From Rhodobacteraceae bacterium Alg231-30 (GTDB taxonomy: Bacteria; Pseudomonadota; Alphaproteobacteria; Rhodobacterales; Rhodobacteraceae), in NCBI GenBank assembly GCA_900143615.1, contig FREU01000003.1:186001-250000 (forward strand): a stretch of DNA of 64,000 nucleotides, read 5' to 3'. Shown in pieces: positions 1 to 64,000 of the stretch. The notes below the pieces were generated by a model that was not told where the DNA came from, ran no database searches, and worked only from the letters and a program-made list of their open reading frames with translations. The position numbers and the translations under genes were made by a program. Positions within the stretch are counted from its first letter, which is position 1. Each line of letters opens with the position of its first letter.

Positions 1-43
1 TCAGCGGATCCTGAAATTTCTGAAGCTCGGAAGTGTCTTTCAT
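1..43 (-). CDS. 5' end of an unidentified gene running off the left edge
   Basis: An ATG on the minus strand at 43 opens a frame reading MKDTSELQKFQDPL before the window ends. An AGGG lies just upstream, only about 2 bases from the ATG, which is closer than usual. The frame diverges from zwf across a 170-bp gap, as expected for a real gene. Too little is visible to name a product. Confidence 0.4.
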   Translation of the reverse strand, partial: MKDTSELQKFQDPL

Positions 44-168
44 GGCCCTGTCGCATATTTTTGTTTTCTGGTGGTATACGAATTGTTTAGATCGGGGAAC
101 CAAAGAGAATACGTCTGACAGAGTTGTGATGCGCGCTTGAGCCTGTAGACTGATGATGATAGGCGTTT

Positions 169-182
169 CGTTAGCGCTAACG
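169..182. promoter_or_regulatory. Perfect 14-bp palindrome before zwf, probable LacI-family operator
   Basis: CGTTAGCGCTAACG is a perfect palindrome 31 bases before the zwf ATG. The GTTAGCGCTAAC core with its central CG is the form typical of LacI-family repressor sites controlling sugar genes in Proteobacteria. Its place between the start of the upstream gene and zwf suggests repression of the zwf-pgl-pgi operon in response to a sugar or sugar phosphate. The regulator is not in this window. Confidence 0.6.
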
Positions 183-213
183 TATTTTGAGTGATCACAT
201 AGGACTTGCAGCA

Positions 214-1662
214 ATGGTGTCGCGTATCATTCCGGTAAATGAGTTTGATCTTGTTGTGTTTGGCGGCACGGGGGATCTTGCAAAACGCAAAATACTGCCT
301 GCGCTGTTTAAGCGATTTTGTGATGGGCAGATCCCTGAAGGATCCAGAATAGTAGGTGCTGCGCGCTCGGCACACACATTGGACGCTTATCGCGATCTTG
401 TGGCGGAGGCGCTGAGTGAATTCGCGAAAGAACTCGCGCGCGACCAAGATGCGCTACGCGCGTTTTGCGAGATTGTGCATTATGTGGCGATTGATGCGCG
501 AGGTGAGGGCGGTTGGGCTGATCTGGCGGGGCTTTTGAAAAACGAGGTGCGCGCCTTTTATTTCTCGGTTGGACCGGGGTTGTTTTCCGATTTGGCGGAA
601 CGATTGCATTTGCATGGGCTGACCAATGAGCAAACCCGTGTGGTGGTGGAAAAACCCTTTGGGCATGACCTTGAGACTGCGCAGGCGCTCAATCATGAAT
701 TAGCGCAGCATTTTGACGAGAGTCAGATTTACCGGATTGATCACTATCTGGGCAAAGAAACCGTGCAGAACCTGATGGCGGTGCGCTTTGGCAATATCTT
801 GTTTGAGCCGCTCTGGAATGCCCAATACGTGGATCATATACAGATCACGGTCGCGGAAACCGTCGGAGTTGGCGGGCGTGGAGAGTATTACGAAAAATCC
901 GGTGCAATGCGCGATATGGTGCAAAACCATTTGATGCAGCTGTTGTGTTTGATCGCGATGGAGCCACCGTCCAAGTTTGATCCTGATGCCGTGCGGGATG
1001 AAAAGCTCAAGGTGATCCGTGCGCTTGATAGCGTGCAGCCGCATCATATCGTGCGAGGCCAGTATACGGCGGCAGATGGTGAAGCCAGCTATCGCGAAGA
1101 CGTGGATAACCCTCGTTCAAAAACCGAGAGTTTTGTGGCGCTCAAGTGTCAGGTCAATAACTGGCGATGGGCGGGCACACCGTTTTATTTACGCACCGGT
1201 AAGCGGTTGAGTGATCGCGACACAGAAATCCGCGTTGTGTTCAAAGACACGCCGCATTCGATTTTTGGACCCGAAGCGGGGCAGCATCACAATGAGTTGG
1301 CTATTCAATTGCAACCGGATGAAGGCATTACGCTGAAGGTGACCATCAAAGAACCTGGTCCCGGAGGCATGCGTCTGATTGATGTGCCGCTGGACATGAG
1401 TTTTGCCGAGGCTTTGGGGCCGACAGTGGAGACACCTGACGCCTATGAGCGGCTGATTATGGATGTCATCCGCGGCAATCAGACCTTGTTTATGCGCAAT
1501 GACGAAGTTGAGGCCGCTTGGGCGTGGACCGATCCGATTATACGCGGCTGGGAGGCGCGCGGGGATGTGCCCAAGCCTTATGATGCGTTTTCAACGGGGC
1601 CGGATGATGCCGCCATGATGATGAGCCGTGACCAGCGGCACTGGAGAGGACTGGGCAAGTGA
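214..1662 (+). CDS. zwf: Glucose-6-phosphate 1-dehydrogenase
   Basis: Cytoplasmic enzyme oxidising glucose 6-phosphate to 6-phosphogluconolactone with NAD(P)+, at the entry to the pentose phosphate and Entner-Doudoroff routes. The N-terminus carries the nucleotide-binding GGTGDLAKRK motif, and RIDHYLGKE is the substrate-binding/catalytic signature with its lysine and histidine. The frame is open from a TTG at 187, but the ATG at 214 has AGGA nine bases upstream and gives the usual start; the protein is then 482 residues, normal for the family. Its stop overlaps the pgl start by 4 bases, so it is the first gene of a zwf-pgl-pgi operon. The palindrome at 169-182 is the likely control site. Confidence 0.96.
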   Translation: MVSRIIPVNEFDLVVFGGTGDLAKRKILPALFKRFCDGQIPEGSRIVGAARSAHTLDAYRDLVAEALSEFAKELARDQDALRAFCEIVHYVAIDARGEGGWADLAGLLKNEVRAFYFSVGPGLFSDLAERLHLHGLTNEQTRVVVEKPFGHDLETAQALNHELAQHFDESQIYRIDHYLGKETVQNLMAVRFGNILFEPLWNAQYVDHIQITVAETVGVGGRGEYYEKSGAMRDMVQNHLMQLLCLIAMEPPSKFDPDAVRDEKLKVIRALDSVQPHHIVRGQYTAADGEASYREDVDNPRSKTESFVALKCQVNNWRWAGTPFYLRTGKRLSDRDTEIRVVFKDTPHSIFGPEAGQHHNELAIQLQPDEGITLKVTIKEPGPGGMRLIDVPLDMSFAEALGPTVETPDAYERLIMDVIRGNQTLFMRNDEVEAAWAWTDPIIRGWEARGDVPKPYDAFSTGPDDAAMMMSRDQRHWRGLGK

Positions 1663-2330
1663 ATTTTAATAGTTATCCCGACGCCGAGATGATGGCGATT
1701 GATGTGGCCAATGCTTTGGCAGAAGACCTGAGCGATGCGCTGCACAACAAAGAGCGCGTGGTCCTTGCGGTGCCGGGCGGGACGACGCCGGGACCGGTGT
1801 TTGATACGCTCAGTGCTGCGGATTTGGACTGGTCGCGGGTGGATGTGATGTTGACCGATGAGCGCTGGGTGCCTGAGACACACGAGCGTTCCAACGCGGC
1901 GCTGCTAAAGTCGCGTCTGTTGGTCAATCGTGCCATGGCGGCGCGGTTCTTGCCGTTTTTTGCGCCCGATGCACAGCCCGAAGACGTTTTGGCCGAGCTT
2001 GAAGCGCCAATAGCCCCCGCGTTGCCGATTGACGTGCTGATGTTGGGCATGGGGGGCGATATGCACACGGCGTCTTTGTTCCCCGGAGCGCCAGGCTTGG
2101 AAGAAGCTTTGGCGCCGGATGCCGGTATTTTGGTGCCATTGCGTCCTGAAGGGCAGCCGGATGTGCGGATTTCCTTGTCTGCACGGGTGTTGCAGGACGG
2201 GGTGCGCAAGCATCTGTTGATCAAGGGAGCAGATAAGCGCGACGCCTTAGAGGCGGCGCGGCATTTGCCGGTGCAACAGGCTCCGGTGCGGGCGGTTTTG
2301 GACGGAATTCAGGTTCACTGGACGGAGTAA
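1659..2330 (+). CDS. pgl: 6-phosphogluconolactonase
   Basis: Hydrolyses 6-phosphogluconolactone to 6-phosphogluconate, the step after Zwf. The 223-residue protein has the NagB/Pgl fold signatures: the phosphate loop VPGGTTPGP near residue 40, the TDERWVP motif, and a GMGGDMHTASLFPG motif in the second half. It starts with GTG overlapping the zwf stop by 4 bases, so translation is probably coupled. pgi follows 5 bases after the stop. Confidence 0.94.
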   Translation: MNFNSYPDAEMMAIDVANALAEDLSDALHNKERVVLAVPGGTTPGPVFDTLSAADLDWSRVDVMLTDERWVPETHERSNAALLKSRLLVNRAMAARFLPFFAPDAQPEDVLAELEAPIAPALPIDVLMLGMGGDMHTASLFPGAPGLEEALAPDAGILVPLRPEGQPDVRISLSARVLQDGVRKHLLIKGADKRDALEAARHLPVQQAPVRAVLDGIQVHWTE

Positions 2331-2335
2331 AGAAT

Positions 2336-3937
2336 ATGTGGTCGCAACTGGATGATATGCGCAAAGATGCGCAAACGCGGTCGATTTCGGAGTTGTTTGA
2401 AGCGGATGACGCGCGTGCCAATGGGTTTTGCCTGCAAGGCGAGGGATTGCTGTTTGATTACGCCAAGACCAGCATCGACGCGGCGGGGCGCGCGGCGCTC
2501 ATAAAGCTTGCACAAGATGCGGGTCTTGCGGCCAAACGCGCGGCGATGTTTGCGGGCGAAAAGATCAACGAAACCGAAGGACGCGCGGTGTTGCACACGG
2601 CGCTGCGCAATCTCGAGGATGAAGCTGTCTTGGTGGATGGCCAAGATGTGTTGGAAGGCATCAAAGACACCCGCACCCGTATGGCGGATTTGGCGCGTGC
2701 CATTCGCGACGGCAGCTTTCCCGGGCACGGCCAGCGGATCACAGATGTGGTCAATATTGGTATTGGCGGATCAGACCTTGGGCCGCTGATGGCGGTGATG
2801 GCTTTGGCGCCGTTTCATGACGGGCCGCGCTGTCATTTCATCTCAAACGTGGATGGTGCCGATCTCACCGACACTTTGGCACCTCTGGACCCTGAAACCA
2901 CATTGGTGATTGTGGCATCCAAGACGTTTACCACGCAGGAAACTCTGCTTAATGCGCGCTCTGCCTTGGCTTGGGCAGGCGGCGAGGCTGCGCTGGGGCG
3001 GTTTGTGGCACTGTCCTCGGCGGTTGATAAATGTGGTGAGTTTGGCATTCCGGAAGAGCGGGTCTTTGGGTTTGAAGACTGGGTTGGCGGACGCTATTCG
3101 GTTTGGGGCCCCATCGGGTTTTCACTAATGCTCGCGATTGGACCAACCGATTTTGAAAAGTTCCTGAGCGGCGGGCAGGCGATGGATCGCCATTTCCAAT
3201 CCGCGACGCTCCAAAACAACCTGCCTGTGATGCTGGCGCTGGTCGGGATTTGGAACCAGCAGGTCTGTGGTCATCCAAGTCGCGCGGTGCTGCCTTATGA
3301 GCAGCGTCTGGCACGTTTGCCGGCGTATTTGCAGCAGCTTGAGATGGAATCCAACGGCAAAGGCGTTGCGATGGATGGCAGCCCGTTGTCGCGCGTGGCC
3401 GGACCACTGGTTTGGGGTGAACCGGGCACCAATGGGCAGCATGCGTTTTATCAGCTGATCCATCAGGGCCAACAGGTTGTGCCTTGTGAGTTTATGGTCG
3501 GCGCGCGGGGGCATGAGCCTGAGCTAAGCGAACACCATAAGGCGCTGATTGCCAATTGCCTTGCGCAATCCGAAGCCCTGCTGAAAGGGCGCAGCGAGGC
3601 CGAGGCGCGTGCACAGCTTGAGGCCAAAGGTGTTTCCGGCAGCAAGCTGGACCAATTGTCCAAACATCGTGTGTTTACGGGCAATCGACCGTCAACGACG
3701 CTGGTTTATGGGCAGTTGACGCCGTTTGTCTTGGGACAGATTGTGGCGCTGTATGAACATCGCGTGTTTGTCGAAGGGGTGATCTATGGGATCAACTCGT
3801 TTGATCAGTGGGGGGTGGAGTTGGGCAAAGAGCTGGCCAATGGATTGGTGCCCGCGGTGTCCGGCGGCGCGCAGCCGGGGGGGGCAAATGCCTCAACGGT
3901 GATGCTGCTTGAGCATATTCTGGAGCATTCCGGATAG
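2336..3937 (+). CDS. pgi: Glucose-6-phosphate isomerase
   Basis: Interconverts glucose 6-phosphate and fructose 6-phosphate. With no phosphofructokinase in view, it probably serves gluconeogenesis or cycling back into the Entner-Doudoroff route. The 533-residue protein shows GIGGSDLGP, the family signature VGGRYSVWGPIGFS, the catalytic Glu in QLEMESNGK, and the C-terminal signature with its lysine in SFDQWGVELGKELA. It ends a tightly packed zwf-pgl-pgi set, and a convergent tRNA gene begins directly after the stop. Confidence 0.96.
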   Translation: MWSQLDDMRKDAQTRSISELFEADDARANGFCLQGEGLLFDYAKTSIDAAGRAALIKLAQDAGLAAKRAAMFAGEKINETEGRAVLHTALRNLEDEAVLVDGQDVLEGIKDTRTRMADLARAIRDGSFPGHGQRITDVVNIGIGGSDLGPLMAVMALAPFHDGPRCHFISNVDGADLTDTLAPLDPETTLVIVASKTFTTQETLLNARSALAWAGGEAALGRFVALSSAVDKCGEFGIPEERVFGFEDWVGGRYSVWGPIGFSLMLAIGPTDFEKFLSGGQAMDRHFQSATLQNNLPVMLALVGIWNQQVCGHPSRAVLPYEQRLARLPAYLQQLEMESNGKGVAMDGSPLSRVAGPLVWGEPGTNGQHAFYQLIHQGQQVVPCEFMVGARGHEPELSEHHKALIANCLAQSEALLKGRSEAEARAQLEAKGVSGSKLDQLSKHRVFTGNRPSTTLVYGQLTPFVLGQIVALYEHRVFVEGVIYGINSFDQWGVELGKELANGLVPAVSGGAQPGGANASTVMLLEHILEHSG

Positions 3938-3939
3938 GC

Positions 3940-4013
3940 TGGAGCGGGTAGCGGGAATCGAACCCGCACCTTAAGCTTGGGAAGCTCGCATGATACCATT
4001 TCACCATACCCGC
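3940..4013 (-). tRNA. tRNA-Gly (anticodon CCC)
   Basis: The reverse complement folds as a 74-nt tRNA. The acceptor stem is GCGGGTA/TACCCGC. The anticodon loop TTCCCAA gives anticodon CCC (codon GGG), and the T arm contains GGTTCGATTCC. The 3' CCA is encoded. It lies convergent to pgi, 2 bases past its stop. Confidence 0.95.
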
Positions 4014-4058
4014 GCTCGTGCTGCGGGTGGTATCGATTGGGTTCTATGAGGTCAAGAT

Positions 4059-4084
4059 GATCAGGCCAAAACGCTGGCCTGATC
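4059..4084. terminator. Stem-loop after the ASKHA gene, possible terminator
   Basis: GATCAGGCCA and TGGCCTGATC form a perfect 10-bp stem around a 6-nt loop, 15 bases beyond the stop of the minus-strand gene at 4100. No clear T-run follows on either strand, so it may be a weak terminator or an mRNA 3'-end stabiliser. Confidence 0.45.
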
Positions 4085-4099
4085 GATGTGGTTTTGGGC

Positions 4100-6136
4100 C
4101 TAGCCGCGACGTCTGCGCCGACGCCCGCCTGAGCCGTCGCCACCTCCAGTGTTAAAGCTGGGCTCGGGTAGGTCTACAATTGATCGTAGAATTGGGAACG
4201 GGTCGGCGGAATTGGGCAGAGCAGACGCGTTGACAAAATGCTCCTGGAAGCGCGGCTCAACAGCAGTTTCGATTTTCTCGATCTCGCGTACAAGCGTTTC
4301 GATTTGTGGACGGGCCGCACGGTTGAGCAGCGCGATCCGCGCGCCAGTGCCTGCTGCGTTGCCTGCAGAGGTGACTTTTTCCAGCGGGCAGTCAGGGATC
4401 ATACCAAGAACCATGGCGTGTTTGGCCGAGATATGCGCGCCAAAGGCACCCGCCAAAACAACACGATCAACTTTGTCCACGCCACGTTTGTCCATCAACA
4501 GGCGCGCGCCGGAATAGAGCGCGGCTTTGGCCATCTGAATGGCGCGGATGTCGCCGTTGGTGATTGTGATCGCACCGTTGTCTTCATCGCCATCCCAAAG
4601 GCGATACGAATTGGTGCGCCCGTCCGCAAAGCAGCGGTTTGTGCCGGTTTGCTCGGCTGAACCAATCAGGCCAGATGGGTCCAGCAGACCCGCCATGCGC
4701 ATTTCAGCAATGACTTCGATAATGCCCGAGCCGCAGATGCCGGTCACACCCGTGGTGGCGATGGCGGCGTCAAATCCTTCGTCTGTGGACCATAGGTCCG
4801 AGCCGATGACCTGAAAGCGCGGCTCTTTGGTGACGGGGTCAATCTCGACACGTTCAATCGCTCCGGGGGCGGCGCGTTGTCCGGCGCTGATTTGTGCGCC
4901 CTCAAAGGCGGGACCTGTTGGTGAGGAGCAGGCGAGAACGCCCTGCTGATCGCCCAGCAGGATTTCGGCGTTCGTGCCAACGTCGACAACAAGCACAAGG
5001 TCTTTGGATTTATCCGGCGCCTCAGACAGTGCCACACCGGCGGCATCCGCGCCGACGTGGCCCGCGATACAGGGCAGCAGATAGGCGCGTGTGCCCGCTG
5101 CGATATCCAGCCCAAGTTCAGTGGCGGGCAATTCCAGCGCATCCGAGGTTGCCAGCGCGAAGGGGGCTTGGCCAAGTTCAAACGGATCAATGCCAAGAAA
5201 CAGATGGTGCATGACGGGGTTCATCACAAACACCACATCAAGGATTTGGGATTTATCGATGTCGGCTTGGGAGGCAATGTCGTTGACCAGCTCATTTAAC
5301 CCGTCGCGCACGGCTTTGGTCATTTCCAGATCGCCACCTGAGTTCATCATGGCGTAGGACACGCGGCTCATCAGGTCTTCGCCAAAGCGGATTTGCGGGT
5401 TCATCAGGCCTGAGGAGGCCAGCACTTCTCCGGTGGAGAGATCGCAGAGGTGGCCCGCGATGGTGGTCGAGCCCAAATCAATGGCAAGACCATAGGCCGG
5501 CGCACCGTGAAATCCCGGCCAGAGGGCGGTTAGGCGCGGTGTGGCCCCGTCGCGACCTTGGTGAATAGCTGCGGTGACAGCCCAGTTCCCTTTGCGCAAA
5601 ATCGACTGCAGTGGGCGCAAAAGGTGCATATCTACCGAGATTTCCGCATGGCCTGTGGCGGCTTTGAGGGCCGTCAGCAGGCGCTCGAGATCACCGGTGG
5701 GCTTGTGCATGTCAGGCTCTTCGACCTCGACATAGGTCAGCGAAACTGTTGGGTCGAGGGTGATGTCGCGCGTTTCGGCGCGTTTGCGCACAACTTGTTT
5801 GTGGACCTGGCTTTCGGCGGGCACATCAATCACGATGTCGCCTTGAACCGTGGCCTGACAGCCCAGACGGCGTCCTGCGGCCAGTCCGCGTTTGTCGTCA
5901 TAGCGTTCTTCCACAGCGTTCCATGCCGAGAGCGCGTCATCGGCAACCGTCACGCCATGTTTGGGAAATTCGCCGTAAGAAGGCGTGATCTGGCATTTGG
6001 AACAAATTCCGCGTCCACCGCAGACACTGTCAAGATCGACACCCAACTGACGGGCGGCGGTCAGCACCGGCGTGCCAACAGGAAAATGCCCGCGTTTTCC
6101 GGACGGGGTAAAGATCACCAAAGGATCGCTGCTCAT
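4100..6136 (-). CDS. 2Fe-2S/ASKHA-domain corrinoid-activation protein (RACo/RamA-like)
   Basis: The N-terminus holds a plant-type 2Fe-2S ferredoxin domain with cysteines in DSVCGGRGICSKC and a fourth further on. A middle linker region follows, then a large ASKHA ATPase region (GLAIDLGSTTIAGHL, VLVVDVGTNAEILLG, VLAGAFGAHI). Family knowledge: such proteins reduce inactive Co(II) cobalamin using ATP. In roseobacters a homologue has been linked to reactivating a MetH that lacks its own reactivation domain; I recall this and did not check it. I chose the ATG at 6136, preceded by AGAGG, over an upstream in-frame ATG; this gives 678 residues. The C-terminus is odd: a Gly-rich stretch then six consecutive arginines. 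It is transcribed away from guaB, from a shared 270-bp upstream region. Confidence 0.85.
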   Translation of the reverse strand: MSSDPLVIFTPSGKRGHFPVGTPVLTAARQLGVDLDSVCGGRGICSKCQITPSYGEFPKHGVTVADDALSAWNAVEERYDDKRGLAAGRRLGCQATVQGDIVIDVPAESQVHKQVVRKRAETRDITLDPTVSLTYVEVEEPDMHKPTGDLERLLTALKAATGHAEISVDMHLLRPLQSILRKGNWAVTAAIHQGRDGATPRLTALWPGFHGAPAYGLAIDLGSTTIAGHLCDLSTGEVLASSGLMNPQIRFGEDLMSRVSYAMMNSGGDLEMTKAVRDGLNELVNDIASQADIDKSQILDVVFVMNPVMHHLFLGIDPFELGQAPFALATSDALELPATELGLDIAAGTRAYLLPCIAGHVGADAAGVALSEAPDKSKDLVLVVDVGTNAEILLGDQQGVLACSSPTGPAFEGAQISAGQRAAPGAIERVEIDPVTKEPRFQVIGSDLWSTDEGFDAAIATTGVTGICGSGIIEVIAEMRMAGLLDPSGLIGSAEQTGTNRCFADGRTNSYRLWDGDEDNGAITITNGDIRAIQMAKAALYSGARLLMDKRGVDKVDRVVLAGAFGAHISAKHAMVLGMIPDCPLEKVTSAGNAAGTGARIALLNRAARPQIETLVREIEKIETAVEPRFQEHFVNASALPNSADPFPILRSIVDLPEPSFNTGGGDGSGGRRRRRRG

Positions 6137-6335
6137 AGTCTGGCCTCTAAGTCTGTTCGCCGCTTGCAGACTACCTGACCTGTTAAGATGTGAAAGACAA
6201 GGAGCGGCATGATTTTGCACTTGTGCGTCATGAAAACGCTCCGCGTATGTTGCAAATTGCGAACGCCTGCCGCCGGAGATTTGGGATTAGAACAAAGGCA
6301 AGAGGTCGCGCATCATGGGTGTGCACGCCGATTAG

Positions 6336-7852
<1,517 letters not shown>

Positions 7853-7853
<1 letters not shown>

Positions 7854-9013
7854 TGACACCGGCAGCGCGCGTTCAGACAGCGATTGAAATCCTTGATGAG
7901 GTATTCGCAGGCGCGCCTGCCGAGAAAGCTTTGACGGGCTGGGCGAGGCGATCCCGTTTTGCCGGCTCAAAAGATCGCGCAGCGGTGCGCGATCATGTGT
8001 TTGCGGCCCTGCGTTGTCGCAACACGGCGGCCGCGATTGGCGGTGGAGTGAGCGGTCGCAGTGTTATGGTTGGATTGATGCAGTTAGAGGGCGCTGATCT
8101 GGACGCGCTGTTTACTGGTACAGCCTATGGTCCTGAGGCATTGTCAGATCAGGAACGTCTTGCAGGCGCATCGGACGGCGTTCTAGATATCCCTGACTGG
8201 CTGGACGCACCGCTGCGCCAAAAGCTTGGCGATCGGTTTGAGGCCACATTGGACGCTCTGCGCCAACGCGCGCCGATTTTCCTACGGGTAAATCCACGCA
8301 AAGCCACTGCTGAAAACGTTATAAGTGATCTGCGCGAGGATGGTATTGAGGCCATTGCTTGTGCGTTGGCACCGACGGCGCTGGAAGTTGTCTCGGGGGC
8401 TCGCCGCGTGGCACAAAGTGCCGCCTACAAAGAAGGCCGCGTTGAGATGCAGGATGCGGCAAGCCAAGCTGCGGTTGCGATGTTGGCGCTAAAAGACGGT
8501 GACCGCGTGCTGGATTATTGTGCGGGTGGCGGCGGTAAGGTTCTCGCAATGGCCGCACAGGTGGACGGGGCTTTTTATGCCTATGATGTTGCCGCTCAGC
8601 GGATGCGCGACATTCCAAGCCGCGCAGTCCGTGCTGGCGTCCAGATTGATGTCCTTAGCGACCCAGCACAAAACGCACCGTATGATTTGGTTTTCTGCGA
8701 TGCGCCCTGTTCTGGAAGTGGCACTTGGCGGCGCACGCCGGATGCAAAGTGGCGGTTTACGCCTGAAAAGCTGGCAGAGTTGATTGAGCTGCAAGGGCAA
8801 ATTCTACGCAAGGCGTCAGGATTGGTTTCAGAGGGCGGAGAGCTTGTCTATGCCACATGCTCCCTTCTGGATGCGGAAAATGAGGACCAAATCGAAAGAT
8901 TTATCAGTGACCTTCCCGATTGGTCATTGGTGCAAAGCCGCCAGTTTACGTTTGATGATGGTGGGGACGGGTTTTTCCTTGCGCGATTGACGCGAAGGTC
9001 AACTGTGGATTAA
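7853..9013 (+). CDS. RsmB/NOP2/Sun-family RNA (cytosine-5) methyltransferase
   Basis: Probable SAM-dependent 16S rRNA m5C methyltransferase. The N-terminal part is the helical domain seen in RsmB-type enzymes. The catalytic half has the SAM motif VLDYCAGGGGKVLAMAA, the motif IV cysteine in CDAPCSGSGTWRR, and the motif VI catalytic cysteine in LVYATCSLL. At 386 residues it is a little shorter than E. coli RsmB (about 430), so its exact target is uncertain. Its ATG overlaps the guaB TGA by one base. Confidence 0.88.
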
Positions 9014-9101
9014 ACAACCCAAGGGTGTTTTGTGAGTGTTAAGTCCGGTTTAAGCCAAACTGGAGAGTATTCCTGAAGCGAAGTCCAAAAAGGGTTTGAA
9101 T

Positions 9102-11408
9102 GTGTCTCAGTCAGCAACTGCTCATGACGCGGCGCAACGTTTGTCTATCCGCGTGCTACAGCGTTCCGGATATGTTGTACTTGGGGCAGCGGGCCTGATC
9201 CTTGTGTCATTTGTCTTAAACGACGCCTTTTATCGGAATGTCTTCCTGCTTGCGGGCAGTATCACGCTTACGGCGTTGGTTGTCTGCGCGCTGGTGGAGG
9301 CGATCCTGAATTTTCGACAAAAGAAAATTTTGGCGGCGCTGGCTGATTTCATTTCCAAGGACACGGTTGAACGGGTGATCACCGATTTTGACGGAACGAT
9401 TTTGGCCGGAAACACGACTGCTAAAATCGGGATTTATCGCAAAGACCACCATGTGAAGGATTATTTGTCTCGCCATGTTGCGGTGACGGATAAAGTTTTC
9501 GCAAGACTGCTGACTGGCGCATTGCTGCACGGATATGCGGAAGAAGATCTACCCTTGAGACAGAACTCGCTGCGTCTGAAAGTGCGCGTAATCAAGTCCA
9601 ATATGTTGCATTGGTCGGCTGAGCCGATGTTGTCGGTGTCTTGTGATGATTGTGGTCGCGAAAGCGCTAAGCTTGCTCTGCTAACAGTAAATTCCTCGGG
9701 TTTAATCTTGTTTTCAAACTCCGCTGCGCGCGCCATTTTGGGGGATAAAGCGGCGAAGCTGTCCGATATTTTTGGCTCTGATGGACCGGCGTCGCAGCAA
9801 ATCAATACGATAATGACACCAACCGGAGCGCGGCAATGTTTGGTGACGGTTACCGAGCTGTCCGGCGGGCAGACGGAATTGTGTCTTGTCCCAACCGAAG
9901 TGCCAACGGTGAAAGACGGTGCGGTTCAATTTGATGAATTGCCGGTGCCTTTGCTCAAAATTGGCAGTAATGGTGATGTTTTGCTGGGCAATCGCGCCGC
10001 GCGTATGCTGTTGCAGCGCGAGATAAGCTCGGAGACTGTTCTGAGCGATTTGATGGAAGGTTTGGGGCGCTCTATTCAGGATTGGCTGGCGGAAGCGGCG
10101 GCCGGTCGGGCACTCCATTCCGAGTTCCTACGTTTGCGCAGGGAAGACAAAGAAGTCTTTGTGCAGGTCAGCCTGAACCGTGTGGTTGAAGGTGAGGAAA
10201 GTTCACTCATCGCGGTTCTCAATGATGCAACCGAGCTGAAGACTCTGGAAGCTCAATTTGTCCAAAGTCAGAAAATGCAAGCGATCGGGCAACTTGCCGG
10301 GGGCGTTGCACATGATTTCAACAACCTTTTGACCGCAATTTCAGGACACTGTGATCTTTTGTTGTTGCGCCATGATCAAGGTGATCCCGACTTTTCCGAT
10401 CTCATTCAGATCAATCAAAATGCCAATCGAGCAGCGGCTTTGGTTGGACAGCTGTTGGCGTTTTCACGAAAGCAAAACCTGCGTCCAGAGATTCTGGACA
10501 TGCGCACAACACTTGCCGATTTGACCCATCTTTTGAACCGGTTGGTTGGTGAAAAGGTGACTTTGCTGCTCACAAATGATCCTGTCCTGCCTTCGATCCG
10601 CGCCGACAAGCGTCAGCTTGAACAGGTTTTAATGAATCTTGTGGTGAACGCACGGGATGCGATGCCTGAAGGGGGCGAAATTCGCATTTTGACTGAAGCC
10701 TTGTCGCTTAAGACGCCTCTAGAGCGGGATCGGGTAACTGTGCCTGCCGGGCCCTATGTGTCCGTCAAAGTGAGTGATGACGGGATCGGGATTGGCGCAG
10801 ATAAGCTGCAAAAAGTGTTTGAGCCGTTCTTTACAACCAAGAAGACCGGTGAGGGGACCGGATTGGGGCTCTCTACAGCTTATGGGATTGTGAAACAGAC
10901 GGGCGGCTATATTTTTGTCGACAGCGCTTTGGGCGTCGGGACGACGTTTACTTTGCTGTTTCCGGTAAATGAATTTATCGAAACGATCGAGAGCCCCCTC
11001 GAAGAGCCAGAAAGCAAAGCGTCCCCCATCGAGAACAAAGGCGGTGTTGTTCTTTTGGTTGAGGACGAAGCGCCGGTGCGCTCGTTTGCATCACGTGCGC
11101 TGCAATTGCGCGGGTTCACGGTGATTGAGGCGGCGTCCGGCGAGGAAGCTTTGGAGCTATTGGCGGACGCGTCTTTGAAGGTGGATGTGTTTGTTAGTGA
11201 CGTGATCATGCCGGGTTTGGATGGACCAAGCTGGGTGCGCCACGCCCGAGAAGAATTTCCTGATGTGCCGGTTATTTTTGTATCTGGCTATGCGGAAGAT
11301 AGTTTTTCTGACGATCAGGCGCGTATTGAAAACTCGAGCTTTTTGCCAAAACCGTTTTCGCTTAGCGATCTGACGGATGCTGTTCAGAATGAAATGACAC
11401 AAAATTAG
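9102..11408 (+). CDS. cckA: Hybrid sensor histidine kinase CckA
   Basis: Membrane hybrid kinase that, in alphaproteobacteria, phosphorylates the phosphotransferase ChpT and through it CtrA and CpdR; in roseobacters this axis controls motility and gene-transfer agents. Two hydrophobic segments lie in the first 70 residues, followed by PAS-like domains. The dimerisation/phosphoacceptor helix has the CckA-typical GQLAGGVAHDFNNLLTAISG. Then come the ATPase boxes (LMNLVVNARDAM, DDGIGI, GEGTGLGLST) and a C-terminal receiver with VEDEAP, the phospho-Asp in VSDVIMPGLDG, and PKPFS. GTG at 9102 is preferred to TTG at 9096 because AGGG at 9091-9094 is then 7 bases away. The gene end overlaps the convergent sulfotransferase by 4 bases. 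Confidence 0.93.
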   Translation: MSQSATAHDAAQRLSIRVLQRSGYVVLGAAGLILVSFVLNDAFYRNVFLLAGSITLTALVVCALVEAILNFRQKKILAALADFISKDTVERVITDFDGTILAGNTTAKIGIYRKDHHVKDYLSRHVAVTDKVFARLLTGALLHGYAEEDLPLRQNSLRLKVRVIKSNMLHWSAEPMLSVSCDDCGRESAKLALLTVNSSGLILFSNSAARAILGDKAAKLSDIFGSDGPASQQINTIMTPTGARQCLVTVTELSGGQTELCLVPTEVPTVKDGAVQFDELPVPLLKIGSNGDVLLGNRAARMLLQREISSETVLSDLMEGLGRSIQDWLAEAAAGRALHSEFLRLRREDKEVFVQVSLNRVVEGEESSLIAVLNDATELKTLEAQFVQSQKMQAIGQLAGGVAHDFNNLLTAISGHCDLLLLRHDQGDPDFSDLIQINQNANRAAALVGQLLAFSRKQNLRPEILDMRTTLADLTHLLNRLVGEKVTLLLTNDPVLPSIRADKRQLEQVLMNLVVNARDAMPEGGEIRILTEALSLKTPLERDRVTVPAGPYVSVKVSDDGIGIGADKLQKVFEPFFTTKKTGEGTGLGLSTAYGIVKQTGGYIFVDSALGVGTTFTLLFPVNEFIETIESPLEEPESKASPIENKGGVVLLVEDEAPVRSFASRALQLRGFTVIEAASGEEALELLADASLKVDVFVSDVIMPGLDGPSWVRHAREEFPDVPVIFVSGYAEDSFSDDQARIENSSFLPKPFSLSDLTDAVQNEMTQN

Positions 11409-12004
11409 GCGAGAGCTGATTCGTAGGCTTCGTACTCGGCACGACATCGGTGTTTGAAATCAGCCAGCGTCTCGGGAGAGATTTCAAGCGCTCCAGCGGG
11501 AGAGCTGTTTTTACGCTCTAGTGTAATGTCATAGCCCAGCCGGTCTTGTAGAAAAGAAACAATGCGCGCCTGATTCTCATACCGAAATAGGTGATCTACC
11601 TTAACGCCGTTGCGGCGTGGTTCGATAAATTTGGCTTGGCTTCCAACGTTTGCAAAAGGTGGTTGATCATTTTGCATATATGCCTGCACAAACTCATCAA
11701 AGCTTACGTCATATGTTGAATTTCGCTGACCACGCAGAATATCGCGCTGCCTGTAGCGATACCAACTGCCCATCCAGCTAATGGGTTCGCGCACAACGGC
11801 CATTGTTTCCATGTCGTCGGTTTTGCAGGCCCTCTCAAACATTGGCCGGAAAAACCGGTTGTAGCGGTAGAGCGGTGCGTGTTTGAGCTCGGGTGGATGT
11901 GAGACAATCATATCTGCATTTGGAGCCAAAGCGGTTTCCAAGGCCGTGCTACCTGTCTTGGGAACGGAGAGGATTACGAGTTTTTTATTCCAGAAAACAA
12001 GCAT
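11405..12004 (-). CDS. Sulfotransferase-family protein
   Basis: The 199-residue protein begins with VILSVPKTGSTALE, the 5'-PSB loop that binds the PAPS phosphosulfate in sulfotransferases. A REPISWMGSWYRYR segment follows, matching the 3'-PB RxPxxxxxSxY pattern. This small soluble type is common in Rhodobacteraceae, and the acceptor is unknown. It stands alone, leftward, between cckA and recA. Confidence 0.8.
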   Translation of the reverse strand: MLVFWNKKLVILSVPKTGSTALETALAPNADMIVSHPPELKHAPLYRYNRFFRPMFERACKTDDMETMAVVREPISWMGSWYRYRQRDILRGQRNSTYDVSFDEFVQAYMQNDQPPFANVGSQAKFIEPRRNGVKVDHLFRYENQARIVSFLQDRLGYDITLERKNSSPAGALEISPETLADFKHRCRAEYEAYESALA

Positions 12005-12132
12005 TTAAGTGGCCTTGGTTTAATTTAACTAAGAGTGTTTGCGCTTTGTGAACCCTTCTTTAACCGAAAAGGCAAAAGCTTGCAGGATAGATTTCTATTG
12101 ATTTGTTCTCGTTTTGATCTCATAACACTTTA

Positions 12133-12147
12133 GAACAAGAGGTGAAC
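12133..12147. promoter_or_regulatory. LexA (SOS) box before recA
   Basis: GAAC-N7-GAAC (GAAC at 12133-12136 and 12144-12147) is the direct-repeat LexA site of alphaproteobacteria, which reads GTTC-N7-GTTC on the other strand. It lies 51 bases before the recA ATG. A degenerate second copy, GTTC-N7-GATC, is at 12105-12119. This predicts DNA-damage induction of recA through LexA. Confidence 0.75.
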
Positions 12148-12198
12148 GTAAGCAGCGATTGCCGCCCCGCCGCGGGTGTGGAATAAGGAAGCAAGCAA

Positions 12199-13278
12199 AT
12201 GGCAACGGCAGATCTTTTGACAATGAGCAGCAAGAAAACCCCCGATAAGCAAAAAGCCCTTGATAGTGCGCTTGCACAGATTGAACGCCAGTTCGGCAAA
12301 GGGTCAATCATGAAATTGGGGGCAGACAACCCAATTCAAGAAATTGAGTCGACATCGACTGGCTCTCTGAGCCTTGATATCGCGCTTGGTATCGGTGGAT
12401 TGCCGAAGGGCCGTATCATTGAAATCTATGGGCCTGAGAGCTCTGGCAAGACTACTCTGACGCTGCACTGTATTGCAGAAGAGCAGAAAAAAGGCGGTGT
12501 CTGTGCCTTTGTCGATGCGGAACACGCGCTGGACCCACAATACGCCAAAAAGCTGGGCGTGAACCTAGATGAGCTGCTGATTTCGCAGCCCGACACGGGC
12601 GAGCAAGCATTGGAAATCACCGACACGCTGGTGCGATCTGGTGCAGTGAATATGGTGGTGGTCGATTCGGTTGCTGCTTTGACGCCAAAGTCGGAACTTG
12701 AAGGGGACATGGGAGACAGCAGTGTAGGTGTTCAGGCCCGTCTGATGAGCCAAGCAATGCGCAAGTTGACCGGATCTATTTCGCGTTCAAATTGTATGGT
12801 GATTTTCATCAACCAAATCCGGATGAAAATCGGCGTGATGTTTGGTAGTCCTGAGACGACAACCGGTGGCAACGCATTGAAGTTCTACAGCTCGGTTCGG
12901 TTGGACATTCGTCGAATTGGTGCAGTCAAAGATCGCGATGAAATCGTTGGCAACGCGACGCGTGTGAAGGTTGTGAAAAACAAAGTCGCGCCGCCATTCA
13001 AACAGGTCGAATTTGACATCATGTATGGGGAAGGCATTTCTAAGACGGGTGAAATGCTGGATCTGGGGGTCAAGGCGGGCGTCGTAGAGAAATCCGGCAG
13101 CTGGTACAGCTATGGAGATGAGCGGATCGGGCAGGGTCGTGAAAACGCTAAGGCCTACCTGAAAGAAAACACACGCATTGCCTATGAGATCGAAGATAAA
13201 ATCCGCGCAGCGCACGGGCTTGATTTTGATATGCCGCCAGGTGGCGGAGAGGATGACGAGTCGCTTGTCGAAGGATAG
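12199..13278 (+). CDS. recA: Recombinase RecA
   Basis: ATP-dependent strand-exchange protein and LexA co-protease. The 359-residue protein has Walker [10 protein letters not shown], the MAW-type [21 protein letters not shown] segment with loop L1, [31 protein letters not shown] (Walker B region plus L2, here shown only by its key features), and an acidic C-terminus. AAGGAA lies 8 bases before the ATG. The LexA box at 12133-12147 explains SOS control. The last codons contain the AAGGA that serves the next gene. Confidence 0.98.
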
Positions 13279-13283
13279 TTTTC

Positions 13284-13832
13284 TTGACGCATGTAACGCG
13301 TGAGGAATTAGAGCAGGCCTTGCCTGATGTTTTGGCCGCCCCAAAGGATGGGGCGGCTATTTCGCATCTTTGTTTGCGACCTGAGCGAAACCAACGGCGA
13401 TTTGTCGAACAAATCACGTTCACCCGGTCCGAGGGTATTCCGGGAGAACGGTGGCTCACACAACCTTGGTTGCGGTTGCAAGACGGCGCGCCACATCCCG
13501 GAATTCAGGTGTCGATCCTACCACGGCGCGTTTTAGATCTGGTTTGGCGGGATCGCGAAAACACTGTGTCTCCGGGCGATAGTTTTGTGGCCGACCTGGA
13601 TATGAGCGAGGCTAATCTACCCGTTGGGCAGCGTCTGTCTGTTGGCACTGCTGTTTTAGAGGTCTCTGATGTCTTCAATGACGGCTGTGTGAAGTGGAAG
13701 GCGCGGTATGGCGCGGCGGCCAAGGATTGGATCACGGCAGAGGGGCACCCTCAATTGAGACTGCGCGGCATTTTATGTTCGGTTGTGCAGGATGGGATGA
13801 TCCGCGAAGGCGATATTCTGCAAAAGATGTGA
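13284..13832 (+). CDS. MOSC-domain protein
   Basis: A 182-residue protein resembling stand-alone MOSC domains, the beta-barrel fold shared with the C-terminus of molybdenum-cofactor sulfurases. Visible features are the EGIPGERW segment near the start, a PGD turn before the central beta strands, the DVFNDGCVKWKARYG segment containing the conserved cysteine, and a C-terminal REGDILQK. The TTG start at 13284 is supported by AAGGA at 13271-13275 inside the end of recA. MOSC proteins are thought to carry a sulfur atom on cysteine or bind Mo cofactor; the substrate is unknown here. Confidence 0.8.
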   Translation: MTHVTREELEQALPDVLAAPKDGAAISHLCLRPERNQRRFVEQITFTRSEGIPGERWLTQPWLRLQDGAPHPGIQVSILPRRVLDLVWRDRENTVSPGDSFVADLDMSEANLPVGQRLSVGTAVLEVSDVFNDGCVKWKARYGAAAKDWITAEGHPQLRLRGILCSVVQDGMIREGDILQKM

Positions 13833-13940
13833 CAGTCTTTGCGGTAAGAAATGGTGTAGCTCATTGCCCTGTGGACAGGGGCGGGCAGGGGCGATAAACC
13901 CCAACAAAACGCACATTTCCTATGCGAGAGATCCCGCGCG

Positions 13941-16613
13941 ATGCCCAGCTTGAATGATATCCGGTCGACCTTCCTGAACTATTTTGCCAAACAAGGCCAC
14001 GAGATCGTGTCCTCAAGCCCTCTGGTGCCGCGCAATGATCCGACGCTGATGTTCGTCAATTCGGGCATGGTGCAGTTCAAAAACCTGTTCACGGGTGTAG
14101 AACGGCGTGATTACAGCCGCGCAACAACGTCACAAAAATGCGTGCGCGCCGGTGGTAAACACAATGATCTGGACAATGTTGGATATACCGCGCGTCACCA
14201 CACCTTTTTCGAAATGTTGGGGAATTTCTCGTTTGGGGATTACTTCAAAGAGGATGCGATCCGCTTTGCTTGGGAACTGATCACTCAAGAGTTCGGCATT
14301 CCAAAAGAGAAGCTCTACACCACGGTCTATCACACCGATGACGAGGCTTATAACATCTGGAAGAAGATGGGGGTGCCCGAAGAGCGTATCATCCGCATCG
14401 CCACATCGGACAATTTCTGGCAGATGGGCCCAACTGGCCCTTGTGGTCCGTGCACCGAGATTTTCTATGATCACGGCGATCATATCTGGGGTGGTCCTCC
14501 CGGCAGCCCCGAGGAAGATGGCGACCGGTTTATCGAAATCTGGAACGTTGTTTTCATGCAGAACGAGCAGTTCGAAGACGGTTCGATGGTCGATCTGAAA
14601 ATGCAGTCGATTGACACTGGCATGGGGCTGGAGCGGATTGGCGCATTGCTGCAGGGCAGCCATGACAACTATGACACGGATCTGTTCAAGAACCTGATCG
14701 AAGCCTCCGCGCATGCGACCTCGACGGACCCCTTTGGCGACAAGAACGTGCATCATCGCGTGATCGCAGACCATTTGCGTTCGACCTCTTTCCTGATTGC
14801 GGACGGCGTAATGCCGTCTAATGACGGACGTGGCTATGTGCTGCGTCGGATCATGCGCCGCGCCATGCGGCACGCGCATTTGTTGGGTGCCAAAGATCCG
14901 GTAATGCATCAATTGGTGCCGTCGCTGGTGGGACAAATGGGACAGGCCTATCCTGAACTGGGACAGGCGCAGGCGTTGATCGAAGAAACATTGAAGCTTG
15001 AAGAAACACGTTTCAAACAGACGTTGGATCGCGGTCTGAAGTTGCTGGATGACGAACTTGACGGCTTGGCTGAGGGTGCGCCTTTGGCGGGCAAGGCAGC
15101 GTTTAAGCTCTATGACACCTATGGGTTCCCGCTTGATCTGACGCAGGACGCGTTGCGCGAAAAAGGTCGTGAGGTGGACACCGACGGGTTTGACGCGGCG
15201 ATGGAAGAGCAGAAAGCCAAAGCGCGTGCGGCGTGGTCGGGTTCTGGTGATGATGCGGATAATGCGGTTTGGTTTGACGTAATGGATCGCCATGGCGCGA
15301 CCGATTTCTTGGGCTATGACACTGAGAAAGCCGAAGGCCAGATCGTGGCAATCGTTGTTGAAGGCGCCGAAGTTGACAGCATCAAAGCGGGTGAGACTGG
15401 CTGGATCGTGGTCAACCAAACGCCGTTTTATGGCGAATCCGGCGGTCAGGTTGGCGACACAGGTGTGATCCGTCGCTTGGAAAACCGCGAAGACGTTGCG
15501 CTTGTGGAAGATACCCGCAAGTTCGGTGACGCCAAAGTGTTTGGTCATAAGGTGACGGTCGAAGTTGGTAGCATGACCAAGGGCGAGCCAGTCGAGCTTG
15601 AGGTTGATCACAGCCGCCGAACTGCTATTCGCGCCAATCACTCGGCGACACACCTACTGCACGAAGCCCTGCGTGAAGCGCTGGGTGATCATGTTGCACA
15701 GCGCGGATCGCTGAATGCGGCGGACCGTCTACGGTTTGACTTTAGCCATGGTAAGGCGCTGACACCGGATGAAATGGCCAAGGTTGCGTTGGATGTGAAT
15801 GCCTATATTCGCCAGAACACATCGGTTGAGACGCGGATTATGACACCGGATGATGCACGCAGCATTGGTGCTCAGGCGTTGTTTGGCGAAAAATACGGCG
15901 ACGAAGTGCGCGTCGTATCCATGGGGCGCGCCGAGACCGGAAAAGGTCTGGCGGGCGATACCTATTCGCTGGAGCTATGCGGTGGCACCCATGTGAAACA
16001 GACCGGGGATATCGGTGTGTTTGTTCTATTGTCTGATAGTGCGTCGAGTGCAGGTGTACGTCGGATCGAGGCGCTGACAGGGGAAGCGGCGTTTATGCAT
16101 CTGGAAGACCGTGCCATGAGCGTTGCCAAAATCGCGGGCTCGTTGAAAGCACAGCCGGTCGAGATCGTGGATCGCGTCAAAACCTTGATGGATGAACGCA
16201 AGGCGCTGCAAAACGAAGTGGCGCAGTTGCGCCGCGAGTTGGCGATGGCTGGCGGCGCTGGCCAAGGGGCAGGGGCCGAAGCCAAGGACGTGAACGGTGT
16301 GAAATTCTTTGCACAGGTTTTGACGGGTGTTTCCGGCAAAGACCTACCTCCATTGATCGATGAGCACAAAGCGCGACTGGAAAGCGGTGCGGTGTTGTTG
16401 ATTGCGGATGCTGGCGGCAAAGTGGCTGTGGCGGCTGGTGTAACCGATGATCTAAAGGGCCAAGTGTCTGCGGTGGATCTGGTGCGCGCAGCTGTGGTTG
16501 AAATGGGTGGCAAAGGCGGCGGCGGTCGTCCGGATATGGCCCAAGGTGGGGCCAAAGATGCCTCAAATTCAGACGCAGCGATTGCGGCGGCTGAAGCTGT
16601 GGTGGCTGGCTGA
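13941..16613 (+). CDS. alaS: Alanine--tRNA ligase
   Basis: Charges tRNA-Ala. The 890-residue protein begins [17 protein letters not shown], has the class II motif 2 region, the editing-domain zinc/active-site motif [12 protein letters not shown], a second histidine cluster with [10 protein letters not shown], and a C-terminal Gly-rich DHHA1-like domain ending [15 protein letters not shown]. The length is standard. The 108-bp gap before it contains a short CCCTG/CAGGG hairpin near 13867-13880 but no obvious leader peptide. Confidence 0.98.
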
Positions 16614-16693
16614 CCATTTGGTCAAAATAGGGCTTGGCCCGCTCGGCAATTCACCTAGACTGTCGAGTGGAGCACAATATTAGGGAGAGCCCC

Positions 16694-16981
16694 ATGCCTG
16701 CACTTTGGATAGCCCATGTCACCGTGACCGACGCCGACGCTTATGGGAAATATGCCGAACTGGCCGGACCTGCGATTGCCAAACATGGCGGTGAGTTCAT
16801 CGCGCGCGCGGGTCGTTTTGTTCAGCTGGAAGGCAAGGAACGGCCACGCAATGTTGTGGCAAAGTTTCCAAGTGTGGAGGCTGCTGTGGATTGCTACAAC
16901 AGTCCTGACTATCAGGAAGCGTTGAACCATGCGCGTGGCGCGTCAGAGCGTGAATTGATGGTCGTGGAGACCAGCGAGTAA
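16694..16981 (+). CDS. DUF1330-family protein
   Basis: A 95-residue protein of the DUF1330 dimeric alpha/beta-barrel type: MPALWIAHVTVTDADAYGKY at the start, a central ARAGRFVQLEG, and NSPDYQEAL near the end. The family is structurally related to monooxygenase-like ferredoxin folds and has no firm biochemical role. The ATG at 16694 is chosen over an upstream in-frame ATG because AGGGAGAG precedes it. The amidotransferase gene follows after 16 bases and probably shares its transcript. Confidence 0.85.
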   Translation: MPALWIAHVTVTDADAYGKYAELAGPAIAKHGGEFIARAGRFVQLEGKERPRNVVAKFPSVEAAVDCYNSPDYQEALNHARGASERELMVVETSE

Positions 16982-16997
16982 ATTAGGAGATCGGGAT

Positions 16998-17777
16998 ATG
17001 TGTCGATGGGCCGCCTATATTGGCCAACCCTGTTATGTGGAAGATGTCGTCACCAAGCCCGATCATTCGCTGATCCAGCAAAGCATCAATGCGACCGAAT
17101 GCAAAACCCAGACCAATGGCGATGGTGTTGGTCTGGCCTGGTATGGCGAACGCCCTGAACCCGGATTGTACCGTGACATTTTGCCGGCGTGGTCTGACCC
17201 CAATCTGCGCTCGCTGACGGCGCAGGTGCAGTCGGGTTTGTTTCTTGCGCATGTGCGTGCCTCAACCGGAACGGCAACCAGCCGGAACAATTGCCATCCC
17301 TTTGCGGTGGGGCGCTGGTCGTTTATGCACAACGGTCAAATTGGCGGTTTTGAAAAATTCCGCCGCCGTGCGGATATGCTCATCCCTGACAATCTCTATC
17401 ATGAACGCAAAGGAGCAACGGACAGCGAAGTGCTGTTTCTGTTGGGACTGATTGAAGGGATGGATGACAATCCAAAAGAGGCGATGGAAATCGCCGTCGG
17501 GATTTTACAGCGCATGAGCCGGGATCGGGGGACAACACCTCATATGCGGATTGGGGCGGCGTTTTCAGATGGTGAAACGCTCTATGCTATTCGGTATGCC
17601 TCTGATGATCGTGCGCCAACGGTTTATTATCGCCACAGTGATAGCCGCAATGGGTTTGCGGTGGTGAGCGAACCTTTGATGGCAGAAGAAGGCGACTGGC
17701 ACGAGGTTCCGCCAGGATCGTTTTGTCGGTTCAGCAGAGATGCGGTCGAGATCGAAAGCTTCAGACCCCTAATATGA
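16998..17777 (+). CDS. Class II glutamine amidotransferase (YafJ/EgtC-like)
   Basis: A 259-residue stand-alone Ntn-hydrolase with the catalytic cysteine as residue 2 (MCRWAAYIG), so the N-terminal Met must be removed. Family motifs include FLAHVRASTGT, NCHPFAVGRWSFMHNGQIGGF and RKGATDSEVLF. No synthase domain is attached, and no ergothioneine genes are nearby, so EgtC itself is unlikely and the real substrate is unknown. AGGAGA precedes the ATG. A bidirectional terminator begins at the stop codon. Confidence 0.87.
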   Translation: MCRWAAYIGQPCYVEDVVTKPDHSLIQQSINATECKTQTNGDGVGLAWYGERPEPGLYRDILPAWSDPNLRSLTAQVQSGLFLAHVRASTGTATSRNNCHPFAVGRWSFMHNGQIGGFEKFRRRADMLIPDNLYHERKGATDSEVLFLLGLIEGMDDNPKEAMEIAVGILQRMSRDRGTTPHMRIGAAFSDGETLYAIRYASDDRAPTVYYRHSDSRNGFAVVSEPLMAEEGDWHEVPPGSFCRFSRDAVEIESFRPLI

Positions 17778-17806
17778 AAAACGCCGGAGAGGACCTCCGG
17801 CGTTTT
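17778..17806. terminator. Bidirectional rho-independent terminator
   Basis: AAAACGCCGGAG pairs with CTCCGGCGTTTT across a 5-nt loop, giving a GC-rich stem flanked by A-run and T-run on the two sides. It separates the rightward amidotransferase gene from the convergent typA and can serve both. Confidence 0.9.
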
Positions 17807-17825
17807 CAATTTGATGTGTCTGCGA

Positions 17826-19646
17826 TTAGCCTTGGCCGCGCGATTGGCGCTTGCGCTCATGCGGATCAAGGTAGCGCTTGCGCAGACGGATGTTGTTGGG
17901 GGTAACCTCAACCAACTCGTCGTCGTTGATGTAGGCAATGGCTTCTTCAAGGCTCAACTTTACTGGTGTTGTCAGGCGCACCGCCTCGTCCGTACCCGAG
18001 GCACGTACGTTGGTCAGCTTCTTACCTTTGAGCGGGTTCACTTCGAGATCGTTTTCGCGGCTGTGCTCGCCAATGATCATGCCGGTGTAGATTGTCTCTT
18101 GTGCGCCAATCATCATTTTGCCGCGATCTTCGAGGTTCCACAGAGCGTAAGCGACAGACACACCATTTTCCATGGAGATCAGAACGCCAGCGCGGCGGCC
18201 TGGAATTGCGCCTTTGTAGGGTGCCCAGCCGTGGAACACGCGGTTCAGAACACCTGTGCCGCGTGTGTCGGTCAAGAATTCGCCGTGATAGCCGATCAGG
18301 CCGCGCGATGGAACGTGCGCGATGATGCGGGTTTTGCCAGCACCGGCAGGACGCATTTCGACCAGCTCACCTTTGCGCGAACCGGTGAGTTTTTCGATCA
18401 CTGCGCCGGAATATTCGTCGTCTACGTCGATGGTGGCTTCTTCAACCGGCTCCATCTTTTGACCGTCTTCTTCGCGCATAATCACCTGCGGGCGCGAGAT
18501 CGACAGCTCAAAGCCTTCGCGGCGCATGTTTTCAATCAGAACGCCCATCTGAAGTTCGCCACGACCGGAAACTTCAAACGCTTCACCACCGGGGGTGTCT
18601 GCGATTTTGATCGCCACGTTGCTTTCGGCTTCTTTCATCAGGCGGTCACGAATGACACGCGACTGAACCTTTTTGCCATCACGTCCTGCCAATGGGCTGT
18701 CGTTGATGCCAAACGTTACTGTGATTGTGGGCGGATCAATTGGTTGGGCTTCCAGCGGCTCATCCACGGCCAAGGCGCAGATTGTGTCAGCCACGGTTGC
18801 TTTTGACATACCTGCCAGCGAGACAATGTCGCCCGCTTGGGCTTCTTCGATGTCTTGTTGTGCAAGGCCACGGAATGCCTGAATTTTAGTGACTCGGAAT
18901 TGCTCGATCTTTTGACCGATGCGAGTCAAAGCCTGCACGGTTGCGCCGACTTTCAAAGTGCCGGATTCAACACGACCTGTCAGAATGCGACCAACAAACG
19001 GGTCTGCACCCAATGTGGTGGCAAGCATGCGGAAGTCGTCGCTTTGCTTTTTGACCTGCTTAGGTGCGGGAACGTGGTTCACGATCAGGTTAAACAGCGC
19101 GTGCAAATCCTGGCGTGGTCCATCAAGTTCTGCATCTGCCCAGCCATTGCGGCCTGAGGCGTACATGTGCGGGAAGTCCAGCTGATCTTCGTCCGCATCC
19201 AGCGACGCGAAAAGGTCAAAACATTCGTCCAGCGCGCGATCAGGTTCGGCGTCTGGCTTGTCAACTTTGTTGAGGACAACAATTGGACGCAGGCCCAGTG
19301 CCAGCGCTTTGGAGGTCACAAACTTGGTCTGTGGCATCGGGCCTTCGGCCGCGTCCACCAGAAGTACAACGCCATCAACCATGCTGAGAATCCGCTCGAC
19401 TTCGCCGCCAAAATCGGCGTGGCCAGGGGTGTCCACGATGTTGATACGTGTGTCTTTCCATTCCACGGAAGTGGGTTTGGCAAAGATAGTGATCCCGCGC
19501 TCGCGCTCAAGATCGTTGCTGTCCATGGCCCGTTCGGCCACTTCTTGGTTTGCACGGAATGCGCCGGACTGTTTGAGCAGCTCGTCCACCAATGTGGTCT
19601 TGCCGTGGTCAACGTGCGCGATAATCGCAATATTACGAAGGTCCAT
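17826..19646 (-). CDS. typA: Ribosome-associated GTPase TypA/BipA
   Basis: EF-G-like translational GTPase linked to ribosome assembly and stress. The 606-residue protein starts with G1 [15 protein letters not shown], then switch [10 protein letters not shown]3 [12 protein letters not shown], and G4 [11 protein letters not shown]. It ends in the basic C-terminal domain with the [12 protein letters not shown] segment typical of BipA. The length is normal. It is leftward and convergent with the amidotransferase gene, sharing the terminator at 17778-17806. Confidence 0.97.
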
Positions 19647-19706
19647 TGGTGATGCCTTTACTTGTTCGCGCCTCGCCTATACGCGGCGCGACAAAAAGAC
19701 CACCCC

Positions 19707-20042
19707 TTAATGGAGGGCAGTCTTGGAAAATAGATTGATGACAAGGATGCCGAGTAGGATCAGCCCCATGCCAAGGACGGCGGGCAGGTCAAGTTTTTGC
19801 TGAAAAACAACATATCCTATGACCGCTATTAACACGATGCCAAGGCCCGACCAGATGGCATAGGTGATGCCGACTGGTAAGTATTTCAATGTCTGGGCCA
19901 TAAAATAAAACGCAGCAGCGTAACCAATGACGACAATGACAGACGGGACAAGCTTCGTAAACTGCTGGCTGGCTTGCAGCGCAGTGGTGCCAATAGTTTC
20001 AAACAACACTGCGATGAACAGCATGAGATAGGCTTTGGGCAT
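19707..20042 (-). CDS. Small multidrug resistance (SMR/EmrE-type) transporter
   Basis: A 111-residue, four-helix inner-membrane protein. The membrane-embedded glutamate of the family is in the first helix ([13 protein letters not shown]), and helix 3 has [12 protein letters not shown]. It acts as a dimeric proton-coupled exporter of cationic drugs or guanidinium-like compounds; which subclass cannot be told by eye. AAGG lies before the ATG. The YitT gene is 16 bases upstream in the same direction, so they may be co-transcribed. Confidence 0.9.
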
Positions 20043-20058
20043 GGGCGGCCTTTGTCAG

Positions 20059-20634
20059 TTAGCGCGCGATATAGCGATCGCGTCGGTGATTTACAGCAAT
20101 CATGATATTCAAGATCGCGGCGCCCATCAGCGAATAAAGAACCATCGGAAGTTCAAAAAGCGACACCGCAAGTGCAAACACCATCAAATCAAAGCCGAGC
20201 TGTACCCATCCGGCCTTGATGCCGCGGGAGTCTTGCAGCCACACGGCCAGAATACCCACACCGCCCAGCGTCGCGCCATGGCGAAACAGGACAATGAGAC
20301 CAACGCCAGAAACAACGCCTGCCAAAACGGCTGCGGCGGCCGGGTGCAGCATTTCAAACTGCATGACATTGGGCAGGATGAACGACCACACTGACAGCAG
20401 CCCAACGGCGGCAAAGGTCTTGAGCGTAAACGCTACGCCCATCTGACGATAGGCGATGATGTAAAACGGTAGGTTCAATATGAAGAACCAAACGCCAAAC
20501 GACAGATCGGTTATATAGTTCAATGTCAGCGAAAGGCCGGCAATTTGTCCGGTGATCAGACCGCCACCTTGATACAGTTGAACGGCAAGCGCCATCAAAG
20601 CCGTGCCAACGATGAGGCCCTGGACGTCTTCCAT
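20059..20634 (-). CDS. YitT-family membrane protein
   Basis: About 191 residues with five to six membrane segments, including GLIVGTALMALAVQLYQGGG and the Gly-rich LRHGATLGGVGILAV-type stretch (here RHGATLGGVGIL) typical of YitT (DUF161) proteins. No C-terminal DUF2179 domain is present, so this is the short form. The ATG at 20634 has GAGAG upstream; an in-frame ATG at 20679 has no ribosome site. The function is not established for the family; transport has been suggested. Confidence 0.82.
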   Translation of the reverse strand: MEDVQGLIVGTALMALAVQLYQGGGLITGQIAGLSLTLNYITDLSFGVWFFILNLPFYIIAYRQMGVAFTLKTFAAVGLLSVWSFILPNVMQFEMLHPAAAAVLAGVVSGVGLIVLFRHGATLGGVGILAVWLQDSRGIKAGWVQLGFDLMVFALAVSLFELPMVLYSLMGAAILNIMIAVNHRRDRYIAR

Positions 20635-20754
20635 GATGCTGTGTCTCTCGACACTGGGTGATTCTGCAAAACTTGGCATAGGGGGGAAGTGACGCAGGCG
20701 CCGGAAAATGTCCAGCGCCTGTTCGCATGTGAATGGTGGTGTCGACGGAAAAGC

Positions 20755-21969
20755 CTAACCTTTCAGCGCCTTGTTGAGATTTTCGTCAATCTTTTCAAGG
20801 AACCCCATCGTGGTCATCCAGCCTTGATCCGGTCCAACCAGCAGGGCGAGGTCCTTGGTCATGTAGCCGCTTTCCACGGTTTCCACGATCACACGCTCAA
20901 GTGTTTCGGCAAATGCGCGCAGGGCCACGTTGTCATCCAATTTGGCACGGTGCTTAAGACCGCCGGTCCAAGCATAGATCGACGCAATTGAATTGGTCGA
21001 CGTGCTTTCGCCTTTTTGGTGCTGGCGATAGTGGCGTGTGACGGTGCCATGTGCCGCTTCTGCTTCGACGATTTTTCCGTCCGGTGTCATCAGCTGCGAG
21101 GTCATCAGGCCAAGGGAGCCAAACCCCTGCGCAACGGTGTCGGACTGCACGTCGCCATCATAGTTTTTGCAGGCCCAGACAAATTTGCCGTTCCACTTCA
21201 TCGCGCAAGCAACCATGTCGTCGATCAGGCGGTGTTCATACCAAATGCCTGCTTCCTTGAAGCGATCCGCAAATTCGGCATCAAACACTTCCTGAAAGAG
21301 TTCAAGAAAGCGTCCGTCATATTGCTTGAGGATGGTGTTTTTGGTGGAGAGATACAAAGGCCACTTTAGGTTCAGCGCGTAATTCATTGATGCACGAGCA
21401 AAATCTTTGATCGACTGGTCGAGGTTATACATCGACATAAAGACGCCTGCGGCGGGAGCATCAAACACTTCCTGTTCGATTTCCTGACCATCTTCGCCGA
21501 CAAATTTCATGGTCAGCTTGCCCGGTCCGGGGAATTTCATATCGCTGGCTTTGTACTGATCCCCAAAAGCATGGCGGCCAATCACAATCGGGTTGGTCCA
21601 TCCGGGAACAAGTCGGGGCACGTTGCGACAGATGATCGGTGCGCGAAACACCACGCCGCCTAGAATGTTGCGGATCGTTCCGTTGGGACTGCGCCACATC
21701 TTTTTGAGGCCGAACTCTTCCACACGCGCCTCATCCGGCGTGATCGTGGCACATTTGACTGCAACGCCAATTTCTTTTGTCTTTTCCGCGGCATCAATGG
21801 TGATTTGATCGTTGGTGCGATCCCTTTCCTCGATGCCAAGATCGTAATAGAGCAGATCAATGTCGAGGTAGGGCAGGATCAATTTATCTTTGATAAACTG
21901 CCACATGATGCGGGTCATTTCATCGCCGTCCATTTCGACGATCGGGTTTGCCACCTTAATCTTGGACAT
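20755..21969 (-). CDS. icd: NADP-dependent isocitrate dehydrogenase
   Basis: Converts isocitrate to 2-oxoglutarate in the TCA cycle. The 404-residue protein begins [20 protein letters not shown], the eukaryote-like (type II) form usual in alphaproteobacteria. It has the substrate loop KSPNGT-like [14 protein letters not shown], the cofactor/metal region [24 protein letters not shown], and [12 protein letters not shown]. The ATG at 21969 has AGGAGAG before it; the frame extends further upstream but without a good start. It is divergent from the phosphodiesterase gene across 190 bp. Confidence 0.97.
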
Positions 21970-22158
21970 TGGCTCTCTCCTGTACTGCGAGTCGCTGTTT
22001 GCAGGATACCTAACCCAAAGCTCACTGAGGGAAAAGAGTTTGTATGCAAATGTATACAGAAGGGCGAACTTTTGCGAGTAGATTGGCGGACACCGAACCA
22101 CATCGACGTGGCCTTTGTGTTGGGTTAGCGTCACGTGAGGTCTTACTGAGGGGTTTAC

Positions 22159-23991
22159 ATGTTACTGCGAGCATTTGCTGAAACCAAAGCGGCTTTTACG
22201 ACGGCTTGGCGATTAAAAATTCCGTTCACACTGTCACACCTTGCATTCAACCTCTTACTGACTGCGGTTTTTGCGCCCTTGATGGCGTTGACCGTGAGGA
22301 TGGCGTTGGTTTTTTCAGGTCAGCCTGCATTGGCAGATTTTGACATCGCGCATTTCTTGCTCTCACCTGTCGGATTTATTGCGGGGGTGATCCTTGCAGG
22401 GATGGCGATGATGCTGTTTGTCACCGACGTCGCGTTTATGATGGCGGTGGCGCTGCGCGACAAGTTGGGTCGCGCCTCGGGGTTGAGTGACGGTATCGCG
22501 TTGGTGTTGCCGCGTATGCCAGTGGTATTGGGCCTGGCGCTTCAGATAAGTCTGAGAATTTTTGCAATTTGTGCCCCTTTCTTGGCGGTCTCCGGTGCGA
22601 TTTTTGCAACACGTCTAACCGAATTTGATATCAACTTTTACCTGTCTGAGCATCCGCCAGAGTTTCTGAGGGTGGTTCTGGTAATAGGTGTTGTGCTTGC
22701 AGCAATGATTGTGCTGTTGTTGTGGCGCGCACTCGGATGGACGTTAAGTCTGCCGTTGGTGTTGTTTGCTGGTTACAAGCCTCGTGACGCGATTGTGGAA
22801 AGTCGGAACCGTATGCGCGGCACCCATCCGCGGTTTTTTGTTAAGATTGTGGTTTGGTTCTTCACCTCTTCTGTGATGATCGCGCTGACTCTGGGCGCAA
22901 TCGCGGGTTTAACGGACATGGTTGTGGGGGCCATGGGGACACGTTTGAGCGCACTTGTTGTGGTTCTTGTGATCATGGCTGCGCTTTGGACGACACTGAA
23001 CCTGTTGGTGACTTCGATGACGACGGGAGCGTTGGCAGTTATGTTGATGTCGCGTGCGGGCTGGCCAGAAACAGAGGCCCCTGCGACTTTGAAATTGCCC
23101 AAAGCGGTGTGGCGTGGTGGCGTGCTGGCCGGGATTGTGGTGTCAGTGCTCGGTCTTGGCGGAATTTCAGATTTGTCTCGAGTGGATACGGGGCAAGACG
23201 TTGAGGTTATTGCACATCGTGGAGCATCTGGGGATCGACCGGAAAACACGATGGCGGCGATCACCAAGGCGATCACTGACGGTGCAGACTGGGTGGAAAT
23301 CGATGTGCAGGAAACCGCAGATGGTGCAATCGCGGTGATCCATGACAGTGATTTCATGAAGCTGTCGGCAAACCCTCTTAAAATCTGGGACGCGACCCAA
23401 GCGGATTTGGCGCAGATTGACATCGGGAGCTGGTTTGATCCCGAATTCGCAGATGAGCGCACGCCGTTGCTAGAGGACGTGTTAAGCGCGGCCAAAGATC
23501 GGGCGGGGGTTGTGATCGAGCTTAAGTATTATGGGCATGATGAACGTCTGGAAGAGCGCGTGATTGAGATCGTTGAGGCCGCGGACATGGTCGATCAGGT
23601 GAAAATAATGTCTCTGAAGTATGAGGCTCTTGGAAAGGTGAGAGGTTTGAGACCGGATTGGGAGGTTGGGCTGCTGGCCTCTGCCGCGCTTGGCAAGATG
23701 TGGGAATTGGATGCTGATTTTCTGGCGGTAAACAGCGCCACGGTGTCATATCGTCTCATCAAAGAAGCGAATAAAGTCGGCAAGTCGGTCTATGTCTGGA
23801 CGGTGAATGATCCACTGGCCATGTCGGGTATGATTTCGCTGGGCGTTGATGGTTTGATCACAGACGAGCCGGAGTTGGCAAATCAGGTCCTGTCGGAGCG
23901 GCGCGAGATGAGCGGGGCTGAGAGGTTGGTTTTGGGGATTGCCGGTCAGATGGGATTAACATTGGATATAAGTGTTGAAGGTGAGATGTAG
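22159..23991 (+). CDS. Glycerophosphodiester phosphodiesterase with N-terminal membrane domain
   Basis: Residues 1-340 contain about six to eight hydrophobic segments resembling the GPDPase membrane domain. Residues 350-590 form a GDPD TIM barrel with [15 protein letters not shown] (catalytic His and Arg plus metal Glu), [10 protein letters not shown] (metal ligands), VIHDSDF (second catalytic His) and VIELKYYG. It should hydrolyse glycerophosphodiesters to glycerol 3-phosphate and the head-group alcohol at the membrane. GAGGGG precedes the ATG. The end overlaps the phospholipase-like gene by 20 bases, which suggests coupled phospholipid turnover. Confidence 0.9.
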
Positions 23992-24529
23992 TTTTCTTTT
24001 AGCCCTCGCAGCGGCCTGGCCGTTTCCAGTTGGTGCGCAGGACTATTCGTTTGGACCTCTTGCGCGGCTGGAAATCTGGCGGCATGAGCGATTGGCGCAG
24101 ACGCGTCAGTCTGAAGACGTGGCTCTGGCACCGTTCACAACCGATGGATGTTCCGGGGGCATGTCGGCCAGTTGGGAAGTGATTGCGGATGTGTTTCCCT
24201 GGTTTGCAGAGACATTTGAGAATAAACCGCCGTGGGAAGAATGCTGCGTCACCCATGATTTGGCGTATCATTTAGGGGGCGTAGATCCGACGCCAGAGGC
24301 TAGTTATCACGCGAGGCTGGTGTCGGATGAAGCGCTGCGGGCCTGTGTGGCAACAGAGGCGGAGCTGCGCAGCGACGCGTTGGTTGAACAATTCGGACGT
24401 AAACCGGAGGAAATCGCGTGGGCGTTCGAGTTTGTGGGCCAGCGCATGTTTGAGGCCGTGCGGGCAGGCGGTGCGCCGTGTTCCGGGCTTTCATGGCGGT
24501 GGGGCTATGGCTGGCCGCAATGTTGGTAG
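23972..24529 (+). CDS. Secreted phospholipase-A2-like protein
   Basis: A 185-residue protein with a signal peptide ([18 protein letters not shown], cleavage probably after GA) and a cysteine-rich mature part. DGCSGG resembles a Ca2+-binding loop, and EECCVTHDLAYHLGG contains the CCxxHD pattern that in phospholipase A2 holds the catalytic His and the metal-binding Asp. At least six cysteines could pair as disulfides. The likely start is GTG at 23972, with TTG 23975 and GTG 23981 possible; all lie inside the end of the preceding phosphodiesterase gene, so translation is probably coupled. The PLA2 assignment rests on motifs only. Confidence 0.7.
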   Translation: MLKVRCSFLLALAAAWPFPVGAQDYSFGPLARLEIWRHERLAQTRQSEDVALAPFTTDGCSGGMSASWEVIADVFPWFAETFENKPPWEECCVTHDLAYHLGGVDPTPEASYHARLVSDEALRACVATEAELRSDALVEQFGRKPEEIAWAFEFVGQRMFEAVRAGGAPCSGLSWRWGYGWPQCW

Positions 24530-24533
24530 CGGC

Positions 24534-25118
24534 CTAGGCTTGGTGGGCTGCAAACCATTTTGCGATGCGCGCGCGCAGGTGGTCCCAAATTGCGGGGGCG
24601 CCTTTGGCCACTTTCCAACCAACGCGATCTTCTAATTGGGCTGGTGTCACATTGTACTCTGGCCAAGTGCCACCGTTGGTTTCCAGATTTCCAATCACTG
24701 GCTGCACGCGATCAATGCTTTTTGCAAAAACCGCGTCGTCAGATTCGGCGGCCTCAAACTCTTCCCAGAGGGCCCGCAGAGTGTCGCGTTGATCCGAAGG
24801 CAACAGCCCAAAGAGGCGGTCAGCCGCTGCTTTTTCATCAGCTTCCATCTGTGCAATGTCGTGGTCGCCGTGAATAGGGCTGTCGCCAACATCAATTTCG
24901 ACAAGATCATGAATCAGCAACATCTTGATCACGCGGTCGATATTGACAGGGCGTGTGGCGTGTTCCGCCAAAATCAGAGCATAGAGAGCGATGTGCCAGC
25001 TGTGGCTGCCGCTGTCTTCTTTGCGGTGGCCATCCAGAACGCTGGTGGCGCGATAGACCGATTTCAATTTGTCGGCTTCGATTAAGAAGTCCAGCTGGGC
25101 ATCGAGGCGGTTGTTCAT
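24534..25118 (-). CDS. HD-domain hydrolase (YfbR/HDDC2-type)
   Basis: A 194-residue metal-dependent phosphohydrolase. The HD superfamily ligands are visible: His in DSGSHSWHIALYALIL, the HD pair in MLLIHDLVEIDVGDSPIHGD, and a later Asp in the SIDRVQPV segment. This layout matches 5'-deoxynucleotidase-like HD proteins acting on dNMPs, though the substrate is not shown. Its ATG overlaps the stop of the preceding small gene by 4 bases; it is the last gene of a three-gene leftward operon. Confidence 0.82.
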   Translation of the reverse strand: MNNRLDAQLDFLIEADKLKSVYRATSVLDGHRKEDSGSHSWHIALYALILAEHATRPVNIDRVIKMLLIHDLVEIDVGDSPIHGDHDIAQMEADEKAAADRLFGLLPSDQRDTLRALWEEFEAAESDDAVFAKSIDRVQPVIGNLETNGGTWPEYNVTPAQLEDRVGWKVAKGAPAIWDHLRARIAKWFAAHQA

Positions 25119-25345
25119 TGGGCCGTTGCCGCACGTGCGGCTTTAACCTTATCAATTAAAAGCTTACGCGCTTTTTCCTCTGCCATTCGGATTCGAACTT
25201 CGGTTAAGAAAGCCTCTTCCAATGACTGAGATGCTGCGGCCAACACCTCGCCGATCTCGACAAAAAGACGGTCATTGCCCAGTTCTTTCTGAGCTTTGAT
25301 TGTGTCCTCGGCAAGCTTGGCGGCGAGGGTGTCGACCGTTGCCAT
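25115..25345 (-). CDS. Small helical protein of unknown function
   Basis: A 76-residue, charged, Ala-rich protein predicted to be almost entirely alpha-helical (EVLAAASQSLEEAFLTEVR and EEKARKLLIDKVKAARA are amphipathic). No signal peptide or membrane segment is seen, and I do not recognise the family. It is a real gene by context: its start overlaps the stop of the alpha/beta hydrolase gene and its stop overlaps the HD gene start. Confidence 0.72.
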   Translation of the reverse strand: MATVDTLAAKLAEDTIKAQKELGNDRLFVEIGEVLAAASQSLEEAFLTEVRIRMAEEKARKLLIDKVKAARAATAQ

Positions 25346-26001
25346 TAGCGGGTGCTTTCCGTCAGGCGACGTTTCACATAATCGGTCACGTTACCAACCA
25401 TGCTATCCATGTATTCTTCGGTCTCAAAGAAGTGGCCAGACCCCGGAATTTCGGTGTGCGTGATGGTGATACCTTTTTGCTCATGTAGCTTGTTTACAAG
25501 CGTATGGGTGTCAGCTGGAGGCGCAACGCGGTCGTTGGTGCCATTCAGAATCAGACCCGAGCTGGGGCAGGGTGCCAAGAACGAGAAGTCATACATGTTG
25601 GCCGGTGGTGCCACCGAGATAAAGCCGGTGATTTCCGGACGGCGCATCAGCAATTGCATGCCAATCCAAGCCCCAAACGAGAAACCGGCAACCCAACAGT
25701 GTTTGGAGTTGTTGTTCATCGATTGAAGGTAATCGAGTGCGGATGCTGCATCACTCAACTCGCCAACGCCTTGATCGTATTCACCTTGGCTGCGGCCGAC
25801 GCCACGGAAGTTGAACCGCAATACGGTGAAACCCATATTGTAAAACGCGTAGTGGAGGTTATAGACAACCTTGTTGTTCATCGTGCCGCCAAACTGTGGA
25901 TGCGGGTGCAGCACAATAGCGATGGGGGCATCTTTTTCTTTTTGTGGATGGTAGCGGCCTTCGAGGCGGCCTTCGGGTCCAGGAAAAATCACCTCGGGCA
26001 T
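25345..26001 (-). CDS. Alpha/beta hydrolase (COG2945-type)
   Basis: A 218-residue serine hydrolase without signal peptide. The oxyanion region is VLHPHPQFGGTMNN, the nucleophile elbow GFSFGA, the acid in LNGTNDRVAP, and the catalytic His in GSGHFFE. The HPHPQFGG motif and FNFRGVGRSQG identify the short dienelactone-hydrolase-like group often annotated as a CocE/NonD-like esterase; the substrate is unknown. It is the first gene of the hydrolase, small-protein, HD operon, divergent from iscR. Confidence 0.85.
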   Translation of the reverse strand: MPEVIFPGPEGRLEGRYHPQKEKDAPIAIVLHPHPQFGGTMNNKVVYNLHYAFYNMGFTVLRFNFRGVGRSQGEYDQGVGELSDAASALDYLQSMNNNSKHCWVAGFSFGAWIGMQLLMRRPEITGFISVAPPANMYDFSFLAPCPSSGLILNGTNDRVAPPADTHTLVNKLHEQKGITITHTEIPGSGHFFETEEYMDSMVGNVTDYVKRRLTESTR

Positions 26002-26061
26002 GTATTTGCTTGTCTCCTTCGGAAGGTTTAGAGGATTTCTTGACGAAATCGCTCGGACACC

Positions 26062-26076
26062 TTAGAACAATTCTAA
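26062..26076. promoter_or_regulatory. Iron-Rhodo-box-like palindrome before iscR
   Basis: TTAGAACAATTCTAA is a perfect inverted repeat TTAGAA-N3-TTCTAA, 83 bases before the iscR ATG and 60 bases before the divergent hydrolase start. From memory this matches the Iron-Rhodo-box described for Rhodobacterales and later shown to bind IscR. It implies autoregulation of the iscR-suf operon by iron or Fe-S status. Confidence 0.75.
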
Positions 26077-26159
26077 ACTCGCACGGATTTGTTCCGGCGG
26101 GGATCATCCGACTTAAGCACACAAGCGGCTGAGGTCAATCAATTCGCAAGGGATGTACC

Positions 26160-26624
26160 ATGAAACTGTCGACAAAAGGGCGCTATGCGGTGGTTGCGCT
26201 CGCTGATATTGCGCTTCAGAGCGGGGAAAACCTCGTCAGCTTGTCGGAAATCTCGAAGCGGCAGGATATCTCGTTGCCGTATTTGGAACAGCTTTTTGTG
26301 AAATTGCGTCGCGCTGGGTTGGTTGAGTCCGTGCGGGGTCCAGGAGGCGGGTATCGCCTTGCAAAGCCTACAGCCGAGATTCGCGTAATCGACGTTCTGG
26401 CCGCTGTGGATGAAACGATCTCAGCGCTGCACACCGGTGCGGGTGCTAGCGGCGGGTCTAGCGGGTCTCGCGCTCAATCTATGGCCAATCGGCTATGGGA
26501 GGGGCTTTCCGCGCATGTGTACGTTTTTCTGCACCAGACGCGATTGTCTGACGTAATCACCAACGAGCTTGCCCCATGTCCTGCGGTGCCAAGCTTGTTC
26601 TCTGTTGTTGATGAAGAAGCCTGA
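26160..26624 (+). CDS. iscR: Rrf2-family Fe-S-responsive regulator IscR
   Basis: A 154-residue repressor starting MKLSTKGRYAVVALADIA, with a winged helix (ISLPYLEQLFVKLRRAGLVESVRG, wing GPGGGYRLAKP). The canonical cluster region, where E. coli IscR has three cysteines, is Gly/Ser-rich here with no Cys. The only cysteine is Cys140 near the C-terminus (ELAPCPAVP). This is the atypical single-Cys IscR known in Rhodobacter. It heads the suf operon and overlaps the desulfurase start by one base; the palindrome at 26062-26076 is its likely own operator. Confidence 0.93.
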   Translation: MKLSTKGRYAVVALADIALQSGENLVSLSEISKRQDISLPYLEQLFVKLRRAGLVESVRGPGGGYRLAKPTAEIRVIDVLAAVDETISALHTGAGASGGSSGSRAQSMANRLWEGLSAHVYVFLHQTRLSDVITNELAPCPAVPSLFSVVDEEA

Positions 26625-27667
26625 TGCGCGCTTACCTAGATTATAATGCAACCGCCCCTTTGCGCGATGAAGCCCGCGCGGCGATGATAGCGGCCATGGA
26701 TGTGGTTGGTAATCCATCCAGTGTGCATGCCGAAGGCCGTAAGGCGAAAGCGTTGATTGAAACGGCGCGCGCAGACATTGCAAGCGCGTTGGGCGCGGAC
26801 GGTGCCGACGTGATTTTTACGTCTGGCGCAACGGAAGCTGCAGCATTGGCGATGCGCGGTCGTGGCTTGGTTGCTGGCGACATCGAACATGATGCGGTTG
26901 CATCTTGGGCGGCGGCAGAACTGGCAGTCGATGAGTTGGGCGGTGTGTCCGTCATCGATCCTGCAAAAACCACTTTGCAGTTTGCCAATTCTGAGACGGG
27001 TATCTTGCAGGCATTGCCGCAAGGTCTGGCCGTCAGCGATATGACACAGGCTTTTGGCAAGCTTCCTTTGGCGTTTAACTGGAGCGGCGCCGAAATGGCG
27101 TTGATTTCGGCGCATAAACTGGGTGGTCCCAAGGGTATTGGCGCATTGGTCGTCAAACGTGGCACCGATGTCGCCGCGCAGCTATTGGGCGGCGGTCAAG
27201 AGATGGGGCGTCGGGCCGGAACGGAAAATGTGATTGGGGCTGCGGGATTTGCCGCAGCTGCGTCGGCATCGGCGCGCGATTTGGCGGACGGGGTCTGGGA
27301 TCGGGTTGCAACTCTGCGCGATTTGCTGGAAGAAACTCTGGCTGAAGACGCGCAAGAAACTGTTTTTGTCGGAAAAGGTGCGAAGCGCCTGCCAAACACC
27401 AGCTGCATCGCGACGCCAGGCTGGAAAGGCGAGACACAAGTTATGCAGATGGATTTGGCGGGCTATGCGGTCTCTGCTGGATCTGCCTGCTCTTCCGGTA
27501 AGGTGCGCGCCAGCCGGGTATTAAAGGCGATGGGCTATGACGATGCTCTTGCCGCAAGCGCAATTCGGGTCTCGATTGGACCTGAAACGAGCGAACAGGA
27601 TGTTCTGGGTTTTGCCGATAAGTGGTTGACCCAAATGAGGAAACATCGCGCCCGCAACGCGGCGTGA
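26624..27667 (+). CDS. Cysteine desulfurase (NifS/IscS class)
   Basis: PLP enzyme releasing sulfur from cysteine for Fe-S assembly. The 347-residue protein begins [14 protein letters not shown]. The PLP lysine is in [11 protein letters not shown] and the active-site cysteine loop is [11 protein letters not shown]. It is clearly shorter than IscS (about 400), and differs from the SufS at 32579 in the same operon, so two desulfurases of different classes are encoded together. The start overlaps the iscR stop by one base. Confidence 0.9.
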
Positions 27668-27690
27668 GTGCGAACGATAAGGAGAGACCG

Positions 27691-29214
27691 ATGGCTAGTC
27701 TGGATCATGCGGACGTCAAGGAAGGTGTCGATCAGGAAACCGTAGATGCCGTGCGCGAAGTGGGCGGCAAATATAAGTACGGCTGGGAAACCGAGATCGA
27801 AATGGAATATGCCCCCAAAGGGCTGACCGAAGATATCGTGCGCCTGATTTCTGACAAGAACGAAGAACCTGAATGGATGACGCAATGGCGCCTTGAGGCA
27901 TATGCCCGATGGTTGACCAAAGAAGAGCCGGACTGGGCCATGCTGGATTATCCCGAGGTGGACTTTCAGGATCAGTATTACTATGCGCGTCCCAAGAGCA
28001 TGGAAGTGAAACCAAAGTCGCTTGACGAGGTTGATCCAAAGCTGTTGGCGACCTATGCCAAGCTCGGTATCCCTTTGAAAGAACAGATGATTTTGGCAGG
28101 CGTCGAAGGCGCGGAAGATGCGCCTGCTGAGGGCCGTAAAGTGGCTGTGGACGCGGTTTTTGACAGTGTTTCTGTTGGGACAACGTTCCAAAAAGAACTC
28201 AAAGAGGCCGGCGTTATCTTCTGTTCTATCTCTGAGGCCATTCGTGAGCATCCTGAGTTGGTGAAGAAATACCTCGGCTCGGTTGTGCCGGTGTCTGATA
28301 ATTTCTATGCGACGCTCAACAGCGCGGTCTTCTCGGATGGCTCGTTTGTTTACGTTCCCCCCGGTGTGCGCTGTCCTATGGAGCTGTCCACTTACTTCCG
28401 CATCAATGCGGAAAACACCGGACAGTTTGAGCGCACGCTGATCATTGCCGATAAAGGGAGCTATGTCAGCTACTTGGAAGGCTGTACAGCACCGCAACGT
28501 GACACTTCACAACTGCATGCTGCGGTGGTTGAAATCGTCATAGAAGAAGATGCTGAAGTCAAATACTCGACAGTTCAGAACTGGTATCCAGGCGATGAGA
28601 ACGGCAAAGGTGGCATCTACAACTTTGTGACCAAACGGGCAGATTGCCGTGGGGCGCGCTCCAAAGTGATGTGGACGCAGGTTGAAACCGGCTCGGCCGT
28701 GACTTGGAAGTATCCAAGCTGCATTTTGCGCGGCGATGATGCGCAGGGTGAGTTCTACTCAATCGCCATCACCAACCACCATCAGCAGGCGGATACTGGC
28801 ACCAAGATGATCCATCTGGGGAAAAACACCAAGTCGCGCATTGTGTCTAAAGGCATCAGCGCTGGTGTGGCGCAGAACACCTACCGTGGTCAGGTGTCGA
28901 TGCACCCAAAGGCCAAGAATTCACGCAACTATACGCAGTGCGACAGTTTGTTGATTGGCGATCAATGTGGGGCACATACCGTGCCGTACATCGAAGTTAA
29001 AAACAACTCTTCGCGCGTCGAACATGAAGCGACAACATCCAAAGTGGATGACGAGCAAATGTTCTATTGCCGCCAACGCGGCATGGATGAAGAAGCAGCT
29101 GTGGCTTTGATCGTGAACGGGTTTGCCAAAGAGGTTCTGCAGGCTTTGCCGATGGAATTCGCTATGGAAGCACAACAGCTGGTGGCGATTTCTCTTGAGG
29201 GATCTGTAGGCTGA
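27691..29214 (+). CDS. sufB: Fe-S scaffold subunit SufB
   Basis: Core subunit of the SufBCD scaffold, where clusters form. The 507-residue protein carries the SufB signatures [10 protein letters not shown], the [18 protein letters not shown] segment, EGCTAPQRD with its cysteine, and the C-terminal [20 protein letters not shown]. The frame is open upstream inside the desulfurase gene, but AAGGAG before the ATG at 27691 fixes the start. The small membrane protein gene begins on its stop codon. Confidence 0.97.
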
Positions 29215-29414
29215 TGGAGACCATTCAGCAATTGATGCAGCAATCTGCTGGCGTGGGCGCCGGGATCGCCCTTGGATCGGCTGTCGGGTTTAGCCTGCGC
29301 AAGCGCGCAGGTAAATCCACAGGCCTGTTGGCGGACTCGGTTTTTGTTACCTCTGCCGTTTGCGGCATGGTTGCGATGGCCGTGATGATGCTGATCACCT
29401 ATTTTGGCGCTTAA
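29214..29414 (+). CDS. Small membrane protein in the suf operon
   Basis: A 66-residue protein with two hydrophobic segments (GVGAGIALGSAVGFSL and FVTSAVCGMVAMAVMMLITYFGA) around a basic turn. I do not recognise a named family. Its ATG overlaps the sufB TGA by one base, and it lies between sufB and sufC, so a role linked to Suf or its membrane location is possible; that is inference. Confidence 0.75.
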   Translation: METIQQLMQQSAGVGAGIALGSAVGFSLRKRAGKSTGLLADSVFVTSAVCGMVAMAVMMLITYFGA

Positions 29415-29473
29415 CGCGAGCGCAACAGACATGACCGGGCCATCGCGCCCGAGGAAACGCGAAGGAAGATAAG

Positions 29474-30229
29474 ATGTTGGAAATCAAAGGCCTGAAGGTC
29501 AAACTTGAAGAAGAAGATAAGCAAATCCTCAAAGGTGTTGATTTGACTGTGGAGGCCGGAAAGGTCCATGCGATCATGGGCCCAAATGGCTCAGGCAAGT
29601 CGACCCTGTCTTATGTGCTTTCCGGCCGTGATGGATATGAAGTTACCGAGGGCTCCGCGACTTTGGGGGGCGAAGATTTGCTGGAGTTGGAAGCCGAAGA
29701 GCGCGCAGCCTTGGGTCTTTTCCTAGCGTTCCAGTATCCGGTTGAGATCCCTGGCGTTGGCAACATGACTTTCTTGCGCACGGCGGTGAACGCTCAGCGC
29801 AAAGCGCGCGGCCAAGACGAAATGTCGGCGGCGGAATTTTTGAAAGTGATCCGCGCCAAAGCAAAGACGCTGAAGATCGACGCGGATATGTTGAAGCGTC
29901 CAGTGAATGTTGGCTTCTCAGGTGGTGAGAAAAAGCGTAACGAAATCCTTCAGATGGCCATGTTGGAACCCAAGATGTGCATTCTGGATGAGACCGATTC
30001 AGGTCTGGACGTGGATGCGATGAAACTGGTGGCTGAAGGCGTGAATGCGTTGCGCGATGAGGGACGTGGGTTCCTTGTTATTACGCACTACCAGCGTTTG
30101 CTCGACCATATCAAACCCGACGTCGTACACATTATGGCCAACGGCCGGATCGTGAAGACCGGCGGACCGGATCTTGCGCTGGAAGTTGAGAAAAACGGCT
30201 ATGCCGACATTCTGGCGGAGGTGGCTTAA
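29474..30229 (+). CDS. sufC: Fe-S assembly ATPase SufC
   Basis: ABC-type cytosolic ATPase that drives the SufBCD scaffold. The 251-residue protein has Walker A GPNGSGKST, the SufC-type GLFLAFQYPVEIPGV, signature GFSGGEKKRNEI, and Walker B MCILDETDSGLDVDA. There is no membrane domain. Its stop TAA overlaps the sufD ATG by one base. Confidence 0.97.
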   Translation: MLEIKGLKVKLEEEDKQILKGVDLTVEAGKVHAIMGPNGSGKSTLSYVLSGRDGYEVTEGSATLGGEDLLELEAEERAALGLFLAFQYPVEIPGVGNMTFLRTAVNAQRKARGQDEMSAAEFLKVIRAKAKTLKIDADMLKRPVNVGFSGGEKKRNEILQMAMLEPKMCILDETDSGLDVDAMKLVAEGVNALRDEGRGFLVITHYQRLLDHIKPDVVHIMANGRIVKTGGPDLALEVEKNGYADILAEVA

Positions 30230-31515
30230 TGTCCGCCTTGGCTAAAAAACAAGAGAGCACCGCTGCGCGGCTTGAAGGGTTGGCTTTGCCCAAGGGTGGC
30301 GCATGGGCAACTGAAGCACGCGAAGCGGCTTTGGGACGCTTGCAGACAATGGGGTTGCCACAGCGGCGTGATGAGTATTGGAAATACACCCGTCCTGATA
30401 CGCTCACCCAAGAAAACGCTCCAGAGGCTTCGTTGTTTGTAAGCGACGAAACACCTCTGTTTGATGAGCTGGACCGTTTGAAAATTGTCTTTGTTGATGG
30501 CGTGTTTGATGCGGGTCAGTCTGATGATTTTGCAGGTGAAAACCTGACTATTGAGCGCCTTTCTGATGTGGCTGAGGCCGATATCCATTGGGCGCGCGAC
30601 CTCTATGGCGTGCTTGAAGCCAACGGTCAGACACCTGTGGAGCGTCCGCTAGCGGCGATGAATACCGCCTTTGCGACCGATGGTGTGGTGATCCATGTAA
30701 CCGGTCCGGTCGAGCGGCCCGTTAGCCTAATTTATCGTCACGAAAACACGACGTCAGACGCGATTTTACATCATGTCATCAAGTTGGACGCAGGCGCATC
30801 ATTTACTCTGTTGGAAAACGGACCCGCTGCGGCGCGGTTTAACAAGTCCATGGAAGTTGATGTGGCTGATGGTGCTGCGTTTCACCATGTGCGTGCGCAG
30901 GGGCGTGATCATGAACGCCGCGCAGTCACGCATATCTTTGCCCGTCTTGGCACTGAAAGTGTGTTCAAATCCTTCACATTGACTGTGAACGGGCGCCTAA
31001 CACGCAATGAAGCTGTGATTGAGCTCACCGGCGATGACGCGGTTGCACATATCGCGGGCGCCGCGATGGGAGACGGTGATTTCCTGCATGATGACACCGT
31101 GTTTGTGACCCATGATGCTGTGAATTGCGAAAGCCGTCAGGTGTTTAAAAAAGTTCTGCGCAATGGCGCCACAGGCGTTTTTCAAGGCAAAATTCTTGTC
31201 AAAAAAGATGCGCAGAAAACTGATGGGTACCAGATTAGCCAATCCTTGATGTTGGATGACGACAGTCAGTTTCTGGCCAAGCCAGAGCTGGAGATCTATG
31301 CCGATGATGTGGCCTGCTCTCACGGCTCGACCTCCGGTGCGATCGACGAGGATGCTTTGTTTTATCTGCGGGCACGTGGTGTGCCCCGCGACATTGCTAC
31401 AGATTTGCTGGTTCTTTCTTTTGTGGCAGAAGCCGTTGAAGAAATTGAACATGAATCTCTTCGGGACGCGATCAATACGCGGCTGGAAGGCTGGCTGGAG
31501 CGTCGTCGCGGATAA
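30229..31515 (+). CDS. sufD: Fe-S assembly protein SufD
   Basis: Partner of SufB in the scaffold. The 428-residue protein has the parallel beta-helix region and the SufB/D-family C-terminus, with EIYADDVACSHGSTSGAID followed by LFYLRARGVPRDIA. The family's conserved histidine is in CSHGST. The stop overlaps the next gene's start by one base. Confidence 0.95.
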   Translation: MSALAKKQESTAARLEGLALPKGGAWATEAREAALGRLQTMGLPQRRDEYWKYTRPDTLTQENAPEASLFVSDETPLFDELDRLKIVFVDGVFDAGQSDDFAGENLTIERLSDVAEADIHWARDLYGVLEANGQTPVERPLAAMNTAFATDGVVIHVTGPVERPVSLIYRHENTTSDAILHHVIKLDAGASFTLLENGPAAARFNKSMEVDVADGAAFHHVRAQGRDHERRAVTHIFARLGTESVFKSFTLTVNGRLTRNEAVIELTGDDAVAHIAGAAMGDGDFLHDDTVFVTHDAVNCESRQVFKKVLRNGATGVFQGKILVKKDAQKTDGYQISQSLMLDDDSQFLAKPELEIYADDVACSHGSTSGAIDEDALFYLRARGVPRDIATDLLVLSFVAEAVEEIEHESLRDAINTRLEGWLERRRG

Positions 31516-32000
31516 TGTCTGTCACTCAAGATATTGTGGTCACCTATTGGCGGCCACGTAAGGTTATCGCAAAACTTCTATCGATGGGGACACGCGAAGA
31601 TCGGGCTCTGGCGATCCTGATTGCTGCGTGTACCATCATTTTCATTGCGCAATGGCCGCGTCTGGCGCGTGAAGCGCACCTTACAGGCCAAGAGCTGAAC
31701 CCGATGTTAGGTGGCGCGTTGATGGCATGGCTGTTTATCGCTCCACTTCTGGCCTATACGCTTGCTTTCATTACCCAAATCGTGGCGCGGTTGTTGGGGG
31801 GCAAACAAAGTCCCTATGGCGCCCGATTGGCTCTGTTTTGGGCAATGTTGGCCTCTTCTCCGATTAACCTGCTTTATGGTCTCGTGGGGGGCTTTATCGG
31901 GGCGGGTGTTGCGTTGAACGCGGTCGGAATTGTCTGGTTGGGGCTAATATCCTGGTTCTGGATTGCCGGCTTTTTTCAGGCTGGAAAGGCTGAGGTATGA
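31515..32000 (+). CDS. YIP1-like four-helix membrane protein, first copy
   Basis: A 161-residue integral membrane protein with about four hydrophobic segments and a soluble N-terminus (YWRPRKVIAKLL). It resembles the YIP1-family proteins found between sufD and sufS in Rhodobacteraceae; no biochemical role is known. It overlaps sufD by one base and the next gene by 4 bases. The next gene encodes a related protein, so the pair may have arisen by duplication or form a heteromer. Confidence 0.75.
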   Translation: MSVTQDIVVTYWRPRKVIAKLLSMGTREDRALAILIAACTIIFIAQWPRLAREAHLTGQELNPMLGGALMAWLFIAPLLAYTLAFITQIVARLLGGKQSPYGARLALFWAMLASSPINLLYGLVGGFIGAGVALNAVGIVWLGLISWFWIAGFFQAGKAEV

Positions 32001-32578
32001 TCTCAGATCTTAAAAGCCTGATGATTTTGACGGTACGCCAGCCTGCACAGGCCGCTCGAATTATTGTCGCGCAGAAATTGGACCAAAACACCGGATGGAT
32101 GGTTCTGGGACTTGCAGTGTTGCTCAACACTCTTGCTTATTTTTTGTCCATCACTCTGTTTCCGGTGCCCGAAGGCATCGGTGGAGAAATTCTAACATCT
32201 CCTTTCGCCATGGCTTTTTTGCTCGGCGTGACGATCCTGATTTTTGTTATTGCATTTTTCTGGGTTGGCAAAAGCATCGGTGGGCAAGGGCGTTTTGAAG
32301 ACGTTCTTTTAATGATGGGCTGGCTGCAATATCTGCGGCTCGCCGTTCAGCTAATCGCGCTTGTCTTGATGCTTGTAGCGCCCGGAGTGGCGCAGATGTT
32401 TGTGATGGCCGCTGGCCTTTATGGGGTCTGGGTCGTGATCAACTTCATCAATGTGGTGCACCAGTTCGACTCGTTGGGTCGTTCGGTGACCTTGGTTGTT
32501 TTGTCGATGCTGGCGCTGGTTGCTGGCATGTCATTTTTTCTGTCACTGATCGGCGTGACAGCTATGGGGATCTCCTAA
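31997..32578 (+). CDS. YIP1-like membrane protein, second copy
   Basis: A 193-residue membrane protein with about five hydrophobic segments after a short N-terminal soluble part (LTVRQPAQAARIIVAQ). It is of the same general type as the preceding protein. sufS starts on the very next base after its stop, so it is clearly inside the operon. Function unknown. Confidence 0.77.
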   Translation: MISDLKSLMILTVRQPAQAARIIVAQKLDQNTGWMVLGLAVLLNTLAYFLSITLFPVPEGIGGEILTSPFAMAFLLGVTILIFVIAFFWVGKSIGGQGRFEDVLLMMGWLQYLRLAVQLIALVLMLVAPGVAQMFVMAAGLYGVWVVINFINVVHQFDSLGRSVTLVVLSMLALVAGMSFFLSLIGVTAMGIS

Positions 32579-33799
32579 ATGTTTGATGTCGCCAAAATCC
32601 GTTCTGATTTTCCAATCCTGTCTCGCGAAGTCAATGGAAAGCCGCTTGTCTACCTCGACAATGGGGCCTCAGCGCAAAAGCCACAGGTTGTGATTGACGC
32701 TGTGACCAATGCTTACGCGCATGAATATTCTAATGTTCATAGAGGCTTACACTATCTATCTAATCTGGCGACAGACAAATATGAAGCGGTGCGCGGTAAG
32801 ATTGCACAGTTTTTGGGAGCTGCTAGTGAAGACGACATTATTTTGAATTCCGGCACGACCGAAGGCATCAATATGGTGGCCTATTCTTGGGCAATGCCGC
32901 GTATGCAGGCCGGTGACGAGATCATTCTGTCGGTTATGGAACACCATGCCAATATTGTACCTTGGCATTTTCTGCGTGAGCGGATGGGCGTTGTCATCAA
33001 GTGGGTGGATGTGGACGCAACTGGTGCGCTGGATCCGCAGGCAGTACTTGACGCCATCACATCGCGTACAAAGCTGATTGCAGTGACGCAGTGTTCAAAC
33101 GTCTTGGGCACTGTTGTGGACGTGAAGGCGATCACAAAAGGCGCGCATGAGCAGGGTGTTGCGGTGCTGGTGGATGGCTCACAGGGCGCTGTACACATGC
33201 CGGTGGATGTGCAGGACATTGGCTGTGATTTCTATGCGATCACGGGACATAAATTGTATGGTCCGTCGGGATCTGGTGCGATTTATGTGCGTCCGGAACG
33301 GATGGCGGAGATGCGACCGTTCCTTGGGGGCGGTGACATGATCAAGGAAGTCTCTAAGACTGAAGTTGTGTACAATGACGCCCCTATGAAATTTGAGGCT
33401 GGAACACCGGGTATTGTTCAGACAATCGGCTTTGGCGTAGCACTAGACTATATGATGGGCCTAGGACTGGAAAACATTGCGGCGCACGAGGCTCAGTTAC
33501 GCGACTATGCGATGAGCAAATTTGCCGGTCTCAATTGGATGCAGGTCCAAGGAACAACGCCATCCAAAGCCGCAATATTCAGCTTTACGCTGGATGGGGC
33601 AGGGCATGCGCATGACATCTCGACTATTCTGGACAAAAAAGGTGTTGCGGTACGTGCTGGGCATCATTGTGCTGGTCCATTGATGGATCATATGGGACTG
33701 ACGGCAACCTGTCGTGCCTCGTTTGGGCTCTATAATACCAAGGCAGAAGTAGATGTTTTAGTGGATGCGCTTGAACTTGCACACGAGCTTTTTGCCTAA
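32579..33799 (+). CDS. sufS: Cysteine desulfurase SufS
   Basis: Group II cysteine desulfurase, 406 residues. It begins [34 protein letters not shown] in family style (only key parts noted here: [17 protein letters not shown]). The PLP lysine is in [11 protein letters not shown] and the catalytic Cys in [12 protein letters not shown]. It is the last recognisable suf gene; no sufT, sufA or sufE follows, and tRNA-Arg begins 51 bases later. Confidence 0.96.
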
Positions 33800-33850
33800 G
33801 CGCATTTTGAGATTGCGGGGGATGATTTCACTGGCTATACCCCCGCACAG

Positions 33851-33927
33851 GCACCCATAGCTCAGCTGGATAGAGCGCTGCCCTCCGAAGGCAGAGGCCA
33901 TAGGTTCGAATCCTATTGGGTGCACCA
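33851..33927 (+). tRNA. tRNA-Arg (anticodon CCG)
   Basis: A 77-nt tRNA with acceptor stem GCACCCA/TGGGTGC, a D arm, anticodon stem CTGCC/GGCAG with loop CTCCGAA (anticodon CCG, codon CGG), T arm GGTTCGAATCC and an encoded ACCA end. It marks the boundary between the suf operon and the accessory peptide region. Confidence 0.96.
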
Positions 33928-34329
33928 TTCCCTCCATCTTGTGACATGCGTCTAGCGAGAAAACCTCGTTCTAACAGCTCGTATTTAGGTGTTATTTTCG
34001 AGTGATTTGGACCGTTTACCATTTTTCAGCTTGAGCTCAGAATTTTGAAAGCCCACCTATTTTTTAACAACCGACGTGACTAAATTTTTGGATTGAAGCG
34101 TCTTCGTGAAAGGAAATAGCAAGGTGAAGATAGGCAATGAAACCGATGCCTTTTGTAACCTCACTTGGTTTCTGGTTGATGCTTAGTGACTAGCTGCACT
34201 TCATTTTCTTAAAGTTGAAGAGTGAACAAAGCTGACAACCTGAATGATGCTGTAACTCGAAAACTTTGCTTTTTAAGTTAAAAACGCCTAAAGTTAATGC
34301 TTGTTTTTGTAAGTGGTTTCGAGAGTACA
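33928..34329. other. A+T-rich intergenic stretch, probable promoter region
   Basis: About 400 bases without a convincing gene on either strand, visibly richer in A+T than the flanks, with many stops in all frames. It should hold the promoter of the rightward peptide cluster. I could not fix a -35/-10 pair or an operator, and I see no repeat of the tRNA-Arg 3' end. Confidence 0.5.
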
Positions 34330-34575
34330 ATGCTGATTGCATTTACCCGTATGGTCATTGGGCTGAACATTTTTCAAGTTCTAGGTCGGTGTTTGCTCGC
34401 CAAAATTGGCGTGGACATCACCAGTGCGTTTACGACACCGCAAGACATTTTTAGAAAGCCCCCTTCGCTGGTTTTGCCGATAGAATGCATATCGGTGCAA
34501 GCTTGGCTCAGAGTTGCGGGAAGAATGGCAAGCACTTTCCGGATACCTCTATCACCATGTGATGAAGATGTTTGA
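34330..34575 (+). CDS. Possible small protein leading the peptide cluster
   Basis: An 81-residue frame from ATG 34330, with GAGAG six bases upstream. It has a hydrophobic start (MLIAFTRMVIGLNIFQVLG) and no recognised domain. Its end overlaps the proposed start of the radical SAM gene, as in translational coupling. Length and composition alone do not prove it; it could be a chance frame. Confidence 0.35.
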   Translation: MLIAFTRMVIGLNIFQVLGRCLLAKIGVDITSAFTTPQDIFRKPPSLVLPIECISVQAWLRVAGRMASTFRIPLSPCDEDV

Positions 34576-36064
34576 TGTAAGAGCACCAAACACTCGGTCT
34601 TTAATCATTAAGCCTTCGCGCTTTTCCATCATCGTTGCACTCAATAATTCCAAGTATCTGGCCTTCAACACAAACTCGAGATCTTTTGCTCTCTGGGATA
34701 GTAGTGACAAGAAAATTTGGGACGCACTTACTACAAATGGTGAAGCGCGGTTCTCAAAAGAGCATCAAAGTTTTGTGCGGGGCGGCTTTGTTGTAAACGC
34801 CGCGATCAACGAGGTAAATTCGGTTCGGGAGAGCTTTGATCGCGCCCGTAACGACGAAGATCGGGTTATGATCACGATTGCGCCGACGCTGTCGTGTAAT
34901 TTTGGATGCCATTATTGCTTTCAAGGCCAAGACAAACCCGTTGTCCGCATGAGTGCAGAAACCGTCGATGCAACTTGTGACTATCTTGAGAGCCACATGA
35001 AGCAGCGCAAGCATCTACACGTCACCTGGTATGGTGGTGAACCCTTGATGCACCGACCTGCCATTAAGTCAATTTCAGACCGTCTCATGCGTCATTGCGA
35101 AAAACACGGAATTGAGTATTCCGCAATGGTCATTTCCAATGGTTATTTACTTGATGAGACCACGGCCCGGGAGTTGAAAAAGCAAAAGGTATCTAAAGTT
35201 CAGATCACGATCGATGGCGAAGAACAAACCCATGATAGCCGGCGCCATCTCACCAGTGGGCGAGGGACATATTCAAAGATCCTCGCGAATATTGAAAAGA
35301 TCGCGAAGTCACGTCTTATGGACGTCTCGATCCGGATAAATGTCGACCAGAGCAATGAAGCTAACGCTCTGGCATTGCTTGGTGATCTATCGGCGCGAGG
35401 GCTTTCTCTTTCTCAGGGGGTTTCTGTATATTTTGCGCCGATTGAAAGCGTCGCAGAAGCGGCAAGCGCCTGTACGACATGCATGTCTAAAACAGATTAC
35501 GCGGACCTCGAAGTGCGCCTTCAGCAGGAGTCTTTCAGGTTAGGCTTGAGCGGTATCCCCAACCCACCGAGGTTTATGGGATTATGCACTGCAATGAAGG
35601 AAAACAGCTATGTGGTTGTACCCAATGGCGACCTTCACAAGTGCTGGGACACCGTCATGGATTCAAGCAAAAGGGTCGGAAGTGTTTATTCTTCTGATCC
35701 ATCCGTCTCCAGCAAAAATGCAGAATTGTGGTCTGCATTTTCACCTTTTGAAAATGGCACATGCTCGAATTGTAAGCTCTTGCCAACCTGTGCCGGCGCT
35801 TGCGCGTTTAAATTCGTTCACAACGACTATGCGTCTGGCGAAACAGGGAAACTTCCTTGTCCAAGTTGGAAATTCAACATTGCCGAACAACTATTTCAGC
35901 GGGCGATAGCTCGCGGGTTTGTTTCTTCTTCTGATTGGAACCCGGTTCTTAGCCCAACGTTGCAAAACGGATCATTGGTGTCTGGTGCAAACCACACATC
36001 AGAAACGATGAAGTCTATTCACTCCGCTCTTGAGGCGGAAGTTTCAGCGCCCGTTTGGGAGTAA
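34562..36064 (+). CDS. Radical SAM/SPASM peptide maturase
   Basis: A 500-residue (from ATG 34562) radical SAM enzyme. Cys112, Cys116 and Cys119 (CNFGCHYC) bind the SAM cluster, and the TWYGGEPLM segment follows as expected. The C-terminal SPASM region has Cys342, Cys361, Cys401, Cys404, Cys410 and Cys414 (CSNCKLLPTCAGAC) plus a later CPSW cysteine, enough for two auxiliary clusters. The N-terminal 90 residues look like the peptide-binding domain typical of RiPP maturases. The frame is open from TTG 34514, but no ribosome site favours it. The next gene starts inside its end, which points to the repeat protein as substrate. The chemistry (thioether, C-C link or epimerisation) cannot be read from the sequence. 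Confidence 0.88.
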   Translation: MKMFDVRAPNTRSLIIKPSRFSIIVALNNSKYLAFNTNSRSFALWDSSDKKIWDALTTNGEARFSKEHQSFVRGGFVVNAAINEVNSVRESFDRARNDEDRVMITIAPTLSCNFGCHYCFQGQDKPVVRMSAETVDATCDYLESHMKQRKHLHVTWYGGEPLMHRPAIKSISDRLMRHCEKHGIEYSAMVISNGYLLDETTARELKKQKVSKVQITIDGEEQTHDSRRHLTSGRGTYSKILANIEKIAKSRLMDVSIRINVDQSNEANALALLGDLSARGLSLSQGVSVYFAPIESVAEAASACTTCMSKTDYADLEVRLQQESFRLGLSGIPNPPRFMGLCTAMKENSYVVVPNGDLHKCWDTVMDSSKRVGSVYSSDPSVSSKNAELWSAFSPFENGTCSNCKLLPTCAGACAFKFVHNDYASGETGKLPCPSWKFNIAEQLFQRAIARGFVSSSDWNPVLSPTLQNGSLVSGANHTSETMKSIHSALEAEVSAPVWE

Positions 36065-39000
36065 GCGAGCGGTTAATTAGTAAATATAGTTCCGAGAGAA
36101 AGCGATTGGTCATGCAGTTTATCGATGAAGCACCCGCCTTTAGTCAGAAAGCCATCTCTGTTCAGCAAGCGATCGTATCTGGGCGACTTCGGATCTTTAT
36201 GGAGCAAGGCTGTGAAAAGCTTGCGGACAGCTTCACCCCTTCTCTGGAGCAGGCAAACGCCTTTGACAAAAGTATCGACGCGCGAGTTCACTTTTCGTCC
36301 TTGTCACCGTCGGTCAAACTGGACCTTCTACTTGAAGAGCTTTTGCCAAGGTTCTTTGACGAACAAAACCTGGAAATGACCGGGCGTGATAGCTGGACGG
36401 TTCGGATTTTGATTGACGAGACACAAGAGCGGACCGTTCTGTTTGATCAGGATGGTGTTCATGTGTCCAATGTTCCCGCGCCATCAGCTGACGTAGAAAT
36501 CCAGACCGATATCGGAACACTTTTGGCCGTATTGCGCCAAATTATCGCTGATTTCCACACTGATGGACCATCTTACATTAGCCCCGAAATCGCTGGGATC
36601 GAAGTTTTGAGTGCCGAATATGCCTCCTCTGTGCACGGGGGAATGCCCGTCGCAGACCCGGAAGAGCAATCTGATGAGGGCAATGAAGGAGACGAAGGAG
36701 ACGAGGCCAATGAAGATAATGAAGGCGATGAATTAGACGAGGGCGATGAAGGCAACGAAGACGACGAAAACGATGAAGGTGACGAGGCCGACGAAAATAA
36801 CGAGGGCAATGAGGGCAACGAAAAAGACGAAAACGATGAGGGGAACGAGGGCAACGAAAACAACGAAGGTGATGAAGGAAACGAGGGCAACGAAGACGAC
36901 GAAGGAAATGAGGGCGGTAACGAGGGGGATGAGGGAGACGAAAACGACGAAAATAATGAAGGTGATGAAGGGAACGAGGGCAACGAAAACGACGAAGATG
37001 ATGAAGGCAACGAGGGGAATGAATCAAACGAAGATAACGAGGGTGATGAGGGTGATGAGAACAATGAGGGCGATGAGATAAATGAGGGCGACGAAGGCAA
37101 CGAAGGTGATGAAAACAATGAGGGTGATGAAGCAAATGAAGACAATGAAGGAAATGAGCTAAACGAAAACGATGAAGGGGACGAAAGAAACGAAAACGAT
37201 GAGGACAACGAGGGCGACGAAGATAATTTAATTAATTCTGGCGATGAGAACGACGAAGGTAACGAGGATAACGAAGGCAACGAGAATAACGAGAACGACG
37301 AAAACGACGAAGGCGATGAAGCCAACGAAGACAATGAAGGGGACGAGGGCGACGAAGGGAACGAGGGCGACGAGCGCAACGAGGACAACGAGAACGACGA
37401 AGACGACGAAGGTAACGAAGACAACGAAGCTAACGAAGACGATGAGGGCGACGAGGGCGACGAGGGCGACGAGTATAACGAAGGCGACGAAGACAACGAA
37501 GGCGACGAAGGCGACGAGTTTAATGAGGGAGACGAGTCTGAAAGTCAGGGTGATGAAGGCGACGAGGGCGACGAAGATAACGAAGGCAATGAAAACGACG
37601 AAGACGACGAAGGTAACGAAAACGACGAGCATGACGAAGGAGATGAGGCAGACGAAGGCGACGAAGATGATGAAGGGGATGAGGGGAACGAAGGCGCGGA
37701 AAATGATGAAGATGATGAAGGCGATGAAAACGATGAAGGGAATGAAGGGAATGAGGCCAACGAAGGCGATGAAAACGATGAAGGGGATGAAGGAAACGAA
37801 AGTGACGAAGATAATGAAAATGATGAGGGGGATGAAGGTAACGAAGGTGATGAATCTGTCACTGTAGGAGATGAAGGAAACGAAGGGGATGAGGCCAACG
37901 AAGGCTCGGAAGATGACGAAGGAAACGAAGGGGATGAGAACGACGAACTAGACGAGAATAATGAAGGTGATGAAGGGAACGAAGGAGACGAGGGCAACGA
38001 GGGCAACGAAGGTCACGAAGGAAACGAAGACGACGAAAACAACGAAGAAGACGAGAACGATGAAGGCGACGAGGGAAATGAAGGCAACGAGAACGACGAG
38101 GGTTCGGAAGGAAATGAAGGAGATGAGGATAACGAAGGCAATGAAAATAATGAGCACGATGAGGACGACGAAGGCGACGAAGGCAATGAAGACAATGAGT
38201 CTGACGAAGGCGTAGAGGGGAACGAAGGCAACGAAAACGATGAAGGTAATGAAGGGAATGAAGGCGCAGAAGGAAATGAGGGGGATGAAGACAACGAGGG
38301 CGACGAAAGCAGTGAAAGCACTGGTGATGAAGGTGATGAGAATAATGAAGGGAATGAGGGTGACGAAGACAACGAGGGCGACGAAGACGACGAGAACAAT
38401 GAGGGCGTAGAAGGCGACGAAGGCGACGAGAATGACGAGGGGAACGAGGGTTTCGAACGCGACGAAGGCGATGAGGACGACGAGTCCAATGAAGGCAATG
38501 AAGGCAACGAAAACGATGAACTAGATGAAGGCAACGAAGGTGACGAGGGCAACGAAGATAGTGAGGGCGACGAAGGCGACGAAGGTGACGAAACCGACGA
38601 AGGCAATGAGTCAAACGAGGGAGATGAAGGCGACGAGCAGGATGAGGGCAACGAGGGCAACGAAGACAATGAAAATGATGAACGCGATGAAGGCGACGAG
38701 GGTGATGAAGCCAACGAAAACAATGAAGATAATGAGGGCGATGAAGACGATGAGGGAATTCTTCAGGATGAATTCAATGAAGGGAATGAAGACAATGAAG
38801 GCAACGAGAGGGATGAAGGGGATGAAGGTAACGAAGGTATAGAAGGCAACGAAGGCAACGAGTTCGACGAAGACGATGAAGGCAATGAAGGCGATGAAGA
38901 AAACGAAGGAGACGAGAATAATGAAGGGGACGAATTAAACGAAGGTAATGAGTCTGACGAAGATGATGAGGGAGACGAAGGCGACGAAAATAACGAAAGC

Positions 39001-39630
39001 GATGAAGGCAACGAGGACGACGAAGGCGACGAAAACGACGAGGGTAATGAAGGCAACGAAGGCAATCCCTTCAATGGAAATGACGAAAACGACGAAGGCA
39101 ACGAAGGCAACGAAGGCGACGAGGGAGACGAAGGCAACGAAAGTGACGAAGGCGACGAAGACAATGAAAATGACGAAGATGATGAGGGCGACGAACACAA
39201 CGAGGGAAATGAAAACAACGAAGGGGACGAAGGCGACGAAAACAACGAAGGTGACGAAAACAACGAAGGTAATGAGAACGACGAGAACGACGAAGGTAAT
39301 GAAAACGATGAAGGAAACGAAAACGATGAAGGAAACGAAGGGGATGAAGGCATCCTCGGAGCGTCCTCAAATGTTTCCGATGTGTCTTCGTGCGCTGGAT
39401 ATGCCTGTGGGGCTGACGGTGGATTGGATATGTACGGTGGCGACGCCTGTGGCGCCGATGCCTGTGCGGTCGATGCGGGCGGGCAATGGCAAGACATGCC
39501 TGAAGATGCGCCTATCGGCGCCGATCTTGCTGGCGGCCTAGGTGTAGACGGACGCAAATTGTCGATTGATGATGCTGATAGTGACGGAGCGTGTGCGTTG
39601 GATGCTGGAGGCTTTGATACCGGTGCTTAA
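36055..39630 (+). CDS. Giant acidic triplet-repeat precursor with Gly-Gly leader and ACxxD tail
   Basis: A 1191-residue protein in four parts, numbered from TTG 36055. Residues 1-196 form a folded-looking leader; residues 110-165 (TVRILIDE, VLFDQDGVHVS, ADVEIQTDIGTLLAVL) resemble an SCP2-like fold. It ends in VHGG at 195-196, a Gly-Gly site with hydrophobic residues at -4 and -12. Residues 207-1099 are (D/N)-E-x triplets, x mostly G, D or N. Residues 1100-1191 are a Gly/Ala/Asp-rich tail with five cysteines. The gene overlaps the maturase stop by 10 bases; ATG 36112 is an alternative start (leader 19 shorter). Adaptor, C39 exporter and maturase genes beside it point to a secreted modified peptide. 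No homologue is known to me. Confidence 0.85.
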   Translation: MGVSERLISKYSSERKRLVMQFIDEAPAFSQKAISVQQAIVSGRLRIFMEQGCEKLADSFTPSLEQANAFDKSIDARVHFSSLSPSVKLDLLLEELLPRFFDEQNLEMTGRDSWTVRILIDETQERTVLFDQDGVHVSNVPAPSADVEIQTDIGTLLAVLRQIIADFHTDGPSYISPEIAGIEVLSAEYASSVHGGMPVADPEEQSDEGNEGDEGDEANEDNEGDELDEGDEGNEDDENDEGDEADENNEGNEGNEKDENDEGNEGNENNEGDEGNEGNEDDEGNEGGNEGDEGDENDENNEGDEGNEGNENDEDDEGNEGNESNEDNEGDEGDENNEGDEINEGDEGNEGDENNEGDEANEDNEGNELNENDEGDERNENDEDNEGDEDNLINSGDENDEGNEDNEGNENNENDENDEGDEANEDNEGDEGDEGNEGDERNEDNENDEDDEGNEDNEANEDDEGDEGDEGDEYNEGDEDNEGDEGDEFNEGDESESQGDEGDEGDEDNEGNENDEDDEGNENDEHDEGDEADEGDEDDEGDEGNEGAENDEDDEGDENDEGNEGNEANEGDENDEGDEGNESDEDNENDEGDEGNEGDESVTVGDEGNEGDEANEGSEDDEGNEGDENDELDENNEGDEGNEGDEGNEGNEGHEGNEDDENNEEDENDEGDEGNEGNENDEGSEGNEGDEDNEGNENNEHDEDDEGDEGNEDNESDEGVEGNEGNENDEGNEGNEGAEGNEGDEDNEGDESSESTGDEGDENNEGNEGDEDNEGDEDDENNEGVEGDEGDENDEGNEGFERDEGDEDDESNEGNEGNENDELDEGNEGDEGNEDSEGDEGDEGDETDEGNESNEGDEGDEQDEGNEGNEDNENDERDEGDEGDEANENNEDNEGDEDDEGILQDEFNEGNEDNEGNERDEGDEGNEGIEGNEGNEFDEDDEGNEGDEENEGDENNEGDELNEGNESDEDDEGDEGDENNESDEGNEDDEGDENDEGNEGNEGNPFNGNDENDEGNEGNEGDEGDEGNESDEGDEDNENDEDDEGDEHNEGNENNEGDEGDENNEGDENNEGNENDENDEGNENDEGNENDEGNEGDEGILGASSNVSDVSSCAGYACGADGGLDMYGGDACGADACAVDAGGQWQDMPEDAPIGADLAGGLGVDGRKLSIDDADSDGACALDAGGFDTGA
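36673..39351 (+). repeat. About 297 tandem (D/N)-E-x coding triplets
   Basis: Imperfect 9-base units of the form RAY-GAR-NNN run for 2679 bp. Glu at the second position is nearly invariant, Asp and Asn alternate at the first, and the third is mostly Gly, Asp or Asn with scattered A, L, K, S, I, R, Y, F, H, Q or T. Synonymous third bases vary freely (GAC/GAT, GAA/GAG, all four Gly codons) while the protein pattern holds, so the reading frame is under selection. Short interruptions occur near residues 390, 493, 601, 751, 901 and 1003. Confidence 0.95.
39391..39627 (+). other. Cysteine-containing tail with four A-C-x-x-D motifs
   Basis: The tail has Cys1113, 1118, 1132, 1137 and 1180. Four of the five are in A-C-x-x-D with a following A or G (Asp1121, 1135, 1140, 1183); the first is in CAGY. 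Regularly spaced Cys and Asp beside a SPASM maturase recall Cys-to-Asp thioether crosslinks known from QhpC and the ranthipeptide freyrasin. That this happens here is inference. Confidence 0.6.
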
Positions 39631-39663
39631 AGAGGTGAAGGTCTGCGATCGAAAGAGCAACGA

Positions 39664-41271
39664 ATGAAGTTGGTGTTCGTATCAGTTTTTTGGCTGGCTT
39701 TAGCGATTGTCGTCCTATTCGTTCCGATTTCCTTCTCGGTTGATGGCTTTGGCCTTGTCGTCAATCCGGGAGGAGTAAAAACCGTTCGCGCCAGGGAATC
39801 TGGAGTCGTGTACCATTATTCAGCCACTGGGCAAGAATTCGCAGCAGGGCAAATTGTTTCGGCGGTTGTACGTGTGGAAAGTGCCGCAGAAAATGATTTT
39901 TTGATGGGAACGCTGCGTCGAGACCTTGCGAAGATCGACAGTGATCACTTGGAGAAAACGTCAAAGGTTTTGGTGGATTTAGAGCGTGATAGCGCAAAGA
40001 AGGACGCCACTGAGCAACGTCTAAAAGCCAGAATGTCGTTAACGCACGATATGAGTAAAGCGCTGGTGGAATTGAGAGATTTTACTCAATTGAGCGATGC
40101 CGACATTGATGCGCTGAACGCAGAGCGGTTGAGCCAACTTGATAAACTTGAAAACCTTTTGCGAAAATCCGGAGAGAACGCGGTTCTACCGGCGCAAAAG
40201 CTTGCTGCGATGCTGGATGGGGTCCAGACTTCACGTCTCGCGGTAATTTCCAGTAAGGGAACGCAATTCGTATCCGAGAGAATGGTGTTGGATCTGGTCA
40301 AAGACCTGACAGAACAACAGTATTCTAATGCTATCGACGAGGCCGAAATTGACATTCTATTTGGCAAAATAGTTGCATCTGAGCAGCAGCTCATCGAACT
40401 TGAAAAATTGTCCGCAGCGTTGCGCCAAGAAGCCAATGCGCGTTACCTTGCCAAGCTCAAATTGCCGCAAGTCACCGTTGCGGGAGGTGCCGTTTTGGAC
40501 ATGAGAATGCTTCAGCCTTCGCGCGCTGAAGTAACCAAAGGCGACGCGCTTCGGATTTTGTCTGAAAGAACTCCCGCACAGGGTTTGTTAATAACCGTGG
40601 TGGGAGAGTTTTCAGAAGGCTCAGTGGCTCTAAAACACAACCAAAAGCGGTTTCAACTTTCATTGACGGATACAGTTGATGATACAATGGCAGAATTGGT
40701 CGAGGCTCAAATGCCGATTTCGAAGGTCACTAAAGACCATGCAACCGTCGGAGAGTTTTATGTAACCACACTGTTTCTTGCCGGCGAAAGTGCTGAAATG
40801 AACGGTTTGCAAGTCGTAGAAGCCAGCGCATTTTCCAAAGACAAAACGCCGATTTCGGTGACGCATGAATTTCTGCGCCACAGCGGCTCTGGAAGCTTGG
40901 ACGAAACAGAGTATTCAAACACCATTATCGGTTTTTTAGAGAACAGACACTCAGTGTCTCTGCGGCCCAATCAAATTGTTAAGGGAACAATTCACGATCT
41001 GGAGAATGGCGAAGAGATCGAGTTCGGAGGGAGGCTGCGAAATCGTGATTTTGCAACGGTTGATACAAAAGAGCTCGGAATTCGTTTAGGAAACCAATCG
41101 CTCGCCACCAAAATTATTGCGCGGGGGGTGCTCTCTCAGGTGACCGTGAAGATCGACGACCCCGCAAATGAAAATGTACAAAAGCTTGCCGGGTCACTTG
41201 TGCATTTGAGTTTCCCTTTAGGAAGCAGGTCATTGTTCAGTTTCTTGTGGGCAAAAGATGCTGCGATTTAG
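39664..41271 (+). CDS. HlyD-like membrane fusion (adaptor) protein
   Basis: A 535-residue protein with one N-terminal membrane segment (FVSVFWLALAIVVLFVPISF), a lipoyl-like half (RARESGVVYHYSATGQEFAAGQIV), about 200 residues of charged coiled coil with many K, E and L heptads, and beta-rich parts after it. This is the layout of type I secretion adaptors of the NHLM/bacteriocin kind. It would link an inner-membrane exporter to an outer-membrane channel; no TolC-like gene is in the window. It starts 33 bases after the precursor gene and overlaps the next gene by 14 bases. Confidence 0.8.
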   Translation: MKLVFVSVFWLALAIVVLFVPISFSVDGFGLVVNPGGVKTVRARESGVVYHYSATGQEFAAGQIVSAVVRVESAAENDFLMGTLRRDLAKIDSDHLEKTSKVLVDLERDSAKKDATEQRLKARMSLTHDMSKALVELRDFTQLSDADIDALNAERLSQLDKLENLLRKSGENAVLPAQKLAAMLDGVQTSRLAVISSKGTQFVSERMVLDLVKDLTEQQYSNAIDEAEIDILFGKIVASEQQLIELEKLSAALRQEANARYLAKLKLPQVTVAGGAVLDMRMLQPSRAEVTKGDALRILSERTPAQGLLITVVGEFSEGSVALKHNQKRFQLSLTDTVDDTMAELVEAQMPISKVTKDHATVGEFYVTTLFLAGESAEMNGLQVVEASAFSKDKTPISVTHEFLRHSGSGSLDETEYSNTIIGFLENRHSVSLRPNQIVKGTIHDLENGEEIEFGGRLRNRDFATVDTKELGIRLGNQSLATKIIARGVLSQVTVKIDDPANENVQKLAGSLVHLSFPLGSRSLFSFLWAKDAAI

Positions 41272-43045
41272 CCGGTTTTGGATACATGTTTTGTGGTATC
41301 TCCTTCGAAGACAAAAGCTCTTTGTTCTTCAAACCACACGCACCGACTGTGGAGTTGCATCGGCATTAACCATTTTAGGACTATTAGGCCGGCATGTCGG
41401 CATCAGCGAAACTCTAAATAGGCTCGATCGCGATAGAGTGGGAACCGATCTCGAAAACCTTCGGGCGTTCTTAAGTGAGAACTTGGAAGCTCCATGTCGG
41501 TGCATATCGGTAGAGCCGGCAATGTTGGAGCAAATTAGGTTGCCAGCAATTGCGCATCTGCGACAGCTACATTTTGTTGTTCTGCTAAGTATCAGCAAAG
41601 ATCGAGTCTTTGTTCATGATCCAGCGATTGGACCAGTAATCTATCGCAGGAAACACTTCGATCAACTGTCTTCAAATCACCTGATCGAGTGTCGTGATTT
41701 CAAATCAAAACGGGTCCAAAAATTGGCCCGTCCAAAGAAAAACGGACTTCGAAACCAACGGATATCGCTATTTATTCTTGAGACGGCGAAACAATTGCTT
41801 TTGGTTGGTTTGCTGCTGGCGGTGAGTACATTTCTATTTCTCGCTTTAAACCAAGTCGGCGAGTTTTCGATGATAAAATCCGGTCTTGGTTTGGCGTTTC
41901 TGGGCTTGCTTGTTTTGCTCATTCGAGTGCAATCCTCGACTCTTCAGGCGCGGGTCAAAACGCTGCATCAAAGGGAATTTCTACAGGGATGTCTGAGGGT
42001 GTTTTCACGCGGGCGCGACCTGATTGGTTTTAGGGGGCGGCCGGAGCGTGATGTTGCAAATCACGTGAAACGCGTTTTAGAAATCGATGTACCCCGAAAT
42101 GGACAGCTCCCGACAGTCATCGCATCCATTGCGGTTGCACCTCTCATTTTGATGTTTTTGTCGTGGAAAATAGCGGTTGCTTGGATCTCTCTCATTTCCG
42201 TGTCATTTTTGTTTACGCTTTTGGGACGGGTTCACAAATGTGAGTTGTCCGTCCGGCAGACCAGTGGGCGTTACACCAGATTGTTTGCAGGGCACCCGAT
42301 TTTTGGGCACGTTAGTACTTCGGAGTTTTGCGGCGAAGTTGCTAAATGGTCCGTCATTCTCGTGGCTGGACTTGGCGTGTTACTCGGTACAGTGCAGCCC
42401 CCTTCACTCGTGTTTTGGGTTTTGTTCGCGATGCAGTCTGGGCCCACAAATTTCCGTCTTGTTGGTCAGCTGTTACCCATTTGCGAGCAGAAAAGAGGGT
42501 TGCCCGACTTAATCGGAACGGTGGTGGAAAACCGCATTCAGGCTGCCAGGAAAAAGCGCGATATTCGTGTGACTGAATCTGATGCCAAAATCATTATTGA
42601 GGAATATTCAGATTTGATTTCTCCCCTTCAACGACCGGATTTGACGTCACTTGAACAACGTTTGGTTATTGCCTCTGCGGTTGAGGCGATGGTTTCTGAT
42701 CTTTCACATGCCAACAATGACATCTTGCACAAGATACGCGTGTTTGGACCTGGACAAGAAGCCACTTCTGTTGATCTGGAATTTTGTAGAGATCTTGTTG
42801 CCAACAAAAATGTAGCAGTGCGTGAAGAAAAGAATGATGTGCCTTCAGTCATTGGTGCGGACATACAGCAGCATGTCGCAAGAGCCCTAATTGTGTGCGA
42901 AGCAAAAGATTTTCCTGTCTTTTGGGATGTGCATTCCCGCATTGAGATTGCAGATCTTGCTGAACAAGTTTTACAAACCGAACTGTCTTTTGTCGGCCAT
43001 TTGACCTTTGACAAGTTCACGATAGTAAGGAGGGCCGTCGCGTGA
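41258..43045 (+). CDS. C39-peptidase ABC exporter-like protein with degenerate ATPase part
   Basis: Residues 20-140 are a peptidase C39 domain with catalytic Cys31 (TDCGVAS), His105 (LHFVVLL) and Asp121 (VHDPAIG), able to cut after Gly-Gly leaders. Residues about 175-410 hold the ABC-exporter membrane helices. The last 185 residues lack a Walker A motif (no GxxxxGK[ST]) and an LSGGQ signature; LIGTVVENRI and HVARALIVCEAKDFPVFWD look like worn remnants of an ATPase domain. At 595 residues it is over 100 shorter than normal C39 exporters. Overlaps with both neighbours indicate co-translation. The Gly-Gly precursor two genes upstream is the obvious substrate. Confidence 0.82.
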   Translation: MLRFSRFWIHVLWYLLRRQKLFVLQTTRTDCGVASALTILGLLGRHVGISETLNRLDRDRVGTDLENLRAFLSENLEAPCRCISVEPAMLEQIRLPAIAHLRQLHFVVLLSISKDRVFVHDPAIGPVIYRRKHFDQLSSNHLIECRDFKSKRVQKLARPKKNGLRNQRISLFILETAKQLLLVGLLLAVSTFLFLALNQVGEFSMIKSGLGLAFLGLLVLLIRVQSSTLQARVKTLHQREFLQGCLRVFSRGRDLIGFRGRPERDVANHVKRVLEIDVPRNGQLPTVIASIAVAPLILMFLSWKIAVAWISLISVSFLFTLLGRVHKCELSVRQTSGRYTRLFAGHPIFGHVSTSEFCGEVAKWSVILVAGLGVLLGTVQPPSLVFWVLFAMQSGPTNFRLVGQLLPICEQKRGLPDLIGTVVENRIQAARKKRDIRVTESDAKIIIEEYSDLISPLQRPDLTSLEQRLVIASAVEAMVSDLSHANNDILHKIRVFGPGQEATSVDLEFCRDLVANKNVAVREEKNDVPSVIGADIQQHVARALIVCEAKDFPVFWDVHSRIEIADLAEQVLQTELSFVGHLTFDKFTIVRRAVA

Positions 43046-44289
43046 AACAGATTGTCGCTCCAACACTTGATGAGCTGTGGCCATTTGAACAAGTTGCTGT
43101 TCCTTCAGAGCTCTCTGGGGTGCGCGTAGACAGATTTTTTGCCACTTTAAAGTCCACCATGCACAATTCAATTCGGGTTACCGAAGTGACATCTGAGGAT
43201 GTGGCGCCTATAGCCGCCTACGCGATAAAGCTTAGTAGCACCAAAAACGGTTTGGTAAGGTCGGTCTGGTCAGCAAAGGCAGGGGCGTGGGTCGACGCGA
43301 TAGATTACAAGGTGGACGTGAGCCTTAAAGAGCGAATTTTTGTAATCGAATTCAATGGCGTATTGCTTGGAAATGTGACCACGCCAGAAGAATTATCAGT
43401 CAGGGTTCACCTCTTGTTTCAAAAGACCTTGGCCACAGTGGGTGTGATGCGTCTGTTTTCGAGATTGCTGGCGGTTTTTTCTATTATGATGCTTTTCTAT
43501 GCTATTCGAATAGGCGTAGAAGCTTCTGCTATCGAGCCTTTCGCCGTTATTTTTGCAGCGGCCTTTTCGGTTTCAATGGCGGCAGTATATATGCGGCAAA
43601 GGTGCCGTTCTCTCATCGACACGTCCACCAACTTGTTGCAGGAGCAATTCTTATTTGAGTATAATGCGTCTTCGCATAGTTCCCTGAAAGTCTCCGATAT
43701 TTCCAAACTGATGAAGGGAATTGACCGAACTCAGGAGGAGAAATCCGTCGTTTTCGGGTTTTGTTTGTTGCTGACTTTTGTGTACTTTATTTCTCCACTC
43801 ATTGTTGTCGCCGCCATCGTTTCGTTGTTCTTAGGTGTGTTACTGATCGGCTCTGAAAACAGTAGCCAGCATCGCGATATGGCGCGTCGACGGGCTGTTC
43901 TAAGATTGGAGAATGCGGTTTTGTCCTTTAGGACGGGGAATGATTTATTCGCTCCACCGATACTGCGAAGTGCAAAGAAAAGCGTGCTACGCGACCGGTT
44001 AAAACGATTTGAAAAAATTAATTCGGCGCTGAAAAGGCATGAGCTTGGTTCCGAGCTACGCGTTGATTTAGCGCATTCTGTTGCATTGATTGCGATTGTA
44101 GGCGCCTACGTTCTACCGCTGGCGGTTGGTGTCCAACAATCAGCGAGTAACTTAGCAAGTTCATTTGAAACAGTTTCACTGTTTTCTGTTGCGCCAGTTA
44201 TTGTCTTGATCAGCATTAGTAAGGCAACCGTTGCGACCTCGATCGTGACGTGTCGGAAAATCGACGGTATTTCTAGAACTGACCGCTGA
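43042..44289 (+). CDS. ABC-exporter-like membrane protein without ATPase domain
   Basis: A 415-residue protein: a soluble N-terminal domain of about 130 residues, then roughly five to six membrane segments arranged as in an ABC exporter permease. It stops after the membrane part, so the nucleotide-binding domain is absent. It resembles the second, peptidase-less exporter of NHLM-type bacteriocin systems cut short. It starts with GTG overlapping the C39 gene stop by 4 bases and probably forms a heteromer with that protein. It ends the rightward string. Confidence 0.68.
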   Translation: MKQIVAPTLDELWPFEQVAVPSELSGVRVDRFFATLKSTMHNSIRVTEVTSEDVAPIAAYAIKLSSTKNGLVRSVWSAKAGAWVDAIDYKVDVSLKERIFVIEFNGVLLGNVTTPEELSVRVHLLFQKTLATVGVMRLFSRLLAVFSIMMLFYAIRIGVEASAIEPFAVIFAAAFSVSMAAVYMRQRCRSLIDTSTNLLQEQFLFEYNASSHSSLKVSDISKLMKGIDRTQEEKSVVFGFCLLLTFVYFISPLIVVAAIVSLFLGVLLIGSENSSQHRDMARRRAVLRLENAVLSFRTGNDLFAPPILRSAKKSVLRDRLKRFEKINSALKRHELGSELRVDLAHSVALIAIVGAYVLPLAVGVQQSASNLASSFETVSLFSVAPVIVLISISKATVATSIVTCRKIDGISRTDR

Positions 44290-44298
44290 GTATTCCAG

Positions 44299-44976
44299 TC
44301 ATTTTTTCCTCGGAACTTGATTTATGTTGAAACTCACAATGACCCGGTCACTTTCACGCCCCGTTCCTTCGGCTAAATTTGGTTCAACGCTGTGGTATAA
44401 CCAACTCGGAAAAAACAACATTTTTCCAGCTGTTGGTTGAACCTTAACCTTAGTCCAACATTCTGATTTTCTCTGAGTTTTGCGTTTGAAACTGGCACCA
44501 TTCATGAGGTGGACGGTTCTTGGGTCCGTAAATTCGATTTTTCCGGCTCCCTCTGGGGAGTGCACGTAGTAGACCCCGGACCAGAGTGCTCCGGGATGTA
44601 TGTGGGCTCGGTTGGAGCTGCCGGGAGGGTTAGAGATAGACCACATCGTTGTTACTTTTAGTTCTTTTGAGGGATCATAAACCAAGTCTTTGCTAATTTC
44701 CGCGGCGGCTATCTCTATGCGATCCGTCAACCGTTGAAAGTTCGGGTTTTTGTGGAGATTGTTTTGGCTGTGCCAACTTCCAAGAGATTTAAAATTCGAG
44801 CGTTCAATTCCATCTGAATCACGGCTGTGTTCTTCGTAGATTGCGGCCAGGATTTCTTTGTTCATCGAGACCGCATCTTGCAGTTGGACCGAATAAACGA
44901 GCGTAGGGAAATATGCTGATCTCTTTAGCTCGTCAGAATTTTCATTTCCGGGGAGATTTGCTATTTTTTTAACCAT
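44299..44976 (-). CDS. 2OG-Fe(II) oxygenase-like protein (TIGR02466-type)
   Basis: A 225-residue protein resembling the small putative 2-oxoglutarate/Fe(II) oxygenases: HIHPGALWSGVYYVHSPEGAG supplies the first iron-ligand region, FFPSWLYHSVEPN the distal His, and SDRVIVSFNIN the 2OG-binding Arg. GGAAGG lies 5 to 6 bases before the ATG. It is leftward and ends 10 bases from the end of the peptide operon. A hydroxylase would suit a target rich in Asp and Asn, but a link to the cluster rests on position alone. Confidence 0.75.
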   Translation of the reverse strand: MVKKIANLPGNENSDELKRSAYFPTLVYSVQLQDAVSMNKEILAAIYEEHSRDSDGIERSNFKSLGSWHSQNNLHKNPNFQRLTDRIEIAAAEISKDLVYDPSKELKVTTMWSISNPPGSSNRAHIHPGALWSGVYYVHSPEGAGKIEFTDPRTVHLMNGASFKRKTQRKSECWTKVKVQPTAGKMLFFPSWLYHSVEPNLAEGTGRESDRVIVSFNINQVPRKK

Positions 44977-45025
44977 GGAGACCTTCCACTATTTACGATG
45001 CTAATGCCGAAGTGCGACTTTGGGT

Positions 45026-45907
45026 TTAAGCTTTGTCACAAGCCGCTGTTTTCGCAGCCCCATTGTCCAATGATTTTTCTTGCTCTGCACTCATTTCAAA
45101 AATTTGCGAAAGTACGTCTAGCCGGAACGGGATTTTTTCCATTATGTCACGACTGTCCACGGGGGGGATCCGGCCGGGATGTACTTGCAATGCGTAAGCA
45201 AAGAGCGCGCTTTCAGCCAGATCTTCCCGTTCGGGATTATTTTTGGCGTAATCTGTCAGGAATTCACCATCTCTTTGTTGTGCATCTCGCCATGCACTTG
45301 AATTCGAATGATCTTTGTCGAGCGACACATGCACGGCTTCATGAAACAAAGATTCTTCCAAGTGACGCTGCTCAATTCGCCTCTTTGTCCGTTCGGCATA
45401 GACAAATATTTTCCCAGCCCCCGCTGAGTAAATTGGCGTGCCGTCGTGAACACCGATAAACTCTACCCCTTTACGCAGAAAACTGGGTAGCTGCCCAATT
45501 GGGTGCGCGTAGATTTCAGCCTGTCGGCGTGCCGCTGTTTCCGTCCCGAATTCCGCATTTACGAAAATTTCAATGAGCTTGCTTTCTCCGGAGTAGTAAG
45601 CGTGGAAAAGAAACCCCTCGGCATCGTACTCTCGGTCCACTCGTTTGTCCCACATCTGTCTAATTGCGGGGCCTTGAGTGATCAAACATTCAAACGCCGA
45701 AGAGTCCGAGGTTGTGATGATGTCAAACACGGTATCTGAAGTTGAATCGTATAGAGGTTGCGCAAGTACCGCAGATGGCAAAAACAAAAACGGGGCAACT
45801 ACAGTCCGAATATTCGTTTCGAGTTTAGGGGACTGTAGCGCGGTCAATTCTAGCGGCCGGAATACAGGGCATGATCGAATAATAATTTTGAACAAAAAAC
45901 GAAACAT
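45026..45907 (-). CDS. Exported HEAVH metallopeptidase-like protein
   Basis: About 293 residues from ATG 45907. A hydrophobic segment ending in PSAVLAQP looks like a signal peptide with an unusually long N-region; a TTG further in (MTALQS) would shorten it. The mature part has the zinc motif HEAVH and, 30-40 residues on, YAKNNPEREDLAESALFAY, the third-ligand Glu region typical of gluzincin-type peptidases. The substrate is unknown. It sits 49 bases upstream of the oxygenase gene in the same direction, so they may share a transcript. Confidence 0.68.
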   Translation of the reverse strand: MFRFLFKIIIRSCPVFRPLELTALQSPKLETNIRTVVAPFLFLPSAVLAQPLYDSTSDTVFDIITTSDSSAFECLITQGPAIRQMWDKRVDREYDAEGFLFHAYYSGESKLIEIFVNAEFGTETAARRQAEIYAHPIGQLPSFLRKGVEFIGVHDGTPIYSAGAGKIFVYAERTKRRIEQRHLEESLFHEAVHVSLDKDHSNSSAWRDAQQRDGEFLTDYAKNNPEREDLAESALFAYALQVHPGRIPPVDSRDIMEKIPFRLDVLSQIFEMSAEQEKSLDNGAAKTAACDKA

Positions 45908-46121
45908 AACAGTCTCATTATGCACAAAGCCCCTAAAATAGCACGATTTTTCAAGGAATCCGCATGCCATTTTCAGCCAAATTTGCCGCTTAAGAGATCA
46001 TTTTTGCGCAAAGTTACTGATTGGAATGGTTGCGTGAGAACAAAGAGTATCAAAAATCAAAGCAGGAGGGCATTGGCTGAATTGCGCATCGGAACCAGAG
46101 ATCCCGACGCGCGTTTTTGAT

Positions 46122-47594
46122 TTAGCTACCGACTTTGGCGATGGTTTCTCCGCTTTCTTCCCAAGCACGGATTTCTTCCGGAGTAGCTTTGGGAGAGAAC
46201 ATACCCGTAGCTGCATAGAAGATGCCGATCAGAGGGGACATCCAGCAAGCAAAGGCCAATGGGATATACAGAAGGTTCTCAAAGTTGCCGTCTGCAATTC
46301 CCAAGCCAAGGGCGGCGATCACAAAGGCACCACCGGCATTCCAAGGCACCAGTGGAGAGATCAGCGTACCACCTTCCTCAACTGCACGTGACAGATTGAG
46401 AGGTGAATAACCCATACCGCGATAGACCGGTGCAAACATACGGCCGGGCAGGGCGATTGACAGGTAGACGTCGCCTGAAATCACGTTGGTTGCAACCGAT
46501 GCCATCATTGCCGAAGCTTGAATACCGACAAAGGACTTCACGCGGTTTATGATCGCGTTGATGATCGCTTCCAGACAACGGGTCTTTTCCAAAGCTCCGC
46601 CAAAACCCAGCGCGAGCAAGATTAGAGAGATGGTCCACATCATCGACTGAATGCCGCCGCGGTTCAAAAGCGAGTCAATTTCAGAGACGCCTGTATCGAT
46701 TGAATAGCCGCTGTTTGCGTAGGTGAAGGTGTCGTGAACGCCTGCGCCCTGGCAGAAGATGGCCATCAAGCCGCCTAGAACCGCGCCTGCAAACAATGAG
46801 GGGATCGGAGGCTGGCGTTTAACGGCGAGAAAGATCACCAACAAGGCTGGCAACAACATCAGAGGTGATATCCAGAAGGCATTGTCCAAGGAAGTTGTGA
46901 TCGCCTCGATACGCTCAAAGGATGCACCTTGGTTGTCGATAACGGTGAAGCCCACAACAAGATAGATCACCAGGGCGATCAGTGTTGATGGGATGGTTGT
47001 CGGCATCATGTTGCGAATATGTTCAAACAAGTTGGTGCCTGTGACCGCAGGGGCAAGGTTTGTTGTGTCCGACAGTGGCGACATCTTGTCACCAAAGAAA
47101 GCTCCCGAGACAACGGCGCCCGCGGTCCAATACATCGGAATGTCAAAGCCCGCGCCGATGCCCATCAAGGCAAGACCCACAGTGCCGACAGTTCCCCATG
47201 AGGTGCCTAAGGATAGCGAGACAACCGCACAGAGGATCATGCTGGCCGCAAGGAATATCTCGGGCGAGAGAATTTTCAATCCGTAATAGATTAACGTCGG
47301 TACTGTGCCACTGGCGATCCAGACACCGACGATCATACCAACGGTGAACAGGATTGAAACTGATGGAAGTGAGATGCTAATGGCACGGAAAATGCCTTCC
47401 TCAACGCTTTTCCAACCATGTCCAAGTTTTAAACCAACCAAGGCCGTGAATGCGATCCCGAACGACAACGGGATATGTGGCGTGAAATCCCCAAAATAGA
47501 AAAGCTGAATTCCTAAAACAAAAAGGGTCAAAACGATTGGCAAGAGGGCCAAACCAAAATTAGGCAATCGTGGATTAACATCATTTACGGGCAT
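46122..47594 (-). CDS. NhaC-family Na+/H+ antiporter
   Basis: A 490-residue inner-membrane protein with about eleven to twelve hydrophobic segments. The signature GAFFGDKMSPLSDTTNLAP and the Gly/Ser/Thr-rich SLGTSWGTVGTVG identify the NhaC family. Some members exchange malate/lactate or other ions rather than Na+/H+. It lies just downstream of the arginine deiminase genes but beyond their terminator, so it has its own start. A second, only moderately similar NhaC gene is at 53330. Confidence 0.9.
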   Translation of the reverse strand: MPVNDVNPRLPNFGLALLPIVLTLFVLGIQLFYFGDFTPHIPLSFGIAFTALVGLKLGHGWKSVEEGIFRAISISLPSVSILFTVGMIVGVWIASGTVPTLIYYGLKILSPEIFLAASMILCAVVSLSLGTSWGTVGTVGLALMGIGAGFDIPMYWTAGAVVSGAFFGDKMSPLSDTTNLAPAVTGTNLFEHIRNMMPTTIPSTLIALVIYLVVGFTVIDNQGASFERIEAITTSLDNAFWISPLMLLPALLVIFLAVKRQPPIPSLFAGAVLGGLMAIFCQGAGVHDTFTYANSGYSIDTGVSEIDSLLNRGGIQSMMWTISLILLALGFGGALEKTRCLEAIINAIINRVKSFVGIQASAMMASVATNVISGDVYLSIALPGRMFAPVYRGMGYSPLNLSRAVEEGGTLISPLVPWNAGGAFVIAALGLGIADGNFENLLYIPLAFACWMSPLIGIFYAATGMFSPKATPEEIRAWEESGETIAKVGS

Positions 47595-47848
47595 ATTTTC
47601 TTTTGTCCTTTATTGGGCCGCGAAACCCTCGTTCTGGTACCAAATCATACAGTGCGGCCGTGAATGGTATGCATGAGCATGCATAGAAGGGCAGTTTTGA
47701 GCCTGTAAACGTCAGTGCTAATAGGACGCATGTGTCAGCGATTTTTCGCGGAAACAGAGGGGAGGTGGGCGGATAATTGCAGGGCTTCTGCTCGTTTATT
47801 TCGCAACCATCTAATAATTACGCAAAACCCAGCAGCAGGTGGCGCAAA

Positions 47849-47881
47849 AAAAGCGGGTAGCCCAATAGACTGCCCGCTTTT
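47849..47881 (-). terminator. Rho-independent terminator of the arc operon
   Basis: AAAAGCGGG (47849-47857) pairs with CCCGCTTTT (47873-47881). Read leftward, the stem is followed by a run of T, the pattern expected after arcC, whose stop is 50 bases away. A further GC-rich hairpin is just before it near 47900-47925. Confidence 0.85.
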
Positions 47882-47931
47882 AAGTGTATGTCCCGTGCAA
47901 CGCGCGGCCCGAGGGCCGCACGCCGTCTGGA

Positions 47932-48876
47932 TTATTTTACCAATTCAACTTCGGTAACCGAAGCGTCGATGGTTGTGCCGGTTTCGCCGCGCAGAGCCGC
48001 TGCTACGTCTTTCAACGCACAGATAACAGCTTTGCCTTTGCCACCGGAGCCACGAACGAAGTCCTGAGCAGCCTGTACTTTTGGACCCATAGAACCAGCA
48101 GGGAAGTCATAGGCATCCATGTGGTCAGGGTTGGCGCGACGGATCGCTGTCTGATCTGGGGTACCCCAGTCCAGCATCACAGCTTCGGCGTCAGTTGCGA
48201 CAACAAATACGTCTGCTTCGATTTCTTCAGCCAGAAGAGCGGAGCAGTTGTCTTTGTCGATCACGCACTCAACACCAACGAGGTGACGTTCTGCGTCTTT
48301 TTTGTACATGGTGGGGATACCACCACCGCCAGCTGCGATCACAACAGAGCCTTTTTCCAGCATCCATTTGATAGGATCAACTTGGAAAATACGCTTTGGT
48401 GCAGGCGACGGAACCACGCGGCGCCACATGTCACCGTCTGGTTTGATAGACCAGCCTTTTTCAGCGGCGTTTTTCTTGGCTTCTTCTTCAGAATAAACCG
48501 GGCCGATGAATTTGGTTGGATCAGAGAACGCAGGATCTTCTGGATCAACTTCGACCATGGTCAGAACAGTTGCGAGTGGCTTTTCGAAAGGAAGCAGGTT
48601 GCCCATTTCCTGTTCGATCATGTACCCGATCATGCCCATTGTCTCACCAACCAGAACGTCGAGTGGATACTCGTCTACTTCTGTGTAAGCGGCTTCCTGG
48701 AGGGCCAAAAGACCAACCTGTGGGCCGTTACCGTGGGTGATAACCAGTTCGTGGTTTTCAGCCAGAGGAGCCAGTGCTTCGGAGGCGATAACAACATTTT
48801 CACGCTGGTTCTCCGCCGTGAGCGCTTGCCCACGACGAAGAAGTGCGTTGCCACCAAGTGCTACTACAACGCGCAT
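47932..48876 (-). CDS. arcC: Carbamate kinase
   Basis: Makes ATP and ammonia/CO2 from carbamoyl phosphate, the energy-yielding end of arginine deiminase fermentation. The 314-residue protein starts [15 protein letters not shown], has [10 protein letters not shown], and near the end [11 protein letters not shown] and [10 protein letters not shown]. It is 4 bases from arcB. The codon set is narrow, which leaves long open frames on the other strand and suggests high expression. Confidence 0.96.
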
Positions 48877-48880
48877 TACC

Positions 48881-49879
48881 TTATGCTCCCAGTGTAGCGA
48901 CCATGATCGCTTTGATTGTGTGCATACGGTTTTCAGCTTGCTCGAATGCCACGTTGTATGGGCTTTCGAAGACTTCTTCCGACACTTCCAGCTCGGTCAG
49001 GCCGAATTTGTCAGCGATGTCCGCACCAACTTTGGTTTCGGTGTTATGGAACGCTGGCAGACAGTGCATGAACTTAACGTTCGGGTTGTTTGCTTTTTCC
49101 ATCAGAGCTTTGTTCACCTGGTAAGGAGACAGCTGCTTGATGCGGCTTTCCCAAACTTCGGCTGGCTCGCCCATGGAAACCCAAACGTCGGTGTGGATGA
49201 AGTCAACGCCGTCTACAGCATTGATATCGTCAGTGATGGTGATGCGAGCGCCAGTTTCAGCGGCACGTGCTTTGGCCATCTCAACGATGTGATCTTCGTT
49301 CTGCAGCTCTTTTGGAGCGATGATGCGAACGTCAACACCCATGATAGCGCCGAGCATCAGCAGGGAGTTACCCATGTTGTTGCGTGCGTCACCAACGTAA
49401 GCGTAGGAGATCTGCTGGCGTGGTTTGTCAGCGTGCTCAAGCATTGTCAGCATGTCAGCCAGCATCTGAGTGGGGTGCCACTCGTCTGTCAGGCCGTTGT
49501 AAACTGGAACGCCAGAGTAGTCAGACAGTTCCTGAACCAGAGCTTGCGAAGAGCCACGGTATTCGATGGCGTCAAACATACGGCCCAGAACGCGTGCTGT
49601 GTCTTTCATCGACTCTTTGTGACCGATTTGCGAACCGGCTGGGTCGAGGTAAGTCACGTGAGCGCCTTGGTCGTGTGCAGCAACTTCGAAAGCACAACGT
49701 GTACGTGTCGAGGTTTTTTCAAAGATCAGGCAGATGTTTTTGCCAGTCATTGTCTGCTGCTCGTGGCCTGCGTATTTCGCGCGCTTCAGATCACGTGCGA
49801 GGTCCAGAAGGAAGAGCATCTCACGCTGAGAGAAGTCAGCGATTTTCAGAAAGCTACGGCCTTTGAGGTTAAAACCCAT
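48881..49879 (-). CDS. arcB: Catabolic ornithine carbamoyltransferase
   Basis: Splits citrulline with phosphate into ornithine and carbamoyl phosphate in the arginine deiminase pathway. The 332-residue protein has the carbamoyl-phosphate loop [13 protein letters not shown], the Asp/Ser-Met-Gly-type [11 protein letters not shown] ornithine loop and the HCLPAFH motif. Family membership does not separate anabolic from catabolic forms; the position between arcA and arcC makes the catabolic role likely. Confidence 0.95.
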
Positions 49880-49942
49880 TGTTTTTACTCCAGTATTTGT
49901 ACGTGTTCGTACTAGTTAAACAGAATTTCGATATGATCTAGA

Positions 49943-51154
49943 TCAGACTGCGTCACGCTCAAGCGGGCAAGTCATGCAGTGTCCGCCACCGCGACCACGG
50001 CCGAGTTCCTGACCGTTGATGGCCACAACTTCTACGCCTGCATCTTCCATCAGCTTGTTGGTGAAAGTGTTGCGCGAGTAGCCAACAACCACACCAGGTG
50101 CGAGGGCTACGACGTTGTTGCCGTCATCCCACTGCTCGCGCTCGGCTTGGAATTCGTTACCACCGGTGCCGATGATGGTCAGATCGTTTACGCCCATTGC
50201 GTCTTTGTAGACGTCAAACAGCGAGCCTTTTTCTTTTACAACAGTGCGGTCTTTGTAAACCGAGAAACACTGAATTTCTTTGCAGACTTCGTGGTAAGCG
50301 GTGACTTTGTCTACGTCGAGGCAAGAGAAAACAGTGTCCAAGTGCATCGCAGCGCGCGACTTTGGCATTACACATGCGATAACACGCTCAGCTGCGCCTT
50401 GGTCCAGAAGAGCGGTTGCGACCTGACCGAAAGCTTCGCGGGTTGTGCGCTCGCCCATACCGATCATGACAGAGCCGTTGCCGATTGGCATAACGTCGCC
50501 GCCTTCAACGGAGGCACGCTGGTAGTCTTGATCGTCGTTGCCCCACCAGAAGTTGATGTTTTCTTTGGTGAACATTGGGTGGAAGTTATAAACAGCGCGC
50601 TGGAACAGGGTTTCTGGTTTACGAGCAGGCCAGAACATTGGGTTCACGGTCACACCGTTGTAAATCCAGCAGGATGGGTCACGCTGGAACAGGGCGTTTG
50701 GAACACCAGGGATCAGGAAGTCAGAACCAGGCAGTTCGTCTTTAACCAGCTGTGTCAGTTCACCGGCTGGAACGTCATCAAGGATCACGCCGCCCAGCAT
50801 CTGGCGAGCAAGATCTGCACCAGACATGTCTTCGAGCCATGGGCGCATAGCTTCGGCGAAACCGGCACCAACCATATTTGGAGTTACCAATCGATCCAGA
50901 ACAAACGCTTTTGCGTCGGCTGTGTGATCAAATGCTTCGGCCAGCAAGTCTTGCACGTCATAAACTTCAGTACCGCGAACGCGCATTTTTTCAACGAAGT
51001 CAGCGTGGTCGCGACGGGCTTGTTCTACCCACAGAACGTCATCAAAAAGCAGTTCGTGACAGTTACCAGGGGTCAGACGGTCATGGGCCAGCGAGGGGCG
51101 GGACACCATAACTTTGCGAAGTTTACCAACTTCAGAGTGAACGCCAAATGTCAT
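49943..51154 (-). CDS. arcA: Arginine deiminase
   Basis: Hydrolyses arginine to citrulline and ammonia. The 403-residue protein starts [20 protein letters not shown] and ends with the nucleophile cysteine in [20 protein letters not shown]-like [11 protein letters not shown] supplies the catalytic His/Asp region. The ATG at 51154 has AGGAGA upstream; in-frame codons before it have none. It is the second gene of the operon. Confidence 0.97.
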
Positions 51155-51261
51155 AGGGATTCTCCTAGAATAATTGCTAACCTTTTGCACAGTGAATGCT
51201 CGTGCATCAGGGAACTTAGTTGGGGAGGGTAGGGGCGATACGCGCCCCTACCTGATATTGT

Positions 51262-52701
51262 TTAGCCGAGGGCAGCGCCAAGGCTGAGGGCAACCACGAT
51301 GATCACAGCAAGGATCAGCAGCAGTGGTGCCACGAATTTGAGCCAGCGGTCATAAGAGACACGACCGATTGCCAGACCACCCATCACAACCGCAAAGGTT
51401 GGGTTGAAGAGGTTCACCAGACCGTTAGCCGACTGGTAAGCGGTGACAACAAGCTCGCGACCGACACCAGCGAAGTCTGCCAGAGGTGCCATGATTGGCA
51501 TGGTCAGTGTTGCGAGGCCCGAAGACGATGGAACCAGGAAGGACATCAGGAACTGAATGCCGAACATCACGTTGATGAACATGAACTCACTCAATCCAGA
51601 TACGAACCCTTCGGCCGAATACAAGATGGTGTCGGTCATTTTTCCGGCGTCCATGATGACAACAACACCACGAGCCACACCGATGATCAGAGCAACGCCC
51701 AACAGATCACGAGCACCGTCGATGAATGTGTCGACAAAAGTGCCTTCGTCCATGTTGGTTTCGTCTGCAAATTTGCCAACGAACCAGACAACAATCGACA
51801 TCACGAGGAACAGTGCGGACATTTCGCCCATCCACCAGTCCAGAGCAACCACACCGTAGATCATCGCAACAAAGGTCAGACCAAAGAGTGCCAGAATCCA
51901 GCCGCGAGTGCCGGAAAGTGCTGGGAAGCCACCGTCATCGCTCGACCCTTTAAGGAAGTGAGCGCGGTTTTCGTCTGCCATGTGTGCAACGAGAGATGCA
52001 GATGGATCAGCTTTGACGCGGGATGCGTAGCGCATCACAAATGCCATACCTGCCAGAAGCGAAACGGCCAAGATGATGAAGCGCAACACGATACCATCGG
52101 TGAATGGGATGCCTGCACCTTGTGAGGCAACAACTGTCGCGAATGCGTTAAAGGTCGAGCCCATGGTGCCGATACCAGCGCCAAGCATGATGACCGCGAC
52201 ACCCGTGATGGAGTCATAGCCTGCACGGATGAAGACCGGAATGATCAAGGCGTAGAACGCAAGGGACTCTTCCGCCATACCATAGCTGGTACCACCAAGC
52301 GCAAATGCGAACATCAGGATCGGAATCATGTAGATTTCGCGACCTTCCAGCTTCTTGAGAAGCCAGCCGATGCCAGCGTCGATTGCGCCGGTTTTGGTCA
52401 CAACCATCAGGAAACCACCGATGATCAGAACGAAGAAGGCGACGTCAATTGCGGCGTCTGCGGCTGATCCCAGCATGCCGGGGTCATACATACCAGCGAT
52501 TGGGGCCATGATGACAGACACGATGCCCTGAGGGTTGGATGCAACCGACTCATAGGTGCCTGGGACTGGGGCGTCCCGACCGAGGGCTTCACTGAATTCG
52601 CGGGCATATTCACCAGCAGGTACAACCCATGTGAGGGCTGCGACAACAGCGATCAGTACGAATAGAATCGTAAACGCCGTTGGGAACTTGAACTTGGACA
52701 A
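51262..52701 (-). CDS. YfcC-family transporter, probable arginine/ornithine antiporter (ArcD role)
   Basis: A membrane protein of 479 residues from TTG 52701, which has AAGGAG 7 bases upstream; an in-frame start further out lacks this. About twelve to thirteen hydrophobic segments and the motifs LMFAFALGGTSYGMAEE and LVPSSSGLATLTMPIMAPL place it in the YfcC/DcuC-like group, not in the classical APC-type ArcD. As the first gene of the arcA-B-C operon it most likely exchanges arginine for ornithine. Confidence 0.85.
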   Translation of the reverse strand: MSKFKFPTAFTILFVLIAVVAALTWVVPAGEYAREFSEALGRDAPVPGTYESVASNPQGIVSVIMAPIAGMYDPGMLGSAADAAIDVAFFVLIIGGFLMVVTKTGAIDAGIGWLLKKLEGREIYMIPILMFAFALGGTSYGMAEESLAFYALIIPVFIRAGYDSITGVAVIMLGAGIGTMGSTFNAFATVVASQGAGIPFTDGIVLRFIILAVSLLAGMAFVMRYASRVKADPSASLVAHMADENRAHFLKGSSDDGGFPALSGTRGWILALFGLTFVAMIYGVVALDWWMGEMSALFLVMSIVVWFVGKFADETNMDEGTFVDTFIDGARDLLGVALIIGVARGVVVIMDAGKMTDTILYSAEGFVSGLSEFMFINVMFGIQFLMSFLVPSSSGLATLTMPIMAPLADFAGVGRELVVTAYQSANGLVNLFNPTFAVVMGGLAIGRVSYDRWLKFVAPLLLILAVIIVVALSLGAALG

Positions 52702-53329
52702 CTTATTGCTCCTTACCGAAAGATTAACACTCACGCCCGAAGCAGGAACGAGGTGGAAATGAACTCGTACTGAAAAACGTACTTTGAGTGTCAATCAGTT
52801 GCTGAAACTAGGCAAGCCAAACTTTTGTGTATGCCGTGAGGGGCTAAGCGCTGGCGTGTCTTGTAATTTCAAAGTGGCATGTGTGTTTGTATTTTCGAAC
52901 TTCAAGGTTTTTTTTGTAACATTTTTCCGTTAGGGTTTGGAGGTAAAATTTACCATTTAATAACAATGCTTTATGGGGTTGATCTTTTAGTGTGTTTTCT
53001 GTGCGAATTTGTCGCACGGTAGCGTGTATTTATCGATTAACTGTCAAAAAGTTGATCTCACGTGAGCCCTTTCTAAAACAATGATGAACATGTTTTGCAT
53101 TTTATCAAGTAAAAGCAAAAACTGGTCGGATGAAAGGCTTGTGTTTGAGGCAGAAGGATATTGATAGTGCAGGCTGCGAAATATTCGGATGTTTCCCACA
53201 AAAACCAAAGGGATCTCTTGTTGCGGTAACTCGATTGTCCGTGCAAACTTCGGTTCAATTGTTATCCTTCATGCATTCGAACTTCGGATAAGACCTTTCG
53301 GTCGAATACTATTAGCCAGTGGATTAATT
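52702..53329. other. Intergenic control region between arc operon and second nhaC
   Basis: About 630 bases, A+T-rich, with no credible gene. It must hold the leftward arc promoter and the rightward nhaC promoter. Two perfect palindromes are present (53001-53017 and CTCACGTGAG at 53057-53066). No good FNR site (TTGAT-N4-ATCAA) is visible, although TTGATC occurs twice. Confidence 0.6.
53001..53017. promoter_or_regulatory. Palindrome GTGCGA-N5-TCGCAC, candidate operator
   Basis: A perfect 6-bp inverted repeat with a 5-bp spacer, 300 bases before the arc transporter start and 313 before the nhaC start. Its size fits a dimeric helix-turn-helix regulator; the regulator is unknown. Confidence 0.45.
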
Positions 53330-54808
53330 ATGACCGACCCCACCTCAGAAAAAATTTCAAATTCAGGCCTTCAGACACCCACCATCGGGTGGGCGTTGGT
53401 GCCCATAGTGTTGCTGATGGTCATGCTGGCGATGGCCTATTATCTCTATGGTGACGAAGCCGCGCTTGGTGCCAACCAGTTGGCTCTGACCTTTGCAGCG
53501 GTGGTCGGATCACTTGTTGGACGTAAGTTTGGCGTCAGCTATCACGACATGCGAGACGCGGTCTTAGAGAGTGTCGGGACGGGGCTTTCAGCGATCTTTA
53601 TTCTGCTGGCGGTCGGCTCTCTGATTGGGACGTGGGCGATGAGTGGAACACTTGTTGCGATGGTTTATTGGGGTCTGCAATTGCTGTCGCCGGACTACTT
53701 CTATTTCACCGTGGTTCTGATCTGCGCAATAGTTGCCTTGAGCATAGGTAGTTCTTGGACCGTTGCGGGCACCCTTGGTGTTGGGCTGATGGGCGTGTCC
53801 GAGCAGATGGGGCTGAATGGCGCAATTACGGCGGGTGCGATTATTTCTGGAGCCTATTTTGGGGACAAATCATCGCCCTTGTCCGATACGACCAATTTGG
53901 CGACCGCGGCAAGCGGCGCGGATTTGTTCACGCATATCCGGGAAACCCTGTGGACCTCGGTGCCGACTTTGGGGGCGGCGCTGCTGCTGTTTTGGCTATT
54001 GGGACAACCGGGCGATTTCGATGCCAGTCTTATTACCGCCTCGATTGCACAGGAATTTAACGTCGGGATTGTTCCCTTCTTTCCTCTTTTCTTGGTGCTT
54101 GGTTTGGCGGTGATGCGATATCCGCCCTTTTTGACGATCTTTATGGGAGCCTTGGCGGGCGGCGTTGTGGCTGTGCTCATCAATGCCCAAGCAGTGATAG
54201 TGTTCGCCGACGATGCATCCCTTACCGCAGGTCTGGCGCTTATCAAAGGTGTCTGGACTGCGATGTCCAATGGGTATGTGTCGGATACGGGGAATGTCGG
54301 CGTTGATGCATTCCTGAGCCGGGGCGGCATGGAAAGCATGCTCAATACTGTTTGGCTAATTCTTGTCGCGCTGGCGTTTGGTGGGATTGTGGACCGGATC
54401 GGCATTTTGGACCGTTTGCTGTCGCCCATTCTAGCGGCGGCTCACACAACCGGACGACTGGTTAGTGCGCTGGTTGTTTCGACGATCAGCACCAACATTC
54501 TGGCGTCGGACCAATATATCGCGATCGTTCTGCCCGGTAAGCTGTTTCAGAAAGTTTTCAAGAAACTACGTTTGCGACCAGAGGTTCTATCACGCGCCTT
54601 GGGGGACAGTGCAACGGTAACAAGTGCATTGGTGCCTTGGAACAGTTGCGGCGCCTACATGGCCGCAACGCTTGGGGTTGCGACCATGTCATATTTGCCG
54701 TTTGCCTTCTTCAATCTTCTAAACCCGCTTATGACCATCATGTTTGCCTTTGGCGGGATTAGAATGTTGACCGTCGATGGCGATGAAGAAGATAGCAAAG
54801 CCGGGTAG
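53330..54808 (+). CDS. NhaC-family Na+/H+ antiporter, second copy
   Basis: A 492-residue membrane protein with GAYFGDKSSPLSDTTNLAT and SIGSSWTVAGTLGVGLMG, aligning by eye with the protein at 46122 but with many differences, so the two are paralogues of long standing. I use the ATG at 53330 (MTDPTSEK), with only a weak GTGGA upstream; the frame is open back to 53189. It is divergent from the arc operon and ends 3 bases from the convergent porin gene. Confidence 0.88.
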   Translation: MTDPTSEKISNSGLQTPTIGWALVPIVLLMVMLAMAYYLYGDEAALGANQLALTFAAVVGSLVGRKFGVSYHDMRDAVLESVGTGLSAIFILLAVGSLIGTWAMSGTLVAMVYWGLQLLSPDYFYFTVVLICAIVALSIGSSWTVAGTLGVGLMGVSEQMGLNGAITAGAIISGAYFGDKSSPLSDTTNLATAASGADLFTHIRETLWTSVPTLGAALLLFWLLGQPGDFDASLITASIAQEFNVGIVPFFPLFLVLGLAVMRYPPFLTIFMGALAGGVVAVLINAQAVIVFADDASLTAGLALIKGVWTAMSNGYVSDTGNVGVDAFLSRGGMESMLNTVWLILVALAFGGIVDRIGILDRLLSPILAAAHTTGRLVSALVVSTISTNILASDQYIAIVLPGKLFQKVFKKLRLRPEVLSRALGDSATVTSALVPWNSCGAYMAATLGVATMSYLPFAFFNLLNPLMTIMFAFGGIRMLTVDGDEEDSKAG

Positions 54809-54811
54809 GGA

Positions 54812-55459
54812 TCAGTTGTAGAAAGACAGCATCGCGGTGATGCGCTCATCCTCGATGGAACTATAGTGGGCGCGGACGTCCAGAGCGATATGGTCGCTAA
54901 ATTCTTTGGTTACGCCAAAGTCGACAGCGACCAGATCTTGGTTAAAGTCGCGGCTTCCAAAATCGCTGCCGACGTTTCCAGAAATCGAAAAGCCGTTCTC
55001 AAATCCGGTGTAGCCAGCACCAACTTGGAACCAGTTCTGATCAAAGTAGACTTCGCGATAGTATTTGAATTGAAGCCATGTCGTGTCGGTGGCGTCGTAA
55101 TCGGCAAAGAGGTAGGCTTCGCCATAGTCTGTATCATCATCGCGGTAGAAGTATTGGACAAAACCCAAGTCTAGATCGACTTCACCGATAGATGGGCGCA
55201 CACCAACTCCGAGGTCGTATTCAATATCTTTGTCGCCACCAAAGCTAGCGTTGGACGCCCAGAAAGACAGATAAGCCAAGCCATATCCGACTTCGAACCA
55301 TGGTTGGAATGCTGGGTCATCGTCCGAATTTGTCAGACCTTTGGAAATATAGTTCGTGACAAAATCTGCACCGTAATAAACCTCGAGTTCCTGAGAGAGT
55401 GCGGTCTGTGAAGAAAGCGCCAAGGCTGCCGAAGCCATCAATATGTTTTTGCGAATCAT
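54812..55459 (-). CDS. TorF-family putative outer-membrane porin
   Basis: A 215-residue outer-membrane beta-barrel with a clear signal peptide (KNILMASAALALSSQTALSQ) and alternating aromatic strands ending in a C-terminal aromatic-Asn (MLSFYN). ADFVTNYISKGLT near the mature N-terminus and the later tandem strand pattern match the TorF/Gcw_chp (TIGR02001) family. AGGAGA precedes the ATG at 55459. It is divergent from the binding-protein gene at 55678 and may help the same solute cross the outer membrane; that is inference. Confidence 0.82.
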   Translation of the reverse strand: MIRKNILMASAALALSSQTALSQELEVYYGADFVTNYISKGLTNSDDDPAFQPWFEVGYGLAYLSFWASNASFGGDKDIEYDLGVGVRPSIGEVDLDLGFVQYFYRDDDTDYGEAYLFADYDATDTTWLQFKYYREVYFDQNWFQVGAGYTGFENGFSISGNVGSDFGSRDFNQDLVAVDFGVTKEFSDHIALDVRAHYSSIEDERITAMLSFYN

Positions 55460-55677
55460 TGTATTCTCCTTTTTTAATTGAAAAAATTTTTCTGCTAAAC
55501 TTGTTAACCCTGCAAGACGGTCTCTCGAATTGCTTTGATGATGTGCTGTTTTCACACATCGGCCTGTGGGGTCTTTTGTGAAAAGGGAATATATTTTTTG
55601 TCCCTTCTTGACCTTGGTGTCGTGCTGCGGCCACTCTGCTGGCAAACAACGATAAAAATGTTCCTGGGAGAAAAATC

Positions 55678-56811
55678 ATGAAAATACGTTCAGCTGTTTT
55701 GGCGGCGTCGATTGCGGCACTTGCTGCTTCTGCAAGCGCCGATGTGAAAGTGGGAATGATCACCACATTGTCCGGCGGAGGTGCCGGTTTGGGAATTGAT
55801 GTGCGGGACGGCTTTCTTCTGGCAGTCAAACAGGCCGAGCGGGACGATCTCGAAGTGTTTGTTGGCGACGACCAACGTAAGCCTGATGTTGCGGTGCAGC
55901 TTGCCGACAAGATGATCCAGTCTGAGAAGGTGGACGTTCTAACGGGTATTATCTGGTCCAACCTCGCGATGGCGGTTGTGCCTTCGGCAACGGCACAGGA
56001 TAAATTCTATCTTTCCCCAAATGCGGGACCATCAGCATTGGCGGGCAAAGGGTGTCATCCAAATTATTTTAACGTCGCTTGGCAGAACGATAACCTGCAC
56101 GAAGCTGCCGGGGCCTATGCAAACGATGCGGGTTTTGCCAACAGTTTCATTATCGCGCCAAACTACCCTGCAGGCAAAGATGCGCTGACAGGATACAAGC
56201 GGTTCTTTGAAGGGGAGCTTGCGGGGGAGCTCTACACAAAACTGGGCCAAACCGATTATGCGGCAGAAATAGCCCAAATTCGGGCAAGTGGCGCGGATAG
56301 TGTTTTCTTCTTCCTGCCTGGGGGTATGGGGATTTCTTTTCTGAAGCAATATGCTGCCAGCGGTATCGATTTGCCGGTTGTCGGACCCGCCTTTAGCTTT
56401 GATCAAGGGATCTTGCAGGCAGTTGGTGACGCAGCACTGGGTGTTAAGAACACCAGCCAGTGGAACAAAGACATCAACAACGCCGCCAATATCTCCTTTG
56501 TGAAGGACTTTGAAACCGAATATGGCCGCTTGCCGTCGCTTTATGCAAGCCAGGGCTTTGACACCGCGAACTTGCTGATTTCGGCGATGGAGACGGCGGA
56601 TACCACTGATCCGGACGCATTTCGTGCTGCGCTCAAGGCGGCGAACTTTGACAGTGTTCGCGGAAGCTTCAAGTTTGGTGACAACCATCACCCCATTCAG
56701 GACATCTATGTACGTGAAGTGATCAAAGAAGGTGATGTTTACACCAACAAGATCATTGCCACAGGTCTGACGAACCATGCCGATGCTTATGCTGGCGACT
56801 GCAAAATGTAA
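55678..56811 (+). CDS. Periplasmic substrate-binding protein of a Liv-type ABC importer
   Basis: A 377-residue type I periplasmic binding protein. The signal peptide is MKIRSAVLAASIAALAASASA, cleaved before DVKVG. The mature part begins VGMITTLSGGGAGLGIDVRDGFLLA and has GRLPSLYASQGFDTA, as in LivK/AmiC-like proteins that bind amino acids, amides or aromatic and dicarboxylic acids. It is the first gene of a five-gene importer operon, with a stable hairpin after the stop. Confidence 0.92.
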   Translation: MKIRSAVLAASIAALAASASADVKVGMITTLSGGGAGLGIDVRDGFLLAVKQAERDDLEVFVGDDQRKPDVAVQLADKMIQSEKVDVLTGIIWSNLAMAVVPSATAQDKFYLSPNAGPSALAGKGCHPNYFNVAWQNDNLHEAAGAYANDAGFANSFIIAPNYPAGKDALTGYKRFFEGELAGELYTKLGQTDYAAEIAQIRASGADSVFFFLPGGMGISFLKQYAASGIDLPVVGPAFSFDQGILQAVGDAALGVKNTSQWNKDINNAANISFVKDFETEYGRLPSLYASQGFDTANLLISAMETADTTDPDAFRAALKAANFDSVRGSFKFGDNHHPIQDIYVREVIKEGDVYTNKIIATGLTNHADAYAGDCKM

Positions 56812-56821
56812 TTGAACTATG

Positions 56822-56847
56822 GTAGGGGGCAGCTATCTGCCCCCTAC
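56822..56847 (+). other. Strong intercistronic hairpin
   Basis: GTAGGGGGCAG and CTGCCCCCTAC form a perfect 11-bp stem on a 4-nt CTAT loop, between the binding-protein stop and the first permease start. Such structures usually protect the upstream mRNA or partly terminate, so that more binding protein than membrane protein is made. A short T-run lies at 56856-56860. Confidence 0.75.
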
Positions 56848-56863
56848 AGGCACGGTTTTTCAC

Positions 56864-57781
56864 ATGACATTTACTCTTTTCGCAGAGCAGCTGCTCAACG
56901 GGCTGCAATTCGGCGTCATGCTGTTTTTGATGTCGGCTGGTCTGACGCTGGTTTTCGGCGTTATGGGGCTGATCAATCTCGCACATGGGTCTCTCTATAT
57001 GGTTGGTGCCTTTGCAGCAGCGGCTGTGGCGGCGGCGACCGGATCATTTGTGTTGGCGTTAATGGCGTCGTTGGCCGCGGCTGCTGCGGCTGGTGCGATA
57101 ATCGAGCTGACTATTATTCGGCGACTATATAATCGGGACCATCTCGATCAGGTGCTTGCGACCTTTGCGCTTATTTTGATCTTTTCTGAAGGGACGCGTT
57201 GGATTTTTGGATCGTTTCCCCTGTTTTTAGATGTGCCTCAAGCTTTGTCAGGGCCGATAACCTTGCCCGGTGGGATTGAATATCCGCTGTATCGGTTGGC
57301 AATTATCGGCATCGGTTTGGGCGTCGCGACAGGGTTGTTTGCGATGATCAATCGCACAAGTGTGGGAATCCGTATTCGCGCGGGTGAGGCGGATCGAGAG
57401 ATGATCGCAGCCCTTGGAGTGGATATTGCCAAGCTCTATACATTTGTTTTTGCGCTTGGCGCAGCCCTGGCAGGGTTTGCCGGTGCTTTGGTTGGAGCCA
57501 TTCAATCCGTTCAGGTCGGCATGGGTGAGCCTGTGTTGATCCTAGCGTTTGTTGTTATTGTGATTGGTGGAATTGGGTCTATCAAAGGCGCGCTTGTCGG
57601 AGCCTTGTTGGTGGGAATGACGGACACATTAGGAAGGTTTTTGCTGCCACAAATGCTAGGCTGGATCTTAGAGCCATCATCGGCGATTTCCATTGGTTCA
57701 GCAGTTTCGTCAATGTCGATCTACATTCTCATGGCCGGGGTTTTGATTTATCGCCCGCAAGGCCTGTATGGGAGCGGTTGA
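56864..57781 (+). CDS. Liv-type ABC importer permease, LivH-like
   Basis: A 305-residue inner-membrane permease with about eight hydrophobic segments. It starts LFAEQLLNGLQFGVMLFLMSAGLTLVFGVMGLINLAHG, of which GLTLVFGVMGLINLAHG is the family signature, and has the EAA-type loop GEADREMIAALGVDIAKLY. I use the ATG at 56864 because the upstream ATG at 56819 would place the hairpin inside the gene. The next permease starts one base after its stop. Confidence 0.92.
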   Translation: MTFTLFAEQLLNGLQFGVMLFLMSAGLTLVFGVMGLINLAHGSLYMVGAFAAAAVAAATGSFVLALMASLAAAAAAGAIIELTIIRRLYNRDHLDQVLATFALILIFSEGTRWIFGSFPLFLDVPQALSGPITLPGGIEYPLYRLAIIGIGLGVATGLFAMINRTSVGIRIRAGEADREMIAALGVDIAKLYTFVFALGAALAGFAGALVGAIQSVQVGMGEPVLILAFVVIVIGGIGSIKGALVGALLVGMTDTLGRFLLPQMLGWILEPSSAISIGSAVSSMSIYILMAGVLIYRPQGLYGSG

Positions 57782-57782
57782 G

Positions 57783-58766
57783 ATGAGACGGGAGCACATA
57801 ATCAACCTCGTCACTTTGGCCGTTTTAGTGGTGGTGCCGCTGGGGGCGTGGGTCCTAGATGAGCCGTTTATCATCACCCTGGCGACACGGGCTGTGATTT
57901 TTGCCATTGCGGGTGTCGGTTTGAACCTTGCTTTGGGGCAGGGCGGTTTGGTCAGCCTTGGCCATGCCGCGTTTTTTGGCATTGGTGGCTATGCGATGGG
58001 GATCCTTGCCAGCCACGCTCAGGCCTATGCGCCGCTGATGGAGTGGCCCTTCCTCATTGAGGGCACCAAATCCATGCCGATTATCTGGTTGGTGGCGGTG
58101 GTGAGCAGCGCCTTGGCGGCGTTGGCCATTGGCGCGCTGAGCCTGAGAACCAGTGGTGTGTACTTTATTATGATCACTTTGGCTTTTGGTCAGATGATCT
58201 ACTACTTTGCGATCAGCTGGCCAGCCTATGGTGGCGAAGATGGCTTGGTGGTCTATGTGCGCAACGGCTTTCCAGGCCTAAATACTCTGGACCCGATCCA
58301 ATTCTTCGGTCTGTGTTTTTGCGTCCTTTGCATAGTGTTGTGGGCCATGAGCCGTGTGCAAAACTCGGCCTTTGGGTTGGCGCTGGCCTCGGCACGGCAA
58401 AACCCTGTGCGGGTGCAGTCGGTTGGCATTGATCCTTATCGGCTGCGTCTTGTGGCGTTTACTTTGTCAGGTGCAATCACAGGATTGTCCGGCGCATTGT
58501 TTGCCGATCTGAACCGCTTTGTTAGCCCAACAATGTTGAGCTGGCAGATGTCAGGTGAAATCATGGTCTTTATCATTATCGGAGGTGTGGCGCGCTTGTT
58601 TGGTCCGGTTATCGGCGCGATGATCTTTATTCTTCTTGAACATGTTTTGGGCGGCGTGTCCGAGTTCTGGCACATCTACCTTGGCGCGCTGTTGTTGATG
58701 ATTGTGCTGTTTGCCAAAGGCGGTGTGATCGGCGCGCTGGCGGGGCGTGAGGTGGCACATGACTGA
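57783..58766 (+). CDS. Liv-type ABC importer permease, LivM-like
   Basis: A 327-residue permease with eight to ten hydrophobic segments. GVGLNLALGQGGLVSLGHAAFFGIGGYA is the LivM-type region (key part GQGGLVSLGHAAFFGIG), and ALASARQNPVRVQSVGIDPYRLRL is its coupling loop (key part RQNPVRVQSVG). ATG 57783 is preferred to ATG 57768 because GGAG at 57771-57774 is 8 bases before it. The end overlaps the first ATPase gene by 8 bases. Confidence 0.92.
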   Translation: MRREHIINLVTLAVLVVVPLGAWVLDEPFIITLATRAVIFAIAGVGLNLALGQGGLVSLGHAAFFGIGGYAMGILASHAQAYAPLMEWPFLIEGTKSMPIIWLVAVVSSALAALAIGALSLRTSGVYFIMITLAFGQMIYYFAISWPAYGGEDGLVVYVRNGFPGLNTLDPIQFFGLCFCVLCIVLWAMSRVQNSAFGLALASARQNPVRVQSVGIDPYRLRLVAFTLSGAITGLSGALFADLNRFVSPTMLSWQMSGEIMVFIIIGGVARLFGPVIGAMIFILLEHVLGGVSEFWHIYLGALLLMIVLFAKGGVIGALAGREVAHD

Positions 58767-59514
58767 TATCATATTGCAGGCGCGGGGTTTGCAGAAATCA
58801 TTCGGAGCACTACGTGTCACTGATGATGTTTCCCTTGAGGTGCGCAGCGGCGAAATTCACGCTTTGATCGGGCCAAACGGTGCGGGAAAGTCGACTTTGG
58901 TTCAGCAGCTCACTGGGCATTTGGAATCGGATGCCGGGCAAGTCGCGTTGTGTGGTCAGGACGTTACGTCTTTGGGGCCAGTGGAGCGTGCTGCCAAAGG
59001 CTTGGGACGTACATTCCAAATATCGGCATTGGCCATGGAGAACAGCGTACTGCAAAATGTTGTGCTAGGCGCATTGGGGCGTCGCGGCGGTGTGTTTCGA
59101 TTCTTTGCGCCTGTGATGAAAGACCGCGCGCTTCTGGATGTTGCGAATAACGCGCTCGCGCGAGTAGGATTGCGCGCCCAAGCCAAGGTGCGCACATCGG
59201 ATTTATCGCATGGGCAGCGACGCCAACTAGAAGTGGCCGTTGCGCTCACCCAATCCCCCAAGGCGTTCTTGATGGATGAACCTATGGCTGGCTTGGGATT
59301 GGAAGGAGCAGGCCAAATGATCGATCTATTGCGCAAGTTGCGTGCCGAGGCTCCGATCTTACTTATCGAACATGATATGGACGCTGTGTTTGCCTTGGCC
59401 GATCGGATCAGCGTTTTGGTTTATGGCAAAATCATCGCCACTGGGGCACCTGAGGACATTCGCCGCAATCGTGAAATCCAATTGGCTTATCTGGGTAAGG
59501 AAGCTGAGTTATGA
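58759..59514 (+). CDS. Liv-type ABC importer ATPase, LivG-like
   Basis: A 251-residue ATPase with Walker A GPNGAGKST, Q-loop in GLGRTFQ, signature LSHGQRRQLEVA (His in place of Gly in LSxGQ, seen often in LivG), Walker B AFLMDEPMAGLG, and switch LIEHDMD. The C-terminus YLGKEAEL is the LivG-type tail. The ATG lies inside the end of livM. Confidence 0.93.
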   Translation: MTDIILQARGLQKSFGALRVTDDVSLEVRSGEIHALIGPNGAGKSTLVQQLTGHLESDAGQVALCGQDVTSLGPVERAAKGLGRTFQISALAMENSVLQNVVLGALGRRGGVFRFFAPVMKDRALLDVANNALARVGLRAQAKVRTSDLSHGQRRQLEVAVALTQSPKAFLMDEPMAGLGLEGAGQMIDLLRKLRAEAPILLIEHDMDAVFALADRISVLVYGKIIATGAPEDIRRNREIQLAYLGKEAEL

Positions 59515-60203
59515 AGCCGCTGCTAGAACTGTCCAATGTTGCGGCCTCATACGGAGCGTCACAGGCGCTGTTTGATGTGTCATTGGCGGTGGGACAGGGA
59601 GAAGTTGTCGCACTGATGGGGCGTAATGGCATGGGTAAAACCACGACAGTCAAAGTTATTTGCCGGATGTTGCTGCACAAAAGCGGCGATATCACTTTTG
59701 ACGACAATGATATCGGCGGATTGCCATCCCATAAAGCGGCGCGACTTGGAATTGGATTGGTCCCTGAGGGGCGGCGATGTTTTGCAAATTTGTCGGTATA
59801 TGAGAACCTGATCGCGGCGGCGCGGGCAGGGGAGTGGGACTTTGAACGTGTCTGCGTTTTGTTTCCGCGCCTTAAGGAGAGGCGCACACAATTGGCCGTG
59901 TCGTTGTCCGGCGGCGAGCAGCAAATGCTGGCTATAGGGCGTGCCTTGATGACAAATCCGAGATTACTAATCTTGGATGAAGCAACCGAAGGATTGGCTC
60001 CGGTCATCCGTCAAGAAATCTGGGCGGCGGTTTTGCAATTGAAGAGGGATACAGGTCTTGCGATCCTTGCCATTGATAAATCACTCAAAGAACTAGGGCA
60101 GGTCGCAGATAAGGCTGTGATCCTTGAAAAAGGCCGCTCGGTTTGGAGCGGTCCTTTTGCGGCGATGTCATCTGAACAGACGGATCGTTATTTGGGGGTT
60201 TGA
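59511..60203 (+). CDS. Liv-type ABC importer ATPase, LivF-like
   Basis: A 230-residue ATPase with Walker A GRNGMGKTT, the LivF-type VPEGRRCFANLSVYENL, signature LSGGEQQMLAIGRAL, and Walker B LLILDEATEGLAP, which keep to the LivF pattern. It overlaps livG by 4 bases and completes the importer. Its end overlaps the convergent CoA-transferase gene by 16 bases. Confidence 0.93.
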   Translation: MKPLLELSNVAASYGASQALFDVSLAVGQGEVVALMGRNGMGKTTTVKVICRMLLHKSGDITFDDNDIGGLPSHKAARLGIGLVPEGRRCFANLSVYENLIAAARAGEWDFERVCVLFPRLKERRTQLAVSLSGGEQQMLAIGRALMTNPRLLILDEATEGLAPVIRQEIWAAVLQLKRDTGLAILAIDKSLKELGQVADKAVILEKGRSVWSGPFAAMSSEQTDRYLGV

Positions 60204-61312
60204 TCGTTGATCTTGGGCAATGTTGGCGCGGTTTTGTCTATCGCCAATTCGGCATCTGAGAAGACCCATGGACCCCGTACGCCTGGTACGCCTTGGGCAT
60301 CAATAACCATGTTCCGTGCCGCGATTTGAGAATCCTGCAACGTGTCTCCAACCGAGTTTATGGGGCCAGCAGGCACTGTGGCGACTTCTAATGCACTCAA
60401 CAACGTTTCGCCAGTCCATGAGCTTGTTTCAGCTTCAATTGCGCTGGTTAAGGCATCTCGATTTGCGACGCGCAGTTGATTGGAGGCATAGTCTGGGGAT
60501 TGGGAGAGGTCAGCGCGGTTAAGCACCGTACACAAACGCTGAAACTGACCATCATTGCCGACAGCAATAATGATGTGGCCATCGCTGGTCGGGACCACTT
60601 GATAGGGTGCGATATTGGGATGTGCGTTGCCTTTGCGCTGTGGGCTTTGTCCTGTCGCCAGATAGTTCATGGCCTGATTGGCCAGCATGGCAGTGGCGCA
60701 ATCGAGCAGCGACATGTCGATGTGCTGCCCGCGTCCGGTTGTGTGGCGTTGCTCAATCGCCGCCAAGATGCCGATGGTTCCATACAGTCCTGTCACGACA
60801 TCCGTAACCGCAACACCAACCTTTTGCGGCTGCCCGTCGGGTTCTCCTGTTATCGACATCAGGCCGGACATACCTTGGATCATAAAGTCATAGCCTGCGC
60901 GATTTGCGTAGGGGCCGTCTTGTCCAAAGCCCGTGATCGAGCAGTAGATAACGCGCGGGTTCACTTCCGCAACAGACGCATAATCTAACCCGTATTTTGC
61001 AAGACCTCCGACTTTAAAGTTCTCAACTAAAATGTCAGCGTCCTTGATCAAATCAAGCACAGCCTTTTGTCCTTCGGGTGTTCGAAAATCTGCGATCACC
61101 GAGGTTTTGCCTCGGTTGGCTGCGTAGAAGTATGCGGCCGTTTTGTCGCCGTCACGTTCGATGAACGGTGGACCCCAGGTGCGTGTGTCATCTCCTTGGG
61201 GCGCTTCGACCTTGATGACTTCGGCACCGAGATCGGAAAGCGATTGCCCGATCCACGGCCCCGCCAAAATGCGGGCAAGTTCTACGACCTTTAGTCCTTC
61301 CAGAGGCTTCAT
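60188..61312 (-). CDS. Class III (CaiB/BaiF) CoA-transferase
   Basis: A 374-residue enzyme moving CoA between carboxylic acids. It starts MKPLEGLKVVELARILAGPW, has RGKTSVIADF and YDFMIQGMSGLM, and the catalytic Asp in VGVAVTDVVTG. Homologues next to glutaryl-CoA dehydrogenase, including human SUGCT, activate glutarate using succinyl-CoA; the neighbouring gcdH at 62103 suggests the same here. It is co-directional with and downstream of the XRE-cupin regulator. Confidence 0.87.
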   Translation of the reverse strand: MKPLEGLKVVELARILAGPWIGQSLSDLGAEVIKVEAPQGDDTRTWGPPFIERDGDKTAAYFYAANRGKTSVIADFRTPEGQKAVLDLIKDADILVENFKVGGLAKYGLDYASVAEVNPRVIYCSITGFGQDGPYANRAGYDFMIQGMSGLMSITGEPDGQPQKVGVAVTDVVTGLYGTIGILAAIEQRHTTGRGQHIDMSLLDCATAMLANQAMNYLATGQSPQRKGNAHPNIAPYQVVPTSDGHIIIAVGNDGQFQRLCTVLNRADLSQSPDYASNQLRVANRDALTSAIEAETSSWTGETLLSALEVATVPAGPINSVGDTLQDSQIAARNMVIDAQGVPGVRGPWVFSDAELAIDKTAPTLPKINDQTPK

Positions 61313-61324
61313 CTTGGTCTTCTT

Positions 61325-61894
61325 TCAGAGATAAGGAGGGGTGCAGGCGGAAATGACTGCGGCCGGTCGATCAGACAGGTTGCGAAAACGGTGTGGTGCG
61401 CGGCTGTCAAATAGATAGCTGTCACCCGCTTTCAGAACTTGTCTTTTGTCGCCGACGGTGACTTCGAGTTCACCGGAAAGGACAATGCCGCCTTCCGAGG
61501 CCGCGTGTGACAGCATGGTTTCTCCGGTGTCAGCACCGGGCTCATACCGCTCAGATAAGATCTGCAACCCATGGGCGCGGGCGTTGCCAACTTGTTTTAA
61601 AGCTATCTTGGCCTGTTTGGCGCCAAACAATAAGGATGTAAGGTCTGAGAGTTCGCGGGCTTCGAAAAACACTTGTTCGCTGTCGTCACTTTCCGGCTCA
61701 AAAAATTCGGACATGCTCAGGTTCATGCCGCCCAAGATTTTGCGCAGACTTGCGACCGATGGGCTGGATCGGTTTGTCTCAATCATTGAAACCTGACCGT
61801 GCGGTACCGCTGCAGCATTGGCGAGTTGCCGTTGAGATAGCCCAGCCTGCACCCTGAGAGCCTTAAGTCGTGCCCCGACGTCGAAATCATCCAA
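61325..61894 (-). CDS. XRE-family regulator with C-terminal cupin domain
   Basis: A 189-residue regulator: helix-turn-helix in the first 65 residues (LKALRVQAGLSQRQLANAAA with PHGQVSMIETNRSSPS) and a cupin effector-binding domain at about 110-185 (EGGIVLSGELEVTVGD, then the FDSRAPHRFRN His motif). Such PuuR/SutR-like proteins usually repress adjacent catabolic genes until a metabolite binds. It is divergent from gcdH, with the candidate sites at 61930-61971 between them. Confidence 0.88.
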   Translation of the reverse strand: MDDFDVGARLKALRVQAGLSQRQLANAAAVPHGQVSMIETNRSSPSVASLRKILGGMNLSMSEFFEPESDDSEQVFFEARELSDLTSLLFGAKQAKIALKQVGNARAHGLQILSERYEPGADTGETMLSHAASEGGIVLSGELEVTVGDKRQVLKAGDSYLFDSRAPHRFRNLSDRPAAVISACTPPYL

Positions 61895-61929
61895 TGTCCG
61901 TCTCCGTCTGTTAATAAGGTGCGGTCATG

Positions 61930-61971
61930 TTGCTCATTTTTTAACTAGCAATGCTCAATATAATGCGCAAT
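61930..61971. promoter_or_regulatory. Three related 9-mers between regulator and gcdH, candidate operator
   Basis: TTGCTCATT (61930-61938), ATGCTCAAT (61951-61959) and ATGCGCAAT (61963-61971) are near-identical direct repeats; the last two are 12 bases apart, about one helix turn. They lie in the 208-bp divergent promoter region and suit binding by the XRE-cupin regulator. Confidence 0.45.
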
Positions 61972-62102
61972 AGGTATGTTCAGAAATTAGAACGTTACGA
62001 CGGTTTCTCAGAATCGATTGCCTTGTGCAGGAAGGTTAGACCAACTGACCGCAGCCACAATATTCAATCGCGCCCTGTATCGTCGCGTCAAAGGAGAACG
62101 TC

Positions 62103-63317
62103 ATGGCCAAAGACCTTAGCCCGCAATCCAAACCCGATTTGGGGTCGTTTAACTGGGAAGACCCGTTTTTGCTGGAAACCCAACTGCACGAAGACGAACG
62201 TATGATCCGCGACGCGGCTTTGGCGTATTGCTCCGAAAAGCTTGCCCCACGCGTAACGGAAGCCTTTGAAAACGAAGAAACCGATCCCGAGATTTTTGCT
62301 GAAATGGGCGAAATGGGTCTGTTGGGCACAACGATCCCTGAGGAATACGGCGGTATTGGTGCCAGCTATGTAAGTTATGGTCTGGTGGCGCGTGAAGTTG
62401 AGCGTGTCGACAGCGGCTATCGCTCGATGATGTCGGTGCAAAGCTCTTTGGTGATGTATCCGATCTATGCCTATGGCAGCGAAGAACAACGCAAGAAGTA
62501 TTTGCCAAAACTGGCTTTGGGCGAATGGATCGGGTGTTTTGGTTTGACGGAGCCGGACGCAGGTTCTGATCCCGCTGGAATGAAGACGACTGCGAAGAAA
62601 ACTGAAGGCGGCTATGTGTTAAACGGCGCCAAAATGTGGATTTCCAACGCGCCGATTGCGGATGTGTTTGTCGTCTGGGCGAAGTCTGATGCGCATGGTG
62701 GTAAAATCCGCGGTTTTGTTCTGGATAAAGGGACCAAGGGCTTGTCCGCGCCAAAAATCCAACACAAAGCGTCGCTGCGCGCCTCAATCACGGGTGAAAT
62801 CGTGATGGATAATGTCGAAGTTGGAGAAGAGGCCTTATTGCCGGATGTTGAAGGTTTAAAGGGGCCTTTTGGGTGCCTAAATCGCGCACGCTACGGCATT
62901 GCATGGGGCGCGATGGGGGCTGCAGAATTCTGCTGGCACGCCGCACGCCAATACGGGTTAGATCGCAAACAATTCAACAAGCCCTTGGGACAAACACAAT
63001 TGTTTCAGCTCAAGCTGGCCAATATGCAAACCGAGATTACTTTAGGATTGCAGGCAGCCTTGCGGGTCGGTCGTTTGATGGACGAGGCAAAAGCCGCGCC
63101 GGAAATGATTTCCCTGATCAAACGCAACAACTGTGGCAAGGCGCTGGATATTGCGCGGATGTCGCGGGACATGCATGGCGGTAACGGGATCAGTCTGGAA
63201 TTCAACGTGATCCGTCACATGGTCAATCTGGAAACTGTGAATACCTATGAAGGGACCCATGACGTGCATGCTCTGATTTTGGGGCGTGCGCAGACCGGCC
63301 TACAAGCGTTTTTCTAA
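62103..63317 (+). CDS. gcdH: Glutaryl-CoA dehydrogenase
   Basis: FAD enzyme oxidising and decarboxylating glutaryl-CoA to crotonyl-CoA in lysine, tryptophan and glutarate catabolism. The 404-residue acyl-CoA dehydrogenase has [32 protein letters not shown], the GCDH-typical [17 protein letters not shown], and the catalytic Glu in [14 protein letters not shown] lies before the ATG. It is divergent from the XRE-cupin regulator and followed by a terminator. Confidence 0.95.
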
Positions 63318-63332
63318 TCTCATATCGAGTGA

Positions 63333-63378
63333 AATCACCCAGCGCGGAATGAGTTTCGCGCAGGGTGATTGCGTTTTT
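63333..63378 (+). terminator. Rho-independent terminator after gcdH
   Basis: AATCACCC (63333-63340) pairs with GGGTGATT (63363-63370), and GCGCG with CGCGC inside it after one mismatch, around a 10-nt loop. GCGTTTTT follows. It lies 15 bases after the gcdH stop. Confidence 0.9.
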
Positions 63379-63474
63379 GTCCTTATTGGCCGTCTTCTCT
63401 GGACGTCATTCCACGTGACGCGCTATTGTCGTTGAACGTCCGCGGGGGTCCAGCGGGTTTAGTGTAAGGACAGT

Positions 63475-64000
63475 ATGAGTATGGCGGGTTATATTCGGGC
63501 CTCGGTTCTGGAAGGGTTGAACCGGATTGCGACGCGTAAGAACGCGAATGTGGCCGATGTTCTGCGCGACCACGGCTTGGATATGACGATCTTTCAAGCA
63601 CAAGAAACCGAAATTGATTTTGATGTGATGCGCCAGTTGTTTGAGGATTGCGCCACTAGATGGAAAATGCCCGATTTAGGAATCCAGCTTGCGCGGGAAC
63701 AAAACCTGGAAAGCTTGGGTGTCATCAGTTTGGTTGTGCGTATGGAAACGACAGTGCGTGACGCAGTAAAAGCGGTTATCAGAAATCAATACCTGCACAC
63801 AAATGGAACCGTCATCATCTTGAGAGAACTTTCAGGAGATGATCTGGCAGAGGTGATTTACGCGCCGCGTACGTTGGCCGATGTGCGCCAAGCCCCTGAA
63901 TTTGCTTTAGCCGGATCCAAAATGCGGATGGCAGAAGCATCGGGGCGAGAGCCCGAGATTTTGAGTGCAGAAGTGATGCATAGCGCCCCGAAGGGAAAGG
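63475..64000 (+). CDS. AraC-family regulator, N-terminal part, cut by window end
   Basis: An uninterrupted frame from ATG 63475 (MSMAGYIRASVLEGLNRIA) runs 175 codons to the window edge. TAAGGA lies a few bases upstream. ATRWKMPDLGIQLAREQNLESLGVISL (key part PDLGIQLAREQ...LGVISL) matches the arabinose-binding-like N-terminal domain (PF12625) of AraC regulators. The DNA-binding part would lie beyond the edge. It follows the gcdH terminator, so it has its own promoter. Confidence 0.83.
   Translation, partial: MSMAGYIRASVLEGLNRIATRKNANVADVLRDHGLDMTIFQAQETEIDFDVMRQLFEDCATRWKMPDLGIQLAREQNLESLGVISLVVRMETTVRDAVKAVIRNQYLHTNGTVIILRELSGDDLAEVIYAPRTLADVRQAPEFALAGSKMRMAEASGREPEILSAEVMHSAPKGK

Follow-up and report, generated by a model that had tools for sequence, protein, structure and literature searches.

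Which part of a giant protein does a radical SAM enzyme modify when the two genes lie side by side? The question is raised by a locus of Rhodobacteraceae bacterium Alg231-30 (GCA_900143615.1), analysed here within a window of 64,000 nt (contig FREU01000003.1, positions 186,001-250,000, forward strand). The position of a radical SAM gene next to a repeat protein does not by itself make the repeat the substrate. The features of the locus, with all gene coordinates given as positions within the window, are the following.

34514..36064, + strand: radical SAM/SPASM peptide maturase, nearest to TIGR04463, cluster motif CNFGCHYC (family profiles; relatives 54-57% identical)
36112-39630, + strand: giant repeat protein gene, whole, 1172 aa from the likely ATG at 36112
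36112..36591, + strand: D160 domain, at the N-terminus of the giant protein (relatives; predicted fold)
36592..36672, + strand: leader end, with the Gly-Gly site at codons 36637-36642, then MPVADPEEQS (Gly-Gly in relatives)
36673..39351, + strand: repeat domain of 893 aa with 278 (D/N)-E-x triplets, interrupted by short stretches (residue count)
39352..39630, + strand: Cys tail, with motifs CGAD, CGAD, CAVD and CALD plus GADLxGGL (alignment; weak CefA match)
39664..41271, + strand: HlyD-like adaptor, 535 aa (TIGR03794 6.4e-05, far below cut-off)
41258..43045, + strand: C39 peptidase plus membrane domain, PCAT-like to about residue 415 (PF03412; structure model)
43042..44289, + strand: TM2, second membrane protein; neither Walker A nor ABC signature (motif scan)
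44299..44976, - strand: 2OG-Fe(II) oxygenase (TIGR02466, PF13759), proposed to hydroxylate Asx in the repeats (profiles, tree)
45026..45970, - strand: HExxH (HEAVH) protease-like protein, probably secreted as judged from its N-terminus (homologues in relatives)

The five genes named in a preliminary description of this DNA (radical SAM/SPASM, repeat, HlyD-like, C39 and second membrane protein) are each present with an open frame. That description had the repeat gene overlap the radical SAM gene and encode 1191 residues; the likely ATG at 36112 lies past the radical SAM end at 36064, and a protein of 1172 aa is more likely, since it starts with MQFIDE.. where relatives have MQFIDQ... We also counted as locus members the oxygenase and the HExxH protein, which lie on the opposite strand and were absent from the preliminary description. 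The HExxH protein gave no Pfam or NCBIfam match.

Gene order, including the oxygenase, is kept in 7 of 11 close relative loci, the other four being truncated or unlinked. TM2 is present in 8 of 394 family genomes, and all genomes carrying the radical SAM enzyme at an identity of at least 54% (7/394) or a strong Cys tail (E at most 1e-9; 6/394) fall within these eight; this co-occurrence bears out the view that the genes form a real conserved system. Of 15 loci, the first nine have radical SAM relatives of 54-57% identity, and the HlyD-like adaptor is 46-51% identical in relatives having a full-length copy. Named relatives include Arenibacterium halophilum, Seohaeicola saemankumensis and Sedimentitalea strains. 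In two genomes with weaker tail matches, G210 (E 3.5e-6) and G190 (4.9e-5), no enzyme, exporter or repeat gene was found. Plasmid and phage origins were considered and rejected: a plasmid search with the radical SAM enzyme returned 150 records, all below 60% identity, the same search with the oxygenase returned one record, away from repeats, and phage oxygenases were all below 60%, with a maximum of 33% among the ten matches listed. A literature search, judged by titles and abstract openings, found no publication on this system among the entries listed.

The radical SAM gene matches PF04055 (6.5e-16), and the top family listed for it is TIGR04463, with 485.5 bits over 438/438 positions, below the curated cut-off of 525; four relatives (L020, L030, L031, L032) score 434-481 bits and L013 scores 589.6. 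The PapB family profile gave 130.5 bits (cut-off 340). TIGR04463 enzymes are expected beside a Cys-rich target, and such a target is found here in the Cys tail, which lies at the end of the repeat protein, as had been described, and holds five Cys in 87 residues and four Cys-x2-Asp motifs. The tail matches CefA (NF038108) with E 0.0067 and 16.3 bits, below the 30-bit cut-off, and the match is confined to the tail; the Cys at every fifth position that characterizes CefA is lacking, a spacing of 5 occurring just twice (CAGYAC, CGADAC). An alignment of eight tail sequences contains 25 invariant columns. In the Cys-rich partners of related enzymes, Asp or Asn occupies the third position after Cys in 28/33 (L030), 36/40 (L031), 17/24 (L032) and 16/28 (L013) cases; in the gammaproteobacterial relative L025 this is so in just 3/20, and the Cys-x2-D/N motif is therefore not universal in this enzyme group. 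Because the motif is common to the tail and the giant Cys-rich partners, the tail is the likely target, and as judged from these sequences the enzyme most likely acts on it. Leader, core and modifying enzyme, the components of a RiPP system, are encoded together as the Gly-Gly leader, the tail and the radical SAM enzyme, with the modification itself predicted.

The preliminary description favoured another substrate, proposing a new class of RiPP with the Glu/Asx repeats themselves as the target of the radical SAM enzyme. Enzyme, exporter and repeats do co-occur tightly, and the available text of PMC9413430 reports that PapB, which accepts Cys-xn-Asp with n = 0-6, also takes Glu at the cross-link site (PapA uses Cys-x3-Asp). 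However, PapB-like chemistry requires Cys and the repeat core of the window has none. Besides, two type B genomes, G025 and G038, encode giant proteins that obey the same triplet rule and lack the Cys tail, the Gly-Gly leader and TM2; a radical SAM enzyme of this kind was not found in them at E 1e-40. In these two genomes, an ordinary type I exporter (ABC, HlyD) accompanies the repeats, along with the oxygenase and a homologue of the protease-like protein. Conversely, the TIGR04463-like enzymes of G286, G342 and G328 adjoin Cys-rich proteins, and the stretches around these genes contain no such repeats. The expectation that repeat homologues come with both maturase and exporter genes failed for the maturase, missing from two genomes, but held for the exporter, which both keep. 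We thus find the repeats as radical SAM substrate unsupported and quite unlikely. Taken together, three comparisons part two modules, radical SAM with Cys and repeats with oxygenase, and the window holds both.

Of the 893 aa of the repeat core, all but 59 belong to 278 [DN]E-x triplets; the core holds 292 E, 191 D, 178 N and 165 G and no Cys. This agrees with the earlier figure of about 297 acidic triplets if slots are counted (about 297 slots, 278 of them canonical); with a looser definition, the whole frame has 281. At position 3, just 54% of the window triplets have Gly. Among window slots with two canonical triplets on either side, 216/217 have Glu at position 2. In the 2815 in-phase slots of 15 such proteins, Glu fills position 2 in 2713 cases, Asp in 5 and Lys in 0; position 1 holds Asp or Asn in 2673 (Asn in 1252). 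Thus Asp and Asn replace each other freely at position 1, whereas position 2 almost never has Asp, Gln or Lys in place of Glu, although the first-base change that swaps Asp and Asn is the one that makes Glu into Lys. The window repeat gene contains no exact DNA repeat of 30 bp and uses mixed codons for Glu, Asp, Asn and Gly, which excludes fresh DNA slippage as the origin of these repeats; relatives have longer exact repeats, so recent duplication does occur there, yet these stay below 96 bp in all 15 genes. In a Pfam scan the window repeat protein matched Collagen (PF01391) alone; this match and those to SclB/Lcl adhesins were set aside as a composition effect, Gly not recurring at every third residue as in collagen.

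This rule weighs on what the repeats are for. A polymer selected for charge alone, acting as ion buffer, adhesive or matrix without any sequence-specific step, would agree with about 477 net negative charges per 893-residue core. But position 2 is almost always Glu and position 1 Asp or Asn, so Asp and Glu are not interchangeable within the triplet, and nearly half of position 1 (1252/2815) is uncharged Asn; a bulk polyanion is therefore disfavoured, and we regard this explanation as very improbable. Alternatively, the repeats might be an unmodified spacer or stalk that displays the modified tail, the oxygenase acting elsewhere. The wide length range of the repeat proteins (625-2463 aa among complete reading frames), set beside so conserved a tail, is in keeping with this; a passive spacer, though, should tolerate Asp or Lys in place of Glu, both type B proteins lack the tail, and the oxygenase tracks the repeats rather than the tail. 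This makes a mere spacer rather doubtful.

Oxygenase orthologues score above 430 bits in all eight exporter genomes (in G220 the frame carries two stops). In G025 and G038, where the repeats occur without the radical SAM enzyme, the score is 316-318 bits; in G286, G342 and G328, where the radical SAM enzyme lies beside Cys-rich partners, it is only 66-71 bits. In G025 (L066) the oxygenase gene sits between the repeat gene and the exporter, on one strand. In a tree containing 33 paralogues picked by score, irrespective of their neighbours, an acidic neighbour protein was present in 5/7 on the side of the window clade versus 0/26 on the other (Fisher 8.8e-05, related rows not being independent). 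We used these rows rather than all 46, whose 16/20 versus 0/26 is inflated, because 12 of 13 window-clade rows had been chosen for lying in such loci, L016a and L016b share one broken repeat gene, and the repeat of L068 is short and relaxed; L068 was kept in the tree, since its stop appears in one reading and not in another. L083, L087 and L124 were left outside for stops in their frames, L083 having acidic neighbours. Ignoring the tree, acidic neighbours occurred in 6/36 paralogue neighbourhoods versus 0/20 random stretches (P 0.06); the 36 were taken from 44 low-scoring places (75-102 bits), omitting G098, G158, G119 (C547), G129, G067 (C47), G126 (C59), G081 and G005 (C23). Publication titles found for TIGR02466/PF13759 suggested no function. 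Both Asp and Asn are substrates of AspH, likewise a 2OG oxygenase, according to the available text of PMC6817910.

A further possibility is that the repeats form a structural array, a calcium-bound solenoid or similar, which the oxygenase merely tunes or accompanies as a linked passenger. Calcium-loop logic includes Asp/Asn swapping, a fixed Glu and frequent Gly, which the triplets resemble, and a relative of the type B exporter (34% identity) adjoins an RTX calcium-binding protein (L074, PF00353 2.1e-31). Nevertheless, the Pfam scan of the window repeat protein found neither an RTX nonapeptide (PF00353) nor an EF-hand, and we consider this explanation unlikely.

We favour, with a probability of roughly 45%, a reading in which each module has its own substrate. 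The radical SAM/SPASM enzyme would most likely form Cys-to-Asp thioether rings in the Cys-x2-Asp motifs of the tail, as PapB does with Cys-xn-Asp, and the 2OG-Fe(II) oxygenase would hydroxylate the Asp/Asn of the (D/N)-E-x triplets, most likely at the beta carbon. The C39 protein would cleave after Gly-Gly and export the chain together with TM2 and the HlyD-like adaptor, and the HExxH protein would act on it in the periplasm or outside. Outside the cell, the array of Asx and Glu ligands, to judge from residue logic, may bind calcium or other divalent metals, and this binding would organize the chain as a stalk, a gel or a matrix polymer. Several observations count against this two-module reading: the oxygenase lies on the opposite strand in the window; neither L069, in the window's oxygenase clade, nor L075, in the acidic-neighbour clade, has a repeat protein or an acidic protein beside it at the thresholds used; the HExxH homologue of G005 lies outside the locus with a lower score (250 bits); and L018 carries type A genes on a contig without the repeat gene.

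The leader and the export genes bear on how such a chain would leave the cell. Gly-Gly precedes the repeats in 15/15 repeat proteins having an intact leader, which confirms the proposed leader ending. Upstream of it, D160 is a separate gene in L018, L020 and L022; its model (pLDDT 81.5) is weakly SCP2-like in the second half, and its top structural matches are SCP2 proteins and alkylsulfatases, which we take to carry an SCP2-like C-terminal domain (best match 2yhe_A: Z 6.0, rmsd 3.1, 81 aligned; Foldseek E 0.037, weak). The C39 peptidase beside the repeat gene is likewise confirmed by PF03412 (1.9e-19) and, as in PCAT/AMS peptidases, by Cys31, His105 and Asp121, presumably the catalytic residues, which are invariant in nine proteins. 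Its model aligns with PCAT1 chain 9azl_A (Z 18.5, rmsd 5.4, 364 aligned). The motifs of the nucleotide-binding domain of PCAT/AMS exporters are missing: Walker A and ABC signature were found in 0/9 C39 proteins, including the C-terminal 180 residues of the window protein, and in 0/9 TM2 proteins from nine loci, while the ABC protein of L023 gave both motifs and the window SufC gave Walker A as controls. Thus, both exporter-like genes of the preliminary description stand, but neither product has the ATPase motifs. A search with the TM2 profile against solved structures gave no confident match (best E 0.18). A scan for nearby ATPases in the window and nine type A loci yielded none in eight loci, two genes in the window (SufC-like at 29435-30226, ABC at 59508), and an opposite-strand frame spanning the HlyD and C39 genes in L015. 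The C39/TM2 pair is therefore a predicted transporter without nucleotide-binding motifs, which also counts against the two-module reading.

A strictly patterned acidic repeat protein with two apparent modification enzymes and an exporter, in a marine-type bacterium, may represent a new kind of secreted polymer. If the two-module reading is true, bacteria encode a polymer, as long as about 2400 residues, that is hydroxylated and ordered by metal; it would recall collagen and its hydroxylase in certain respects, and its repeat code would fix residue chemistry while leaving the sequence free. Such a finding would suggest a function for one clade of TIGR02466 oxygenases and raise the question of how a peptidase exporter can operate when ATPase motifs are lacking. 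A bolder and improbable extension is a categorically new class of secreted biopolymer, a ribosomal chain with hundreds of Asx-Glu-x triplets, hydroxylated on Asx by a dedicated oxygenase and ordered by calcium outside the cell. The window's C39 exporter would then have lost its ATPase, ordering would pull the chain out, much as a Brownian ratchet is reported to aid RTX secretion, and a thioether cap formed by the radical SAM enzyme would end the chain.

Compared with known systems, the locus resembles TIGR04463/CefA in that a radical SAM gene adjoins a giant partner with Cys-x2-Asp/Asn motifs (CefA of a Methylomagnum plasmid has 679 aa), but in the window the motif is confined to a short tail, both cut-offs are missed, and a giant Asx-Glu-x domain, an oxygenase, a HExxH protein and an exporter are added. 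With ranthipeptides (PapA/PapB, freyrasin) it shares a SPASM enzyme similar to PapB and a Cys-xn-Asp motif; in contrast to the Cys-x3-Asp of PapA, as given in the available text of PMC9413430, the window has Cys-x2-Asp ending a protein of more than 1000 residues, and its thioether is predicted. PCAT/AMS and NHLM exporters likewise combine a C39 peptidase, a membrane domain and a HlyD-like partner, whereas window-type membrane proteins lack Walker A and ABC signature in nine loci. As in RTX/type I secretion, giant repetitive acidic proteins go with an exporter, which in type B is an ordinary type I ABC exporter with HlyD; unlike RTX proteins, the window has an Asx-Glu-x triplet instead of a nonapeptide, and PF00353 is absent. 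Finally, AspH and other Asp/Asn hydroxylases parallel the 2OG-Fe(II) oxygenase and its proposed substrate position, Asp or Asn, although the window enzyme belongs to the TIGR02466/PF13759 family and its hydroxylase activity is predicted.

The locus is preceded by a tRNA-Arg gene and carries, on the plus strand, genes for a radical SAM/SPASM enzyme, a giant repeat protein, an HlyD-like protein, a C39 protein and a second membrane protein (TM2), and, on the minus strand, genes for a 2OG-Fe(II) oxygenase and a protease-like HExxH protein.

33851-33927, tRNA-Arg
36112-39630, plus strand, giant (D/N)-E-x repeat protein
43042-44289, plus strand, TM2
44299-44976, minus strand, 2OG-Fe(II) oxygenase
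45026-45970, minus strand, HExxH protein

Re-examination of the window's genes bore out the coordinates and the description of the locus in the preliminary description, except for the overlap that it assigned to the radical SAM and repeat genes. Judged from sequence, ATG 36112 is a likelier start for the repeat gene than TTG 36055, since its relatives open with MQFIDQ at the matching place; with this start the two genes do not overlap.

The repeat protein consists, in order, of an N-terminal domain (D160), a leader ending in Gly-Gly, a core of 893 residues that includes 278 canonical (D/N)-E-x triplets, and a tail bearing the Cys motifs CGAD, CGAD, CAVD and CALD. Gly-Gly stands ahead of the repeats in all 15 proteins with an intact leader (GGMP or GGAP in 14, GGMA in L049); the relative L055, whose sequence is cut upstream of the leader, lies outside this count. 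D160 is fused to the repeats in the window, L021, L049 and L053, and is a stand-alone gene in L018, L020 and L022; in L030, L031 and L032, weak relatives of it (19-23% identity) are encoded close to the radical SAM gene. In its predicted structure (pLDDT 81.5) the second half appears weakly SCP2-like (Z at most 6.0). Among the relatives, L050:3638-11029, which lies on a contig other than that of its genome's radical SAM locus, encodes a repeat protein of 2463 residues (712 triplets counted), and the 1692-residue protein at L049:5147-10225 is interrupted by recurrent tyrosine clusters (YYYY).

We analysed the triplet rule in 2815 framed slots of 15 repeat proteins, counting a slot only if two canonical triplets flanked it on each side and leaving the slot itself free. 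Position 1 was Asp in 1421 slots, Asn in 1252, Thr in 36, Ser in 34, Val in 27, Glu in 10 and Gln in 3; position 2 was Glu in 2713, Pro in 45, Ala in 16, Leu in 14, Asp in 5 and Gln in 1; and position 3 was Gly in 1741, Asn in 402 and Asp in 324. Regular TPN or VAN interruptions make up many of the non-Glu slots at position 2. Codon usage within the triplets is mixed, and Lys, which the first-base swap between Asp and Asn would yield at position 2, never occurs there; thus, selection acts on each triplet and tells Asp from Glu.

Among 394 genomes of the family, the radical SAM enzyme was detected in 11 at an E-value of 1e-40 (seven of them at ≥54% identity), TM2 in eight, and the Cys tail in eight at 1e-4, six of these at 1e-9 or better. 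The seven closer enzyme genomes and the six strong-tail genomes all fall inside the eight with TM2. The tail was found in two of 385 genomes drawn from the class, namely the window's own and, as a weak match, one of the same genus. The locus is patchy, since neither the enzyme nor TM2 was found in the same-genus sister genome. Searching genome contigs turned up 15 loci, including nine enzymes 54-57% identical and one at 59% over a broken frame, which with L029 (genome G255) form eleven close loci. In seven of the eleven (L014, L016, L018, L019, L020, L021 and L022) the order is enzyme, repeat gene, D160 or repeat remnant, HlyD, C39, TM2 and oxygenase. An HExxH homologue lies nearby in six of these seven, the L021 copy being weaker and on the other strand, and is absent from the fetched stretch of L019. 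The stretch fetched for L015 ends inside the locus, the contigs of L017 and L024 are short, and only the enzyme, HlyD, C39 and TM2 are present in L029. The L016 repeat gene (11867-12288), from a metagenome assembly, is shortened and frame-broken, probably through repeat collapse, so that short-read genomes may hide such genes. No repeat gene was found on the L018 contig. Two repeat genes of G255 lie elsewhere in the genome than L029, its oxygenase and HExxH genes stand side by side ∼115 kb away, and G005 carries four repeat genes of up to 2463 residues; therefore, a precursor gene can be remote from that of the enzyme.

Two further groups of genomes separate the locus into modules. In G286, G342 and G328, radical SAM relatives (37-40% identity) adjoin giant Cys-rich proteins of 478-554 residues with Asp/Asn at Cys+3 in 28/33, 36/40 and 17/24 cases, respectively; no oxygenase orthologue (best scores 66-71 bits) and no HExxH-profile match at 1e-10 was found there. 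Conversely, G025 (L066) and G038 (L067) encode giant proteins obeying the same triplet rule (Glu at position 2 in 234/237 and 189/194 slots) that end in repeat, with neither Cys tail nor GG leader. Their genes neighbour HlyD, an oxygenase, an HExxH homologue and an ABC exporter that includes a nucleotide-binding domain, and neither genome yielded such a radical SAM enzyme at 1e-40, TM2 or the tail. The radical SAM enzyme therefore tracks the Cys tail, whereas the oxygenase and HExxH protein track the repeats, the latter side of the split comprising two genomes. In L067, the repeat gene is also adjoined by another zinc-protease-like protein, with HEFGH (6260-6979, minus strand). The Cys-rich proteins beside TIGR04463-like enzymes (L030:3476-5140, L031:11937-13379 and L032:9565-11001, minus strand) have Cys-x2-Asp/Asn spacings of mostly 7, 9 and 10; those of L030 and L031 matched no Pfam or NCBIfam family. 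Asp/Asn at Cys+3 occurs in 16/28 cases in the Methylomagnum protein CefA, a Cys-every-fifth peptide, but in only 3/20 in the gammaproteobacterial L025 partner, so the motif is common in the enzyme group and not universal.

Oxygenase orthologues scoring >430 bits occur in all eight exporter genomes (the G220 frame has two stops), the next best score in a draw of 198 genomes being 320 bits. HExxH homologues exceed 360 bits in seven of the eight; that of G005 scores 250 bits and is located elsewhere. We fetched 36 neighbourhoods from 44 low-scoring oxygenase places, and an acidic, mostly Asp-rich protein lay directly beside the oxygenase in six, compared with 0/20 random stretches (P = 0.06 taken alone). 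When 46 oxygenases were placed in a tree, a 100/99 branch put the rows with acidic neighbours on the same side as the window clade. Among 33 paralogue rows picked by score, the neighbour was present in 5/7 on that side and 0/26 on the other (P = 8.8e-05, ignoring relatedness). At the thresholds used, no acidic neighbour was seen in L075 and L086, on the window side, or in L069, a member of the window clade. Immediately upstream of the oxygenase of G102 (L068) lies a short, relaxed repeat, and the neighbour in G171 (L070) has short NEG runs and calcium-loop-like stretches. From these neighbourhoods and the tree, we propose that Asx in acidic repeats is the oxygenase substrate; AspH, described in PMC6817910 as hydroxylating both Asp and Asn, offers an analogy. 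The TIGR02466-type paralogues adjoining acidic, mostly Asp-rich proteins in L076, L079, L083, L114, L128 and L129 (∼5.8-8.8 kb) may represent a wider oxygenase-substrate family. At L069:2229-9157, a related oxygenase stands beside SecA-like, M50/PqqD-like and HlyD/GAF proteins and another very large protein.

The C39 domain looks intact, with Cys31, His105 and Asp121, which we take to be the catalytic residues, invariant in nine sequences. Residues 18-415 are predicted to be PCAT1-like (9azl_A, Z 18.5, rmsd 5.4, 364 aligned; whole-protein pLDDT 69). Parts of the final 180 residues are conserved (e.g. DFPVFWD in the window); neither this stretch nor TM2 contains a Walker A or signature motif in any of nine loci, and a control ABC protein yielded both. 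No credible nearby ATPase gene emerged from the motif scan, which covered the window and nine loci. An ATPase from elsewhere could drive export, as could, more speculatively, the pull of folding outside the cell, by analogy with RTX proteins, which calcium-driven folding ratchets through type I ducts according to a review (PMC6891781).

In the open-access literature (titles and abstract openings), we found no description of this repeat protein, this clade of oxygenases or this exporter variant. PapB, according to PMC9413430, joins Cys to Asp or Glu and tolerates Cys-xn-Asp with between zero and six intervening residues. The window enzyme scores 130.5 bits against the PapB model, under its cut-off. 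Because the enzyme is PapB-like and the tail carries Cys-x2-Asp, a thioether in the tail is likely, if unproven. The locus fits best among the TIGR04463/CefA-like RiPP-type systems, as a new variant whose repeat module could constitute a separate class.
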